Source: Serripes groenlandicus (lineage: Eukaryota; Mollusca; Bivalvia; Cardiida; Cardiidae). Taken from it: a stretch of 64,000 nt of DNA. The notes under the pieces are model-generated. The model had not been told where the DNA came from, ran no database searches, and saw only the letters and a list, made by a program, of their open reading frames with translations. Position 1 is the stretch's first letter, and each line of letters begins with the position of its first letter. Positions 1 to 64,000 of the stretch are shown piece after piece. Where the stretch lies: positions 70,869,717 to 70,933,716 of the forward strand of contig JASEVX010000008.1 of assembly GCA_031761405.1 (NCBI GenBank). Reading direction: 5' to 3'. Made by a program: the position numbers and the translations under genes.

Positions 1-26
1 CTCAAGCTAAAAATGCAGCCTCCATT

Positions 27-130
27 ATGTTAACAAGATGTCCCTTCAAGTTGGCCTAGTGATCTAGTTTCTGACCCAATATGACCCATATTCGAACTTG
101 ACTTAGATATCATTCAGACAAGCATTCTAA
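27..130 (+). repeat. Dispersed mollusc-type repeat, left arm of an inverted pair
   Basis: This stretch contains the phrase CCCATATTCGAACTTGACTT. It reappears in inverted orientation at about 838-925, with roughly nine of ten bases matching by eye. The two arms enclose about 700 bp. I recognise the sequence type as a dispersed repeat seen in bivalve genomes. No coding is supported. Whether the arms belong to one element or are two independent insertions cannot be decided here. Confidence 0.6.
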
Positions 131-837
131 CAAAAATGCCGTTTATACCACCACAGCACTTGCTGGCACATGCACAGCACGATTGAGGGAGAGGTATGTG
201 TTTGCATGCTACCTCTACAACTTATAGCTATTAATGCATTGGTGGCTATAAAGAGAAGAGGTCTCATTCCCTTTACTGCCAATCTCCCTCCCTTGTGGGT
301 ACTGCCCTCTGCTTCTCCTTCAGTCCTCCCTTCTGTTATAGGGAATCTTGTAGTACTGTTACTCTTGACACTTTTCTGAAAAACTGTGTGTTAAATTGCT
401 ACCCTCTGTGAAAAGCGCGACTGGAATCTGATTAATGATGCGATGACCCGGCTTTTACAACCTGCTAGACACATTGGATGGTTGGCCAGACGCCGCCTTT
501 CCCCGGTCAATGTCTGCCCGAGGTCCGGCGAATTTGGCCCGGCGCTCGCCAGATATATATGATGCCCGACCGGGTCGGGGTGTCGTGAGGTGGGGGGGGG
601 AGTCGGGCACGGACCCTATGGGCTCCCGCTAAATCCGCCACTACATTTGCCATTGATTAATCAAAATTTAGAAACACTCTATAAATGAAAAGTTAAAAAT
701 GAAATTATTTTGTAATGTTGAAAACATTGTAGTAAGAGGTCAAATTACTCTTTCAAAACGCCAACCTCTCCCTCAAACGGGCAACCCGATTGTGCTGTAC
801 AGGTGCCCGCAATCAGGTATCAATGGCATTATCTTAA
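131..837. other. Gene-free stretch with a GC-rich island
   Basis: No gene is supported. The segment from about 480 to 640 is clearly more GC-rich than its surroundings, with CCGG-rich words, a run of G near 591-600 and a CCCGACCGGGTCGGG palindrome near 564-578. Short open frames here look random. Confidence 0.5.
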
Positions 838-925
838 GAATGTTTGTAAGTCAAGTTCGAATATGGGTCATATTGGATCAGAAACTAGGTCACTTGGCCA
901 CATTGAAGGGAAATCGTGTTAACAA
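838..925 (-). repeat. Dispersed mollusc-type repeat, right arm of an inverted pair
   Basis: Read on the minus strand this matches 27-130, including the TTGTTAACA start and the CCCATATTCGAACTTGACTTA phrase in split form. It lies inside a 246-codon open frame (699-1439), one reason that frame is not called a gene. Confidence 0.6.
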
Positions 926-1661
926 GAAAAATTGGGGGTCATGCATTATGCAAGAAAGAATTCACCGGATGAAAAGGGTTACTTACCGTCATTTTGGACC
1001 ACATCCAGTCCGGACAAAACCTGCTAAAGCATTCTCTACTTTCACATTCAAACAATGTCAACATACTAAAAGTGATCAAATCAATAATTTTTCAGTGCAT
1101 AATATACACATTTACAATGATCTTAAACTCAAGGTCATATATTCAATGCATTCTGGGGATGGTATACACTCCTTCCTACGCAAACAAAGGCAAATAAAGT
1201 TTTTTTTTAGGGACTATTTAGGTGCAGATCAGCATGTCTGGGGATGTATTTGGCGTAATTTAATCTTTAATCAAATTCATTATTATAAACAGACCAGTCT
1301 AATTTCTAAATCTGGATCAACACTTTTTGCACACTGTCAGGATATTTTTTTAAATATTAAGAGGAACAATGCAGAATCAAATGAGACAGCTCATTATGAG
1401 CTGTCTAAACTGAATCTGAATTGTTTTGAAATACCTTAAAATTGTCTTTGGCACAGAAAGAGTAAATGTAAAGAACTTTATGATATAGTTCTCACTTGTT
1501 TATCTAAAGCAAAAAATATGGAAAATCTCTATAAATGAAAGTAAAATTATTGATAAAAGTTGAAATAATTGCTCAATATGTTTAAACTTTAGTTGTTTGT
1601 TTCAAACTATGGTGTAAAGCTTATTTTGAACTTTCTTTCAATGGGGCATTTTATTTGTTTT
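926..1661. other. AT-rich intergenic stretch
   Basis: Nothing recognisable is coded. A GAGACAGCTCATTATGAGCTGTC palindrome (split here as GACAGCTCAT and ATGAGCTGTC) sits near 1383-1404. The sequence otherwise resembles decayed MITE material seen repeatedly in the window. Confidence 0.4.
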
Positions 1662-1674
1662 TTGTTCACCTGAG

Positions 1675-1964
1675 GCCAAGCCCCGGTAGCTCAGTCGGTA
1701 GCGACGCGGGTTGTCAATCCAGGGGTTGTGAGTTTGAATCCCGGCTCGGCCAATTTTCTTTCCGACGATTGACAAAAGTCAATGCGTCATTCGTCTTCCA
1801 CCAATGGGCTAAGTCTATGTGGAAAAGCAGCCAGTTGCTTGGGAAGATTGTTGTGTGGAGTAGTGGTGTGAGAAAACCAGGAAATGCATGAGTAGGTGAA
1901 CTGGCCGCCGTGATATAACTGAGAAATTGTTAAAAACGGTGTTAAACCCCAATCAATCAATCAA
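1675..1964 (+). mobile_element. tRNA-derived SINE with intact target-site duplication
   Basis: The head from about 1679 resembles a tRNA gene: an A-box-like TAGCTCAGTCGGTAGCG and a B-box-like GAGTTTGAATCCCGG. The body includes GTCATTCGTCTTCCACCAATG and AGCAGCCAGTTGCTTGGGAAG, and the tail is AATCAATCAATCAA. The element is bracketed by a perfect 13-bp duplication, TTGTTCACCTGAG, at 1662-1674 and 1965-1977. This is the best-preserved member of the main SINE family here. Such elements are transcribed by RNA polymerase III and mobilised by a partner LINE; the partner is not identified. Confidence 0.9.
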
Positions 1965-1977
1965 TTGTTCACCTGAG

Positions 1978-3060
1978 TACAAAATGCTCAAGGTCCGCTA
2001 TTTTGATCACCCCCATGTCCAGCGGCTTGTCGCTTTGCATCATGTTATGTAATGAGTGACATTCCCTATTATCTGTAATTTCTAAACCTTTCCCACAGAC
2101 ATCATTGAAAACAGCCAGGCTAAAATATGGAAAATTTCCTTGGATAAAAACTAAACTATGGAATAGAGTTCATAAATTGTTTGCAAAAGGATAAAATATT
2201 CACCATGAGCGTTATCTCCCTTTGCCACAGTGATCTTAAAAGTCATCTATACATTTGTAAGTAGGAAAATGTTAAACAATGTTTCCTCCTAAACCTCTTG
2301 GTCCATTGCAATCAACCTTCATTAGAATGTTCATTAATGGTTGTCCTCTTTACAATGGAAATACACAATTAAAGAAAATAGTGGCCTGATTTGAAAATAT
2401 TTGGCCCAATTAATTCTTTCTTTTGTGATCCTCTTCAAATAATAATTAAATAATTTCAATCGTGGAAAAACATTTCTTTTTTCCCTTGTAATTGCATTTG
2501 CAAAATAGTGTTGTAAGATAACAATTCAATATTTATATATAGAAAAACATCATTTATTAGGCATTTTAAACTACAATAAAACTCACAGGCTCTGATTTAT
2601 TAGGAATTCCCCTTTTTTGGTAAAGAAAATGAGGCATTTTCCATTTGTGACTTTCTTTGAAGACAATCTTGAGTGTAAATTAAATGTGTTTAGCTACATT
2701 TTGAGACCTTATAGTTTTAACTGGTAAAACACCTGGTCTAGCCAGGAGTTCTGAGTTCAAATCTCAGTGGGGACAAAATGACACTGTAGCTCTATACATA
2801 CAATTTAATCAATTAACTGAAATTTATATTTGGTTTTAGCAAATGTGAGCTTTTGTGATAATTCCAATACATCATGCAATATCCACCAGTAACCATTTAT
2901 TTTAACAACAGCTGCTTTAAAATAACTTGACCAATTTTAACTGAACTGCACAGAAGTACTTTTTTGATGTCCTCTTTCAAAATGTTCAAAGGAATACATT
3001 CTGTGTTGAATTCTGCTGCATCAGAAAAGAAGTAAAGTAACACAATGTTAAGGCATACAC
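1978..3060. other. AT-rich stretch with MITE debris and a tRNA-like segment
   Basis: Around 2085-2260 is a degraded copy of the AACCCTTTCCCAC-type MITE family (AAACCTTTCCCACAG, then TTGCCACAGTG on the far arm). Around 2706-2775 is a tRNA-like stretch with a T-arm-like TGAGTTCAAATCTCA, but its acceptor ends do not pair, so it is a SINE head or tRNA pseudogene. No protein gene is seen. Confidence 0.4.
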
Positions 3061-4310
3061 AGTGACCCTACAGTGTTTTTAACAGACGTCCGTTCAAATC
3101 AAGTGAGATATGACGTGAACCCATACTGTCTGAAGACAAATGGAGGATAAATATGGCAAATGTCCCAACAATGTGTTTGCCCTATATGGTCTATATCTTT
3201 GCTACTGCAAAAAACTTTTTGGAGAGTGTTCGTTAAGATGAAGGTAATGAAGAACTATACTTCGATGGCTTTGTTAAACACATTCGTTCAAATCAAGTGA
3301 GATAAAACATGTCCCTATACTGTCTGAGGACAAAAGGATGTTTAACTTTTGAGATACTTGATGTCCCCATTAAGTCTGGGGACACACGAGATAAATATGG
3401 CAAATGTCCCCACAACATCTTTGCCCTATATAATCAATATCTTTGCTACTGCAAATAACTTTTTGGAGAAAGTTCATTAAGTTGAAGGTAATGAAGCATT
3501 ATACTTCGACTTTACTTCGAATGTGCTCATACTGTTTGAGGACAAAATAAGGATTACTAATTTGAGATAACAGATGTCCCCATTAAGTCTGGGGACGAAT
3601 GAGACGAATACTGCAACTATCCCCGCAACAGTCTGCGCTATATTATCAATTTCTTTGCTACTGCAAATAACTTTTTGGATTTCGTAAAGATGAAAGTAAT
3701 GAAGAATATATGCCGAGAGCTTTGTGTTCACACATTCGTTCAAATTAAGTGAGATAGGAAATGTCCCCATACTCAGTGAGGACAAATAGAGATTACAAAT
3801 TTGAGATAATACATGTCCCCATAACGTCTGGGGACAACTGAGATAAATATGGTAAATGTCCCCACAACATTGTTGCCCTATATAATCTATATCTTTGCAA
3901 CTGCAAATAACGTTTTGGAGAGATTTCGTTAATAGAGAGGTAACGAAGCACTATACTTCGACGACTTTTTGTTCACACATTCGTTCAAATCAAGTGAGAT
4001 AGGAAATGTCCCTATTCTGTCTGAGGACAAATATAGATTAAAAATGTGAGATAATACATGTCCCGATAACGTCTGAGGACAACTGAGATACATATGGCAA
4101 ATGTCCCCACAACATTGTTGCCCTATATAATCTATATCTTTGCAACTTCAAATAACTTTTTGGAGATATTTCGTTATGATGATGGTAATAAAGAACTATA
4201 CGTACAGAGCGCTAGTTCACACTAGAAATTAAGATGAAGGTAATAAAGAACTATACGTCGAGAGCTTTTTGTTCACACTAGTATTTCATGGTGTCCCCAC
4301 AACGTTGGTC
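3061..4310. repeat. Degenerate tandem satellite, about 240-bp period, TGTCCCC-rich
   Basis: Five to six diverged units are recognisable by landmarks. CGTTCAAATCAAGTGAGAT occurs near 3090, 3286, 3739 and 3981. GATGAAGGTAATGAAG-type words occur near 3237, 3480, 3690, 3935, 4178 and 4232. TGTCCCC and GGGGACA recur inside each unit. Spacings cluster near 240 bp, with shorter deleted units. Short open frames inside (for example 3477-3785) are by-products of the repeat. Confidence 0.75.
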
Positions 4311-4499
4311 CTAAACTTCAGGACACAATATGGTTACTTATCCCTCTTATGGACATCTTCGTCCCTGTGTTTACTAAACATTTAATATAAAAAAGGCAAA
4401 GCCTCGCCACAACAAGGCGGTTTGTGCGATTTTAAACGCCTTTCAAAGAGTCTTTGGTATTCTTTTTCGGTAATAGTGTCCATATCCCCTTGTCTGGAG

Positions 4500-4752
4500 C
4501 CGAGCCCCGGTATCTCAGTCGGTAGTGACGCCGGCTGTCAATCCAGGGGTTGTGATTTCGAACCCCAGCTCTTTTAACATTCTTTAAACGTCATTCGTCT
4601 TTCAACAATGGGCAAACTCTATGTGGAAAAGCAGCCAGTTGCTTTGAAAGACTGTTGTGTTGAGTACTGCTGTGAGAAAGCCAAGTACACATGTGTATCT
4701 GAACTGACCGCCAAAGAATTGATGAAAACGGCATTAAACCCCTATCCATAAA
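4500..4752 (+). mobile_element. tRNA-derived SINE, diverged copy
   Basis: This is the same family as 1675-1964: CGAGCCCCGGTATCTCAGTCGG head, GTCATTCGTCTTTCAACAATG and GCAGCCAGTTGCTTTG in the body, and an ATTAAACCCC end. It is flanked by CCCTTGTCTGGAG (4487-4499) and CCCTTGTCTAGAG (4753-4765), a 13-bp target duplication with one mismatch. The degraded B box suggests an older insertion. Confidence 0.85.
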
Positions 4753-4765
4753 CCCTTGTCTAGAG

Positions 4766-5880
4766 GTAAGTACCTGCCACGACCATAACATTATTTGGTC
4801 AGGCTAACACAAAAAATGGCGGCGCCTTTCTGACATGGTTTAGCAAGTATAACGCCAAAGCAACAACCTTTATCTTAGAGTAAACCTTACAAAGGCCAGG
4901 TTTAGTTGGTCCTCTGTTGGGTTTACGAAAGTCAATCATGTTATTATTAATTTACTAGCGAACGCCGGGTACCAGACTAAGTCAAGACGCACTAATTTAC
5001 TATACGTACGCTGGGTATAAGACTACGCTACATTGATGGTTCATGCCAGTCGTTCTAATTTACAATATACTAAGCCGGGTACCACAATAGCTCGCTTCAT
5101 AACGTCTAGGCAAGGTATTGTATCTAGATATTAGACTGTTGAACTGATTTAAACAAAGACAATTTCAATATCTGCGATCTTTAAAAGATAAGGGAATTAA
5201 TCATCTCCTCAAAATCTTCACTTGTCGCACGATTGAGCCACTGTAGAGTCTTAGTCGTCCTCCTATATTCTCTATATATAAACATTGATGCATCGTCTGA
5301 CAAAAAGGTTTATTCCAATACATTTAACTGAAAACTTGTTGAAAGCGGTGTAAATCACAAGCAAATTTACCTTGTTGAGTATCATTTGCAAGGTACATTT
5401 CATAGCATATAGTCCTGATTACATAGTCATGCACCACGATATTTATACGCGTCACCTCAAAGTCAAAACAAAATATTTCGATATAAATCGGTCAATTTAC
5501 AGGACCACTGAAATGAATCGATACATTTCTACGAGGTATTGACCTGTTGAATTGAAAGCTGATGTTAACTAAATACATTCATGTTATATAATTATATTTA
5601 ATGTTAACTGTATTCTTCTTCTATACTTAAGTATTCGTTCCCAGATTGGCTTAGATCAAAAGTTGTTGCAAATTTGATCACGTATAAAATTGAAAGCATG
5701 TGACTTCTTTGTCGCCTCATAACTCGATGGGCTATCTATGTATCTGCCTTTAATGTCAAACCCCTAGTAGGGATCCAGACATTTGCGCGTCAAGCTACAA
5801 GAATGTTAGTAAGAGGTGCAAAAAAAGAGATAAAGAAAGCTAATAGAAACAAAAGTTAAAATGAGAAAGTGCAGGTTATG
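4766..5880. other. Intergenic, nothing recognised
   Basis: No gene, tandem repeat or element with clear ends was seen. The segment 4960-5100 contains imperfect repeats of CTAATTTAC...GCCGGGTA...AGACTA. Confidence 0.4.
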
Positions 5881-6058
5881 TTAAAAGGAAAAGAAATCTG
5901 ATATTTCCCTATGTTCTATCTGGAAGACTGCCTGATTGAACTGCTCCAAAGTAGGATAGTCAACAATGTTGGGAGGTAGGTTGTTCCAGCAAAAGACAGT
6001 TCTTGGAAAGAAAGAGAATTTGTAGTAATTATGTGGTGGCAGTTATTAAACATTTACA
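5881..6058 (-). pseudogene. LINE reverse-transcriptase ORF, C-terminal relic
   Basis: On the minus strand, 6028 to 5881 encodes a peptide running KFSFFPRTVFCWNNLPPNIV, then DYPTLEQFNQAVFQ, ending at a TAA at 5881-5883. A tail of the form SFFPRT..WN.LP..IV..PTLE.F is typical of the extreme C terminus of non-LTR retrotransposon polyproteins. Just upstream the frame is closed by stop codons, so only this scrap survives. No reverse-transcriptase catalytic part is present. Clade assignment is not possible from so short a piece. Confidence 0.75.
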
Positions 6059-6401
6059 CGCTTATGCAACCGGCAACTCTGGAAAACGTTGTGACAATTA
6101 AGAGGGGAAGTTATTCATAATGAGTAATTTTGTTAATTGTTTCACTCCCTTTCCAATGATATTACTTACATTTATAGAAAGGTTCCATAAATGTACTGAT
6201 GTGTTTTAAAGCCATCTACTGCAGATTCGTTGTAAGTGCCAATGCTTCAATATAATTTGACGGTCAATTTAAAAGAAAGCATACCTCGCGATAACTCGAA
6301 GTCGAATTGTATGTGGGAAATGGTTAAGACCATAGATGTGTGTTATCCAGTAAATGACACTTTTGAAATATCATCCAGTATTGTTTGATATATAGGAATG
6401 A
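6059..6401. other. AT-rich stretch with MITE debris
   Basis: The words GGAAAACGTTGTGACAATTAAG, TTATTCATAATGAGTAATTT and CCATCTACTGCAGATTCG mark a decayed copy of the CCCTTTCCCAC MITE family. No gene is seen. Confidence 0.35.
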
Positions 6402-6560
6402 GCCGCCCGGGTAGCTCAGTGTATCTAGGGTTGTGAGTTCGAACGCAAGCTCGGCCAACATTCTTTCCGACGTTTGACAAAATGCACTGTGACAAAAGCG
6501 TCATTCGTCTTCCACCAATGGGCTTACAGTCTATGTGGAAAAGAAGAGGTTGCGACGTTC
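6402..6560 (+). mobile_element. tRNA-derived SINE, partial and internally deleted
   Basis: The head GCCGCCCGGGTAGCTCAGTG joins abruptly to TAGGGTTGTGAGTTCGAACG, so the anticodon-arm equivalent is deleted. The body words GTCATTCGTCTTCCACCAATG and GTCTATGTGGAAAAG identify the main SINE family. The 3' part and ATCA tail are missing. Confidence 0.75.
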
Positions 6561-6997
6561 TCCAGAGTGTTAATCAATTGGCTTTAACAAAACGGAAAAC
6601 GGGCTTTGTTTTCTGTTTCACGAAAATGAAATGATATGGGCTGAAGCTGACGAATTGTGTTGAGATAAAGGGGCGTTCTCGGTTGATGTTAGTAGTAAAT
6701 TGAATCAAAGTACTGAGAGTACTAGTAACGAATTATTTGGAACATGTATTGTAAAATCTTATTTATGAATGCAATTGATCATGCTATTGCACAATTTAGT
6801 CTATTTTATTATTATTAATATTTTTGTCCAGAGATTTTTTTTATCAGTTGACAGTTTTAGTAAATGTAGCATTTCAACGGCGATGCGAGCGTTTAACATG
6901 CACACTAACTCTTTCACTGAGCTCTGCGTAAAGTCTGTCAAAACACCCATGGCATATTTGTGAGATTTACATTGTTAGTTCGATTTGTTTTCGTCAC

Positions 6998-7206
6998 CAG
7001 GGGCGGATCCAGGATTTCGGCTTATATTATGACTATGTTTCATGTGAGTGAATTAATTATTATAAATCTATAATGTTTAACAAATCGCATAAAATAAGAA
7101 TTAAAAAAAAAAAAAAAAGAACAGTTCCTATTGGGACTCGAACTCGCGTCCATAAGTAGTCCATGATTAGTAGTTCTACACGCTCTCCATTACACCACGG
7201 TACTTT
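6998..7206 (-). mobile_element. SINE-like element with tRNA-like head and poly(A) stretch
   Basis: On the minus strand the segment begins with a tRNA-like GTACCGTGGTGTAATGG and a B-box-like GCGAGTTCGAGTCCC (7206 to about 7130). A poly-T/poly-A run follows at 7104-7118. GGGCGGATCCAGGATTT near 7001-7017 is a word common in dispersed animal repeats. The tRNA-like part does not fold as a full cloverleaf, so a functional tRNA is unlikely. This is a different family from the ATCA-tailed SINE. Confidence 0.45.
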
Positions 7207-7747
7207 GATACAACGTTTGAGCGTTACTTTCGTATATATATTAAGCTAACTGAATGCGCGCGTATGTAAACCATGATCTATAATTAGAAAGCCCCTTTGA
7301 TTATCGTTATCATGTTGGAAAAAGGAGAAACAACGGCGATGCGAGCGTTTAAAATGCACACTGACTATTTCACTGAGCTCTGCGTAGTGGCATATTTGTG
7401 AGATTAACATTGTTCTATACAGCGTGGGGTCGACTTCTAGTGAATGGGCATACGACTAAAATTCATACTCGTGCCTTATACGTACCTGCCGACAAATGAA
7501 ATATATGCGCGTACTGTTAATTTGATATTTTCTAGAAAATTGATTATCTATGATGATTCGATAGTATAATTATGACTTCACTGTATTGAAATAACACGTA
7601 GAAGTCATTTTAATATCGTAAAAATACTAGGACTATTTAGGTGCAGCGAATGTGTATTCTAAGCGGAAGTGTAGTTTAACCGTGACTTCCGCAAACAAAC
7701 ACGAATGCGTTAACTGTATTATTTTTTGAGAAAAAATAATTCGTTAA
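7207..7747. other. Intergenic, with a short duplicated segment
   Basis: The words CGGCGATGCGAGCGTTTAA and TTCACTGAGCTCTGCGTA near 7335-7386 repeat the sequence near 6880-6930, so a short stretch has been duplicated on either side of the SINE-like element. No gene is seen. Confidence 0.45.
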
Positions 7748-8026
7748 AAATGGTGATCTTCTAAGCTGTGCATCTAAGAACTGCAAATCATGTAGATACA
7801 TTTGGATTGATGGGCGTCGAAAAGATGTGAATTCACCATGGGAATACAGTTACATGCATACTAGAGGACCCTGTAGCTATAAACATTGGTATTCTGGTGA
7901 ACCTGACAACTCTGGCTTGCAATTTCATGTTTTTTACATTTGTCAAATGGAAACTTATATGATACATCTGATAGACCTTTGTCTTTTGTCTGCGAATACA
8001 TTAGATAGTAAAGACAAGCCATTGTG
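7748..8026 (+). pseudogene. C-type lectin domain fragment with a frameshift
   Basis: One frame from about 7751 reads NGDLLSCASKNC, then YIWIDGRRKDVNSPWEY, then GPCSYKHWYSGEPDNSG. A second frame near 7948-8004 reads GNLYDTSDRPLSFVCEYIR. Together these match the second half of a C-type lectin fold: the WIDG strand, the W..GEPDN sugar/calcium loop and the FVCEY end with its terminal cysteine. The two pieces are out of frame with each other, the usual WND core is replaced by LYDTSD, and the first half of the domain is absent. I read it as a decayed exon. C-type lectins are typical expanded immune and mucus proteins in bivalves. A short intron between the halves is an alternative. Confidence 0.65.
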
Positions 8027-9008
8027 AACTTAGTTTCTGTTCAAAAATGAATTGCAATTTCTCTTGAAATGTTATATTCATAAAGAATTTAGAATAATGG
8101 AAGCTAAAACACATTGGAATATTTCCATTAACACCGATATGCTATATAAAACAAAATTATATATCAGTGAGTTATTTTTTTCGGAAGACATGAAATGAGC
8201 GCGTCCTTGAAAAAATGTACAAGATGTTTTTTAAAAACAGTGCAGATCGAGATATTTTGACATATTACCTACAAAAGCATGTTAGAATGTCAACTTGCAT
8301 AGATTCTTATTCTGTACAGGCTGATCTAAACCTACACAGTTTATAAATGCCAATGTGCTCCTTCACCACGAACGTACTCAAATGGCATTGGAATTTGGAT
8401 TATATTTCGCAACTAATTATACTTGTTCTTAACCTCCCGAAAGTGCTCTTCGTTGATTTCCGTATAAGGTCGTTGGTGATCGGTATTGTTCGCGGGCTTG
8501 TCTACTGTAAACAAATACCGACCTCGCCGAGTATCAGGGGTGTATGTTATTGATACTAACCCTTTCCAAAAGAAGACCAACGTGTATCAGACGACACATA
8601 AAACAGCTCGGCAAAAATAAGGAAAAAATATATATAAATTAACGAAAAGAGTTGAAAAGAATGTGGCAATAGGATAAATTGCTTATTATGAACAATTTCT
8701 CATTTTTGCCTCAATATTTTTAAAGGCCGTCCTCTGTTATTGCTTCCAAATGCGTGTGCACATGAACACGTTTTAATGACATGAGACATTATTTCATATC
8801 CGTAAAAAAAACTCTGTTCCTGAGAAAATGCAAAATTTTGTTTGTGCGCTATATGTAGATCCAGATCATCCTCATCTTCGCAAGCCATGGGTGATTTGTC
8901 CATTTCCTTAACATAATACTTATGGGAATGGTAATGTACGAAGCAGCCTTGACCACCCAAGTAAGATCACACCGTACATCTGCTCCGTCTAATCAGTATC
9001 TACACGAG
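8027..9008. other. Intergenic; one unassigned minus-strand open frame
   Basis: The only notable frame is on the minus strand, 8960-8700 (86 codons). It is rich in acidic and aromatic residues near its middle and has a GRPLKILRQK end. I do not recognise it and nothing shows it is expressed. The rest is AT-rich with no element ends seen. Confidence 0.35.
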
Positions 9009-9226
9009 TTAACCCTTTCCCACAGATATACGCTTTTAGTCGCCTCTGCAGCAGACGACGTTTGAAAACATTGTGGCAAAGATGAATTGCTCATAATGAG
9101 TAATTTCACCATTTTCAACAATTTTTTCAACTCTATTTTTAAATAATTAAAGTTTTACTAATGGAGATCTTTCATATTGTTTTCAAGTCGTCTGCTACAG
9201 ATTTGTTGTGTGTGGGAAAAGGTTTA
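9009..9226. mobile_element. TTAA-flanked MITE (piggyBac-like ends)
   Basis: It begins TTAACCCTTTCCCAC and ends GTGGGAAAAGGTTTA, so the terminal inverted repeat is CCCTTTCCCAC with TTAA, mutated to TTTA on the right. Inner arms also pair: GCAGACGAC with GTCGTCTGC. TTAA target sites and CCC-starting ends are hallmarks of the piggyBac superfamily. About 220 bp and no coding capacity make it a MITE. Degraded relatives are scattered through the whole window. Confidence 0.75.
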
Positions 9227-9256
9227 CAGGAGTTTCTAACAAGCTTATTTAACTGA

Positions 9257-10146
9257 TATGTTGATCAATGTGTATTTTGATCAAAGTATACTGAGTATAC
9301 AGGGCTGACCTGTAATATGTTGAGTAATATTTGATCGATGTGTATTTTGATCAAAGTATACTGAGTATACAGGGCTGACCTGTAATATGTTGAGTAATAT
9401 TTGATCGATGTGTATTTTGATCAAAGTATACTGAGTATACAGGGCTGACCTGTAATATTTTGAGCAATGTGTATTTTGATCAAAGTATACAAAGTATACA
9501 GGGCTGCATGACCTGTAATATGTTGAGTAATATTTGATCGATGTGTATTTTGATCAAAGTATACTGAGTATACAGGGCTGACCTGTAATATGTTGAGTAA
9601 TATTTGATCGATGTGTATTTTGATCAAAGTATACAGAGTATACAGGGCTGACCTGTAATATGTTGAGTAATATTTGAGCAATGTGTATTTTGATCAAAGT
9701 ATACAGAGTATACAGGGCTGACCTGTAATATGTTGAGTAATATTTGAGCAATGTGTATTTTGATCAAAGTATACAAAGTATACAGGGCTGACCTGTAATA
9801 TGTTGAGTAATATTTGATCAATGTGTATTTTGATCAAAGTATACTGAGTATACAGGGCTGACCTGTAATATGTTGAGTAATATTTGATCGATGTGTATTT
9901 TGATCAAAGTATACTTAGTATACAGGGCTGACCTGTAATCTGTTGAGTAATATTTTGAGCAATGTGTATTGTGATCAAAGTATACAGAGTATACAGGGCT
10001 GACCTGTAATATGTTGAGTAATATTTCAGCAATGTGTATTTTGATCAAAGTATACAGAGTATACAGGGCTGACCTGTAATATGTTGAGTAATATTCGAGC
10101 AATGTGTATTTTGATCAAAGTATACCGAGTATACAGGGCTGACCTG
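9257..10146. repeat. Minisatellite, 70-bp period, about 13 copies
   Basis: The unit includes TGTATTTTGATCAAAGTATA, GAGTATACAGGGCTGACC and TGTAATATGTTGAGTAATA. Starts fall near 9271, 9341, 9411, 9469, 9543, 9613, 9683, 9753, 9823, 9893, 9964, 10034 and 10104, with one shortened unit. Because 70 is not a multiple of three, long open frames on the minus strand cycle through all three frames; they are not a repetitive protein. Confidence 0.95.
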
Positions 10147-10988
10147 GACCTACACTAGTCACAACGATATACGATGTCCCTTTTCGCATGGTGGTGCTCG
10201 TTTGTCAAACCATAGGAATCCACCGTGGTCGAGTGGTTAGCGTCGGGGGATTTGGAACCGTGCATCCCGGGTTCGATCCTCATGCAGTCCCGGCGCTAGG
10301 TCATTCGGTCCACATAATACTTTTTTAATTATCATATTAGCCAAAAGCTCTACGGAAATCCAAACAGGTTCATTCATGACAGTACAATGTCTTCCTATTT
10401 ATTGACTGTACTGAACCAACTGATGCATTCAGAGTATGCACTCTATTAATATAATCTATTAATGTTTGCATCTCCAAAACAGAGGGCAAGCGTGGCCCTG
10501 AATCGATCACCTGAGTGATAGATATGTAGCTTATGTGTAACTACTAATATTAGAGAAAATTTAATCAAGAGCGTGAATGAAACTGCTAGGAGGTAAAAAA
10601 AAAGGGAAAGCCAAAGTTTAATTAATGAATAGAATTGGAAACATTGTGGCAAAAGGAGAAATTAATGATCATGAGCAAGTGGTCCTTTTCTCCACAGTGT
10701 TTTCAGAAGTTGTCTGCTGCATACGCGTCAACAATTTTAACTCAAAATGCCTTTAACCTTTCTATGTCTTTCCTTGGGTGATTTAAAGCGGCATATCAGG
10801 GAAATAGTTTAAAGAATAATATGGGGAATTTCTATTCATCCGACAGAATTGAACTAATTAACCTTATATAGACACACAATTTTGAAACATCTTATACATG
10901 GGACTATTGAACATATTTGTCAAAATGTAGTTTTCTCAGTCTTTATGCATAGTGTTTTCATCTTTGTCTCAAAATTATACATTCAGTC
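10147..10988. other. Intergenic with a tRNA-like SINE head and MITE debris
   Basis: At 10215-10290 is a tRNA-like stretch with A box TGGTCGAGTGGTTAGCG and B box GGGTTCGATCC but no cloverleaf closure; it is probably a SINE head. At 10625-10740 the words AACATTGTGGCAAAAGGAG and TCCACAGTGTTTTCAGAAG mark another degraded CCCTTTCCCAC-family MITE. No protein gene is seen. Confidence 0.45.
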
Positions 10989-11124
10989 AGATCATGGAAA
11001 GGTAGCCAGTTGCCTTGGAAGATTGTTGTGTGGAGTATTTGTTCTAGAAAGCCGTAGGAAAAATGTTAGGTGAACTGAAATTCCATTGAAAATAATGTTA
11101 AGCTCAAGTCAATCAATCAATCAT
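10989..11124 (+). mobile_element. tRNA-derived SINE, 3' half
   Basis: GGTAGCCAGTTGCCTTGGAAG, TTGTTGTGTGGAGTA, AGGTGAACTG and the ATCAATCAATCA tail match the 3' half of the main SINE family. The tRNA-like head is absent, as expected for a 5'-truncated insertion. Confidence 0.8.
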
Positions 11125-12183
11125 GGTAAGAGTAAGTTTCCAATTATATTTGTAACTAGTTTACAAATAACTGGCATTTGTAAAAAGAACATAGTACTGC
11201 AATACCTTCTAGTGTTGTTTTCCATTCACATCCCTGGAAATGTTACAGTCTGTAACACTCCTGAACTTATAAAAAGATATGTACTAATTAAACTTAGATA
11301 CATGATAAGTTTGGGGTTTTCAAAATGTTTCTATATATTTATTCGAATAAAAAGTATTTTGAGTGTTTATTGAATTTTAAAAAAGTGATTGATCCTCTTT
11401 ATCTGCAGGTTTCAATGTTCAGTTTGTTTTTACATTATTTTAGTTTTAAATTAGATCTTGCTCCTTTTACTGTTTATTGTTTAGCAATGAGCACAGTCTG
11501 AAGTAATACATAAAGAACATGTCAACTATACAATGATTGGTACATGTGATCCTTTAAGTTTGATATAGTAAGTGTACATTTCCCTGTTTCGAAGATGAAC
11601 CTAAATCGGTGACCTTAAAAGGCTTTTTATTTTGCATTTGCTCTTCAATCGCCAAATAGTTCATATTGCACGGCTAGGATAAACAAAAATTAAACCAGTT
11701 CAGTTTGTTCTTCAATTTGAAGAGTTCTATGGTATCATTGGTTGATGTGGGCTCAAGTATGAAAATATTGCTTTTAATAACTTTTGAATCTTTTGTACAT
11801 ATAATTTAGTAACATACATGCAGAGTATTTTTAATAACCTAGAGAAAATAATGTTGACATTCTTAGTAACAATTGTGTCCAATCTGATATTAGAGTTTAA
11901 TCAATAAACCAATATTGGATAACATAAAATATTAATCTACTCGAAATTCAGCCTGTTGAAACAAAATGTATGTGTCTTACTGATGGCCCATATGTGACAT
12001 CATTTCTTTCAAACCATGGACTCATTTGAAGGCATGGAAATGTTTTCCTTTCTATCAAGTTGGAGGATATATGGCTTAAGACATTTACTAGGTATACCCC
12101 AAAACCAGGATGCACTAATTTGACAAAGAGTAGGTCATACACATAAACTGTACAATGTAAAAAAAATGTAAATTTAAGGCAAA
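11125..12183. other. AT-rich intergenic, nothing recognised
   Basis: Several short open frames occur (for example 11086-11373), but none has recognisable domains or repeats. No element ends were identified. Confidence 0.35.
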
Positions 12184-14535
12184 TAATTTGACATATGTCA
12201 GGTAAAAGTAAAACACTCTGGCTCCCAGTTCCACCCAGATTTATGGCAGCCGGTTGCAAAGCCCAGCCGGAGTTGGGCCTTAAGAGTGGCTTCCACCCTA
12301 GTTTTGGCGTGCCTATTGTTCGAGATGGATGGATTGCACGATTGAACGATGCATGCCAGGTGAAAGCGCCTCAAACTGACCTCGTGTTGCACGAGGTCCT
12401 GTTTCGCCAAGTTGCGTCAGCCGGCTGCCGTGCCCAGCCGGAATCCCGACTTTGTACCCGTCCTGGTTTTTTTTATATGTGGCAGGTGAAGGTGCTACCA
12501 TCTGGATCCAAGTCGCCCTAGCCGGATTCCACCAGGATTTATGGCAGCTGGCTGCAATGTTAAGATGAAGTTGGCATTCTGACCAAGTCTACAGCCCAAC
12601 ACCGGCTGTATATTGCTCGAATTAAAGAGTTTAACTGGCATCGTGACATATGTCAGGTGAAAGTCATACACTCTGGCTCCCAGTCGCGCTAGCCGGATTC
12701 CACCCTGATTTATGGCAGCCGGCTGCAAAACCCAGCCGGAGCAGGGCCTTCAGAGTGGCTTCTACCCTCGTTTTGGCGTGCCTATTGTTCGAGATGGATT
12801 GATTGGACGATTGATTGATGCATGTCAGGTGAAAGCGCCTCAAACTGACCCTGTGTTGCACGAGGTCTTGTTTCGCAAAGTTGCATCAGCCGGCTATCAC
12901 GCCCAGCCGGAGTTGGGATTTCCCGACAAAGTCCAGACTTTGCACCCGTCCTGTTAGAATTAGAGTTTAACTGGCATCGTGACATGTGTCAGGTGAAGGT
13001 GTCACACTCTGGCTCCAAGTCACACTAGCTGGATTCCACCAGGATATATGGCAGCTGGCTGCAATGTTCAGATGAAGTTGGCATTTTGGACAACTCCGGC
13101 TGTATATTGCTCGAATTAGAGTTTAACTGGCATCGTGACATATGTCAGGTGAAAATGACACACTCTGGCTCCCAGTCGCGCTAGCCGGATTCTATTCGGA
13201 TTTATGGCAGCCGGCTGCAGAAACCAGCCGGAGTTCAGCCTTAAGAGTGGCTTCCACCCTAGTTTTGGCGTGCCTATTGTTCGAGATGGATGGATTGCAC
13301 GATTGAACGATGCATGCCAGGTGAAAGCGCCTCAAACTGACCTCGTGTTGCACGAGGTCCTGTTTCGCCAAGTTGCGTCAGCCGGCTGCCGTGCCCAGCC
13401 GGAATCCCGACTTTGTACCCGTCCTGGTTTTTTTTATATGTGGCAGGTGAAGGTGCTACCATCTGGATCCAAGTCGCCCTAGCCGGATTCCACCAGGATT
13501 TATGGCAGCTGGCTGCAATGTTAAGATGAAGTTGGCATTCTGACCAAGTCTACAGCCCAACACCGGCTGTATATTGCTCGAATTAAAGAGTTTAACTGGC
13601 ATCGTGACATATGTCAGGTGAAAGTCATACACTCTGGCTCCCAGTCGCGCTAGCCGGATTCCACCCTGATTTATGGCAGCCGGCTGCAAAACCCAGCCGG
13701 AGCAGGGCCTTCAGAGTGGCTTCTACCCTCGTTTTGGCGTGCCTATTGTTCGAGATGGATTGATTGGACGATTGATTGATGCATGTCAGGTGAAAGCGCC
13801 TCAAACTGACCCTGTGTTGCACGAGGTCTTGTTTCGCAAAGTTGCATCAGCCGGCTATCACGCCCAGCCGGAGTTGGGATTTCCCGACAAAGTCCAGACT
13901 TTGCACCCGTCCTGTTAGAATTAGAGTTTAACTGGCATCGTGACATGTGTCAGGTGAAGGTGTCACACTCTGGCTACAAGTCACACTAGCTGGATTCCAC
14001 CAGGATATATGGCAGCTGGCTGCAATGTTCAGATGAAGTTGGCATTTTGGACAACTCCGGCTGTATATTGCTCGAATTAGAGTTTAACTGGCATCGTGAC
14101 ATATGTCAGGTGAAAATGACACACTCTGGCTCCCAGTCGCGCTAGCCGGATTCTATTCGGATTTATGGCAGCCGGCTGCAGAAACCAGCCGGAGTTCAGC
14201 CTTCAGAGTGGCTTCCACCGTCGTTTTGGCGTGCCTATTGTTTGAGATGGATGGATTGGACGATTGATTGATGCATGTCAGGTGAAAGCGCCTGTATATT
14301 GTTCGAAGTAGAGAGTTTAACTGGCATCGTGACTTATGTCAGGTGAGAGTGACACACTCTGGCTCCCAGTCGCGATAGCCGGATTACACCCAGATTTATG
14401 GCAGCCGGCTGCAAAACCTTCGTTTTGGCGTGCCTATTGTTCGAGATAAACAAATACAGTCGGAGTAGCCGGAGATCCGGATGGCTAATACAACCGGAGT
14501 TTCGGCTGATCCGGCTACTCCAGCTAACTGCACGC
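12184..14535. repeat. AGCCGGCTG-rich repeat array with a 961-bp tandem duplication
   Basis: The array is built from related segments sharing CATATGTCAGGTGAAAG, ACACTCTGGCTCCCAGTCG, ATTTATGGCAGCCGGCTGC and GTTTTGGCGTGCCTATTG. The stretch from about 12280 to 13240 is repeated immediately at 13241-14201 at an exact 961-bp offset. The only substitution I noticed is C at 13015 against A at 13976. Mirror open frames on both strands are repeat artefacts, appearing in identical pairs 961 bp apart. The region is more GC-rich than its surroundings. A diverged member lies at 21582-22335. Confidence 0.9.
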
Positions 14536-14751
14536 ACATCAAACTATCCACTTCTTCATTTTATATGCATTTAATTCATTTAATCACTAAGATCTATGTG
14601 CATATACATTTTGCGGGCTTCTTTATTTTTCTTACTTGTTTCACTGATAACCGGATCTGAAATAAGATTTGGTGGAAATCAACATACTATTACATATGCA
14701 GTTGTAGACGAAATGAGTAATTAACGCCGTTATAAAATTTGGGTTTCGAAT

Positions 14752-15008
14752 AATTGATTGATCAATTATTCAAAAAACGATTGATTGCTTAATTGGAGTT
14801 AACGTCACTTCCAACGGTTTTATCAGTACAATCACTCCACTAAACTGGGTACCTTACCACGCATACTAAGTAGCCTATTGCTTGAAGACGAATGACGCTA
14901 TTCACAATTATATGAACATTTGATTGCCAAATCCGGTGTTCCAACACACGACCCCCAAGATCCAATTATTGATAGCCCGCGTCGTTACCGACTGAGCTAT
15001 TATGGCTT
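14752..15008 (-). mobile_element. tRNA-derived SINE, strongly diverged
   Basis: Read on the minus strand the segment has a tRNA-like head (TAGCTCAGTCGGTAACGACGCGGGCT, split here by divergence, near 15000-14970), the body word GCGTCATTCGTCTTC and a TCAATCAATTA tail. The family match is clear by word order, but many substitutions and an extra tail-like insertion show age. Confidence 0.65.
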
Positions 15009-15630
15009 AGCAGGTAAAAATGAAGACTGTGTTGTTGTATAATATCATTAAGTGTTATGCTGCACTGAGTTACAGATTATTTATTTAACATTTAAACGCT
15101 ACACGCGACTTTAACAAACGCTTATGTATGCCGCTATGCAAGACTTCAAAGACCATTTGCGAACAGTTCCCCCAAAATCAGCATGCACATTTGTGTATTT
15201 AAATCATGATCTGCATCCTTCGCTAGTTATGATTCAATATTTAGCAAAACCCTCTTCATTGATATATAACACATGTTTAAAGATAATAGGTAATGATACC
15301 ACTGGCAGGAATTCAGCTAAGTACATGTTTACTCTCTATATTACTGCAATTCGTTACCCTTTGCTGCTTCAAAAATGAGCAAAGGGTCTAAGTCCACTTT
15401 TGAGCCTCCAATCTGTATGTCCAAAACTGGGTTGCCATCTAATGTAACAAGTTAAACTAGAAATTAACTATTTCCCACTGGTAGACGCATGTTGACGCAT
15501 CGGCAGCAAAAACGTTTTGGAAACATTGTGATCAATTGAGAAATCATAATATTGGAATGTTTTCAACTCGATTAATTAATCAAATTTTCATTTTAAGATA
15601 TTCTCGCTATTTTTGGCCTGGGACTTTAGA
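15009..15630. other. Intergenic with MITE debris
   Basis: Around 15470-15600, ACTATTTCCCACTGG, AACATTGTGATCAATTGAG and GGAATGTTTTCAACTC mark a decayed CCCTTTCCCAC-family MITE. No gene is supported; the frame at 15124-15378 is unrecognised. Confidence 0.4.
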
Positions 15631-15642
15631 ACGGAAGCGTCC

Positions 15643-16775
15643 TGGTGCCAATTCATAATGTTCTATAAAAAAGAATAACTCCTACGTAGGAGATAAAAAG
15701 CCTAATTAGGAGTTTATAACTCCTACGTAGGACTTTATAACTCCTACGTAGGAGATAAAAAAAGCCTAATTAGGACTTTGTGACTCCTACATAGGAGAAA
15801 GAAAAGCCTAATTAGGGGTTTATAACTCCTACGTAGGACTTAATAATTACTAATTAGGCTTTTTTATCTCCTACGTAGGAGTTATAAAGTCCTACGTAGG
15901 AGAAAGAAAAGCCTAATTAAGAGTTTATAATTCCTACGTAGGACTTTATAACTCCTAATTAGGCTTTTTTATCTCCTACGTAGGACTTTGTAATTCCTAC
16001 GTAGGAGATACAATAGCCTAATTAGGACTTTGTAACTCCTACGTAGGAGAAAGAAAAGCCTAAGTTATAAACTCCTAATTAGGCTTTTCTTTCTCCTACG
16101 TAGGACTTTATAACTCCTACGTAGGAGATAAAAAAAAAGCCTAATAATTTTCTTTCTCCTACGTAGGAGTTACATAGTCCTAATTAGGCTATTTTATCTC
16201 CTACGTAGAAGTTATAAACTCCTAATTAGGCTTTTTTTATCTCCTACGTAGGAGTTACAAAGTCCTAATTAGGCTATTTTATCTCCTACGTAGAAGTTAT
16301 AAAGTCCTAATTAGGCATTTTTTATCTCCTACGTAGGAGTTACAAAGTCCTACGTAGGAGTTACAAAGTCCTACGTAGGACTTTATAACTCCTACGTAGG
16401 AGATACAAAAGCCTAATTAGGAGTTATAAAGTCCTACGTAGGAGTTATAAACTCCTAATTAGGCTTTTCTTTCTTCTACGTAGGAGATAAAAAAAGCCTA
16501 ATTAGGAGTTATAAAGTCCTACGTAGGAGTTATAAACTCCTGATTAGGCTTTTCTTTCTCCTACGTAGGAGTTACAAAGTCCTAATTAGGCTTTTTTATC
16601 TCCTACGTAGGAGTTATAAACTCCTAATTAGGCTTTTTTATCTCCTACGTAGGAGTTATAAAGTCCTAATTAGGCTTTTTTATCTCCTTCGTAGGAGTTA
16701 CAAAGTTCTAATTAGGCTTTTTTATCACCTACGTAGGAGTTATTCTTTTTTATAGAACATTATGAATTGGCACCA
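15643..16775. mobile_element. Inverted-repeat element filled with TACGTA/TAATTA palindromes
   Basis: The ends are a perfect 48-bp inverted repeat: 15643-15690 begins TGGTGCCAATTCATAATG, and its exact reverse complement is 16728-16775. Weaker pairing extends outward by about 15 bp. The interior alternates two self-complementary words, CTCCTACGTAGGAG and CCTAATTAGG. They are separated by short spacers, mostly GATAAAAAAG, TTTATAA, AAAGTC or their complements. Several dozen palindromes occur, some with one base changed (CTACATAGG, CTTCGTAGG). There is no coding capacity. It has the form of a MITE whose core expanded as a palindromic microsatellite. Target duplications were not identified. Confidence 0.85.
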
Positions 16776-16799
16776 GAACGATTCCGTACTTTAGCACCT

Positions 16800-17680
16800 G
16801 GTCATAGTAGATAAACCATTTTTCGGAGTTGGCCGCCTGCCAATTGCTGTTAACAAGCAACGCATTTTAGGGTGATACTGTGCAGAAAAAGTAGGTCATC
16901 GTGGATTTAACCAAACTGCATTTAAAAGGTTAAGATTACTCAAAAAAGATAATTATAATGTTGTCGGAACATCAGTAAAAAACTTAAGGCGTGATTACTT
17001 CAATATAAGTTAAACAAGTGCTTATAAATTAATCGAAGTGGAAAGGAAAAGTAGTACGACTATGTTCGAGTATTTACGGAGATTGTCCAATTCAGTTTAA
17101 ATGGAGTCCTTTTAGTATTAACAATAGAATATTGAGAGTATCTAACGATCTGAGGAAAAATGCAACATCTATCAAAATGAAAGAGTTATTGAAATCATGT
17201 AGAAGACATTGTGGAAAAAGGGAGATATTATTTGAGCACTTTCTCCTTTTCTCTCGATTGTTTTAAAAAGTAATCTGCTGCAAATGCATTTAAAGTCATT
17301 TGCATTAGAGAATGGGTTAATTCTTCAGAGAGACAATAAACATCAAATTTAAACTGTAACTTAAAGGAATATTTTAGAGTCATAATATTCAAAAACATAT
17401 TAGAAACAAATGTGAAATATCTTAAGTAGGAGTTTTCATGCAAGGTTGGAAAACACATAACAATAGGAGAAAACACCATAATGTATGACTCTTTACTGCA
17501 CAAAATTACAATCTATATATCTACATTTTTTCTGACAAAGACATTTGAGCACGTAAATAACTTTGTCATATCATGTTGCTTAATCCTTTCCAACATATGG
17601 ACGCTTCCACTGCAACATTTTGGTAAAAGGATATTATCGTTCATCCATACAGTTATTATTTCTGAAATCATTTGAATAAT
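16800..17680. other. AT-rich intergenic with MITE debris
   Basis: Around 17200-17300, AGACATTGTGGAAAAAGGG and AGTAATCTGCTGCAAATGC are degraded arms of the CCCTTTCCCAC-family MITE. Open frames at 17228-17503 and 17481-17675 have no recognisable features. Confidence 0.35.
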
Positions 17681-17689
17681 GTTTAGTAG

Positions 17690-18480
17690 GTTAATTGTGA
17701 CATTTTCCTATCTGTCGCTTCTCCATTTCTTTACGATGAAGAAAGATATTGTAATTGTGTGGGGAAAAAAATTGTTTTGCTTAAATCTAACAATTTCACC
17801 TCAGATAGTGTACATGGCTCTTAACTCGAAATTATATATCCTTGACATTTCAAAAGTCACATGTTTCTCTTTATTCTGTGATTAATTAGTCCCCTACCGG
17901 CGTGCCGAAGGGGACTATTAGGTTTGCACTCCGTCCATCTGTCAGTCAGTCTGTCAGTCAGTCCATCTGTCAGTCCATCTGTCAGTCCATCTGTCTGTCA
18001 GTCCATCTGTCAGTCCATCTGTCAGTCAGTCCGACAAATCAGTTTTCCGCACTTTTTTTCTACATGCATTGAGATATTGAGCTGAAATTTTGTATATGGC
18101 TTTGTAATCATGTGTCACAGATCAAGTTTGCGTTTCATGGGATTTCGTCAAATTTTTTATGAGTTATGCCCCTTTTTGGACTTAGAATATTAATAAGTCA
18201 AAACGTGCAAACCGGTAGGGGATTATGGTATTGCTTGCAATCCTACAGTTACTTGTTGATTCTCAATTTGTAAACATTATTATCTCATTTAAATTTAATT
18301 TGTCAAATGACCTTTTCAATCCTGCCTGTCATGCACGAGAAATTCTAAACATCTTGACAAAAATGTAGCCGATGACTTTAAGATATGATTTCAAAAGCAG
18401 TGGCTCCTTAAGATATGTTGATACTGACGATAGCTGATTGTTTCGGTGTAAGATCTCTATCTTGCAAACAATCGTTCTGT
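17690..18480 (+). repeat. First copy, 5' part, of an old dispersed duplication
   Basis: Words such as AAAGATATTGTAA, TCAGATAGTGT, TTATATCCTT and GATATGTTGATAC occur in the same order here and at about 23390-23850. The copies are diverged, and each carries its own later insertion: the TCCCCTACCGG element here, a TA-flanked MITE in the other copy. The duplication resumes at 19364-19880. Confidence 0.6.
17890..18222. mobile_element. MITE-like element with TCCCCTACCGG ends
   Basis: The left end TCCCCTACCGG (17890-17900) is perfectly inverted at 18212-18222. Near the left end is a run of GTCAGTC/GTCCATCT tetranucleotide-like repeats (17928-18032). Inside is the phrase TTGAGCTGAAATTTTG, which I recognise as part of a repeat widespread in molluscs. 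There is no open frame of note. Target duplication is uncertain. Confidence 0.65.
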
Positions 18481-18837
18481 TTTGCCATGTTTTACCCCTT
18501 TTCCATATACAACAATTCTGAAGCAGACGACTTTGAAACCATCCATCTATGTAAAACTATGAGAAATCAATTTTAAAAGAATGTGCATTTTCTTCATTTT
18601 CTTCATTTCTCAGATTGTTTTTTAAGTTGTCTTCTGCAGATGCGTTTATACGTGGGAATGCGTCAACCATTTCCCACCTGTTGGTACATTTTGACACATC
18701 TACAGCAGATGACCTTTGAAATCATTGCCACAATGAACTATCTATCTAATAATTAAACTGTCATTTATGGAGATATTTCACATTTTTATCCAAGATATTT
18801 TTAATCTGTCTTGATTCAAAATATGAAACTACTCTAG

Positions 18838-19240
18838 CTAAATTCAGGTTATATTCTAACAATCTTGCCATAGAAACTGGCAGGTATACCAATATAGATA
18901 GACATCAACGCACATGTACACAGTGTAATATGGGTATGATAGAAGATCCTTACCATTTTCTACTTGTTTGTATCAAGTATAGAGAACTAAGACATACATT
19001 GCTTAAATCATATTATTGTAAATGGCCTTCTATACACAAATTTATAACATTAATGTAATCAAACTCAATAACGGAAATTAACAGGTTAGCTAGATTTATG
19101 TATCTATCTTTTAAGGAAGAGATTGGCTGTAAAAGATATTGTTATATAGATATACGTGTACCCTATGATATAACATATGTTTATTTGTTCTTCTGGTGGA
19201 GATTTCATGTCATTACCACTTTGTATAAATGTGTATTGCT
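18838..19240 (+). pseudogene. LINE C-terminal relic with CCHC-like knuckle
   Basis: The forward frame reads FRLYSNNLAIETGRY, then RTCTQCNMGMIEDPYHFLLVC, then KYRELRHTLL and KFITLM. It continues after one stop as NRLARFMYLSFK. The pattern NLAIETGRY...R.C..C..G.IED.YHFLL.C..Y..LR is the usual C-terminal segment of a group of non-LTR retrotransposon polyproteins. One internal stop and the absence of upstream reverse transcriptase show it is a dead 3' fragment. Related C-terminal debris on the other strand lies at 31735-32190. Confidence 0.8.
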
Positions 19241-19363
19241 ATAAATATTGTTAATGTTTAACGCCAATAAGTATTATGTTATGTATAGAGTCAAATACTA
19301 ACAGTGAAATGGATAGCTAGATAATTTCACTGTTTTAAACATTGAGTTTCTCAATAATCCTAT

Positions 19364-19880
19364 ACATAGCTGTTTGTTTTAATTGTTCTGTTTTTGTCTT
19401 GTTTTAACCTGTTCCATATACTCCTTTTCTTCAACAGTGGACTTTGCAAAAATATGAGAAATCTCTTTAAATGAAAGATATTTTGTTAATATAGTTGAAA
19501 ACATTTTGGCAAAAGGAGAAATTGCTTATAATGAGCATTTTACTCTTTTACCACAATCTTTTCTTAAGTTGTCTTTTACAGTTGCGTCCATAAATGGGAA
19601 TACGTTAACCCTTTTCCTCCTGCAGGTACATATTGACACATTTGCAATAGAAAACCTTTGAAAATTATGCCATAATGTTTTTTTATTTAATAATTAAACT
19701 GTCATATATGGAGATATTTCACATTTTCAATGCAGTGTGACAGACTATGTAAAGAAAAATATATATAGTGAAAAGTATCACTAGATAATTTCACTGTTTT
19801 AAAACATTGTGTTTCTCAATAATGCTTTGACAAGTATGTAATAAACACATCGCTTTACCCTTTCCCACAAACAGGGACTT
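19364..19880 (+). repeat. Dispersed duplication, copy 1 (about 510 bp)
   Basis: This stretch, from CATAGCTGTTTGTTTTAATTG to CCCACAAACAGGG, is repeated at 23849-24361 with only scattered substitutions. Landmarks include GTGGACTTTGCAAAAATATG and TAGATAATTTCACTGTTTTAA. It contains a CCCTTTCCCAC-family MITE core (GGCAAAAGGAGAAATTGC...ACCACAAT). No protein is encoded. Confidence 0.85.
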
Positions 19881-20055
19881 TCGGACGCCTCTGCAAAAGA
19901 GGAATGTCGTAAATATTGTAGCAAAAGTAGAAATTTCTCCATTTACCGCAATGATTTCAACTCTATTTGACAATTACACTTATATTAACAGACGTTTTGC
20001 CCAGATATTTTCCGAGTCGTCTGCTGCAGATTTGTTGTATGTGGGAAAGGGTAAA
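19854..20055. mobile_element. TTAA-type MITE, CCCTTTCCCAC family
   Basis: It starts TTTACCCTTTCCCAC and ends GTGGGAAAGGGTAAA. The terminal repeat CCCTTTCCCAC is intact, while the TTAA target has decayed to TTTA/TAAA. The inner arm GTCGTCTGCTGCAGA is present. The left part overlaps the end of the duplicated segment at 19364-19880. Confidence 0.65.
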
Positions 20056-20889
20056 TGCTTTATGATTAAAGTTATTGTCTAATTCAAATTTCAATTTGCA
20101 AGAGATGTCAATTATTCTGATATTTCTATTATTTTGAAATTTAACTTTCTTGTTAAACAAACTTGGTAAATTCTGTTTACAACTCCATCAACACTGATCT
20201 GAAATTATTTTGAAATGGTTATTGTAAATTACAAAATGTAATAGTCATTGATAAAACGCAAAAGAGTCATTTGTTCCTACTATTCTCAATGATCATTTAA
20301 AGGACTACTATGATTAATTCTTAACATCATTTAGGGAGGTTGCGGGTTCGATCAGACTTTATGAATGGAAGTAATGAATTTCCCTCCTTGGTGCTCACTG
20401 TTGTGGCGTTAGCATAACGACTGACTCTCTGGTGTCAATATAAACGGATCAGAAATACTGTTAACTTACACAGGCAATGCTGTGATATATAAAACATTGA
20501 AAGCAGGGTAAAACACCATGCAAACAAATAGACATATAATGGATACAATATGCATGAGTGTGATAGTGAAAATTGACATTGTTTTCTTGTAATATTTACC
20601 TGCAGTGTACCTGGTTGATATAAACTGTATTGTGATAATTATGTTGATTATTTTTTCTGCTTTCAAACAAATAAAAAAATGATAACATTAAGTGTCAATG
20701 AAGTCTTCTATGAAATCATTGTATTGCTGGTCTGACGTCAGTGTTCAAAATGAGCAATTGCTGTTGCCCGTGTTCGTGGTCAAATGTGTGAAACAGTCTA
20801 TGTAAGAATTCATATAAAAGTTCAATTATGTTATCATGTCTTCGGAATATGTTTAATATGATTATCTTAACACTTAGATCTTGCTGTTT
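20056..20889. other. Intergenic with a weak SINE-like fragment
   Basis: GGTTGCGGGTTCGATCAGAC near 20339-20358 is a B-box-like stretch without a complete head. The remainder is AT-rich with no recognised gene. Confidence 0.35.
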
Positions 20890-21256
20890 ACTTGTGTGTT
20901 TGCCTGGTGTTTATCACTGCTTTCAGCCATTATGTAAGTCGTAAAGCAATCCTCACAACCCTGAGCGCCTAAGAGAGAATCCATTACTACCTTTGGTATG
21001 ACCAGGCCGGGAGCGAACCCGTGACCTCCCGCAACTGAGGAGGACGCTTTACCAGGTACTACACCAGGTACTACACCAGGTACTACACCAGGTACTACAC
21101 CAGGTACTACACCAGGTACTACACCAGGTAAAAACCAGGTACTACACCAGGTAAAAACCAGGTACTACACCAGGTAAAAACCAGGTACTACACCAGGTAA
21201 AAACCAGGTACTACACCAGGTAAAAACCAGGTACTACACCAGGTACTACACCGCGG
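20890..21256 (-). mobile_element. tRNA-derived SINE whose head has expanded as a minisatellite
   Basis: On the minus strand the order is head, GGTAAAGCGTCCTCCTCAG, a B-box-like CACGGGTTCGCTCCCGG, then a body with GGATTCTCTCTTAGGCGCTC and GAAAGCAGTGATAAACACC. The head region at 21052-21250 is occupied by tandem ACCAGGTACTAC units (12 bp) and ACCAGGTAAAA variants, seeded by the SINE's own CCTGGTAAAG/GTACCTGG sequence. This family is distinct from the ATCA-tailed one. Confidence 0.7.
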
Positions 21257-21581
21257 AGGCGGTATTTGATCTTGTTGTGCACTGTTTGCCAAACAGAGGT
21301 ATAATGTTTCAAGAACTTTCTGACAAAACTACACATTGGATCAGATTGCAATCATGCACAATTATATATTAATTTCAACCTATCATAAATACGCTTAAAT
21401 TGATTTTCCTGTATGGCAATGACCCTTTTATCAAAATTGCTCAAACGCGGGATGACCTGTATGCGAAGGCACAGAAAATGTGGAATATATTTTATCGGTA
21501 CTTGGTCATTTTCTACAATGTTTTCAAAACATGACGAATGCAAAGACATGACAAGACAAGACGAATTGTGATGCAATTCAA
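21257..21581. other. Intergenic, nothing recognised
   Basis: The minus-strand frame 21594-21352 is unrecognised. No repeats with clear ends were seen. Confidence 0.3.
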
Positions 21582-22335
21582 GTGAGGGTGTCACACTCTG
21601 GCTCCAAGTCGCACTAGCTGGATTCCCTCCGGATTTATTGTAGCTGGCTGCAATGTTCAGATGAAGTTGGCATTTCGGCCAAGTCTACAGCCAACTCCGG
21701 CTGTATATTGCTCGAATTAGAGAGTTTAACTGGCATCGTGACATATGTCAGGTGAAAGTGACACACTCTGGCTCCCAGTCGCGCTAGCCGGATTCCACCC
21801 GGATATCTGGCAGCCGGCTAGAAAACTCAGCCGGAGTTGGGCGTTCAGAGTTGCTCCCATTCTCGTTGTGGCGTGCCTACTGTTTGAGACAAACAAATCG
21901 AGATAGTTGGATTGGACGGTTGATTGATGCATGCCAGGTAAAAGCGCCTCAAACTGACTTCGTGTTGCATGAGGTCCTGTTTTGCCAAGTTGCGTCAGCC
22001 GGCTGCCATGCCCAGCCGGAGTAGCCGGAGTTCCGCCTGGTTAATACAGTCGGAGTAGCCGGAGTTCCGCCTGGTTAATACAGTCGGAGTAACCGGAGTT
22101 CCGCTTCTTTCGGCTGGGTAATACTGCCGGTGTAACCGGAATTCCTGCTGTTCCGGCTGGTTAATACAGCCAATGTAGCTGAGGTTTAGGCTGTTCCGGC
22201 TTGTTAATACAGTCGGAGTAGCAGGAGTTCCGGCTGTTCCGAATGGTTAATACAGTCGGAGTAGCCGTCGTTCCGGCTGTTCCGAATGGTTAATACAGCC
22301 GGATTTCCGGCTACTCCGGCTAACTTCAAGCACAT
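21582..22335. repeat. Dispersed member of the AGCCGGCTG repeat family with a short-unit expansion
   Basis: The first 430 bp share CACACTCTGGCTCC, GGCATCGTGACATATGTCAGG and GGCGTGCCTACTG with the array at 12184-14535. From about 22010 the sequence becomes a run of GCCGGAGTTCCG and GGTTAATACAGTCGGAGTA units of roughly 35-50 bp, ending in TTTCCGGCTACTCCGGCTAAC. No coding is supported. Confidence 0.8.
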
Positions 22336-22544
22336 TCAGATGGGCCGCATTTACGTACAGTTAAGAGTTTGGTGCGAAATCGCAAATAAAAATGCCTTTT
22401 CCCAACGTGTTGACCTCGACTCCCAAAATTATTGTAATAATTTGTCTGCGCATGTGCATGTAAGCTCAAGAAAGTGCATTTCTATGTTCATTAGTGTTCA
22501 AAGTATTGAAATTGTCTAACTCATATAGTAGAGAACATATATAT

Positions 22545-22596
22545 GTCGACACATTATACAGAGTCCATAGCGTTGGTTTTCTCGTGGAACGGCTCA
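22545..22596 (+). repeat. Partial copy of the GAGCCGT MITE (one end)
   Basis: The word GTTGGTTTTCTCGTGGAACG followed by GCTC matches the right end of the elements at 35486-35673 and 45375-45637. No matching left end was found, so it is a fragment or an old truncated copy. Confidence 0.5.
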
Positions 22597-22934
22597 TATA
22601 CATGTTGACTGAGTGCCTTCAACCGCAATCAAGTGTAATGTACACGAACAATAACGATAACACGCCTTATTGTTGGAGTTGTCAGACGATTGTAATCATT
22701 CCAATATGCCTATTTTTAGAGTTATCTCTTTGTTTCATGTTTTCTTGTTCAGCAAATTTCTCGATTATTTTCAAATGAATTAATTTCAAACTTAACGTGT
22801 TGATAGCTTGTATTCAGCAGATGCACAGGTGTAAAGTGCAGGCTGACTATAATTCTAGCATGCGTGTTCATCCCACTATTTGTACCTTTCCGACCATTTT
22901 AATACGCCCGTTGATAAAGGGGCCGCACTATGGT
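22597..22934. other. Intergenic, nothing recognised
   Basis: An open frame at 22494-22778 has no recognisable domain. No repeats were seen. Confidence 0.3.
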
Positions 22935-23087
22935 AACACCTAACGACTTTAAGTCCATTGGTGGATGACGCTTGTCACAGTAACTTTTGTCAAACATCGG
23001 AAAGAATGTTGGCCGAGTTGGGGTTCGAACTCACAACCACTGTATTGAAGCACGCATCGCAACCGACTGAGCTACCGGGGCTTGGCA
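22935..23087 (-). mobile_element. tRNA-derived SINE, 5' half
   Basis: On the minus strand the segment begins GCCAAGCCCCGGTAGCTCAG and reaches GCGTCATCCACCAATGG, including a B-box-like GAGTTCGAACCCC. The 3' half and ATCA tail are missing. Confidence 0.8.
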
Positions 23088-23389
23088 TATAAAGACAAGA
23101 CTCCAAGATATATGAAGCCGTCTTTGCGGCGTTATATCGGTTTCTTTGCGAAGTCTGTGTTATATAGTGTTTGATTTAGTATGGCAATCTGAAATACGAG
23201 GCGTCTATGGCTCATAGATCGCAAGCTGAATACAAATCGTATCTAAGGTATACTCTGGGATTGACTTTATGTATAACTTACCAATTTGAGTTAAACAGCT
23301 TATTGAGAAGTGAATATATTGCCCATCCCTTTTCAACAAAAATGCAGAGTTAACTGCATGCATTTGGTTAAAAGAAGAAGGCCGGTAAA
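23088..23389. other. Intergenic, nothing recognised
   Basis: No gene or element ends were seen. The minus-strand frame at 23441-23205 is unrecognised. Confidence 0.3.
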
Positions 23390-24400
23390 AAAGATATTGT
23401 AACATTGGGGGAAAAAAAATAATTTTGCTGAAATTCTTCAATTTCTTCTTTTCAGATAGTGTCTATCGTTCTTGGACACATAATTATATCCTTCATATAT
23501 CAAAAGTTGCCTTTACAATCCTTTCAGTCATACAAGCTAAATTCTTAACATCACGACAAAGTTGTAGACGATGACTAGCTCTTATAGATATCGAGGGCTT
23601 AGCGTGAAATAGTTGTAACTCAAATTTGTATTTCTTTACCAAGGTTAATCCCATAAAGTCTTTTAATGTGTTAAATCATTTTTCTTGGTAAACAATGGAA
23701 ATTTAAGTGCCATTGCTCGTTCTGAGCAACGGCAACTAAATTTGCATTGTTTACAAAGGGGTCAAAATTGCTCTTAAATCAGGGTTTTCAAAATATATTT
23801 TTAGTTACAACCGTTTCACGCCAAGCCCTCGATATGTTGATACGGAACATAGCTGTTTGTTTTAATTGTTCTGTTTTTGTCTTGTTTTAACCTGTTCCCA
23901 TATACTTCTTTTCTTCAACAGTGGACTTTGCAAAAATATGAGAAATCTCTTTAAATGAAAGATATTTTGTTTATATAGTTGAAAACATTTTGGCAAAAGG
24001 AGAAATTGCTTATAATGAGCATTTTGCTCTTTTACCACAATGTTTTCTTAAGTTGTCTTTAACAGTTGCATCCATAAATGGGAATACGTTAACCCTTTTC
24101 CTCCTGCAGGTACATATTGACACATTTCCAATAGAAAACCTTTGAAAACTATGCCATAATGTTTTTTTTATTTAATAATTAAACTGTCATATATGGAGAT
24201 ATTTCACATTTTCAATGCAGTGTTAGAGACTATGTAAAGAAAAATATATATAGTGAAAAGTATCACTAGATAATTTCACTGTTTTAATACATTCAGTTTC
24301 TCAATAATGCTTTGACAAGTACGTAATAAACACATCTCTTTACCCTTTTCCACAAACAGGGGCTTTCTGACAACTCTGCAGAAGATGAATTTTGAAAACA
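23390..24400 (+). repeat. Second copy of the old dispersed duplication
   Basis: This corresponds to 17741-18480 plus 19364-19880. The part 23849-24361 is close to identical to 19364-19880, while the earlier part is more diverged. It is interrupted by the TA-flanked MITE at 23591-23832. No protein is encoded. Confidence 0.75.
23591..23832. mobile_element. TA-flanked MITE with TCGAGGGCTT ends
   Basis: The ends are inverted repeats of about 30 bp: TCGAGGGCTTAGCGTGAAA on the left and the complement of TCGAGGGCTTGGCGTGAAAC on the right. TA flanks both sides (23589-23590 and 23833-23834). The paralogous copy at about 18400 reads AAGATATGTTGATAC with no insert, so the empty site confirms both the borders and the 2-bp TA duplication. 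TA targets point to the Tc1/mariner superfamily. At 242 bp it is non-autonomous. Confidence 0.85.
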
Positions 24401-25761
24401 TTATTTTAATTCATTCATCAAATCTTTTTTTTTTTTGAAATTCTTGGTATCGTAAACCGTATCTTGCTCGCTTTTCCGAAATTGTCGTTTTGATCGACGT
24501 TTTCAGTGGTTTCAACGAGCGCCGTACTTCTCACTCGATCGCTCTATCGAATATACTTGTTATATACTCTTTTCTTCAAAATGAACATATATTGATGTTA
24601 ACATTTTATATACCATATTTGTCTTTAACTGCCATATGAATCAATGTTTGATGTTAACAAATGACTTTGTAAATAAAATGTGCCCCAAAATCGATAAATA
24701 AATTTCGTCAATAAAAGATGGATAAATTTGTTGCAACAATTCAATGCTCCAATCACAATCGAATCAGAGTGTTGAACTTTTGTTGAAAACATCAGTAAAA
24801 TCTAATGAAAAAGTTTGTGGTAAAGGATGTATTCAAACTTGAACAAAAAGTTGTTTGAGACGTTCTAAGAGCAGACGATCCTAACATACCATATCGGGTT
24901 TCTTTTTATTATAGCACTGGATATTTGTACATTGTATCATTACCTTATAAGGTAATAACTTACCTTATAAGTTAATAACCGCATACCAATACTAAGTATT
25001 AACCCAGTATCTATGCTCTATATCACGTGATTGCTGTTTGTAAAGACTGCATATATAGTCGTTGGGCCCGTCATTACGCGTTTGACTTTAATAGAGTTCG
25101 GACGTATCTAACATATTATATTGGGGGAAAAGAGCGGTGCGCAAAAAGGATAGAAGATTGTATTGGTGAGAATTCGGTAAGTTATAACTTTTGACTTTTA
25201 GTTTGAACATTATATTTTTTTCCTTGTTTATCCAATGAGACCGAACCTAACATACTAACTAATTTTTTGGGAAAACAGATTTGCAAACCGTGATGTATAG
25301 AAATGTGATGTAACTTGTGTAGACGGAGTAATTGATAACATGTAAACATTGTAGCACGGCAGATTATATTTTATCTTCTAGTTTTGTTTTTGAAAATGTT
25401 GTACATTTTAAAGTCGACGAATTATGTAACGTATATTCAGATGTTCACTCACAGTTATATATATGCTATTCTAAAAAATCACGTGTCTGAAAATAAAAAC
25501 GAAAGGAATATTAAAACAAAAGCTTGGGGGATAGCAAAACAGCTGACTTATTCATTGAACATATTGACATCATTAAAAAGCTGAAACAAATCTTGACCAT
25601 ATAATAGAATACCGTACAGGATATACACCAGATATTTCGATTTGATTTAGTAATTGATCTAAAACATTATTCTGCATAATGACTAGTGGTAAAGTGGTTA
25701 AAAACTGCACGCTTGCTTATTCTGGTTTAATTGAACATGCCATAAAATGAGAGATATATTG
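24401..25761. other. AT-rich intergenic, possible orphan promoter/exon
   Basis: A CCTTATAAGG palindrome sits near 24951-24960, with ACCTTATAAG repeated nearby. A TATATAG word (25052) is followed about 125 bp later by AATTCGGTAAGTT, a good splice-donor match. No coding exon could be attached, so this is noted only as a possibility. Confidence 0.25.
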
Positions 25762-26068
25762 ATTGATTGGGGTTTAACGTCGTTTTCAACTTTTAACAAT
25801 TATTCAGTCATATCACGGCGACTAGTTCACATACTCATGTGTTTCCTGGCTTTCTAACACCAGTACTCCACAGAGCATTCCTCTTTCCAAGCAATTGGCT
25901 GCTTTTCCACTTAGACTGTTAGCCCATTGGTAGAAGACGAATGACGCTTGTCGCAATGACTTTTAACAAACGTCGGAAAGAATGTTTGTCGAGCTGGGGT
26001 TCTAACTCCCAACCCCTGGCTTGACAGCCCGCGTCGTTACCGACTGAGCTAACGGGGCTCGACATGAG
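25762..26068 (-). mobile_element. tRNA-derived SINE, nearly full length
   Basis: On the minus strand it runs from the head (GAGCCCCGTTAGCTCAGTCGG, read in two parts near 26059-26038), through AGTCATTGCGACAAGCGTC and CAGCCAATTGCTTGGAAAG, to the AATCAATCAAT tail at 25771-25760. Flanks ATGAGAGAT (left) and ATGAGTGAT (right) may be a mutated target duplication. Confidence 0.8.
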
Positions 26069-26189
26069 TGATTTATATCATAAAACAAACACGTACCATG
26101 AAGAATATAAAACGCCATATTTTTAAAAATACTGAAATTACATTGCGTAGAGAACATATCAACTTTAATTTAAGTAAAATATAACTATT

Positions 26190-26390
26190 AAGAAAGCTGA
26201 TAACTGCTGATCAGAAACAATATTGGAATATCATAAATGGCAATTAAATGAAAATGTAAATAACGACGAACCTGCAAATAATAAAAACAAAGCAGCAGGA
26301 TATGATGAAATAATAAATGAACAAATTAAAACATCTAAAAATCATGAACATGAAGAACATACAAAACATGTAACCCTATCCCCCATGCAA
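26190..26390 (+). pseudogene. LINE reverse-transcriptase fragment
   Basis: Two adjacent pieces in different frames read DQKQYWNIIN and NKAAGYDEIINEQIK. The first fits the linker before the reverse transcriptase and the second its opening motif (usually NKA.G.D.I.NE..K) in non-LTR retrotransposons. Stops and frame changes surround them. It is a small dead fragment in opposite orientation to the larger relic that follows. Confidence 0.6.
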
Positions 26391-26819
26391 TGAAACTATT
26401 GCAGAACTCTTGAACTATAGGGGCAAGGTTTTAAGCACTCATGATTTAATACTTCTAGCGTTGATGAAATTAGAGATCATGAGGAAAATTACCCAACATA
26501 AGTAATCTCCAACGCTTAGACAATGCGCCCGAATGTCATCATAATAAGAAATTCGTCTACATGAGGGCAAGGGTTAAATTCACACCAATACACATAAATA
26601 AATTACATTAATTGAGCCGGAGTTATCGTCGTCGCTAGCAAAAAGTGTGCAACAACTTGCGACACATTGGAAGCGCACCAACGTTAAACACGAGGGGTAA
26701 CTGTCCCACTTTCCGAACGTAAATGTAACAGCTCCAAACAGTGTGAAAGTACAAAATGACAGTCCGATATAAGTTATGGTAATCTGCACGAAGAACGAAG
26801 AATAATCATTCACTCCAAA
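26391..26819. other. Intergenic, nothing recognised
   Basis: No gene or repeat ends were recognised between the two LINE relics. Confidence 0.3.
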
Positions 26820-29750
26820 TAGAGCTTTAATAAGTCAGTCTTACTCAAGGATTTTAACCGACCAAACACTTGGTTATTAAACTCATGACGTATTCTACGC
26901 TCAAATGCGGATCTACAAGATTGTAGACGATTACAGTCAAGTAAAATATGCTCAGTAACACTTGACTCTATATCGTGCCTATCTCAACGCGTACCATAAT
27001 AATCAAAAGTAGACGAGTACGCAACTAACTGCGCCACAGAAAAACAAGCATACATCATACCAGGATTATGTTTTGCAAAATACCATATAGGATTACCAGA
27101 GAACTGCTCCTGAATGTGTCTATATAGTACGAATGCGTACGAAGAAGTTCTCCACATTTTTAATAGGAAACGCGCCAAATGTCGAAAAGTCATGCACGAC
27201 ATGATACAAATCATGTTTACGTAAATTTAGATAATATCAGAGATATAACCAGTACTACTAAGACCATAATTGAATGAACATAAACGCAGAAGAAAAAAGA
27301 CGTTTTGTTGACAGTCCCTCTCTAACCGACACAATTGACCAATGAAGGTCAATTTCCTCTTATCAGCCTACAATGGAAGAACGCCCAATATCTGTCATCG
27401 ATCTACTTTTCAATCCCTGAATCTGTTTTAAGCACAATCTGCGTGACCTTTCCAAATTCAAGTTGTCTCGGTCAGAAAGCGACTGTAACATTTCACAGCC
27501 AAAGAGAACTGCTGGCAAAACAATAGATTTGTATATTTTGAAACTAGTAATTGGACTAAGATCATTTCTGTGCAAACCTTCCTTCATTAACCCAAAGAAA
27601 GTCCCCCTCAATTTCCTATCTACATTTTTAACAATTGCACTTATTACATAAAATGCCTAAATGAATCTTGTATGAGGCTGTTACCCACACACGAAGACCG
27701 AGAACTAAGAGAAAATATTCGTTTTGACTCATTAAACGTGACAACAGTGCATTTATTTGGATTGTATTGAAATCTCCATAGACAAGAATATTTATAACAA
27801 ATCCATATCATTTCTTGTAAGGCTTTGCTCGATAGAGCAAGAAGGGCCAAGTGGTCTGAAAATGACGGGGCGCATACACTAGAGCCTAGAACTTGAAAAC
27901 CTAAATTACTGTTTTCTAACTGCTCTATCAATGAGTTGATATATAAGAGGCATAATAATAGGGACCATACCCCCACCCTGTCTGGTACCTTGTACAACTG
28001 GGAACCAGTCAGAATAAATAACCTTATACCTGACATAACTGAACATATCATTTTGCATGTAAATAACAGATTTTAACAGCTGTGGGGTGACTTGTAACTC
28101 ACGTGGTATATAGAATAGACAATCATGCCAACCTCTATCATATGTTTGAAAGACATCTAAAAAGCAAGCGAACAATTAACTGTAAGCTTCTTTTCAATAG
28201 CTAATACTTTCTGTTTGTATGAATGAAGTCATAGTACTACCCATGTTTTGTTGAAACCCGCCCTGGAGAAGATGTAATCGTTTAGCTATAGATTTTTGGA
28301 GGCGTTTGAGAGGAACATTTTCATATAGCTTTAAAATAGAAGAGGAAAGGTTAATTGCCCTATAACTACCAGAGCCATTTCTGGGTTTACCACCACCTTT
28401 GTATAAGGTTATAATCATACCTTGTTTAAGGGCTGTAGGTACGTGACCAAAACAATACATTAAATCAAGTAATCCACACCGTGAATGAGGTGTTTGTTGC
28501 AAACCTGATCTAGTCCACACATGTTACCATTTTTTAAAGTAGTTAAGGCAGATAACATTTCCTCCTGTGCTATGTGATCCCAATGTACTAAAATTGACTC
28601 TTCCTTAACTTAATACGATTTACACATGCCATCACGTTTTCGAAGTGCAATCGGTCAAAGGAATCACTCTCCGTATCAGAGTAAAGGGATGCAAAGTAAC
28701 GACCCCATTCACGACAAATTTCCAATGGATCACGTACGAGTAAGTCGCTAGATTAAATCTCTTTAGTGATGTTTTCATCTTCGATTTCAATTATTTCTAA
28801 AACATGGACTATCTATACCAGCATTATTGAATTGTTGTAGGTACTTTAGAAAGACATTTCTGTGTAACTTTCGAAAACAGCTGTTTGCATCTCTGTATTC
28901 TCTGTATGAATCAAAATCATCACCTCTTGGTCTGCCATCCTGAAACCAAACTATGCGCATCGATCTCATAAACGCATGGGCTTGCTTCAAGCTGACTGAC
29001 TGAGCTAAAGATGCGATCTGTAGGACGTGCGCGGAAGATGTGTAGTTGAGGCTATACTGATGTTATTAATAATGCACTAGTAATTGATCTACACTGTTTT
29101 CAGGCATTGACTTAAACTTATTTGATATTTTAAGAGTTCGATTCCGGACACCCATTTCCACCTTACTGACTGATTTAAATTGTCTTTGACACTATAAGAA
29201 TATTAATAAGTTTGTAATTTAAATACAATCGGACGGTGAGAAGATACATTTAGACAGTCATCGTCAAGTATAATACAGTAAACAATAGAATGAACTAATT
29301 CATCTGATGTGATAACATGATCAATTAGAGACTTGTTATGATGATCATAAGAAACATAGCTGGAATCTGCACCAGTACAAAGGGATGAAGTAGAGATATT
29401 AATCAAATCGAACATAGACGTCAGCTCCGAAAGAGCATTGCCTCTACTAGCTATCTGCTTAATAAACATTGATCCATTCAAATGAGCATTAAAATCGCAT
29501 ATTATAATTACTGTTCCAACTTGGGAATACATACTGATAAGATCATGTAACAGATCTATGTGTTGACAAAAGTATGCTATACTGTGATTTGAGCTGGGCA
29601 AAATATACTTTTAATACATATGTATACTTATCACATGACGTTTGAACTTGTATTCCTATAACCCGATCACTATCTATAGAAAGAGGAGAAAAAGAGTCGT
29701 TGAGTGATTTCTTCCATAATATCGCAACGCCACCATTATATCAACGGTTA
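26820..29750 (-). pseudogene. Nearly full-length non-LTR retrotransposon ORF2, inactivated
   Basis: Pieces in the right order on the minus strand rebuild an endonuclease-reverse transcriptase layout. Near 29745-29650 is GGVAILWKKSLNDSF. At 29601-29203 an APE-type endonuclease shows IIICDFNAHL and SLIDHVI, but the usual SDHRP is SSHRPIVF. At 28520-28194 is the reverse-transcriptase start (IITLYKGGGKPRN, SYRAINLSS). At 28175-27644 are QGTRQGG and a catalytic loop reading SFSDHLALL instead of F/YADDLAL. At 27611-27363 is the thumb region (VLFGCEMLQSL); the tail lies at 27214-26824. Frames change several times and both catalytic aspartates noted are replaced, so it cannot function. Clade not assigned. 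Confidence 0.85.
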
Positions 29751-29869
29751 ATAAAAAGTAAGTTCTATACACAAAATGATAGGGAAATACATAACACAAT
29801 ATAAATACATTTTTTACATTATGAAAATTGCCTCTAAAACTAAAAATCTTTCAACAGCATACAGAAGTA

Positions 29870-31725
29870 GTGTGCTTATTATGCCCCCTTCAAAGAAGAG
29901 GGGTATATTGCTTTGCACATGTCGGTCGGTTGGTCGGTCCGTCGGTAGAACAAAGCATCATGTCCGAGTGATAACTTAGCAATGCCTGGACCTATGGTCT
30001 CAAAATGACATGGAGGTTGGGCCTGACCAGTAGATGAACCCTACTGATTTTGAGGTCATCTGATCAAAGGTCAAGGTCACAGTGACCTTGAACGCGAACA
30101 GCTTGCCTGCATGTATGGCCCTATAACTTGACATGGAGACTGGGGGTGACCAGTAGATGACCCCTATTGATTTTGAGGTCATTAGGTCAAAGGTCAAAGG
30201 TCAAGGTCACTGACCTTGAACGCAAAACGCTTGTCCGGAGTGATAATTCAACAATGCTTGCACCCATGGCCCTCTTAACTTGAAGGCTTGGAGTGACCAG
30301 TAGATGACCCCTAGTGTGCGGTCTTCAAGTGAAAGTTCAATGTCGTAGTGACCAAGCTTGTCCGAGTGATAACAAAACAATGCCTTGATCTATGGTCCTC
30401 AAACTTGACTTGGAGGTTGGGCTTGACCAGTAGATGACCCCTATTGATGTTGAGGTCATCGGGTCAAATATCAAGGTCACAGTGACTTTGAATGCAAAAA
30501 GCTTGTCCGAGTGGTTCTCAAACTTGACATGGAGACTAGGGGTTACCAATAGATAACCCCTATTGATTTTGAGGTCATCTGGTTAAAAACTGTCCAAATA
30601 TTCCTTACAACATGGCGCTCAGATGGGCATAATGGCCCTCCAACTTGAAATGGAGGCTGTTGGTGACCAGTGGATGGCCCATACTGATTCTGAGGTCATC
30701 GGGTCAAAGGTCAAGGTCAGCGTGACCTTGAACGCAAAAAGCTTGTCCGAGTGATAACCGATGACATTGCCTGCACCCATGACCCTCAAACTTGACATGA
30801 ATGCTGGCGGTGACCTGAAGGTGACATCTAAGTCTTTTGAGGTGATCAGGTCAAAAGTCAAGGTCACAGTGAACTTGAACTTGAAAAGCTTGACCGAGTG
30901 ATAACTCGACATTGCCTGCACGTATGGCCCTCAAACTTGACATTGAGGCTGGGTGTGACCAGTAGATGACCACTATTGTGAGGTCATCAAGTGAAATATC
31001 AAGGTCGCAGTGACCAAGCTTGTCCGAGTGATAACAAAACAATGCATTGACCTATGGTCCTCAAACTTGACTTGGAGATTGGGCCTGAACAGTAGATGAC
31101 CCCTATTGATGTTGAGATCATCGGGTCAAAGGTCTACGTCACAGTGACCTTGAACGCAAAAAGCTTGTCCGAGTGATAACTCAACATTGCAAGCACTAAT
31201 GGCCTTCAAACTTGACATGGAGGCTGAGGGTGACCAATTAGATGACCACTATTGATTCTGAGGTCATCTGGTTAAAAATTGTTCAAATATTCCTTACAAC
31301 ATGGCGCTCAGAGGGGAATTATGGCCCTCAAACTTGAAATGGAGGCTGGTGGTGACCAGTAGATGACCCATATTGATTCTGCGGTGTTTGGATCAAAGGT
31401 GAAGGTCATGGTGACCTTGAACGCAAAAAGCTTGTCCGAGTGATAACTCGACATTGCCTGCACCCATGACCCTCAAACTTGACATGGAGGCTGGGGTGAC
31501 CTGTAGATGACCTCTTAGTATTTTGAGGTCATTGTGTCAACGTCAAGGTCACTGACCTTTAACGCAAAATCTTGTCCGAGGGATAACTCGACATTGCATG
31601 CACCCATGACCCTGAAACTTAACTTGGAGGCCGGGGTGACAAGTAAATGACCCCTTTGTGAGGTCATCAGGTCAAATTCATAGTGATCAAGCTTGTCCGA
31701 GTGATGACTAAGCAGTGCCTCTTGC
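29870..31725. repeat. Tandem-like repeat, about 140-bp period, rich in AGGTCA half-sites
   Basis: It opens with ATGCCCCCTTCAAAGAAGAGG and a GTCGGTCGGTTGGTCGG run (29879-29945). About a dozen diverged units follow, containing GCTTGTCCGAGTGATAAC, CTCAAACTTGACATGGAGG, GACCAGTAGATGACCC and TCAAAGGTCAAGGTCAC. I recognise the wording as a repeat common in bivalve genomes. Several units hold a perfect AGGTCA-n3-TGACCT palindrome (30074-30088, 30714-30728, 31403-31417). Minus-strand open frames inside it are repeat artefacts. Confidence 0.85.
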
Positions 31726-31734
31726 TTTCTTATT

Positions 31735-32190
31735 AGCAATGGGTTATTAGATTGTAATAACGCGTAGGAACTAGTAATGCTAGTACCAGATGTATACCAG
31801 GTTAAAAGGAAATGCTGTCTGATTTCGAGGAACTTTTGACACTGAAAAATATATGATTTGCACACTCAGTAATGTTATGATTAAATTTTGAAAACAGTAC
31901 AAACATATCCTATTTTACAGAGTAATTTTACTATGGCCACCAGTCTTAATTAAAAACTTATGATTAGACCAACATTATTTTAGTAGTTATCTTATGATTA
32001 AAGGATATGTCTATAAGTAGATCGTTTTCTGAATTCAATAGAGACTTATAATGTTTATAGTGAAGACAACGACTAGATTCGTTGATACGTCCATGCCAAT
32101 TTTGCTCGAAATAGTCAAGTAGACGTTCTTTAAAACACCTTATACATTGATTCACGTTATCAACCTCCTGTTTCCAAAACCAAATAAGAA
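31735..32190 (-). pseudogene. LINE C-terminal relic
   Basis: Minus-strand pieces read CFKERLLDYFEQNWHGRIN and SSRCLHYKHYKSLLNSEN (32155-31964), then NRICLYCFQN, then CQKFLEIRQHFLLTWY and SFYALL-like NNPLLIRK (about 31850-31735). This fits the region after the reverse transcriptase in the same general LINE group as 18838-19240. It is broken by frame changes and cut off at about 31730, where the AGGTCA repeat begins. Confidence 0.7.
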
Positions 32191-32229
32191 AAGTAAGTTC
32201 TTCCCATAAGTTGCCCAGGTTCTACGTCC

Positions 32230-32760
32230 TACGTTATTTAAAGATGTCAACATTAAATAACAGTTGTTGGTCATATTTTGTCCAAAGTCATATTCAATAA
32301 AATTTTACATGCAGCTTCTATACTAAGAGGAGATGTGCATATCCTAAAGGGGTTACAATTACATGATATTTTACAGAGTTATGGCCCTTTTACTTATTAA
32401 GTTGTTGGTCATATTTTGTCAAAAGTCATATTTTGTCCGGCCTATTTCTTACAAACCACTGGGTGGAATTCAATACAAATTTACATGAAGCTTCTATACC
32501 AAGAGGAGATGTGCATAATCTAAGGGTATTACAATTGCATGTTATTTTACAGAGTTATGGCCCTTTTACTTATTACGTTGTTGGTCATATTTTGTCCATA
32601 TTTTGTCCGGCCTATTTCTTACAAACCACTGGGTGGAATTCAATAACATATTTACATGAAGCTTCTATACCAAGAGGAGATGTGCATATCATAACGATTT
32701 TACAATTGCAGAGTTATGGCCCTTTTGTTGGTCAGTCGGAAGCCATATTTTGAGTCAAGG
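32230..32760 (+). repeat. Three-copy tandem repeat, about 165-180 bp
   Basis: Each unit contains GTTGTTGGTCATATTTTGTC, ACATGAAGCTTCTATACCAAG (or a variant), GAGGAGATGTGCATA and AGAGTTATGGCCCTTTT. Units start near 32263, 32403 and 32580. The wording is typical of repeats dispersed in bivalve genomes. Confidence 0.75.
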
Positions 32761-33150
32761 TGCTGTTTTGGGGGTATTTATCACCCTCAGTGATATTTCT
32801 AGTTATAGCTTGTAATGAAAACAGATAATCAACAGTATAATAATTGCGTCTGAATCCAGAGTGTGCTTCACAATTTGTATTGTTATCCTCTGTCTAAGTA
32901 TATAGTCTTGTGTTAATAAAACTTGAAACTGTTTTATAGCGACTCTATATGGTATTAAATAAAAATACATTATTATTATGGTATAGAACCATATTAAGAG
33001 TATATATGTATAGTAACACAGTTCTGTGTGGGAATTCCCCGAACTGTCCCATACCATAACCTTACTTTCATTATTTATATAATAGCTTATGGACCATATA
33101 TAGACTATTTGAAGTAGTTTGTCGAGGTATTGTGGTTTGTTTGGGTTTTT
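32761..33150. other. AT-rich intergenic, nothing recognised
   Basis: No gene or repeat ends were seen; the minus-strand frame 33057-32803 is unrecognised. Confidence 0.3.
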
Positions 33151-33480
33151 AGCTCGACTTTTCGAAGAAAAAACAAGCTATTCTACTCGCCTCGGCGTCA
33201 CACCTTGGTTAAGTTTTTTGTACCAAAACCATTATAGATATTGCTTTGAAACTTACCATTCTTGAACATCATCATCACCTAAATCAACAGATAAGAGCGC
33301 ATAACTATGGCCCTTTTCCAATTTGGAATTTTAGTTAAGTTTTCCGCACTACCCATTTTTTTTCAAAACTTAAACCATCATTATCTCCATCAACAGACAA
33401 GAGTACATAAATCTTTGCAGGTTTTTGTCAGAATGATGGCACTTTTTCGATTAAGAAAAAACATTGAATCTGGTGAATTG
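33151..33480 (+). repeat. Dispersed repeat starting TTTTTAGCTCGACT
   Basis: The start TTTTTAGCTCGACTTTTCGAAG, with the CTCGCCTCGGCGTCACACC segment, recurs at 52074-52160. The following part carries AACTATGGCCCTTTT. It is a repeat type I recognise from bivalve genomes; ends are not defined. Confidence 0.55.
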
Positions 33481-33960
33481 TTTAAGGTGATTTTATGATG
33501 AGCCACCACCGTGCCTTTGTGAAACACATTTTGAATTGAATTTGACAGGAGGCTCAGGTTCTCATAAAGAAACGTGTATGATAGATTTACGATGAAACCA
33601 ATTTCCCCAAAACAAATGCTAACAAGCACACGGAGATAATTAACATAGAACAATTGTGGTATTGGGATACACCTTTTCTTTTTACTTGTTTTCTAAATTA
33701 TAAATGCATTGTTCTGTAATCGGTCAAATACCGTCAAATACCTGTATTGATTGTATATAAAAATGTGTCAATTATGTTGTTCTTCAAACGTTTAAAAGCC
33801 GACTAGAAATAGTGCAGTCGGTTCTTTACTAGTTATCGATTATGGGGTCAGGTGTTCGATTTCCGGTACGATTCCCTTTTTTGTGTCGATATTGAGATCA
33901 ACGTCGGCCTTCTGCCACTGATAGGCTAAATAAGTAATGTGTGAATGTGGTCATTCCTGT
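33481..33960. other. Intergenic with a tRNA-like stretch
   Basis: Around 33810-33880, GTGCAGTCGGTTC and GTGTTCGATTTCCGG resemble the A and B boxes of a SINE head, but no cloverleaf or tail is clear. No protein gene is seen. Confidence 0.35.
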
Positions 33961-34166
33961 TTAACCCTTTCCTACCTGCAGACGTGTTTTGACCCAAGAG
34001 CAGAAGACGACTTTTGAAAACATTGTGGCCAAAGGTGAAATTGCTCAATTTTTCCTTTGACCGCATTGTTTTCAACTTCATTTAACAATTATGGAGATTT
34101 TTCAGGTTGTTATCAATGTTTTCAAAGTCGTCTGCCACATATTTGTTGTATGTGGGAAAGGGTTAA
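33961..34166. mobile_element. TTAA-flanked MITE (piggyBac-like), best copy
   Basis: It starts TTAACCCTTTCCTAC and ends GTGGGAAAGGGTTAA, with TTAA intact on both sides. The inner arms GCAGAAGACGACTTTTGAAAAC and GTTTTCAAAGTCGTCTGC (complementary over about 18 bp) allow a long hairpin. At 206 bp it has no coding capacity. This copy best defines the family seen in pieces at 9009, 19854, 24339 and 50652. Confidence 0.85.
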
Positions 34167-35155
34167 GAATGTAAAGCGGTGTATTGGTACGATAATTTAA
34201 ATGGATAGGTGGACTGACTACCGAGATATAACTAACATACTGTACATAAGGACGTTGTACCTATATTCATTAATTAAACACAATCGAAATGGGCCCGTAG
34301 CTGTTTTCCTACACTATTTCTGTTTCAGATCTATTCTGCATGTTTATGTGGGAAGCAGATAGCAAACACCACATGAACATCGACTCTTTGTCTTCCCTTT
34401 TCATCATACGGCCATTCAAGAAATAGATCTATATGCTTTCCTTCAAACAAATAATGAGTAAATATAAAAAGTGTTCAATCTAAAACGTTATTTATAACGG
34501 TGCATTCTGTCTTTGTCACTTGTTAGTTTTAAGGTAAGATTACAATGTATATGGGTGAAAAGGGTAGGAAATGTGAGACTAAAAAAAACCACATGCATAC
34601 AGAAATAACGTGCCATTTAAATCATACACCAAAAGTTGTACATTCAGAAATCAGTGATAGTAACATCGCATATGAAATGACGTAATCATCTCTTTAAGTT
34701 TGACGTCATTCCGCGTGTGTGTGGACACGGAGTTTGATCATGTTTATAAACGTAGTGTTCATCGATAAAATGAAGAGCGACATAGTCTTACGACCAGGTT
34801 AATCTCTCCCTATTACGTTATCCAAAAGAAACGTTCAATACTTGTTTGCATTTATTCCTAATTACTCTATCAAATACAATACATTTCATATACCTACAAT
34901 CAGAAATAAAAGGCGCATCTTTCCCTATACATCAGATGCATTAATTGTGAAAAGCCCCTAATTAACACATCATTTTACTGGTCACTTTCTATAATAAAAA
35001 TGAAGATGACGTGTAACACAAATTAGCGACAAAAGCTACAAGAAAGCTCTGAAAACTTAAATTATCTTTGATCTAGCGTAAAATTACGTCTGTTCCTTCA
35101 GCATACTACAGGAAGGATTTGCGACATCTTCAACCGTTAACAGTCGAAATCGGCC
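34167..35155. other. Intergenic; isolated TGACGTCA-like site
   Basis: A GACGTCATTCCGCG stretch near 34711 resembles a cAMP-response-type site, and ATGACGTAATC lies about 35 bp before it. No exon could be attached. No other structure was seen. Confidence 0.3.
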
Positions 35156-35170
35156 GATAAAGAGAAAGAT

Positions 35171-35394
35171 TGATTGATTGATTGGGGTTGAAGCCGTTTT
35201 TAACAATTTCTCAGTCATATCACGGCGGCCAGTTCACCTACACATGTGTTTCCTGGTTTTCTCACACCAGTACTCCACACAACAATATTCCCAAGCAACT
35301 GGCTGCTTTTCCACATAGACTTAACCCATTGGTGGAAGACGAATGACGCTTGTCGCAATGACTTTTGTCAAACGTCGGAAAGAAAGTTGGTCGA
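35171..35394 (-). mobile_element. 5'-truncated SINE with perfect 15-bp target duplication
   Basis: On the minus strand the element starts inside the body (CGACCAACTTTCTTTCCGACG) and runs to an AATCAATCAATCA tail, so the tRNA-like head is missing. GATAAAGAGAAAGAT occurs at 35156-35170 and again at 35395-35409. The perfect duplication shows it inserted already truncated, and relatively recently. Confidence 0.9.
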
Positions 35395-35485
35395 GATAAA
35401 GAGAAAGATAAACTAAGTGATACTTACATTTTTACGCGTTGTTTTTTGTTTTCTAAGATTTAAGACCTTATAATTCTGATAAATA

Positions 35486-35673
35486 AGCCGTCCCGCGAGA
35501 AACCAATAGTATGGCCTTTGCGTAATGTATCGACCAAGATCGGGGGGATAAAGGTATAGAGTAATGATTCCTAAAACACAAAATCCACAGGAAGTGTTTA
35601 TCCGAGTAAGCCTGCGCGGCTACTCCCAGTCAATACGCATTGTCCACATTGTTGGTTTTATCGTGGGACGGCT
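35486..35673. mobile_element. MITE with AGCCGTCCC ends
   Basis: The left end AGCCGTCCCGCGAGAAACCA is inverted at the right end TGGTTTTATCGTGGGACGGCT with few mismatches. TGCGTAATGTATCGACC is shared with the element at 45375-45637. It lies about 75 bp before the large minisatellite chain. No coding capacity. Confidence 0.7.
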
Positions 35674-35749
35674 CCAATGTAAAATGATACGATTGGTGTC
35701 CTGGTTAAACAAATACTTTTTTTTCATAGATTATCTGGCATTGTTTGAA

Positions 35750-38700
35750 TATTCTGGTGAGACTGTGGGAATGAGTCTTCGCTGTACGCAGATGAATATT
35801 CTTGTCAGACTGTGGGAATGAGTCTTCACTATACACAGATGTATATTCTTGTCAGACTGTGGGAATGAGTCTTCACTGTACACAGATGTATATTCTTGTC
35901 AGACTGTGGGAATGAGTCTTCAATGTACACAGATGTATATTCTTGTCAGATTGTGGGAATGAGTCTTCAATGTACGCAGATGTATATTCTTGTCAGACTG
36001 TGGGAATGAGTCTTCACTGTACGCAGATGAATATTCTTGTCAGACTGTGGGAATGAGTCTTCACTGTACGCAGATGTATATTCTTGTCAGACTGTGGGAA
36101 TGAGTCTTCACTGTACGCAGATGTATATTCTTGTCAGACTGTGGGAATGAGTCTTCACTGTACACAGATGTATATTCTTGTCAGACTGTGGGAATGAGTC
36201 TTCACTGTACACAGATGTATATTCTTGTCAGACTGTGGGAATGAGTCTTCACTGTACACAGATGTATATTCTTGTCAGACTGTGGGAATGAGTCTTCACT
36301 GTACACAGATGTATATTCTTGTCAGACTGTGGGAATGAGTCTTCACTGTACGCAGATGTATATTCTTGTCAGACTGTGGGAATGAGTCTTCACTGTACGC
36401 AGATGAATATTCTTGTCAGACTGTGGGAATGAGTCTTCACTGTGCACAGATGTATATTCTTGTCAGACTGTGGGAATGAGTCTTCACTGTACGCAGATGT
36501 ATATTCTTGTCAGACTATGGGAATGAGTCTTCACTGTACGCAGATGTATATTCTTGTCAGACTGTGGGAATGAGTCTTCACTGTACACAGATGAATATTC
36601 TTGTCAGACTGTGGGAATGAGTCTTCACTGTACACAGATGAATATTCTTGTCAGATTGTGGGAATGAGTCTTCACTGTACACAGATGTATATTCTTGTCA
36701 GACTGTGTGCATGAGTCTTCACTGTACGCAGATGTATATTCTTGTCAGACTGTGTGCATGAGTCTTCACTGTACGCAGATGTATATTCTTGTCAGACTGT
36801 GGGAATGAGTCTTCACTGTACGCAGATGAATATTCTTGTCAGACTGTGGGAATGAGTCTTCACTGTGCACAGATGTATATTCTTGTCAGACTGTGGGAAT
36901 GAGTCTTCACTGTACACAGATGTATATTCTTGTCAGACTGTGGGAATGAGTCTTCACTGTACGCAGATGTATATTCTTGTCAGACTGTGGGAATGAGTCT
37001 TCACTGTACGCAGATGAATATTCTTGTCAGATTGTGGGAATGAGTCTTCACTGTACACAGATGTAAATTCTTGTCAGACTGTGTGCATGAGACTTCACTG
37101 TACGCAGATGTATATTCTTGTCAGACTGTGTGCATGAGTCTTCACTGTACGCAGATGTATATTCTTGTCAGACTGTGGGAATGAGTCTTCACTGTACGCA
37201 GATGAATATTCTTGTCAGACTGTGGGAATGAGTCTTCACTGTGCACAGATGTATATTCTTGTCAGACTGTGGGAATGAGTCTTCACTGTACACAGATGTA
37301 TATTCTTGTCAGACTGTGGGAATGAGTCTTCACTGTACACAGATGTATATTCTTGTCAGACTGTGTGCATGAGTCTTCACTGTACGCAGATGAATATTCT
37401 TGTCAGACTGTGGGAATGAGTCTTCACTGTACACAGATGTATATTCTTGTCATACTGTGGGAATGAGTCTTCACTGTACACAGATGTATATTCTTGTCAG
37501 ACTGTGGGAATGAGTCTTCACTGTACATAGATGTATATTCTTGTCAGACTGTGGGAATGAGTCTTCAATGTACACAGATGTATATTCTTGTCAGATTGTG
37601 GGAATGAGTCTTCAATGTACGCAGATGTATATTCTTGTCAGACTGTGGGAATGAGTCTTCACTGTACGCAGATGAATATTCTTGTCAGACTGTGGGAATG
37701 AGTCTTCACTGTACGCAGATGTATATTCTTGTCAGACTGTGGGAATGAGTCTTCACTGTACACAGATGTATATTCTTGTCAGACTGTGGGAATGAGTCTT
37801 CACTGTACACAGATGTATATTCTTGTCAGACTGTGGGAATGAGTCTTCACTGTACACAGATGTATATTCTTGTCAGACTGTGGGAATGAGTCTTCACTGT
37901 ACACAGATGTATATTCTTGTCAGACTGTGGGAATGAGTCTTCACTGTACACAGATGTATATTCTTGTCAGACTGTGGGAATGAGTCTTCACTTTTCGCAG
38001 ATGTATATTCTTGTCAGACTGTGGGAATGAGTCTTCACTGTACGCAGATGAATATTCTTGTCAGACTGTGGGAATGAGTCTTCACTGTGCACAGATGTAT
38101 ATTCTTGTCAGACTGTGGGAATGAGTCTTCACTGTACGCAGATGTATATTCTTGTCAGACTATGGGAATGAGTCTTCACTGTACGCAGATGTATATTCTT
38201 GTCAGACTGTGGGAATGAGTCTTCACTGTACACAGATGAATATTCTTGTCAGACTGTGGGAATGAGTCTTCACTGTACACAGATGAATATTCTTGTCAGA
38301 TTGTGGGAATGAGTCTTCACTGTACACAGATGTATATTCTTGTCAGACTGTGTGCATGAGTCTTCACTGTACGCAGATGTATATTCTTGTCAGACTGTGT
38401 GCATGAGTCTTCACTGTACGCAGATGTATATTCTTGTCAGACTGTGGGAATGAGTCTTCACTGTACGCAGATGAATATTCTTGTCAGACTGTGGGAATGA
38501 GTCTTCACTGTGCACAGATGTATATTCTTGTCAGACTGTGGAAATCAGTCTTCACTGTACGCAGATGTATATTCTTGTCAGACTGTGGGAATGAGTCTTC
38601 ACTGTACGCAGATGAATATTCTTGTCAGACTGTGGGAATGAGTCTTCACTGTGCACAGATGTATATTCTTGTCAGACTGTGGGAATGAGTCTTCACTGTA

Positions 38701-39550
38701 CACAGATGTATATTCTTGTCAGACTGTGGGAATGAGTCTTCACTGTACACAGATGTATATTCTTGTCAGACTGTGTGCATGAGTCTTCACTGTACGCAGA
38801 TGTATATTCTTGTCAGACTTTGGGAATGAGTCTTCACTGTACGCAGATGAATATTCTTGTCAGACTGTGGGAATGAGTCTTCACTGTGCACAGATGTATA
38901 TTCTTGTCAGACTCTGTGCATGAGTCTTCACTGTACGCAGATGTATATTCTTGTCAGACTGTGGGAATGAGTCTTCACTGTACGCAGATGAATATTCTTG
39001 TCAGACTGTGGGAATGAGTCTTCACTGTGCACAGATGTATATTCTTGTCAGACTGTGGGAATGAGTCTTCACTGTACACAGATGTATATTCTTGTCAGAC
39101 TGTGGGAATGAGTCTTCACTGTACGCAGATGTATATTCTTGTCAGACTGTGGGAATGAGTCTTCACTGTACGCAGATGAATATTCTTGTCAGATTGTGGG
39201 AATGAGTCTTCACTGTACACAGATGTAAATTCTTGTCAGACTGTGTGCATGAGACTTCACTGTACGCAGATGTATATTCTTGTCAGACTGTGTGCATGAG
39301 TCTTCACTGTACGCAGATGAATATTCTTGTCAGACTGTGGGAATGAGTCTTCACTGTACGCAGATGTATATTCTTGTCAGACTGTGGGAATGAGTCTTCA
39401 CTGTACACAGATGTATATTCTTGTCAGACTGTGGGAATGAGTCTTCACTGTACACAGATGTATATTCTTGTCAGACTGTGGGAATGAGTCTTCACTGTAC
39501 ACAGATGTATATTCTTGTCAGACTGTGGGAATGAGTCTTCACTGTACACA
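35750..39550. repeat. Minisatellite block 1, 47-bp unit, about 80 copies
   Basis: The unit contains ATTCTTGTCAGACTGTGGG, AATGAGTCTTCACTGTAC and RCAGATGTAT. The period stays exact over long distances: the rare variant CAGACTATGG recurs at 36511 and 38156 (1,645 bp, 35 units), and GTGTGCATGAGA at 37081 and 39243 (2,162 bp, 46 units). Variants include GTGTGCATG and GTGCACAG. Since 47 is not a multiple of three, the open frames inside do not represent a repetitive protein. Confidence 0.97.
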
Positions 39551-41960
39551 GATGGGACTGTTGGTATAAGTTGTCACTGTACGCAGATGGGACTGTTGTT
39601 ATGAGTCCTCACTGTACGCAGATGGGACTGTGCGTATGAGATGTCACTGTACGCAGATGGGACTGTGCGAATGAGTTGTCACTGTACGCAGATGGGACTG
39701 TTGGTATGAGTTGTCACTGTACGCAGATGGGACTGTTGGTATGAGTTGTCACTGTACGCAGATGGGACTGTTGGTATGAGTCCTCACTGTACGCATATGG
39801 GACTGTGCGTATGAGTCCTCACTGTACGCAGATGGGACTGTGCGTATGAGTCCTCACTGTACGCAGATGGAACTGTGCGTATGAGTTGTCACTGTACGCA
39901 GATGTGACTGTTGGTATGAGTTGTCACTGTACGCAGATGTGACTGTTGGTATGAGTTGTCACTGTACGCAGATGGGACTGTATGTATGAGTCCTCACTGT
40001 ACGCAGATGGAACTGTTGGTATGAGTCCTCACTGTACGCAGATGGGACTGTTGGTATGAGTTGTCACTGTACGCAGATGTGACTGTTAGTATGAGTCCTC
40101 ACTGTACGCAGATGGGACTGTGCGTATGAGTCCTCACTGTACGCAGATGGGACTGTGCGTATGAGTCCTCACTGTATGCAGATGGGACTGTGCGTATGAG
40201 TTGTCACTGTACGCAGATGGGACTGTTGGTATGAGTCCTCACTGTACGCAGATGGGACTGTTGGTATGAGTTCTCACTGTACGCAGATGGGACTGTTGGT
40301 ATGAGTTGTCACTGTACGCTGATGGGACTGTTGGTATGAGTCCCCACTGTACGCAGATGGGACTGTGCGTATGAGTCCTCACTGTACGCAGATTGGACTG
40401 TTGGTATGAGTTGTCACTGTACGCAGATGGGACTGTTGGTATGAGTCCTCACTGTACACAGATGGGACTGTTGGTATGAGTCCTCATTGTATGCAAATGG
40501 GACTGTTGGTATGAGTTGTCACTGTAAGCAGATGGGTCTGTTGGTATGAGTTATCACTGTACGCAGATGGGACTGTTGGTATGAGTTGTCACTGTACGCA
40601 GATGGGACTGTTGGTATGAGTCCTAACTGTAAGCAGATGGGACTGTGCGTATGAGTTGTCACTGTACGCAGATGGGACTGTTGGTATGAGTTGTCACTGT
40701 ACGCAGATGGGACTGTTGGTATGAGTTGTCACTGTACGCAGATGGGACTGTGCGTATGAGTCCTAACTGTACGCAGATGGGACTGTTGGTATGAGTTGTC
40801 ACTGTACGCAGATGGGACTGTTGGTATGAGTCCTCACTGTACGTAAATGGGACTGTTGGTATGAGTTGTCACTGTACGCAGATGGGACTGTTGGTATGCG
40901 TCCACACTGTACGCAGATGGGACTGTGCGTATGAGTCCTAACTGTACGCAGATGGGACTGTAGGTATGAGTTGTCACTGTACGCAGATGAGACTGTTGGT
41001 ATGAGTGTCACTGTACGCAGATGGGACTGTGTGTATGAGTCCTCACTGTACACAGATGGGACTGGTGGTATGAGTTGTCACTGTACGAAGATTGGACTGT
41101 TGGTATGAGTCCTCACTGTACGCAGATGGCACTGTTGGTATGAGTTGTCACTGTACGCAGATGGGACTGTTGGTATGAGTCCTCACTGTACGCAGATGGG
41201 ACTGTGCGTATGAGTCCTCACTGTACGCAGATGGGACTGTTGGTACGAGTTGTCAATGCACACAGATGGGACTGTTGGTATGAGTTGTCACTGTACGCAG
41301 ATGGGACTGTTGGTATGAGTTGTCACTGTACGCAGATGGGACTGTGCGTATGAGTTGTCACTGTACGCAGGTGGGACTGATGGTATGAGTTGTCACTGTA
41401 CGCAGATGGGACTGTTGGTATGACTCCTCAATGTACGCAGATGGGACTGTTGGTATGAGTCCTCACTGTACGCAGATGGGAATGTTGGTATGAGTCCTCA
41501 CTATATGCAAATGGGACTGTTGGTATGAGTTGTCACTGTACGCAGATGGGACTGTTGGTATGAGTCCTCACTGTACGCAGATGGGACTGTTGGTATGAGT
41601 CCTCACTGTACACAGATGGGACTGTTGGTATGAGTCCTCACTGTACGCAGATGGGACTGTTGGTATGAGTTGTCACTGTACGCAGATGGGACTGTGCGTA
41701 TGAGTCCTAACTGTACGCAGATGGGACTGTTGGTATGAGTTGTCACTGTACGCAGATGGGACTGTTGGTATGAGTTATCACTGTACGCAGATGGGACTGT
41801 GCGTATGAGTCTTCACTGTACGCATATGTATACTCTGGTGAGACAGTTGGAATGAGTTGTCACTGTACGCAGATGGGACTGTGCGTATGAGTCCTAACTG
41901 AACGCAGATGGGACTGTTGGTATGAGTCCTCACTGTACGCAGATGGGACTGTTGGTATGA
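39551..41960. repeat. Minisatellite block 2, 35-bp unit, about 68 copies
   Basis: The unit contains GGGACTGTTGGTATGAG, TTGTCACTGTACGCAGAT, or variants with GTGCGTATGAGTCCTC. It equals the 47-bp unit of block 1 with TATATTCTTGTCA reduced to a single G, a 12-bp difference. From about 41820 single 47-bp-type units are mixed in. Confidence 0.95.
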
Positions 41961-42780
41961 GTCCTCACTGTACGCATATGTATACTTTGGTGAGACAGTT
42001 GGAGTGAGTTGTCACTGTACGCATATGTATACTCTGGTGAGACAGTTGGAGTGAGTTGTCACTGTACGCATATGTATACTCTGGTGAGACAGTTGGAGTG
42101 AGTTGTCACTGTACGCATATGTATACTTTGGTGAGACAGTTGGACAGAGTTGTCACTGTACGCAGATGTATACTCTGGTGAGACAGTTGGAGTGAGTTGT
42201 CACTGTACGCAGATGTATACTCTGGTGAGACAGTTAGAGTGAGTTGTCACTGTACGCAGATGTATACTCTGGTGAGACAGTTAGAGTGAGTTGTCACTGT
42301 ACGCAGATGTATACTCTGGTGAGACAGTTGGAGTGAGTTGTCACTGTACGCAGATTGGACTGTGGTGAGACAGTTGGAATGAGTTGTCGCTGTACGCATA
42401 TGTATACTCTGGTGAGACAGTTGGAATGAGTTGGCACTGTACGCATATGTATACTCTGGTGATATTGTGAGAATGGGTCTTCACTGTAAACAGATGAGAT
42501 GTATACTCTGGTGGTATTGTCGGCATGTGTCTTCACTGTACGCAGATGATATGTATACTCTGGTGATATTATGGGCATGTGTCTTCACTGTACGCAGATG
42601 AGATGTATACTCTGGTGATATTATGGGCATGTGTCTTCACTGTACGCAGATGTATACTCTGATAGGACTGTGGGAATGAGTTGTCACTGTATGCAGATGA
42701 ATACTCTGGTGATATTGTGGGAATGAAATTTCATTGCTCACAGATGAATATTCTGATGAGATTGTAGGTACAAGTCTTCA
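41961..42780. repeat. Minisatellite block 3, mixed units of about 47-50 bp
   Basis: Units combine GTATACTCTGGTGAGACAG, TTGGAGTGAGTTGTCACTG and TACGCATAT/TACGCAGATG. The second half (42450-42780) is more irregular, with GATATTGTGGGAATG and GGGCATGTGTCTTC variants. It is transitional between blocks 2 and 4. Confidence 0.9.
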
Positions 42781-44270
42781 CTGTACGCAGATGTATACTC
42801 TGGTGAGTGCAGATGTATACACTCTGGTGAGTGCAGATGTATACTCTGGTGAGTGCAGATGTATACACTCTGGTGAGACTGTGGGTATACGAGTCTACGT
42901 GGCACGCAGATGTATACTCCGGAGAGTGCATATGTATACACTCTGGTGAGTGCAGATGTATACTCTGGTGAGTGCAGATGTATACTCCGGTGAGACTGTG
43001 GGTTTACGAGTCTACGTGGCACGCAGATGTATACTCTGGTGAGACTGTGGGTTTACGAGTCTACGTGGCACGCAGATGTATACTCTGGTGATACTGTGGG
43101 TATACAAGTCTACGTGGCATGCAGATGTATACTCTGGTGAGACTGTGGGTTTACGAGTCTACGTGGCACGCATATGTATACTCTGGTGAGACTGTGGGTA
43201 TACGAGTCTACGTGGCACGCAGATGTGTACTCTGGTGAGACTGTGGGTATACGAGTCTACGTGGCACGCAGACGAATACTCTGGTGAGACTGTGGGTATA
43301 CGAGTCTACGTGGCACGCATATGTATACTCTGGTGAGACTGTGGGTATACGAGTCTACGTGGCACGCAGACGTATACTCTGGTGAGACTTTGGGTATACG
43401 AGTCTACGTGGCACGCAGATGTATACTCTGGTGAGACTGTGGGTATACGAGTCTACGTGGCACGCATATGTATACTCTGGTGAGACTGTGGGTATACGAG
43501 TCTACGTGGCACGTGGACGTATACTCTAGTGAGACTGTGGGTTTACGAGTCTACGTGGCACGCAGATGTATACTCTGGTGAGACCGTGGGTTTACGAGTC
43601 TACGTGGCACGCATATGTATACTCTGGTGAGATTGTGGGTAAACGAGTCTACGTGGCACGCAGACGTATACTCTAGTGAGATTGTGGGTTTACGAGTCTA
43701 CGTGGCACGCAGATGTGTACTCTGGTGAGACTGTGGGTATACGAGTCTACGTGGCACGCAGATGTATACTCTGGTGAGAATGTGGGTATACGAGTCTACG
43801 TGGCACGCAGATGTACACTCTGGTGAGACTGTGGGTATACGAGTCTACGTGGCACGCAGATGTATACTCTGGTGAGACTGTGGGTATACGAGTCTACGTG
43901 GCACGCAGATGTATACTCTGGTGAGACTGTGGGTATACGAGTCTACGTGGCACGCAGATGTATACTCTGGTGAGACTGTGGGTAAACGAGTCTACGTGGC
44001 ACACAGATGTATACTCCGGTGAGACTGTGGGTTTACGAGTCTACGTGGCACGCAGATGTATACTCTGGTGAGACTGTGGGTTTACGAGTCTACCTGGCAC
44101 GCAGACGTATACTCTGGTGAGTGCAGATGTATACTCTGGTGAGACTGTGGGTTTACGAGTCTACGTGGCACGCAGATGTATACTCTGGTGAGACTGTGGG
44201 TAAACGAGTCTACGTGGCACACAGATGTATACTCTGGGGGAGATTTATGGAATGAGTTGTCACTGTACGC
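42781..44270. repeat. Minisatellite block 4, 49-bp unit, about 28 copies
   Basis: The unit contains TACTCTGGTGAGACTGTGGG, TATACGAGTCTACGTGGCAC and GCAGATGTA, with a 49-bp period in the regular part (for example 43806 and 43855). Short 22- to 24-bp units GTGAGTGCAGATGTATAC occur near 42795-42990 and 44117. It ends with a block-3-like unit at 44235-44270. Confidence 0.95.
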
Positions 44271-44289
44271 AGATTTATTAAGAATTTAA

Positions 44290-44395
44290 GACACTCAATC
44301 GCTACACGCGGACAATATAACATCAGCGACTAAGGTCGATTAACTCAATCGCTACACGCGGACAATATAACATCAGCGACTATGGCCAATTAACT
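44290..44395. repeat. Two-copy tandem repeat, 50 bp
   Basis: AATCGCTACACGCGGACAAT followed by ATAACATCAGCGACTA occurs at 44297 and 44347 with few changes. It lies at the edge of the minisatellite chain but is unrelated in sequence. Confidence 0.8.
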
Positions 44396-44445
44396 TCAAT
44401 TTACTTCTTACCTGTCTGAAAAAGAAATGCTTAGAGCTTAGATAT

Positions 44446-44700
44446 ATGGTGTGTAGCACTGTCTTGTGGTCCTCCGCCATGATTATTAAAATAATGCCCA
44501 CTGGTTAAAAATTGGCCCCGCTTCTGGGTTCACCTGTTTTACATGCATTATATAGGGGAACACGTGTTCAAGCAGTGTCAGCTGACATAACACTACCATA
44601 AAGGGAAGGTTAATTGTCACTATATTCTTATAGTGGAATGTTTTAAAATCTTCTTGAACAAAATGGACTCCTTGGCGAAGCGTAAAAGTAGCCAACTGTG
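44446..44700 (-). repeat. Dispersed bivalve-type repeat
   Basis: On the minus strand it holds AACAAAATGGACTCC-type wording in inverse, CCTATATAATGCATGTAAAAC and GGGGCCAATTTTTAACCAG. I recognise this as a repeat family common in bivalves. The 69-codon frame it contains is not taken as a gene. Confidence 0.45.
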
Positions 44701-44979
44701 CACCCCCAGTAGGAGGTCAGAGTCTCCAAATGAAAGCTAAATACTAACTAGTGTGGTTTTGACTTGAGTAGGATGCAAGGATATAATATTCAGTAGCCAT
44801 CATCATCTTCATTTTTGTCGTTTTAGCTCACCTCTATTTCTTGACTCCGGTCCTAATTTTTCTATCTGTGTTGCAATGACGTAAAACCCAACTCAATAAT
44901 TCTCTAACAAAATGATAGGTATAAATATTCCAGGTGAGCGATCCAGGGCCAACGTTGTTCTCTTGTTTAATCTATTTAA

Positions 44980-45120
44980 TCGAATGAATGTATATATTGT
45001 TTTATGGCGCATCGACAGCTAAGGTCATTTAGCGCGCAATTAAATTTAATTATTCATGATCCCTGGGTAAACAAACCAGTACTAGGCTAGAAAATGTGCC
45101 TTGCCCAAGGGCACTATTCA
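44980..45120 (+). repeat. Dispersed repeat with TTATGGCGCATCGACAGC
   Basis: The phrases TTTTATGGCGCATCGACAGC, AAGGTCATTTAGCGCG and TGCCTTGCCCAAGGGCAC are words I associate with a repeat family dispersed in mollusc genomes. Ends are not defined. Confidence 0.4.
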
Positions 45121-45374
45121 ATCGAGATGATGTTATTTAAGGGAGATTGCAATCGATCGTTAGCAGAGGTTTGAATATAAGGTGAAGACGAAGATTACAC
45201 ACTACACATATGTAGATATAGGCTACTCTGACTATAATATAGATCGAACTGTTATTGAGCCTCGCTATGTGTACAGGAAACTCACAATGAGCCGCACTTA
45301 TATGCAATCTGATCAAAGTCTTCAACACTGTTTATGAATAATTAGCCTGGAAATGTTTAAGAGGATCAATATAT

Positions 45375-45637
45375 GAGCCGTCCCACGAGAAAACCATCAT
45401 TGTGGACTGTGCGTAAAGTATCGACCCAGATCAGTCTAAGCATGCCGCTAATCTGGGCAGATACTTTTCGCCTTCTGTGAATTTTCTACTTTAGGAGTCA
45501 TTACTCTATACCTCTTTCCCCTGAGACTGAATGTGTCGGCCTGGATTAGCCTGAACTGACTGCGCATGCTGATCTGGGTGATCTGGGTCGATACATTACG
45601 CAGAGGCCATAATGTTCGTTTTCTCGTGGAACGGCTT
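45375..45637. mobile_element. MITE with about 55-bp inverted ends
   Basis: The left end GAGCCGTCCCACGAGAAAAC, running on to GCGTAAAGTATCGACCCAG, is inverted at the right end, where CTGGGTCGATACATTACGCA leads into TTTTCTCGTGGAACGGCTT. The centre holds GGAGTCATTACTCTATACC. It is the same family as 35486-35673. Target duplication is not clear. No coding capacity. Confidence 0.8.
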
Positions 45638-45693
45638 GTAAAGTACAAACTTGCGCATGATATGAATCGTCATTACTGATGTCATTAGAATAA

Positions 45694-45701
45694 TGACGTC
45701 A
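45694..45701. promoter_or_regulatory. Candidate CRE-type site TGACGTCA
   Basis: A perfect TGACGTCA palindrome, with a second GATGTCAT nearby, lies about 670 bp before the first predicted exon of the B-box/NHL gene. This is the consensus for CREB/ATF-type factors. Linking it to that gene is inference from position only. Confidence 0.25.
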
Positions 45702-46060
45702 TTTTGAAACCCGACCGTAGCGTTCTTTTAGAATACATGAAGACGAGCATCCAGACGTGTGGACTGCAGATTGATTGTTTTGAAATAATCACGTTTATCT
45801 ACTTGGTTTATTTAGTTGATAAGGTATTGTGTTTTAGTGCATGTTAATATTTTGATATCATTCTTAAGTGTATTCATTCAATTTTAGCAACCTTTCAGGA
45901 AAACCAAATATTGGATTTATTATCTGTGTATACCCTGATCACCCTGCGCATCCAAGGAGTTTGATCTGGTTTTCACTGATCCCTTATAAGTCAGAGAGAC
46001 GATCAGGATTGAAGATTGAAGCCTCCGTTAGACAGTGAATGGTTTAATCAGATACTCGCA

Positions 46061-46333
46061 GATAGTATGGCTATCCAAATGGATTTTTGGTAATTGTTTG
46101 TTAAAACAGGTTAAGATGACCATGCAGTGTATTGTCCTAAAGCACGGCTTAGATAGTATGGCTATCCAAATGGATCTTTGGTAATTGCTTGTTAAAACAG
46201 GTTAAGATGACCATGCAGTATATTGTCCTAAAGCACGACTCAGATAGTATGGCTATCCAAATGGATCTTTCGTAATTGCTTGTTAAAACAGGTTAAGATG
46301 ACCATGCAGTATATTGTCCTAAAGCACGGCTCA
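46061..46333 (+). repeat. Three-copy 91-bp tandem repeat just upstream of a predicted exon
   Basis: Three nearly identical units start at 46061, 46152 and 46243 with GATAGTATGGCTATCCAAAT and end with TTGTCCTAAAGCACGGCT. The last unit ends about 40 bp before the predicted exon at 46375. The even spacing and low divergence suggest recent expansion. Its position makes it a candidate regulatory array for the downstream gene, which is inference. Confidence 0.85.
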
Positions 46334-46374
46334 TTTAAAATATATTATTTTATTAGTCATTTATTTTATTTCAG

Positions 46375-46444
46375 AAAGTCTGCAAATAAACCAGTGATCT
46401 GTGTTTGGTGTTTGGGCAATTGTGTCTAAAGAAAAGAATCGAGG
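46375..46444 (+). other. Predicted non-coding 5' exon a of the B-box/NHL gene
   Basis: The segment is preceded by a pyrimidine-rich TTATTTTATTTCAG acceptor and followed by a strong donor, GAGG|GTAAGT. It holds no ATG, as expected for 5' UTR. If the acceptor is not used, transcription could start close to here. The call rests on splice-signal quality and lack of ATG only. Confidence 0.5.
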
Positions 46445-47177
46445 GTAAGTCAATTATAGTGCATTCGCCTTTTCTTCTTATTTTGCAATCTTTCTATTAA
46501 ATAATTTTAAAACATTAAAAGCTATAGATTATAAGATATTGGTAATTTTATAAGATACTTACCACGAGATCAAACACATCACAGAATTATGTGTGAATGT
46601 TCTTCATAAAATATAGCTTTAAGCAACAATATCTGTATTGGGACCGTGCCCTAGACAAGTAACTCGTTTGCCTTTGCGAATAGTGTTGATCCAGACTACT
46701 ATGTGTTGTATCCACACAGTCTTATCAAGATATAACTAGTTCACGCACTACTTGCACAAGTTTGTTAGGAAATTCAGCCAACTTGAGTTGTTTCAGATAA
46801 GACTTACTAAAGGGACTGGGTGATCTGAACCTAAAATCAGAAATGTCAATATAGACGGTAGGTCAGACAATTAAAGTCCTTTAGTGTTGAACTGTTGCGT
46901 GATGATTTCATAACCCAGAATACATAGAAATATAAAGTGTTCACTGTCTTACCAGCCCTGTTACTTTGACAGTTCACTTATACACTATGTTAAGGTGTCT
47001 GGATCTATATACAGTAAAAACATAGTAAACCCTGAACAAACATCTCCTGATGAATTCATTATTCTCAGTTTGTCTGTGAAACAATGAGTTATTCAGGATA
47101 TAAATGATATATTTCTCAATTAAATACTGAAAAGCATGTGATTTAACTTTAATTGTCTTTTATTCCTATGTTTTCAG

Positions 47178-47252
47178 CCAGTCAGTAAATCTACATCGTG
47201 GTGGTCTTCGAGTTTGGTTATTTATTGTGTATTGATAACAGACCAAAAAGTG
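47178..47252 (+). other. Predicted non-coding 5' exon b of the B-box/NHL gene
   Basis: It is preceded by CCTATGTTTTCAG (acceptor) and followed by AGTG|GTAAGA (donor). It has no ATG over 75 bp. It sits between exon a and the coding exon, whose acceptor is TTTCTTTTACAG at 47984, giving a consistent three-exon model. Confidence 0.5.
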
Positions 47253-47988
47253 GTAAGATTTGTTATTATAATTTGTGAATATGCTAACAGTAGACTGAGT
47301 GATTGTTGTAGAAATAGGATCCTTGATCAAAGCCAACCAAAAGGATATTTGTCTTCACTGTAGACACAGCTCAAACTACCCTTTCATGTTATCTGATCTG
47401 GTTCTGCACACTGATTGCAACTTACAAAAGGAAACAACCATCTTCTAATGAACAGTGTGAATATATATCAGATATGATATTTGCTCAGGGAAAACCATAC
47501 AGTCGGTGTACACCCAAATAAAACTGCATTTTCGCTTAATCTGTTTCTGTATCTACACTGGTTGAAACTTACTTATTGAAACGTCCAAGAGAAGTCTAAC
47601 AAGCAGTGTGAATATGGATCAGATAGGGGTTTTACAGTCAGATCTTTTTCCACACTTGTCATGAATACCGAAGGGTTCATTCCTTTCATCATGGCATATA
47701 CTATCATAATCAACATTAATAAGTTAAATTCCGTTAACAGTCATTCAGTTACTTCAGTATCACCTTACTACAATTTTCACAAATTCAATTTCTGTTATCT
47801 CAAAGTAAGTATTAAGGGTTAACATCATGAACTCATTGAATTAGAATTTCAAAGAAAACTATTAGACTAGTTAAGACCAAGATCATGAAATAAGATTTAC
47901 TGGTAACTCAATGTATTCCCCAGAAATATTATGTTACCTTTTCTTTATAAATGGTTAATTAATTACATGCACTTTCTTTTACAGAAAA

Positions 47989-49320
47989 ATGGCACAGGCT
48001 CCCACCGATATGGCTGAAAAAAACAGGTCCGGTCAAGTTAAAGTCGATGAAATAAGAGAGGAGACATTACAAACTGAAAAACAAACGTGGAATAAACAAA
48101 CCTGCGACATTTGCTTTTTATTAGATTTAAGTAAAATATCCGCTCTATTTTTGTGTTATTTATGTAAACAGTATGTGTGTGGTAGATGTAATGAAAGGCA
48201 CGATAAATCCCATCGTATGATAGAAATAGAGAGTAAGAGGGGTGAGAGAGAAATGAGAAGGAGAGAATTTCTGGGGGGAATGAGGAAAGAGAGAAAGATT
48301 GTGAGAAAGGTAATGTTTGTTAGAGAGGAAGTTGCTGTGGTCGATATAGTTAATGTTAAACATGAATTGGATACAAGTGAGGATTATTTTATATCTGGAT
48401 TATGTGGACTGGATGACACAAGGTGGGTTCTTTCTGATTATAGTAATCATTGTATTAAAGTATTCAGTATTGGTTCGCACATATTACAACGCTATATACG
48501 GTTTGGGTCTGAACCTTGGGGTGTAACAGAAATAAAGGATAAACGAGAACCCACTGAGCAGGCCGTAATGGCCGCCAGTGTGTCGTCCGATGTTAAACCG
48601 TTAAAACGCTTTCGTGCTGCAATTAAAACTCTTTTTTCTGTAAAACGAGAACCCACTGAGCAGGGCATAATTTCCACTACTGATATTTCCGTACCCGACC
48701 AATCAAAGCCCAATAAACAATGTATGCTAGCTGTTACGTTGCCAAGGGAACGTAGAATATTGTTTATTAATTTAACACCAAATCCTGCCGTAATCACTAA
48801 ATCTATAAAAACAAAGAAAGACTGTTATTCTATAGACTTTAGTGGAGATCAGATTGTTTACCTCTGTATGGATGAGTACTCTCTTGGTCTTGGTCCCTGG
48901 TTTATATGCGTGATGTCCACAGACGGAGTCACGATAAAAACCATAAACACTCATTTAGACACTTATAGGTCTGATCTCGCTGTTTGTTCTGGAAGGTTCT
49001 ATTTAACTGACTGGAATAACAACAAAGTACTTTGTATGAACGATAAGGGAAAAGTAGTCTATCACAAAACAATAGAAGGGTCAGATCCATGGGGTATCAG
49101 TGTAGACCCAGACAACAATAATATTTATATTTGTGCCTGGCGTCACGACAAAGTTTACCGACTCGATTCTCGTTTAGAGAGTTTCGAGTCTCTCGTAGAT
49201 TTCGAGTCGGTAAAGTCGAGGAGGCCCGGAGCTATTTGTGTATACAGAGATAGACTATATGTCAGTCATGACTGGGACTATACTGATAGCCACTTGGTAA
49301 CTGTAATCAGAGTTTTATAA
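47989..49320 (+). CDS. B-box zinc finger / NHL-type beta-propeller protein (TRIM-like, no RING)
   Basis: A single 443-codon exon. Residues 39-76 form a B-box-like zinc finger: C39-x2-C42-x13-C56-x2-C59-x4-C64-x2-C67-x3-H71-x4-H76. A short charged stretch (80-112) follows. From about 135 there are repeated propeller-blade motifs of NHL type, such as LSDYSNHCIKVFS, LTDWNNNKVLCMND, DPWGISVDPDNNNIYICAW and PGAICVYRDRLYVSHDW. This resembles the many TRIM2/3/71-like genes expanded in bivalves, but no RING precedes the B-box, so ubiquitin-ligase activity of its own is doubtful. The ATG is in good context (AAAAATGG), four bases after a TTTCTTTTACAG splice acceptor. KREPTEQ occurs twice (residues 186-192 region and 34 residues later), from a 22-bp direct repeat. 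Likely a protein- or RNA-binding scaffold in the cytoplasm. Confidence 0.88.
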   Translation: MAQAPTDMAEKNRSGQVKVDEIREETLQTEKQTWNKQTCDICFLLDLSKISALFLCYLCKQYVCGRCNERHDKSHRMIEIESKRGEREMRRREFLGGMRKERKIVRKVMFVREEVAVVDIVNVKHELDTSEDYFISGLCGLDDTRWVLSDYSNHCIKVFSIGSHILQRYIRFGSEPWGVTEIKDKREPTEQAVMAASVSSDVKPLKRFRAAIKTLFSVKREPTEQGIISTTDISVPDQSKPNKQCMLAVTLPRERRILFINLTPNPAVITKSIKTKKDCYSIDFSGDQIVYLCMDEYSLGLGPWFICVMSTDGVTIKTINTHLDTYRSDLAVCSGRFYLTDWNNNKVLCMNDKGKVVYHKTIEGSDPWGISVDPDNNNIYICAWRHDKVYRLDSRLESFESLVDFESVKSRRPGAICVYRDRLYVSHDWDYTDSHLVTVIRVL

Positions 49321-49856
49321 TATCCCATCCTTGGTTAATGTATACACTGTTACATAGTAACACCTATATCATGATATAACATGAACGTGTTTCATGAATG
49401 TTCTTTTGTTGCCATGGTTACATAGTCACGAGATTACCTTCCCTCATTAATATCCATTGCTTTGTTTACATTATTTAGTCTGCCGTGTTGTCTGGTACAC
49501 TCAGTTGATACAAATCTTATCAATATTGGTTTTTGGTTTCCATCATTTATTTTTTAAATTAGTTAATTTATATATTTCTATTTATGATTTAAATTGTATT
49601 AATTCAGGACTTGAACTATATTTGTTTCATTTATGATGACCCGCATATTTAACACTTTTGATAAAACTTATCTATCAATGATTATCCGGCAACTGTTTCC
49701 ATGCGTCATTCAGATCATTTATTTTTCTATTGCTTTCATGTTTAAACTGGTTTACTGTAAATTATTAGAAAGCCTACCTTGTATAATTCAGTAAATATAA
49801 TCCGCTTAAAACTTTTTTATATTTGATAATTTAATTCGTGTTTCACACTTAAATGA
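49321..49856. other. 3' flank of the B-box/NHL gene
   Basis: AT-rich, with no further open frame of note. No AATAAA was seen close to the stop; the first ATTAAA-type signal noticed is near 50118. The 3' end of the transcript is therefore uncertain. Confidence 0.35.
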
Positions 49857-50030
49857 GAGAGAGAGAGAGAGATCGCGCGTAGTGTGTGTGTGTGTGTTTT
49901 TTTTTGGGGGGGGGGGGGGGGTCACTAACATACAGAGAAACAGGGTGGGGGAGGGGGGGAATAGACACACATGCATGTACACACACATAGAGGGAGACAG
50001 ACAGTTAGATAGAGAGATAAACAGGGAAAG
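49857..50030. repeat. Compound microsatellite with long T and G runs
   Basis: GAGAGAGAGA is followed by GTGTGTGTGTGTG, nine T and about sixteen G (49906-49921), then GGTGGGGGAGGGGGGG and GAGA-type runs. The G tract could form a quadruplex and is prone to length error. The ORF-like frames across it are artefacts. Confidence 0.9.
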
Positions 50031-52073
50031 AGGGAGAAATATATTTGCATCTGTGATTTACTTTTTTCCTTATTTTATATCATTGTATTATGCACATGTT
50101 TTTAAAGACCAATGCAATTATTAAATGTTTTATATTATTTAAAGTTTTGTGTTTTTGTTTGTTTAAACATGGATTAAGTATAAATATCGTGACAGATCTC
50201 CAACTTTGAGCATCACATGAAGATTTATTGAGTCTGGCGTAAATCATAGGACAGTTTGAAAACATTGTTCGAAAAGTAGCCCAACTTATCACTGTCATTA
50301 TCACTATTATTGAGTTATTGTTATTAAAATATCTTCGTCCTTTTGAAAACATTGATAAACATAAGATAAATCGACTGACGTCGATGATATCACGGCGACA
50401 GTCCAGTAATTCGTTACTGCTTGTACAAGTCAAAGACAATGTGTCTGCAGTCAACCAAAATCGCTGGGGAGGAATCGAACACATAGCCCTGATCTTCGAT
50501 CCCACATACAATTGAACGCTGATCCAGGAAAACAAACCTAGGCGTTATGTGACACTTATGCACGAAGGGGTCATCTTGACGAAATTATGTCAAAAAGGAA
50601 ACTGTAATTTTCGGAAGTTTCTAGAAAGTATATTATTGAATCACAAAATTCAAAACATTGTGGCAAATCGAGACAAAGCTCAATCATTGTGACCAGTGTT
50701 TCCCTTTTGTCACAGCGTTTTCTTAAGTCGTCGATTTTCAAATGGAATATACATGTAATTACGAAAAGTAAAATCTGTGTTGGACTGAAAAGGGGATTCA
50801 GTAGAGATGCCCCACTACACACCTCAAGATGTATGCCCCTACCCGCGCACACCCCAAACAGAACATGTCGGGGAGGATATCCCTCCCAGATATCGCCATT
50901 CCCCCGACACGCAATGCCTGCGTATACGGGGACATAACATCCATATGCTGCAGGCCATACTCCACTGACTCAGATTTGGAGCAATTGGTCCGCGTTGGTC
51001 CGACACAGATTTTACTTCATATAACAGGAGGAGGACCCGAGCCCAGCTACCACCGCCTCCGTGTTTGTTAAACAGTTTGATGAATAGAATAGATAATTGT
51101 ACATCAATGTGCATGGACCCTCGTACTATCCGAAAATGGACCTCCGAACAGCGGAGACGTTGTCGAGAATCCTTGCACACAGGTCTGTAGTTGTAATGCT
51201 GTCTGCTACAAGAGCAGAGCTCTCTATGTATAAAAAGTTGTTGAATTGATTCAAATAAAATTAATGTATGGTCAAAGGGAGAAAACTCTGTAAATTTGTT
51301 GTTGAGTATTCCTAGAAATAGGTCTAAAAATAGATTTTCTCACCATGTGTTTGTTGATGTTTTAAAATAATGGATCTAAACAATGTAAATAAATGGATTT
51401 AAAATTACATCAGGAATAAAATAACGGTAGAGGTAGGTAATTAAATATACTTAGTCCCCATACAATGTATTGATTGCAGGTGTCTTGGTATTGTAAGACT
51501 GTAGATTGTGATTTTACAGATTATCTGCAGACGCGGGGAATATAACAACGGTAAAAATAGACAGAAACAATGTTGGGTAACAGTCGAATTGGGTATACTG
51601 GAATAGAGCTTTCAATCACAGAATGAATGCCACCAAATAAGTATGTAATCTATGATATAATAAGGGTTATGACCAAAGATAGTATTGTAGTAAATAACAC
51701 TAAGAGGGAATAGGTCGTATGACGTCATCACTTTGGAATGTGATTTTCCCACGGCTTAAAAATGTAAACAATAGTGGTTTTAACCGTTATGGAGACATTT
51801 CCACCGAGACAAGTCTGTTGTTCGAAATACCCCAGTGGACCCATCACAACGACCAATTAAAGAGTGCAATATATAGTTATATTCAAGTTATTTGTTTTAA
51901 GATTAAACACCCACTTTCGTCTTATGGTCAAAGGGAAGTAAATCAGATCGGAATTTCAGATGAATTCACAAGACTGAAGTGGTCTCCCATTGGACAATAC
52001 TGATTTTGTTGAAAGTGTTTATAATAAAGTTAAATACCCTCCGACTGATTTGTAAACAAAACATTGTTTGTTT
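50031..52073. other. Intergenic with MITE debris and unassigned open frames
   Basis: At 50652-50735, AACATTGTGGCAAATCGAG and TTTGTCACAGCGTTTTC are a decayed CCCTTTCCCAC-family MITE. At 50800-51070 is a GC-richer stretch with overlapping open frames in several frames (for example 50829-51071), none recognised. The frame 51719-52003 (94 codons) starts beside a TGACGTCA site but is also unrecognised. Confidence 0.35.
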
Positions 52074-52170
52074 TTAGCTCGACTATTCGAAGAATATGAG
52101 AGCTATACTACTCACCCTGGCGTCGCCGTCGGCGTCCACGTCACACTTTGGTTAAGGTTTTGCTAGTCCT
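52074..52170 (+). repeat. Dispersed repeat starting TTTTTAGCTCGACT, second copy
   Basis: TTTTTAGCTCGACTATTCGAAG and the following GGCGTCGCCGTCGGCGTC and CACACTTTGGTTAAGG match 33151 onward. The GTCGGCGTC stretch is a small internal expansion. Confidence 0.6.
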
Positions 52171-52447
52171 ATAACATAAGACTCCGTTGACAAGCTTGTG
52201 AGAGGTCATATATTATAGGACTAAGGTTTTGCATGCAAGTTCTTAAATACTACTTTTCTTTAATTTCAAGGATAAACGGAGAGGAGAAGAAATATTTATA
52301 TGCAATCTCACCAATGGGTCCAATAATTGTTTGTACTTGCCTATAATTAAATAGATTTTTCCCAATCAAAAATGACAAACTTACATTGTCATTAAATCAT
52401 GAAAGGCTTACGTCGATCGTCGAAACCTGCTTCAAAAAGCGTGCCGA

Positions 52448-53893
52448 CAGGGGTGGCAAAATGCTTTGTCCGAGTTGCCCGAGCCGTACATTTATACGTC
52501 TGGACAAGTGTATTTTTTCAATCCACTTGTCCGTGGACAAGTAAAATTTTCTGGTTAATAAATGAAAATGAATATTAAAGCCTAACTAACTCGTCAATAT
52601 TGACAAGCGCGGATGTTTACATGCGATAAACAATAATAAGAATGACCCAGAATTTTGCATTTCCGGTTTCATTTCCCCCCTCGCTTTTTCGTAACCTACA
52701 AGCGATAAAACACAAATAGCAACTGTTTAAGACCCGTATACAGGTGTAGCTTGTATACCGAATATGATATTTATCCGAATCAAATATTTAACGAAATATT
52801 TATATATCTTAATTATACAAAATGTAAAGCGAGTCAAGTGATATTTCGTTTATTTTTTTGTTACCCAAAATTTATTTAACCACGTGTTGAAAGGAAAAAA
52901 CAATGGCGGACTTCAAATGTTTCGCTGATGTGAAATTGATTTTCGATGTATTCAAGTGGTAAAGAGGTAAGCTGCATATGTTTAGACATCGGTTATAATA
53001 TGAATAACAGATGATTAAACTAGCAAGTACTTGTCTAAATGATTTGAACTAGTTAAAAATTGACTTCGATTTGGTTTAGCTGGGAGGGTTTCCGGAAATT
53101 GACTTTCACTTTCGTAATGTACACTGGATTCTTAAAATTTCACTATGCATCATAGACAGTTGAATGATGCAGACATTGAAAGCATCATATATGTTTTCAA
53201 GTTAAGAGAAACATAACTGATATATTAAGCCTTGAACTAAAAGTTAATGAAATGATCAATGTTGGTTAAAAAACAGAATTAAATGGTGACTTAAACAATA
53301 TTCTGTTCCAATTGCTTTAACATGTGAATGTGTTTGATGTTATCCTGAGCTGGAGCAGAGCCACATTGTTGGTGTCCATATTCAGTCAGCTAAATAATAT
53401 TAAACAATGGCCTAAAGTTTTTGAAAATGGCCCACTTTTTTCAGAATCAGTGGGCGATGGGCCCAATGTTTTCAAAATATTGGCAGATCTCTGAAAATGA
53501 TGCTAATTTTAATGTAACCTGGTTAAATGAATATAATAAAAAAGTCACAAAAATGTTGTTGTTTTTTTGTTTTCATTTATATAAAAATAGATATAAATAC
53601 AGTTATTTTGAGGACTCCCTTAAAGGTTGGAGGAATATGAACCCTACACCAAGCACCAGGGAGTCCTTAAGGATCTATGGAAATTTAAGTTTAAATAGTG
53701 TCGAACCCTGCAATTATATGTCAACATTCAATAAACAACTGAAATTTAATACTTTTTATTTTCAATCTAAAACCATATAAATATAGAACATGCATATAAA
53801 ATATGGACAAGTAGTCAATTCATACGGACAAGTGATTTTTTCTGATTACTTGTCCATGGACAAGTGAACTATTTTGATATTTGGCCACCCCTG
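52448..53893. mobile_element. hAT-like non-autonomous element with 5-bp target duplication
   Basis: The left end CAGGGGTGGCAAAATG is inverted at the right end, ATTTGGCCACCCCTG. GCCGA flanks both sides (52443-52447 and 53894-53898). CAGGG-type ends are usual for hAT elements, whose duplications are typically 8 bp with 5-bp subgroups known. Subterminal ACTTGTCC...GGACAAGT palindromes repeat at both ends (about 52502-52541 and 53810-53866), a possible transposase-binding array. Inside, AACAATGGCGGAC at 52902 opens only a 19-codon frame, and the frame 53421-53780 is unrecognised. No hAT transposase motif was found. Confidence 0.8.
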
Positions 53894-53898
53894 GCCGA

Positions 53899-54110
53899 TA
53901 TATTAAATGCATCTATAATTGCCATTTATCATATGTACGGCCTTTTATGTATCGATATCGCTCAAGAGTTGTTGGTCAGTCGGATAAAAAGGCTGAATTA
54001 ATACTTCATAACAATAAAACAAGTGTGAAATACACAAGCTGTCAAAATGATAAAAACGGGTGTCGTAAAAATGTTGTAAAGTGGTCACTGGTTCCCGACA
54101 TTGAATCAAA
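53899..54110 (+). other. Short unique stretch with an unassigned open frame
   Basis: A frame open to a TAA at 54112-54114 overlaps the TTAA border of the next element. Its C-terminal part has cysteines in TSCQNDKNGCRK. I do not recognise it. It may be the remains of an exon into which elements have inserted. Confidence 0.3.
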
Positions 54111-54764
54111 TTAAGGTGGCAGGGGACACATTCGTATTTGGCCCCTGTCGATATTTCATATATTTGGAGTGTTTGAAAATGAATTGATTTTTTAACTATA
54201 TAACAACATTTGGCATTGATTTCTTTATTGACATCTATCAATTGATGCATACAAAATGTGGAGAAAATACGAAAATGTGTATATGCTAGCTCATATCATG
54301 TTGAATAGCTTTTCAAGGGGAGGTCATTCTCAACATAATTTCCGAAGCTGTTGTGGAATGAAAATTCAGGTATTTCAAATAAGATTTTCTACTAGAAGAA
54401 TACTGATGACATGGTATTTTGTATACATTTCCTGGTTATGCATTGCTTGATTATTAAGTACGTGTGCTTCAATTTTCTCCTGCATGTTTCCAGAAAGTAA
54501 GGACATGATTAGAAAATATGCCGAAATAGTGTCATTTTAGCCCGTATTTTGGGTAGGTGGGCTAGAATACACAGGGTCTGGGAAAAAAATCAGTACTGTT
54601 GAGTTGCTAAAATGTTACCTGATTTTGAAATACTGTTATATGCCATATATTGAGATATAGTTTTAACATTATGATGGATGTTGTCTCTGAGAATTTCTCA
54701 AATAACATTTATCGGTGCGGACCTGCTGAAATGTTGCAAATTTAGGGGTCCCCTGCCACCTTAA
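54111..54764. mobile_element. Element A, copy 1: 654-bp TTAA-flanked element
   Basis: TTAA at 54111-54114 is followed by GGTGGCAGGGGAC, whose perfect inverted copy GTCCCCTGCCACC lies at 54748-54760 before TTAA at 54761-54764. TTAA targets are used by the piggyBac and Kolobok superfamilies. The ends start GG rather than CCC, which fits Kolobok-type ends better. It encodes nothing convincing (a 64-codon frame at 54256-54450 at most), so it is non-autonomous. It directly abuts module B, sharing the TTAA. Confidence 0.85.
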
Positions 54765-55145
54765 GGGGAAAATTCTCAACTTTGAAATGCCTGGAAGATA
54801 AACTTTTCATGTTTTAACATGTTTCTTTATTTATATGGCAAACAACATGTACAAACTGAGCTACCTGTGCATTGAATTTGCACCTGATATACACAAATAG
54901 GCAAGGGAGGTAGTAATATAATAAAAAAGCTGAAAATTACGGTAAAGAGTAATTCATACTTCATTGTTTTTTTTTTCATAAAATAACAATGTTTTGGTAT
55001 ACAACAAACTTATTTACAACATTTTCCACAAACATTTATCAAAATATTCATTTAATGGATCCATTGTGTTAAAAGTCGGTTATGTTTATGCTTAATTATC
55101 GTGAAATACATCAATATTTTGTTTCTTTCTCTTATTTCAAGTATA

Positions 55146-55523
55146 ATGGCTGCAATTTTCAAAACTTATGATATTACAAATGAAGAAAGAGGCTTCTTAA
55201 GCTCTGCTATCAATAAACGAACTAAGTTCGTGGAAAACTGCAAAATTTGGACAGGTCTGTGCACCTCAGATGGATACGGTTTACTCCGAATACAGTTTCG
55301 GGGTAAACGTATCAAAGTGAAAGTACACCGAATGGTATTCTTTCTGTCAAATTCACATGGGCTTACTCCACGGATGCATGTGTCCCATATTTGCCATAAT
55401 AGGTTATGTCTGTCCCTTAATCACCTTTCATACGAGCCACAGCGTGTAAATAATAGCCGGTTGAGGTGTAAAAATGAAAGCGAATGTTGCGGCCATTATG
55501 CATTTGCTAGGTGCCTACTGTAA
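55146..55523 (+). CDS. I-PpoI-like His-Me finger (HNH) nuclease, copy 1
   Basis: The 125-aa protein has the residue spacing of the I-PpoI homing endonuclease fold. H81 (in HVSHIC) is the expected general base. N102 lies 21 residues later, as His98 and Asn119 do in I-PpoI. C83, C88 and H93 match one zinc site (with C32 or C39 as fourth ligand). C108, C115 and H117 match the second, with C123 two residues later than in I-PpoI. Such enzymes cut double-stranded DNA. The ATG (TATAATGG context) lies five bases after TCTCTTATTTCAAG, a possible splice acceptor; an in-frame GTG 45 bp upstream is not a likely eukaryotic start. It converges on the transposase gene 186 bp away. Role unknown: transposition cofactor or homing passenger. 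Confidence 0.85.
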   Translation: MAAIFKTYDITNEERGFLSSAINKRTKFVENCKIWTGLCTSDGYGLLRIQFRGKRIKVKVHRMVFFLSNSHGLTPRMHVSHICHNRLCLSLNHLSYEPQRVNNSRLRCKNESECCGHYAFARCLL

Positions 55524-55625
55524 GGTATGATAACACTGTTCGGTATAGTTCTGGTTCTCTTCAAACTGTTACGCTACATTTTTGCTTCCGTTCGTTTTCC
55601 TTTTCTGAAATTCAACACTTTGCGT

Positions 55626-55687
55626 GAACAGTGTAGACTGAGATCAGCATGTGCGGATGTACATGCTGATCTTTGCCTACACTGTTC
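55626..55687. other. DNA hairpin between the convergent genes, copy 1
   Basis: Outer arms GAACAGTGTAG and CTACACTGTTC (11 bp) enclose inner arms AGATCAGCATGT and ACATGCTGATCT (12 bp). Both convergent transcripts would carry it in their 3' regions. Similar GAACAGT...GATCAG hairpins are dispersed in bivalve DNA, as I recall, so it may be an older mini-element rather than a purpose-built terminator. Confidence 0.8.
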
Positions 55688-55709
55688 AAAAATGCCAACT
55701 GTATAATTA

Positions 55710-57650
55710 TTACCCTAAATTAATACCATAAGAGTGATCTGCACTTGCAACAGTTGTTGATTTGTATAGAGATTGTTTGAAAAGTTCTCTATTTGCAATT
55801 CGACGTCGTTTCGAGTATCTCGTACTTTTGTATTGAAAGGATCGTTTTCGGTTTGCATGGTACATTGAGATTTTCTCACAGTTTTTAGCATATTTGTAAA
55901 TTGGATCATTCACACCTACTTCTAAGCCAACATGTTGTGCGATAAGAAGCAGAGATATCCCTCTGCCTATGCTTGCGCCAAGCGAAGCAGCATGACACAG
56001 GCCCGGGAAATTTCTGCTCCATACCGTACTTTTTGGTGCAATTGAAAACAGTCTTGAGTGTAAATTTTCACACTTGTTTGTGTTGAATAAATTTTCAGTC
56101 TCTTTCAGCTGTTTCGCACCACAGTATTGTGAAATGACTTTAGAAATTATTTCTCTGTCTTTCGTTGACAGTTTCATGTACTGGCCATATGGTAGATATG
56201 TCATTTTGTAAGTTTTAAGGTGAGAAATGCATACTGCTGACACCTTTCTGCAATTAGAATGGTTTCCGTGGAAACAGTCCAGTACGTTTGTTATGGCGTT
56301 TTCCGCACGGCTGTGATAATGGTCCCTGGATTTGGCGGTGACCCTCAAGCGGCTTAGTTCCATACGTATCCTATCTCGCAGTCTGGAAGCAAGAATTCTT
56401 GTATACTCCTTTCTGTTCTTTCCTGGAGGGGCTTTGATATTGGCTGCCCTGAGATGTTTGTGGAAGTTGCGCATGTTGTGGATGAAGCATTTGTAGTGAT
56501 TTATATGCTTCTGGCGGTTGCTGTTTAGAGTCCGCATGGCTTTTGCGAGTGATTGGCTGCCATCAGTTGTAATGGACTGTACATTGAGAATGTTTTTGCT
56601 CTCTATATTTTTAATGGTTGCTTTAAGGAATGAGGTTTCAGCCTCATTTATGGTGTGATCACTACTGTAATTCTTCTTACATTTTCTACTCAAATGGTTA
56701 CACAATTTTAAAGGACACAACTTGTTTCCAATTTGAATGTCTACCGGCAACTGTTTTAAAGTTGTTTTTTCCACTGTAGGTGCAAAACACTGAGTGGCAG
56801 TTATACCGCCTGCCTGTGGCCGACTGGTGTAGGACACATCATATTCCAAGTGAGTTCCATCTGTTCTTCCTGCAAGATTCTCAACTTGTTTGACATAGTT
56901 CTGATTCTTCTCTAACTGGAGCGTATTAATTTTTTCAACTTCATCTGTGAGGGAGTTGAACTTTCTTTGCAGTCCTCGCTTGTCTGGTGCTTGAATATTT
57001 AAGCAGGCTAGCATAAGCTGAACGTCACTTATCCCCAATTTTGAACCGAGGACTGGCAGAACAAGGCAGTTGTTCAGGATCCCTGTGGTTTGTCCCTGTT
57101 TCTTAACACTATGAAACAGTGGCAGTTCATGCGAAACAAAGTTGCAATTCTGGCTTTTCAATTGTAGTGTTATGCAAAGGCCTTTCCGGTCAAGCACACT
57201 CAGTTTCAGAATTGCGTTGTCACAGTTATGTCCGTTAAGGCTATTAAATGCATTTTCAAGCATTTGCAGATTGACAATGGCATTTTCATTTCTGACTGAT
57301 GTACTGTCACTGACTTTTGATGAAAAATTTGTATTCTCTACAGTTGATGTTGATGTTGATGGTCTCAGCTTAAATGGTACAGTTGGTCCAGACTTTAAAC
57401 CACTAGCATGAAGTACGTCTTGTGCAACTGATGTGTGAAGTCTCCTTAGTGAAGAAGTTACATCCTCAGCCTCAGTCGGTATATGTGAATATTCATCAGA
57501 AAGTCCAGGAATACTGTCAGATTCAGCACAAGTGTCACTAAAACTACTCCACCTTTTCAAAGCATAGGTATTTCCCTTTTTAAAATATGTATATTTCCTC
57601 TTTTTATTAAGCCTGTAGCTGTGTTTATAATTCCTTTTAATATCTCTCAT
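55710..57650 (-). CDS. DDE transposase of animal Mutator-like/Kolobok-like type, copy 1 (full length)
   Basis: 646 codons from the ATG at 57650. A GTG two codons upstream is not a likely start; numbering here counts that GTG as 1. The N terminus is strongly basic (RLNKKRKYTYFKKGN), likely nuclear targeting and DNA binding. The core fits the DDE transposases labelled Mutator-like in animal genomes: D273 in EYDVSYTSRP, D365 in SITTDGSQS, a C390-x2-H393 motif in HYKCFIHNMRNFHKHLR, and E530 in NTNKCENLHSRLFSIAPK. The last corresponds to NESFNN.VW...PK in relatives. The C-x2-H motif between the second and third acids is shared by MULE, hAT, P and Kolobok groups. A basic tail (RKRSFQ..STRYSKRRRIANREL) follows. 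It would cut and rejoin DNA ends in the nucleus. TTAA borders favour Kolobok-type target choice, which is inference. Confidence 0.85.
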   Translation of the reverse strand: MRDIKRNYKHSYRLNKKRKYTYFKKGNTYALKRWSSFSDTCAESDSIPGLSDEYSHIPTEAEDVTSSLRRLHTSVAQDVLHASGLKSGPTVPFKLRPSTSTSTVENTNFSSKVSDSTSVRNENAIVNLQMLENAFNSLNGHNCDNAILKLSVLDRKGLCITLQLKSQNCNFVSHELPLFHSVKKQGQTTGILNNCLVLPVLGSKLGISDVQLMLACLNIQAPDKRGLQRKFNSLTDEVEKINTLQLEKNQNYVKQVENLAGRTDGTHLEYDVSYTSRPQAGGITATQCFAPTVEKTTLKQLPVDIQIGNKLCPLKLCNHLSRKCKKNYSSDHTINEAETSFLKATIKNIESKNILNVQSITTDGSQSLAKAMRTLNSNRQKHINHYKCFIHNMRNFHKHLRAANIKAPPGKNRKEYTRILASRLRDRIRMELSRLRVTAKSRDHYHSRAENAITNVLDCFHGNHSNCRKVSAVCISHLKTYKMTYLPYGQYMKLSTKDREIISKVISQYCGAKQLKETENLFNTNKCENLHSRLFSIAPKSTVWSRNFPGLCHAASLGASIGRGISLLLIAQHVGLEVGVNDPIYKYAKNCEKISMYHANRKRSFQYKSTRYSKRRRIANRELFKQSLYKSTTVASADHSYGINLG

Positions 57651-58357
57651 GTTCACTAGTTGTAAGCAATACTAATTCTAGAAAACAATGGGTTGGACTG
57701 CATGTTTTATCATGAAATGGATTCTTATCAGGGATGTAGGGTCATATTTCAGGTGTCTGGGTATTTGTGTTTGCAATTAAAACTATTTGGATACAGCTAG
57801 TTTGTGTGAGTAAGGCTTTGGGGTTTACCTCCCTTACATCTACAGACTGAAAAGAGTGATGCTTGTGACAGGTATTTTGCTGTAGTTCCATTTCTGGGAT
57901 ATATTTTGAATTGAGATAACAATGGGATTTTTACTGTTATTATGTCATACAGTAGTTGTTGAGACCAGTTTCTATTAATGCTTTTAAAAACTTCTAAGAT
58001 AAGTACTTAAATGATATAAACTTTAAGCAAATTTATGATATTGATAATTTCTAAGGTTTCAAATCTGGTTTCCTAAGTAAATTGAAGAAATTAAAGCATA
58101 TTTAGGTCTAATATGGTTATAAATATTGACAACATGCATTGCATTCATAAGAAAACTAGGGTTTTACATGCTGGATATTTTCATGCATTTTGGCTATATT
58201 TGGATTATTTCCCTTGTATTGGGTTACTTTTTAGAAAAGGGTCATATTGCTAAAAGAAACACAGTTTTCTTTCTTTTTTTTTCTTTATTGTGTGTAAAAT
58301 ACATTAAATTATAAAATCACAGATGCACTAGTTATAGTTAAGCTGAAAATAAAAACT
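57651..58357. promoter_or_regulatory. Upstream region of the transposase gene within module B
   Basis: About 700 bp without coding capacity (a 62-codon plus-strand frame at 58126-58314 begins with TTG and is not credible). It should hold the minus-strand promoter of the transposase and the right end of the module. No clear TATA or terminal repeat was identified. Confidence 0.35.
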
Positions 58358-58742
58358 TTAAGGGGAAAATTCTCAACTTTGAAATGCCTGGAAGATAAAC
58401 TTTTCATGTTTTAACATGTTTCTTTATTTATATGGCAAACAACATGTACAAACTGAGCTACCTGTGCATTGAATTTGCACCTGATATACACAAATAGGCA
58501 AGGGAGGTAGTAATATAATAAAAAAGCTGAAAATTACGGTAAAGAGTAATTCATACTTCATTGGTTTTTTTTTCATAAAATAACAATGTTTTGGTATACA
58601 ACAAACTTATTTACAACATTTTCCACAAACATTTATCAAAATATTCATTTAATGGATCCATTGTGTTAAAAGTCGGTTATGTTTATGCTTAATTATCGTG
58701 AAATACATCAATATTTTGTTTCTTTCTCTTATTTCAAGTATA

Positions 58743-59120
58743 ATGGCTGCAATTTTCAAAACTTATGATATTACAAATGAAGAAAGAGGCTTCTTAAGCT
58801 CTGCTATCAATAAACGAACTAAGTTCGTGGAAAACTGCAAAATTTGGACAGGTCTGTGCACCTCAGATGGATACGGTTTACTCCGAATACAGTTTCGGGG
58901 TAAACGTATCAAAGTGAAAGTACACCGAATGGTATTCTTTCTGTCAAATTCACATGGGCTTACTCCACGGATGCATGTGTCCCATATTTGCCATAATAGG
59001 TTATGTCTGTCCCTTAATCACCTTTCATACGAGCCACAGCGTGTAAATAATAGCCGGTTGAGGTGTAAAAATGAAAGCGAATGTTGCGGCCATTATGCAT
59101 TTGCTAGGTGCCTACTGTAA
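58743..59120 (+). CDS. I-PpoI-like His-Me finger (HNH) nuclease, copy 2
   Basis: The 125-aa product is identical to that of copy 1, with all zinc ligands (C83, C88, H93, C108, C115, H117), H81 and N102 kept. Its intactness next to a broken transposase means the nuclease can survive independently of its partner. The same possible splice acceptor lies five bases before the ATG. Confidence 0.85.
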   Translation: MAAIFKTYDITNEERGFLSSAINKRTKFVENCKIWTGLCTSDGYGLLRIQFRGKRIKVKVHRMVFFLSNSHGLTPRMHVSHICHNRLCLSLNHLSYEPQRVNNSRLRCKNESECCGHYAFARCLL

Positions 59121-59222
59121 GGTATGATAACACTGTTCGGTATAGTTCTGGTTCTCTTCAAACTGTTACGCTACATTTTTGCTTCCGTTCGTTTTCCTTT
59201 TCTGAAATTCAACACTTTGCGT

Positions 59223-59284
59223 GAACAGTGTAGACTGAGATCAGCATGTGCGGATGTACATGCTGATCTTTGCCTACACTGTTC
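59223..59284. other. DNA hairpin between the convergent genes, copy 2
   Basis: The same two pairs of arms as at 55626-55687 (GAACAGTGTAG/CTACACTGTTC and AGATCAGCATGT/ACATGCTGATCT), unchanged. Confidence 0.8.
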
Positions 59285-59306
59285 AAAAATGCCAACTGTA
59301 TAATTA

Positions 59307-60307
59307 TTACCCTAAATTAATACCATAAGAGTGATCTGCACTTGCAACAGTTGTTGATTTGTATAGAGATTGTTTGAAAAGTTCTCTATTTGCAATTCGA
59401 CGTCGTTTCGAGTATCTCGTACTTTTGTATTGAAAGGATCGTTTTCGGTTTGCATGGTACATTGAGATTTTCTCACAGTTTTTAGCATATTTGTAAATTG
59501 GATCATTCACACCTACTTCTAAGCCAACATGTTGTGCGATAAGAAGCAGAGATATCCCTCTGCCTATGCTTGCGCCAAGCGAAGCAGCATGACACAGGCC
59601 CGGGAAATTTCTGCTCCATACCGTACTTTTTGGTGCAATTGAAAACAGTCTTGAGTGTAAATTTTCACACTTGTTTGTGTTGAATTTATCCCCAATTTTG
59701 AACCGAGGACTGGCAGAACAAGGCAGTTGTTCAGGATCCCTGTGGTTTGTCCCTGTTTCTTAACACTATGAAACAGTGGCAGTTCATGCGAAACAAAGTT
59801 GCAATTCTGGCTTTTCAATTGTAGTGTTATGCAAAGGCCTTTCCGGTCAAGCACACTCAGTTTCAGAATTGCGTTGTCACAGTTATGTCCGTTAAGGCTA
59901 TTAAATGCATTTTCAAGCATTTGCAGATTGACAATGGCATTTTCATTTCTGACTGATGTACTGTCACTGACTTTTGATGAAAAATTTGTATTCTCTACAG
60001 TTGATGTTGATGTTGATGGTCTCAGCTTAAATGGTACAGTTGGTCCAGACTTTAAACCACTAGCATGAAGTACGTCTTGTGCAACTGATGTGTGAAGTCT
60101 CCTTAGTGAAGAAGTTACATCCTCAGCCTCAGTCGGTATATGTGAATATTCATCAGAAGGTCCAGGAATACTGTCAGATTCAGCACAAGTGTCACTAAAA
60201 CTACTCCACCTTTTCAAAGCATAGGTATTTCCCTTTTTAAAATATGTATATTTCCTCTTTTTATTAAGCCTGTAGCTGTGTTTATAATTCCTTTTAATAT
60301 CTCTCAT
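59307..60307 (-). pseudogene. DDE transposase, copy 2, 940-bp internal deletion and frameshift
   Basis: The first 209 codons (GTG-based numbering) are kept with one visible change (L52P). The deletion then removes residues 210-522, including D273, D365 and C390/H393, and shifts the frame. Translation would add about 40 unrelated residues (from NSTQTSVKIY) and stop at 59564. The E530 region and the basic tail remain in the DNA but out of frame. A truncated protein with the N-terminal basic domain could still bind DNA and compete with the intact enzyme; that is speculation. Confidence 0.9.
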
Positions 60308-61010
60308 GTTCACTAGTTGTAAGCAATACTAATTCTAGAAAACAATGGGTTGGACTGCATGTTTTATCATGAAATGGATTCTTATCAGGGATGTAGGGTC
60401 ATATTTCAGGTGTCTGGGTATTTGTGTTTGCAATTAAAACTATTTGGATACAGCTAGTTTGTGTGAGTAAGGCTTTGGGGTTTACCTCCCTTACATCTAC
60501 AGACTGAAAAGAGTGATGCTTGTGACAGGTATTTTGCTGTAGTTCCATTTCTGGGATATATTTTGAATTGAGATAACAATGGGATTTTTACTGTTATTAT
60601 GTCATACAGTAGTTGTTGAGACCAGTTTCTATTAATGCTTAAACTTCTAAGATAAGTACTTAAATGATATAAACTTTAAGCAAATTTATGATATTGATAA
60701 TTTCTAAGGTTTCAAATCTGGTTTCCTAAGTAAATTGAAGAAATTAAAGCATATTTAGGTCTAATATGGTTATAAATATTGACAACATGCATTGCATTCA
60801 TAAGAAAACTAGGGTTTTACATGCTGGATATTTTCATGCATTTTGGCTATATTTGGATTATTTCCCTTGTATTGGGTTACTTTTTAGAAAAGGGTCATAT
60901 TGCTAAAAGAAACACAGTTTTCTTTCTTTTTTTTTCTTTATTGTGTGTAAAATACATTAAATTATAAAATCACAGATGCACTAGTTATAGTTAAGCTGAA
61001 AATAAAAACT

Positions 61011-61664
61011 TTAAGGTGGCAGGGGACACATTCGTATTTGGCCCCTGTCGATATTTCATATATTTGGAGTGTTTGAAAATGAATTGATTTTTTAACTATA
61101 TAACAACATTTGGCATTGATTTCTTTATTGACATCTATCAATTGATGCATACAAAATGTGGAGAAAATACGAAAATGTGTATATGCTAGCTCATATCATG
61201 TTGAATAGCTTTTCAAGGGGAGGTCATTCTCAACATAATTTCCGAAGCTGTTGTGGAATGAAAATTCAGGTATTTCAAATAAGATTTTCTACTAGAAGAA
61301 TACTGATGACATGGTATTTTGTATACATTTCCTGGTTATGCATTGCTTGATTATTAAGTACGTGTGCTTCAATTTTCTCCTGCATGTTTCCAGAAAGTAA
61401 GGACATGATTAGAAAATATGCCGAAATAGTGTCATTTTAGCCCGTATTTTGGGTAGGTGGGCTAGAATACACAGGGTCTGGGAAAAAAATCAGTACTGTT
61501 GAGTTGCTAAAATGTTACCTGATTTTGAAATACTGTTATATGCCATATATTGAGATATAGTTTTAACATTATGATGGATGTTGTCTCTGAGAATTTCTCA
61601 AATAACATTTATCGGTGCGGACCTGCTGAAATGTTGCAAATTTAGGGGTCCCCTGCCACCTTAA
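61011..61664. mobile_element. Element A, copy 2: 654-bp TTAA-flanked element
   Basis: Matches 54111-54764 at a 6,900-bp offset, with the same GGTGGCAGGGGAC ends and TTAA on both sides. It lies between module B' and the third module. The sequence before it differs from that before copy 1 (module B' end against unique DNA), which fixes the left border of A at TTAA. Confidence 0.88.
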
Positions 61665-62045
61665 GGGGAAAATTCTCAACTTTGAAATGCCTGGAAGATA
61701 AACTTTTCATGTTTTAACATGTTTCTTTATTTATATGGCAAACAACATGTACAAACTGAGCTACCTGTGCATTGAATTTGCACCTGATATACACAAATAG
61801 GCAAGGGAGGTAGTACTATAATAAAAAAGCTGAAAATTACGGTAAAGAGTAATTCATACTTCATTGTTTTTTTTTTCATAAAATAACAATGTTTTGGTAT
61901 ACAACAAACTTATTTACAACATTTTCCACAAACATTTATCAAAATATTCATTTAATGGATCCATTGTGTTAAAAGTCGGTTATGTTTATGCTTAATTATC
62001 GTGAAATACATCAATATTTTGTTTCTTTCTCTTATTTCAAGTATA

Positions 62046-62423
62046 ATGGCTGCAATTTTCAAAACTTATGATATTACAAATGAAGAAAGAGGCTTCTTAA
62101 GCTCTGCTATCAATAAACGAACTAAGTTCGTGGAAAACTGCAAAATTTGGACAGGTCTGTGCACCTCAGATGGATACGGTTTACTCCGAATACAGTTTCG
62201 GGGTAAACGTATCAAGGTGAAAGTACACCGAATGGTATTCTTTCTGTCAAATTCACATGGGCTTACTCCACGGATGCATGTGTCCCATATTTGCCATAAT
62301 AGGTTATGTCTGTCCCTTAATCACCTTTCATACGAGCCACAGCGTGTAAATAATAGCCGGTTGAGGTGTAAAAATGAAAGCGAATGTTGCGGCCATTATG
62401 CATTTGCTAGGTGCCTACTGTAA
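62046..62423 (+). CDS. I-PpoI-like His-Me finger (HNH) nuclease, copy 3
   Basis: The protein is identical to copies 1 and 2. The only base change seen in the gene (62216) is a silent AAA to AAG lysine codon. A silent change among so few differences is compatible with selection on the protein but proves nothing alone. Confidence 0.85.
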   Translation: MAAIFKTYDITNEERGFLSSAINKRTKFVENCKIWTGLCTSDGYGLLRIQFRGKRIKVKVHRMVFFLSNSHGLTPRMHVSHICHNRLCLSLNHLSYEPQRVNNSRLRCKNESECCGHYAFARCLL

Positions 62424-62525
62424 GGTATGATAACACTGTTCGGTATAGTTCTGGTTCTCTTCAAACTGTTACGCTACATTTTTGCTTCCGTTCGTTTTCC
62501 TTTTCTGAAATTCAACACTTTGCGT

Positions 62526-62587
62526 GAACAGTGTAGACTGAGATCAGCATGTGCGGATGTACATGCTGATCTTTGCCTACACTGTTC
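62526..62587. other. DNA hairpin between the convergent genes, copy 3
   Basis: Same hairpin as at 55626-55687, unchanged in sequence and position relative to both genes. Confidence 0.8.
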
Positions 62588-62609
62588 AAAAATGCCAACT
62601 GTATAATTA

Positions 62610-64000
62610 TTACCCTAAATTAATACCATAAGAGTGATCTGCACTTGCAACAGTTGTTGATTTGTATAGAGATTGTTTGAAAAGTTCTCTATTTGCAATT
62701 CGACGTCGTTTCGAGTATCTCGTACTTTTGTATTGAAAGGATCGTTTTCGGTTTGCATGGTACATTGAGATTTTCTCACAGTTTTTAGCATATTTGTAAA
62801 TTGGATCATTCACACCTACTTCTAAGCCAACATGTTGTGCGATAAGAAGCAGAGATATCCCTCTGCCTATGCTTGCGCCAAGCGAAGCAGCATGACACAG
62901 GCCCGGGAAATTTCTGCTCCATACCGTACTTTTTGGTGCAATTGAAAACAGTCTTGAGTGTAAATTTTCACACTTGTTTGTGTTGAATAAATTTTCAGTC
63001 TCTTTCAGCTGTTTCGCACCACAGTATTGTGAAATGACTTTAGAAATTATTTCTCTGTCTTTCGTTGACAGTTTCATGTACTGGCCATATGGTAGATATG
63101 TCATTTTGTAAGTTTTAAGGTGAGAAATGCATACTGCTGACACCTTTCTGCAATTAGAATGGTTTCCGTGGAAACAGTCCAGTACGTTTGTTATGGCGTT
63201 TTCCGCACGGCTGTGATAATGGTCCCTGGATTTGGCGGTGACCCTCAAGCGGCTTAGTTCCATACGTATCCTATCTCGCAGTCTGGAAGCAAGAATTCTT
63301 GTATACTCCTTTCTGTTCTTTCCTGGAGGGGCTTTGATATTGGCTGCCCTGAGATGTTTGTGGAAGTTGCGCATGTTGTGGATGAAGCATTTGTAGTGAT
63401 TTATATGCTTCTGGCGGTTGCTGTTAAGAGTCCGCATGGCTTTTGCGAGTGATTGGCTGCCATCAGTTGTAATGGACTGTACATTGAGAATGTTTTTGCT
63501 CTCTATATTTTTAATGGTTGCTTTAAGGAATGAGGTTTCAGCCTCATTTATGGTGTGATCACTACTGTAATTCTTCTTACATTTTCTACTCAAATGGTTA
63601 CACAATTTTAAAGGACACAACTTGTTTCCAATTTGAATGTCTACCGGCAACTGTTTTAAAGTTGTTTTTTCCACTGTAGGTGCAAAACACTGAGTGGCAG
63701 TTATACCGCCTGCCTGTGGCCGACTGGTGTAGGACACATCATATTCCAAGTGAGTTCCATCTGTTCTTCCTGCAAGATTCTCAACTTGTTTGACATAGTT
63801 CTGATTCTTCTCTAACTGGAGCGTATTCATTTTTTCAACTTCATCTGTGAGGGAGTTGAACTTTCTTTGCAGTCCTCGCTTGTCTGGTGCTTGAATATTT
63901 AAGCAGGCTAGCATAAGCTGAACGTCACTTATCCCCAATTTTGAACCGAGGACTGGCAGAACAAGGCAGTTGTTCAGGATCCCTGTGGTTTGTCCCTGTT
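62610..64000 (-). CDS. DDE transposase, copy 3, N terminus beyond the window
   Basis: The open frame continues through the window edge. It holds the equivalents of D273, D365, C390/H393 and E530 and the basic tail, all matching copy 1, with one conservative change (I243M). The apparent start at 63938 is an internal TTG and not a real start; by comparison with copy 1 the ATG should lie about 550 bp beyond the window. No damage is visible in the part seen. Confidence 0.85.
   Translation of the reverse strand, partial: QGQTTGILNNCLVLPVLGSKLGISDVQLMLACLNIQAPDKRGLQRKFNSLTDEVEKMNTLQLEKNQNYVKQVENLAGRTDGTHLEYDVSYTSRPQAGGITATQCFAPTVEKTTLKQLPVDIQIGNKLCPLKLCNHLSRKCKKNYSSDHTINEAETSFLKATIKNIESKNILNVQSITTDGSQSLAKAMRTLNSNRQKHINHYKCFIHNMRNFHKHLRAANIKAPPGKNRKEYTRILASRLRDRIRMELSRLRVTAKSRDHYHSRAENAITNVLDCFHGNHSNCRKVSAVCISHLKTYKMTYLPYGQYMKLSTKDREIISKVISQYCGAKQLKETENLFNTNKCENLHSRLFSIAPKSTVWSRNFPGLCHAASLGASIGRGISLLLIAQHVGLEVGVNDPIYKYAKNCEKISMYHANRKRSFQYKSTRYSKRRRIANRELFKQSLYKSTTVASADHSYGINLG

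What the first reader, a model, noticed from the sequence alone, without database searches (positions are those of the whole stretch)
54761..64000. TTAA-bounded module pairing an I-PpoI-like HNH nuclease with a Mutator/Kolobok-like DDE transposase
Seen directly: three nearly identical head-to-tail copies carry the same two convergent genes, a 125-aa His-Me finger nuclease and a 646-aa transposase with a D-D-E plus C-x2-H layout. A second, separate DNA-cutting enzyme is not a standard part of the animal DDE transposons I know. The nuclease could help generate or repair ends, promote homing-like spread, or be a passenger. I cannot check whether this pairing has been described.
Basis: partly seen in the sequence, partly recalled or inferred. 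Interest (0 to 1): 0.88.

Follow-up and report, generated by a model that had tools for sequence, protein, structure and literature searches.

The report
KolobokP transposon array with homing nuclease
This is a tandem array of a jumping gene that carries both a transposase and a homing-type DNA-cutting enzyme; the pairing is real and looks maintained by selection, but it was already described in 2022 as the KolobokP lineage of animal transposons.

Summary
The pairing is real but already published. The window holds part of a KolobokP element (Kojima & Bao 2022, PMC9587614): a Kolobok-type DNA transposon whose internal region (INT) encodes a DDE transposase and a convergent I-PpoI-like His-Me nuclease, flanked by long terminal direct repeats (LTDRs) with their own short inverted repeats. 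The real ends are 646-bp LTDRs (54115-54760, 61015-61660); the full array is LTDR-INT-INT-LTDR-INT-INT-LTDR. Copy 2 has a 940-bp transposase deletion; copies 1, 3 and 4 are full length. 46 of 61 merged transposase copies have a convergent nuclease within 1.5 kb; a divergent family (about 26% transposase identity) has the pair too. dN/dS is below 1 for both genes against the nearest family. 6 of 12 arrays of three or more units carry only disrupted nuclease copies (4 of these 6 read in DNA), so array growth need not use the nuclease in cis; the paper's multimers of non-autonomous families point the same way. LTDR-LTDR abutments occur at 4 places.

The parts
54111..54114 (.). TTAA abutting the outer side of LTDR1 (left flank of the array)
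   Evidence: sequence
54115..54760 (+). LTDR1, left long terminal direct repeat, 646 bp, 5'-GG...CC-3'
   Evidence: identical to LTDR2; 40 scored matches of 475 candidates in the genome
54115..54127 (+). 13-bp terminal inverted repeat, left, of LTDR1
54748..54760 (-). 13-bp terminal inverted repeat, right, of LTDR1
54761..58361 (.). INT1, internal region, complete; shares TTAA 58358-58361 with INT2
55146..55523 (+). His-Me finger (I-PpoI-like, His-Cys box) nuclease, 125 aa, INT1
   Evidence: PF05551 E 6.5e-10; S80 H81 C83 C88 H93 E97 N102 C108 invariant in 4 aligned sequences, offset 17 from I-PpoI
55625..55688 (.). near-palindrome between the two convergent genes; role unknown
   Evidence: (55600-55710 folded as DNA, z -7.4)
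55710..57650 (-). DDE transposase, 646 aa, complete (D271, CCHC 312-324, D363, CFIH 388-391, zinc finger 459-474, E528; roles assigned by motif)
58358..58361 (.). single TTAA at the INT1-INT2 joint, no LTDR
58358..61014 (.). INT2, with a 940-bp deletion in the transposase gene (joint 59685/59686)
58743..59120 (+). nuclease, 125 aa, INT2
59564..60307 (-). remaining 247-aa open frame of the deleted transposase, INT2
61015..61660 (+). LTDR2, identical to LTDR1
61661..64000 (.). INT3, runs past the window end; the array continues with INT4 and LTDR3 to genome C1518:70939214
62046..62423 (+). nuclease, 125 aa, INT3
62610..64000 (-). transposase, INT3, cut by the window end; full length in the genome

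Best explanation
The locus is a multimeric KolobokP transposon in an unnamed animal genome. Shown here: LTDR-INT units, paired convergent genes with dN/dS below 1, LTDR-less INT-INT joints with one TTAA, LTDRs that look solo, and arrays of up to 13 nuclease copies. Inferred: the transposase acts on the inverted repeats of the LTDRs and can move either a solo LTDR or LTDR-INT-LTDR, leaving a single TTAA where an LTDR has left. Arrays then grow and shrink by recombination between the direct repeats. The nuclease is kept because it makes double-strand breaks that favour the element, most likely in or beside LTDRs; since arrays also consist of units whose own nuclease is broken, it acts in trans or is not needed for that step. 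Confidence is for the identity; the role given to the nuclease I hold at about 0.35.
For: Architecture and gene order match the published description: LTDRs of 646 bp here and about 460 bp in a divergent family, the two published size classes; CCHC after the first D, C-x2-H and a second zinc finger; convergent nuclease; INT-INT joints that lack 3-4 bases; LTDR matches without a nuclease row nearby. Selection: transposase dN/dS 0.17 (bootstrap 0.10-0.27), nuclease 0.34 (0.15-0.72) between the window family and C1341. Local array growth: 0 substitutions among 4 units of C113 and among 3 units of C446, against 1 to 3 between C113, C446 and C1301, over about 2.2 kb.
Against: No cleavage or transposition was tested. 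Units 1, 3 and 4 of the window array differ by 4 substitutions each, as much as or more than from C113 (2 to 4), so recent local duplication alone does not explain that array. 15 of 61 merged transposase copies lack a detected convergent nuclease; 13 of these are truncated or carry stops, one lies at a contig start, one has a nuclease 1.8 kb away. The nuclease comparison with the already broken B copy gives about the same dN/dS (0.35), and three of the other nuclease comparisons with some divergence did not exclude 1, so selection on the nuclease rests on few pairs. The model of the nuclease had pLDDT 37 and was not used. I-PpoI itself is only a weak sequence match (E 0.077 and 0.023). No tree against published KolobokP families was made.
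Confidence: 0.85

Rival explanations
1. The nuclease itself drives multimerisation: it cuts inside an LTDR and repair from the wrong LTDR adds a unit (induced unequal crossover, the model of Kojima and Bao).
For: Proposed in PMC9587614. In 6 of 12 arrays of three or more units every nuclease copy is stop-free over the matched part, up to 13 copies.
Against: In the other 6 of 12 arrays every copy has a stop in the matched part: the copies read from C954, C1330 and C14 share a stop, and the three C680 units read share a frameshift, as if amplified after the break. The paper itself reports multimers of non-autonomous families (Table 3). Supply in trans is not excluded.
Confidence: 0.3
2. The nuclease is a passenger homing gene that was captured once and is carried along without a role.
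For: One intact nuclease (L044) has no credible transposase in the 9.9 kb read (best tblastn match E 2e-4 over 65 residues). Selfish behaviour is usual for homing genes (general knowledge).
Against: Linkage and convergent order hold from family A to the divergent family H, and dN/dS against C1341 is 0.34 with a bootstrap range below 1.
Confidence: 0.15
3. Chance linkage at one locus, or an assembly artefact that repeats one locus.
For: Units are nearly identical, and such arrays are hard to assemble (general knowledge).
Against: The pair recurs on many contigs and in families as far apart as 26% transposase identity; units of the window array differ by a 940-bp deletion and by substitutions.
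Confidence: 0.03

Closest known systems
KolobokP (Kojima & Bao 2022, Mobile DNA 13:24, PMC9587614; parts 1-5 of 6 read)
   Same: LTDR-INT-LTDR architecture, short inverted repeats in each LTDR starting RR and ending YY, DDE transposase with CCHC and C/DxxH, downstream I-PpoI-like nuclease on the other strand, multimers (also of non-autonomous families), INT-INT joints with one 4-bp motif, solo LTDRs, LTDRs of about 450 or 660 bp.
   Different: Not met in the parts read: directly abutted LTDRs in the genome, an array with 13 nuclease copies, and arrays whose units keep an open transposase but a frameshifted nuclease. Whether this exact family is among the 228 listed could not be checked (supplements not readable).
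[quoted passage not shown]
   Same: Catalytic and His/Cys positions at a constant offset of 17 (S80, H81, C83, C88, H93, E97, N102, C108).
   Different: Shorter (125 against 163 aa in the PDB chain), encoded in a DNA transposon, not an intron; target unknown.
Other Kolobok lineages (Kol0, KolobokE, KolobokH, KolobokD), as described in PMC9587614
   Same: DDE transposase of the same superfamily; accessory protein.
   Different: Other accessory proteins and, according to the paper, no LTDRs.

Membership tests
KolobokP | Two long terminal direct repeats, about 450 or 660 bp, flanking an internal region | tested here: met
   646 bp, identical pair; single copies C2, C1301, C125 with a pair each; about 460 bp in family H
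KolobokP | Short inverted repeats (11-18 bp) inside each LTDR, 5'-RR and YY-3' | tested here: met
   13 bp perfect, GG...CC
KolobokP | DDE transposase with C/DxxH, CCHC after the first D and a zinc finger before E | tested here: met
   D271, C312 C317 H319 C324, D363, C388 H391, C459 H464 C467 C474 invariant in 16 aligned sequences; Pfam PF20700; catalytic roles by motif, not assay
KolobokP | I-PpoI-like His-Me nuclease downstream on the complementary strand | tested here: met
KolobokP | Target duplication of 3-5 bp at the outer ends | tested here: inconclusive
   TAA/TAA at L035 and L040; no clean duplication at L037 or at the window array
KolobokP | Transposase falls in the KolobokP clade of the published tree | not tested
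   published alignments are in supplements that could not be read; no tree was built
I-PpoI-type His-Cys box homing endonuclease | Catalytic His and Asn and the zinc-binding His/Cys residues | tested here: met
   H81, N102 and C32, C83, C88, H93, C108, C114, H117, C123 invariant in 4 of 4 aligned sequences; offset to I-PpoI; grouping into two zinc sites by layout, recalled
I-PpoI-type His-Cys box homing endonuclease | Sequence-specific double-strand cleavage leaving a 4-base 3' overhang | not testable with these tools
   needs an assay

The most novel reading that the evidence does not exclude
The nuclease's own target is the joint where two LTDR ends meet across TTAA (a circle joint or an abutted LTDR pair): a 30-bp perfect palindrome in this family that matches the I-PpoI site at 11 of 15 positions and would be cut across TTAA. 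The enzyme would then open circles or abutted LTDRs and so decide whether solo LTDRs or whole elements move.
Probability: 0.1. Interest if true: 0.65.

Novelty: already known. Interest (0 to 1): 0.27.

Why it matters
As a discovery it is ordinary: the pairing has a name and a paper. What could matter is that the role of the nuclease is left open in that paper (its model 'waits for experimental validation'), and this genome offers arrays with open and with broken nuclease copies, plus abutted LTDRs, so the role could be tested directly.

Tried and rejected
Solved-structure search with the nuclease alone ranked TAL effectors first; these are sums of many sub-threshold repeat matches and were rejected. 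Caspase and ribosomal matches of the transposase (E 0.016 and weaker) were rejected. Searches of viral contigs and genome contigs gave no relatives. The structure model had mean pLDDT 37, so no fold search was run. The I-PpoI-site idea stays weak: the modelled joint of two LTDR ends scores 11 of 15, but 5 of 525 TTAA sites in the window reach 11 too, two of them by my reading the LTDR-INT joints, which score 11, and family H starts GGTCAA. The near-palindrome between the genes was considered as the nuclease site and set aside: it is in the L031, L035 and L037 gaps, L036 has a different weaker one, and the gaps of L040, L046 and L049 gave nothing comparable. dN/dS within family D was too shallow in two comparisons (1 synonymous change each); L040-L047 (0.60, bootstrap 0.39-1.00), L040-L048 (0.89, 0.44-2.16) and C1341-B (0.49, 0.22-1.25) do not exclude 1; L040-L044 and A-D (0.22 each) are near saturation; A-B, with B broken, gives 0.35 (0.17-0.75). 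Left unused: one protein search, one structure job, all fold searches.
Full report
WHAT IS THERE. The window (genome place C1518:70869717-70933716) carries three near-identical units, each with a 125-aa nuclease on the + strand and transposase sequence on the - strand. The nuclease matches Pfam zf-His_Me_endon (PF05551, E 6.5e-10) and the transposase Pfam Mutator (PF20700, E 8.2e-32). Aligned internal regions are 99.8-99.9% identical apart from a 940-bp deletion in copy 2. Only copy 1 has the complete transposase inside the window; copy 3 is cut by the window end and is full length in the genome, as is copy 4 beyond it.

REAL ENDS. The TTAA joins are internal. Two identical 646-bp direct repeats, 54115-54760 and 61015-61660, each with 13-bp perfect inverted repeats (GGTGGCAGGGGAC), flank internal regions. 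The fourth unit and a third repeat lie just outside the window. The order is LTDR1-INT1-INT2-LTDR2-INT3-INT4-LTDR3. The INT1-INT2 and INT3-INT4 joints have one TTAA and no LTDR. Outer target duplications are TAA at L035 and L040, not clean at L037 or at the window array.

KNOWN NAME. Full-text searches for Kolobok with transposon and HNH, and for Kolobok with TTAA, endonuclease and transposase, returned Kojima and Bao 2022; 'KolobokP' occurs in one held paper. I read parts 1 to 5 of 6 of its text. [quoted passage not shown] Supplements were not readable, so whether this exact family is listed is unknown. The host species was not identified here.

PROTEINS. In 16 aligned transposases (window plus 15 of the 16 homologues found; the near-identical fragment P0005 was left out) D271, the CCHC set C312, C317, H319, C324, D363, C388-x2-H391 and the second zinc finger C459, H464, C467, C474 are invariant. 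The last E (E528, counted by hand) is present in the 13 rows that reach it; three rows stop before (read). In 4 aligned nucleases S80, H81, C83, C88, H93, E97, N102 and C108 are invariant; the match to I-PpoI puts them at a constant offset of 17, on S97, H98, C100, C105, H110, E114, N119, C125. S97, H98, H110, E114 and N119 are named in the paper; the other numbers follow from the offset. By sequence alone I-PpoI is a weak match (E 0.077 single, 0.023 profile).

IS THE PAIR A UNIT? The nuclease query gave 150 matches, scored out of 413 candidates, and the transposase 81 rows from 68 scored of 1014 candidates; both lists are capped. I merged the 81 rows into 61 gene copies; 46 have a convergent nuclease within 1.5 kb, using 94 of the 150 nuclease rows. 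Of the 15 without, C1010:11 starts at a contig edge, C1518:75126335 has a nuclease 1.8 kb away, and 13 are truncated or carry stops. Among 20 loci fetched because of nuclease hits (two belong to the window array), 19 show a convergent pair, in L037 with a partial transposase and in L048 with 2.1 kb between the genes; L044 has an intact nuclease and no credible transposase. The pair holds in family H, at about 26% transposase and 35% nuclease identity.

SELECTION. Between the window family and C1341, dN/dS is 0.34 (bootstrap 0.15-0.72) for the nuclease and 0.17 (0.10-0.27) for the transposase. Other nuclease comparisons in the same call: two within family D too close to judge; L040-L047, L040-L048 and C1341-B do not exclude 1; L040-L044 and A-D near saturation, 0.22 each; A-B 0.35 although the B copy is broken. 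So the transposase result is firm, the nuclease result rests on few pairs.

ARRAYS AND THE NUCLEASE. Twelve arrays have three or more nuclease copies (from rows). In six (C113, C1518, C446, C1185, C1, C1074) every copy is stop-free over its matched part (3 to 13 copies); in six (C954, C1330, C14, C757, C680, C1010) every copy has a stop there (3 to 9 copies). For four of these six I read DNA: one copy each of C954, C1330 and C14 share a stop at codon 15 with the C58 copy, and the three C680 units in L046 share a frameshift, while 7 of the 8 C680 transposase rows are open. C757 and C1010 rest on the stop counts. The simplest reading is that disrupted units were amplified, so a nuclease in cis is not needed for array growth; help in trans from intact copies is not excluded. 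Unit spacing switches between two values in C680 (about 3501 and 4157) and C1074 (about 3713 and 4175), which fits absence or presence of one LTDR (joints read).

LOCAL GROWTH. Over about 2.2 kb, 4 units of C113 show no substitutions among themselves, and 3 units of C446 none; C113, C446 and C1301 differ by 1 to 3. Units 1, 3 and 4 of the window array differ by 4 each, and by 2 to 4 from C113, so this array may have a mixed history (unit 2 cannot be judged there because its deletion spoils the alignment).

LTDR MOBILITY. Of 40 scored LTDR matches (475 candidates), 14 have the top score and 100% identity, at four places, C1518, C1301, C446 and C113, a sign of recent movement. Others, such as C1:25360228 and C557:554395, have no nuclease row nearby and look like solo LTDRs; their surroundings were not read. 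Two LTDR ends facing each other across 4 to 9 bases were found at 4 places (C1:166379072, C1132:14780, 34118, 34771), against 0 for the pattern read backwards (exact matches, spacer 0-12). The DNA around them could not be fetched.

HOW IT MAY WORK. Shown: architecture, linkage, dN/dS, array forms, LTDRs apart from genes. Inferred: the transposase acts at the LTDR inverted repeats; recombination between direct repeats makes and trims arrays; the nuclease gives an advantage through breaks at or near LTDRs. The bold version, that the LTDR-TTAA-LTDR joint is the nuclease site, rests on an 11 of 15 match to the I-PpoI site (site from one passage of PMC6294500; match). It is weak: 5 of 525 TTAA sites in the window reach the same score, and the LTDR-INT joints score 11 as well. 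The paper already suggests abutted inverted repeats on a circle as a possible target; the joint itself in the genome, and the match to the I-PpoI site, are what is added here.

VERDICT. A correct observation of a real two-gene module, with wrong borders, of an already published transposon lineage. Interest rests on the tests of the nuclease's role that this genome allows.

Noticed in passing
55625-55688 (also 59222-59285, 62525-62588): Strong near-palindrome between the 3' ends of the two convergent genes (55600-55710 as DNA: z -7.4); the C2 copy (L035) has further TGAACAGTGTA / TACACTGTTC stretches in the same gap. Nothing comparable in the gaps of L040 (D), L046 (E) and L049 (H).
   Followed up: partly
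G000:C1132:14780, 34118, 34771 and C1:166379072: Directly abutted LTDR ends with a TTAA, TTAATTTAA (twice) or TTTTAA spacer; two on C1132 lie 653 bases apart, as in an LTDR-only tandem.
   Followed up: partly
L044 (G000:C557:2307000-2316900), 4775-5221: An intact 148-aa relative of the nuclease with no credible transposase in the 9.9 kb read; a possible stand-alone or captured copy.
   Followed up: partly
G000: C224:25492785, C963:410280, C1407:38116963, C1518:4661222, C1629:38689081, C852:142928643, C113:33652706, C1629:19198463: A recurring 48-residue piece of the nuclease (residues 78-125, 90-92% identity) at separate places, perhaps a short non-autonomous derivative.
   Followed up: no
L032, 5550-5575: The INT4-LTDR3 joint reads TTAATTAA, four bases more than the INT2-LTDR2 joint.
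   Followed up: no
window 35749-44400: Long runs of related tandem repeats (47-, 35- and 49-base units among others, about 8.6 kb).
   Followed up: no
window 15675-16742: Tandem array built on palindromic CTCCTACGTAGGAG and CCTAATTAGG stretches.
   Followed up: no
protein P0015: A related transposase is filed under a Candidatus Thiodiazotropha assembly (clam symbiont, recalled); probably animal DNA in the bin.
   Followed up: no
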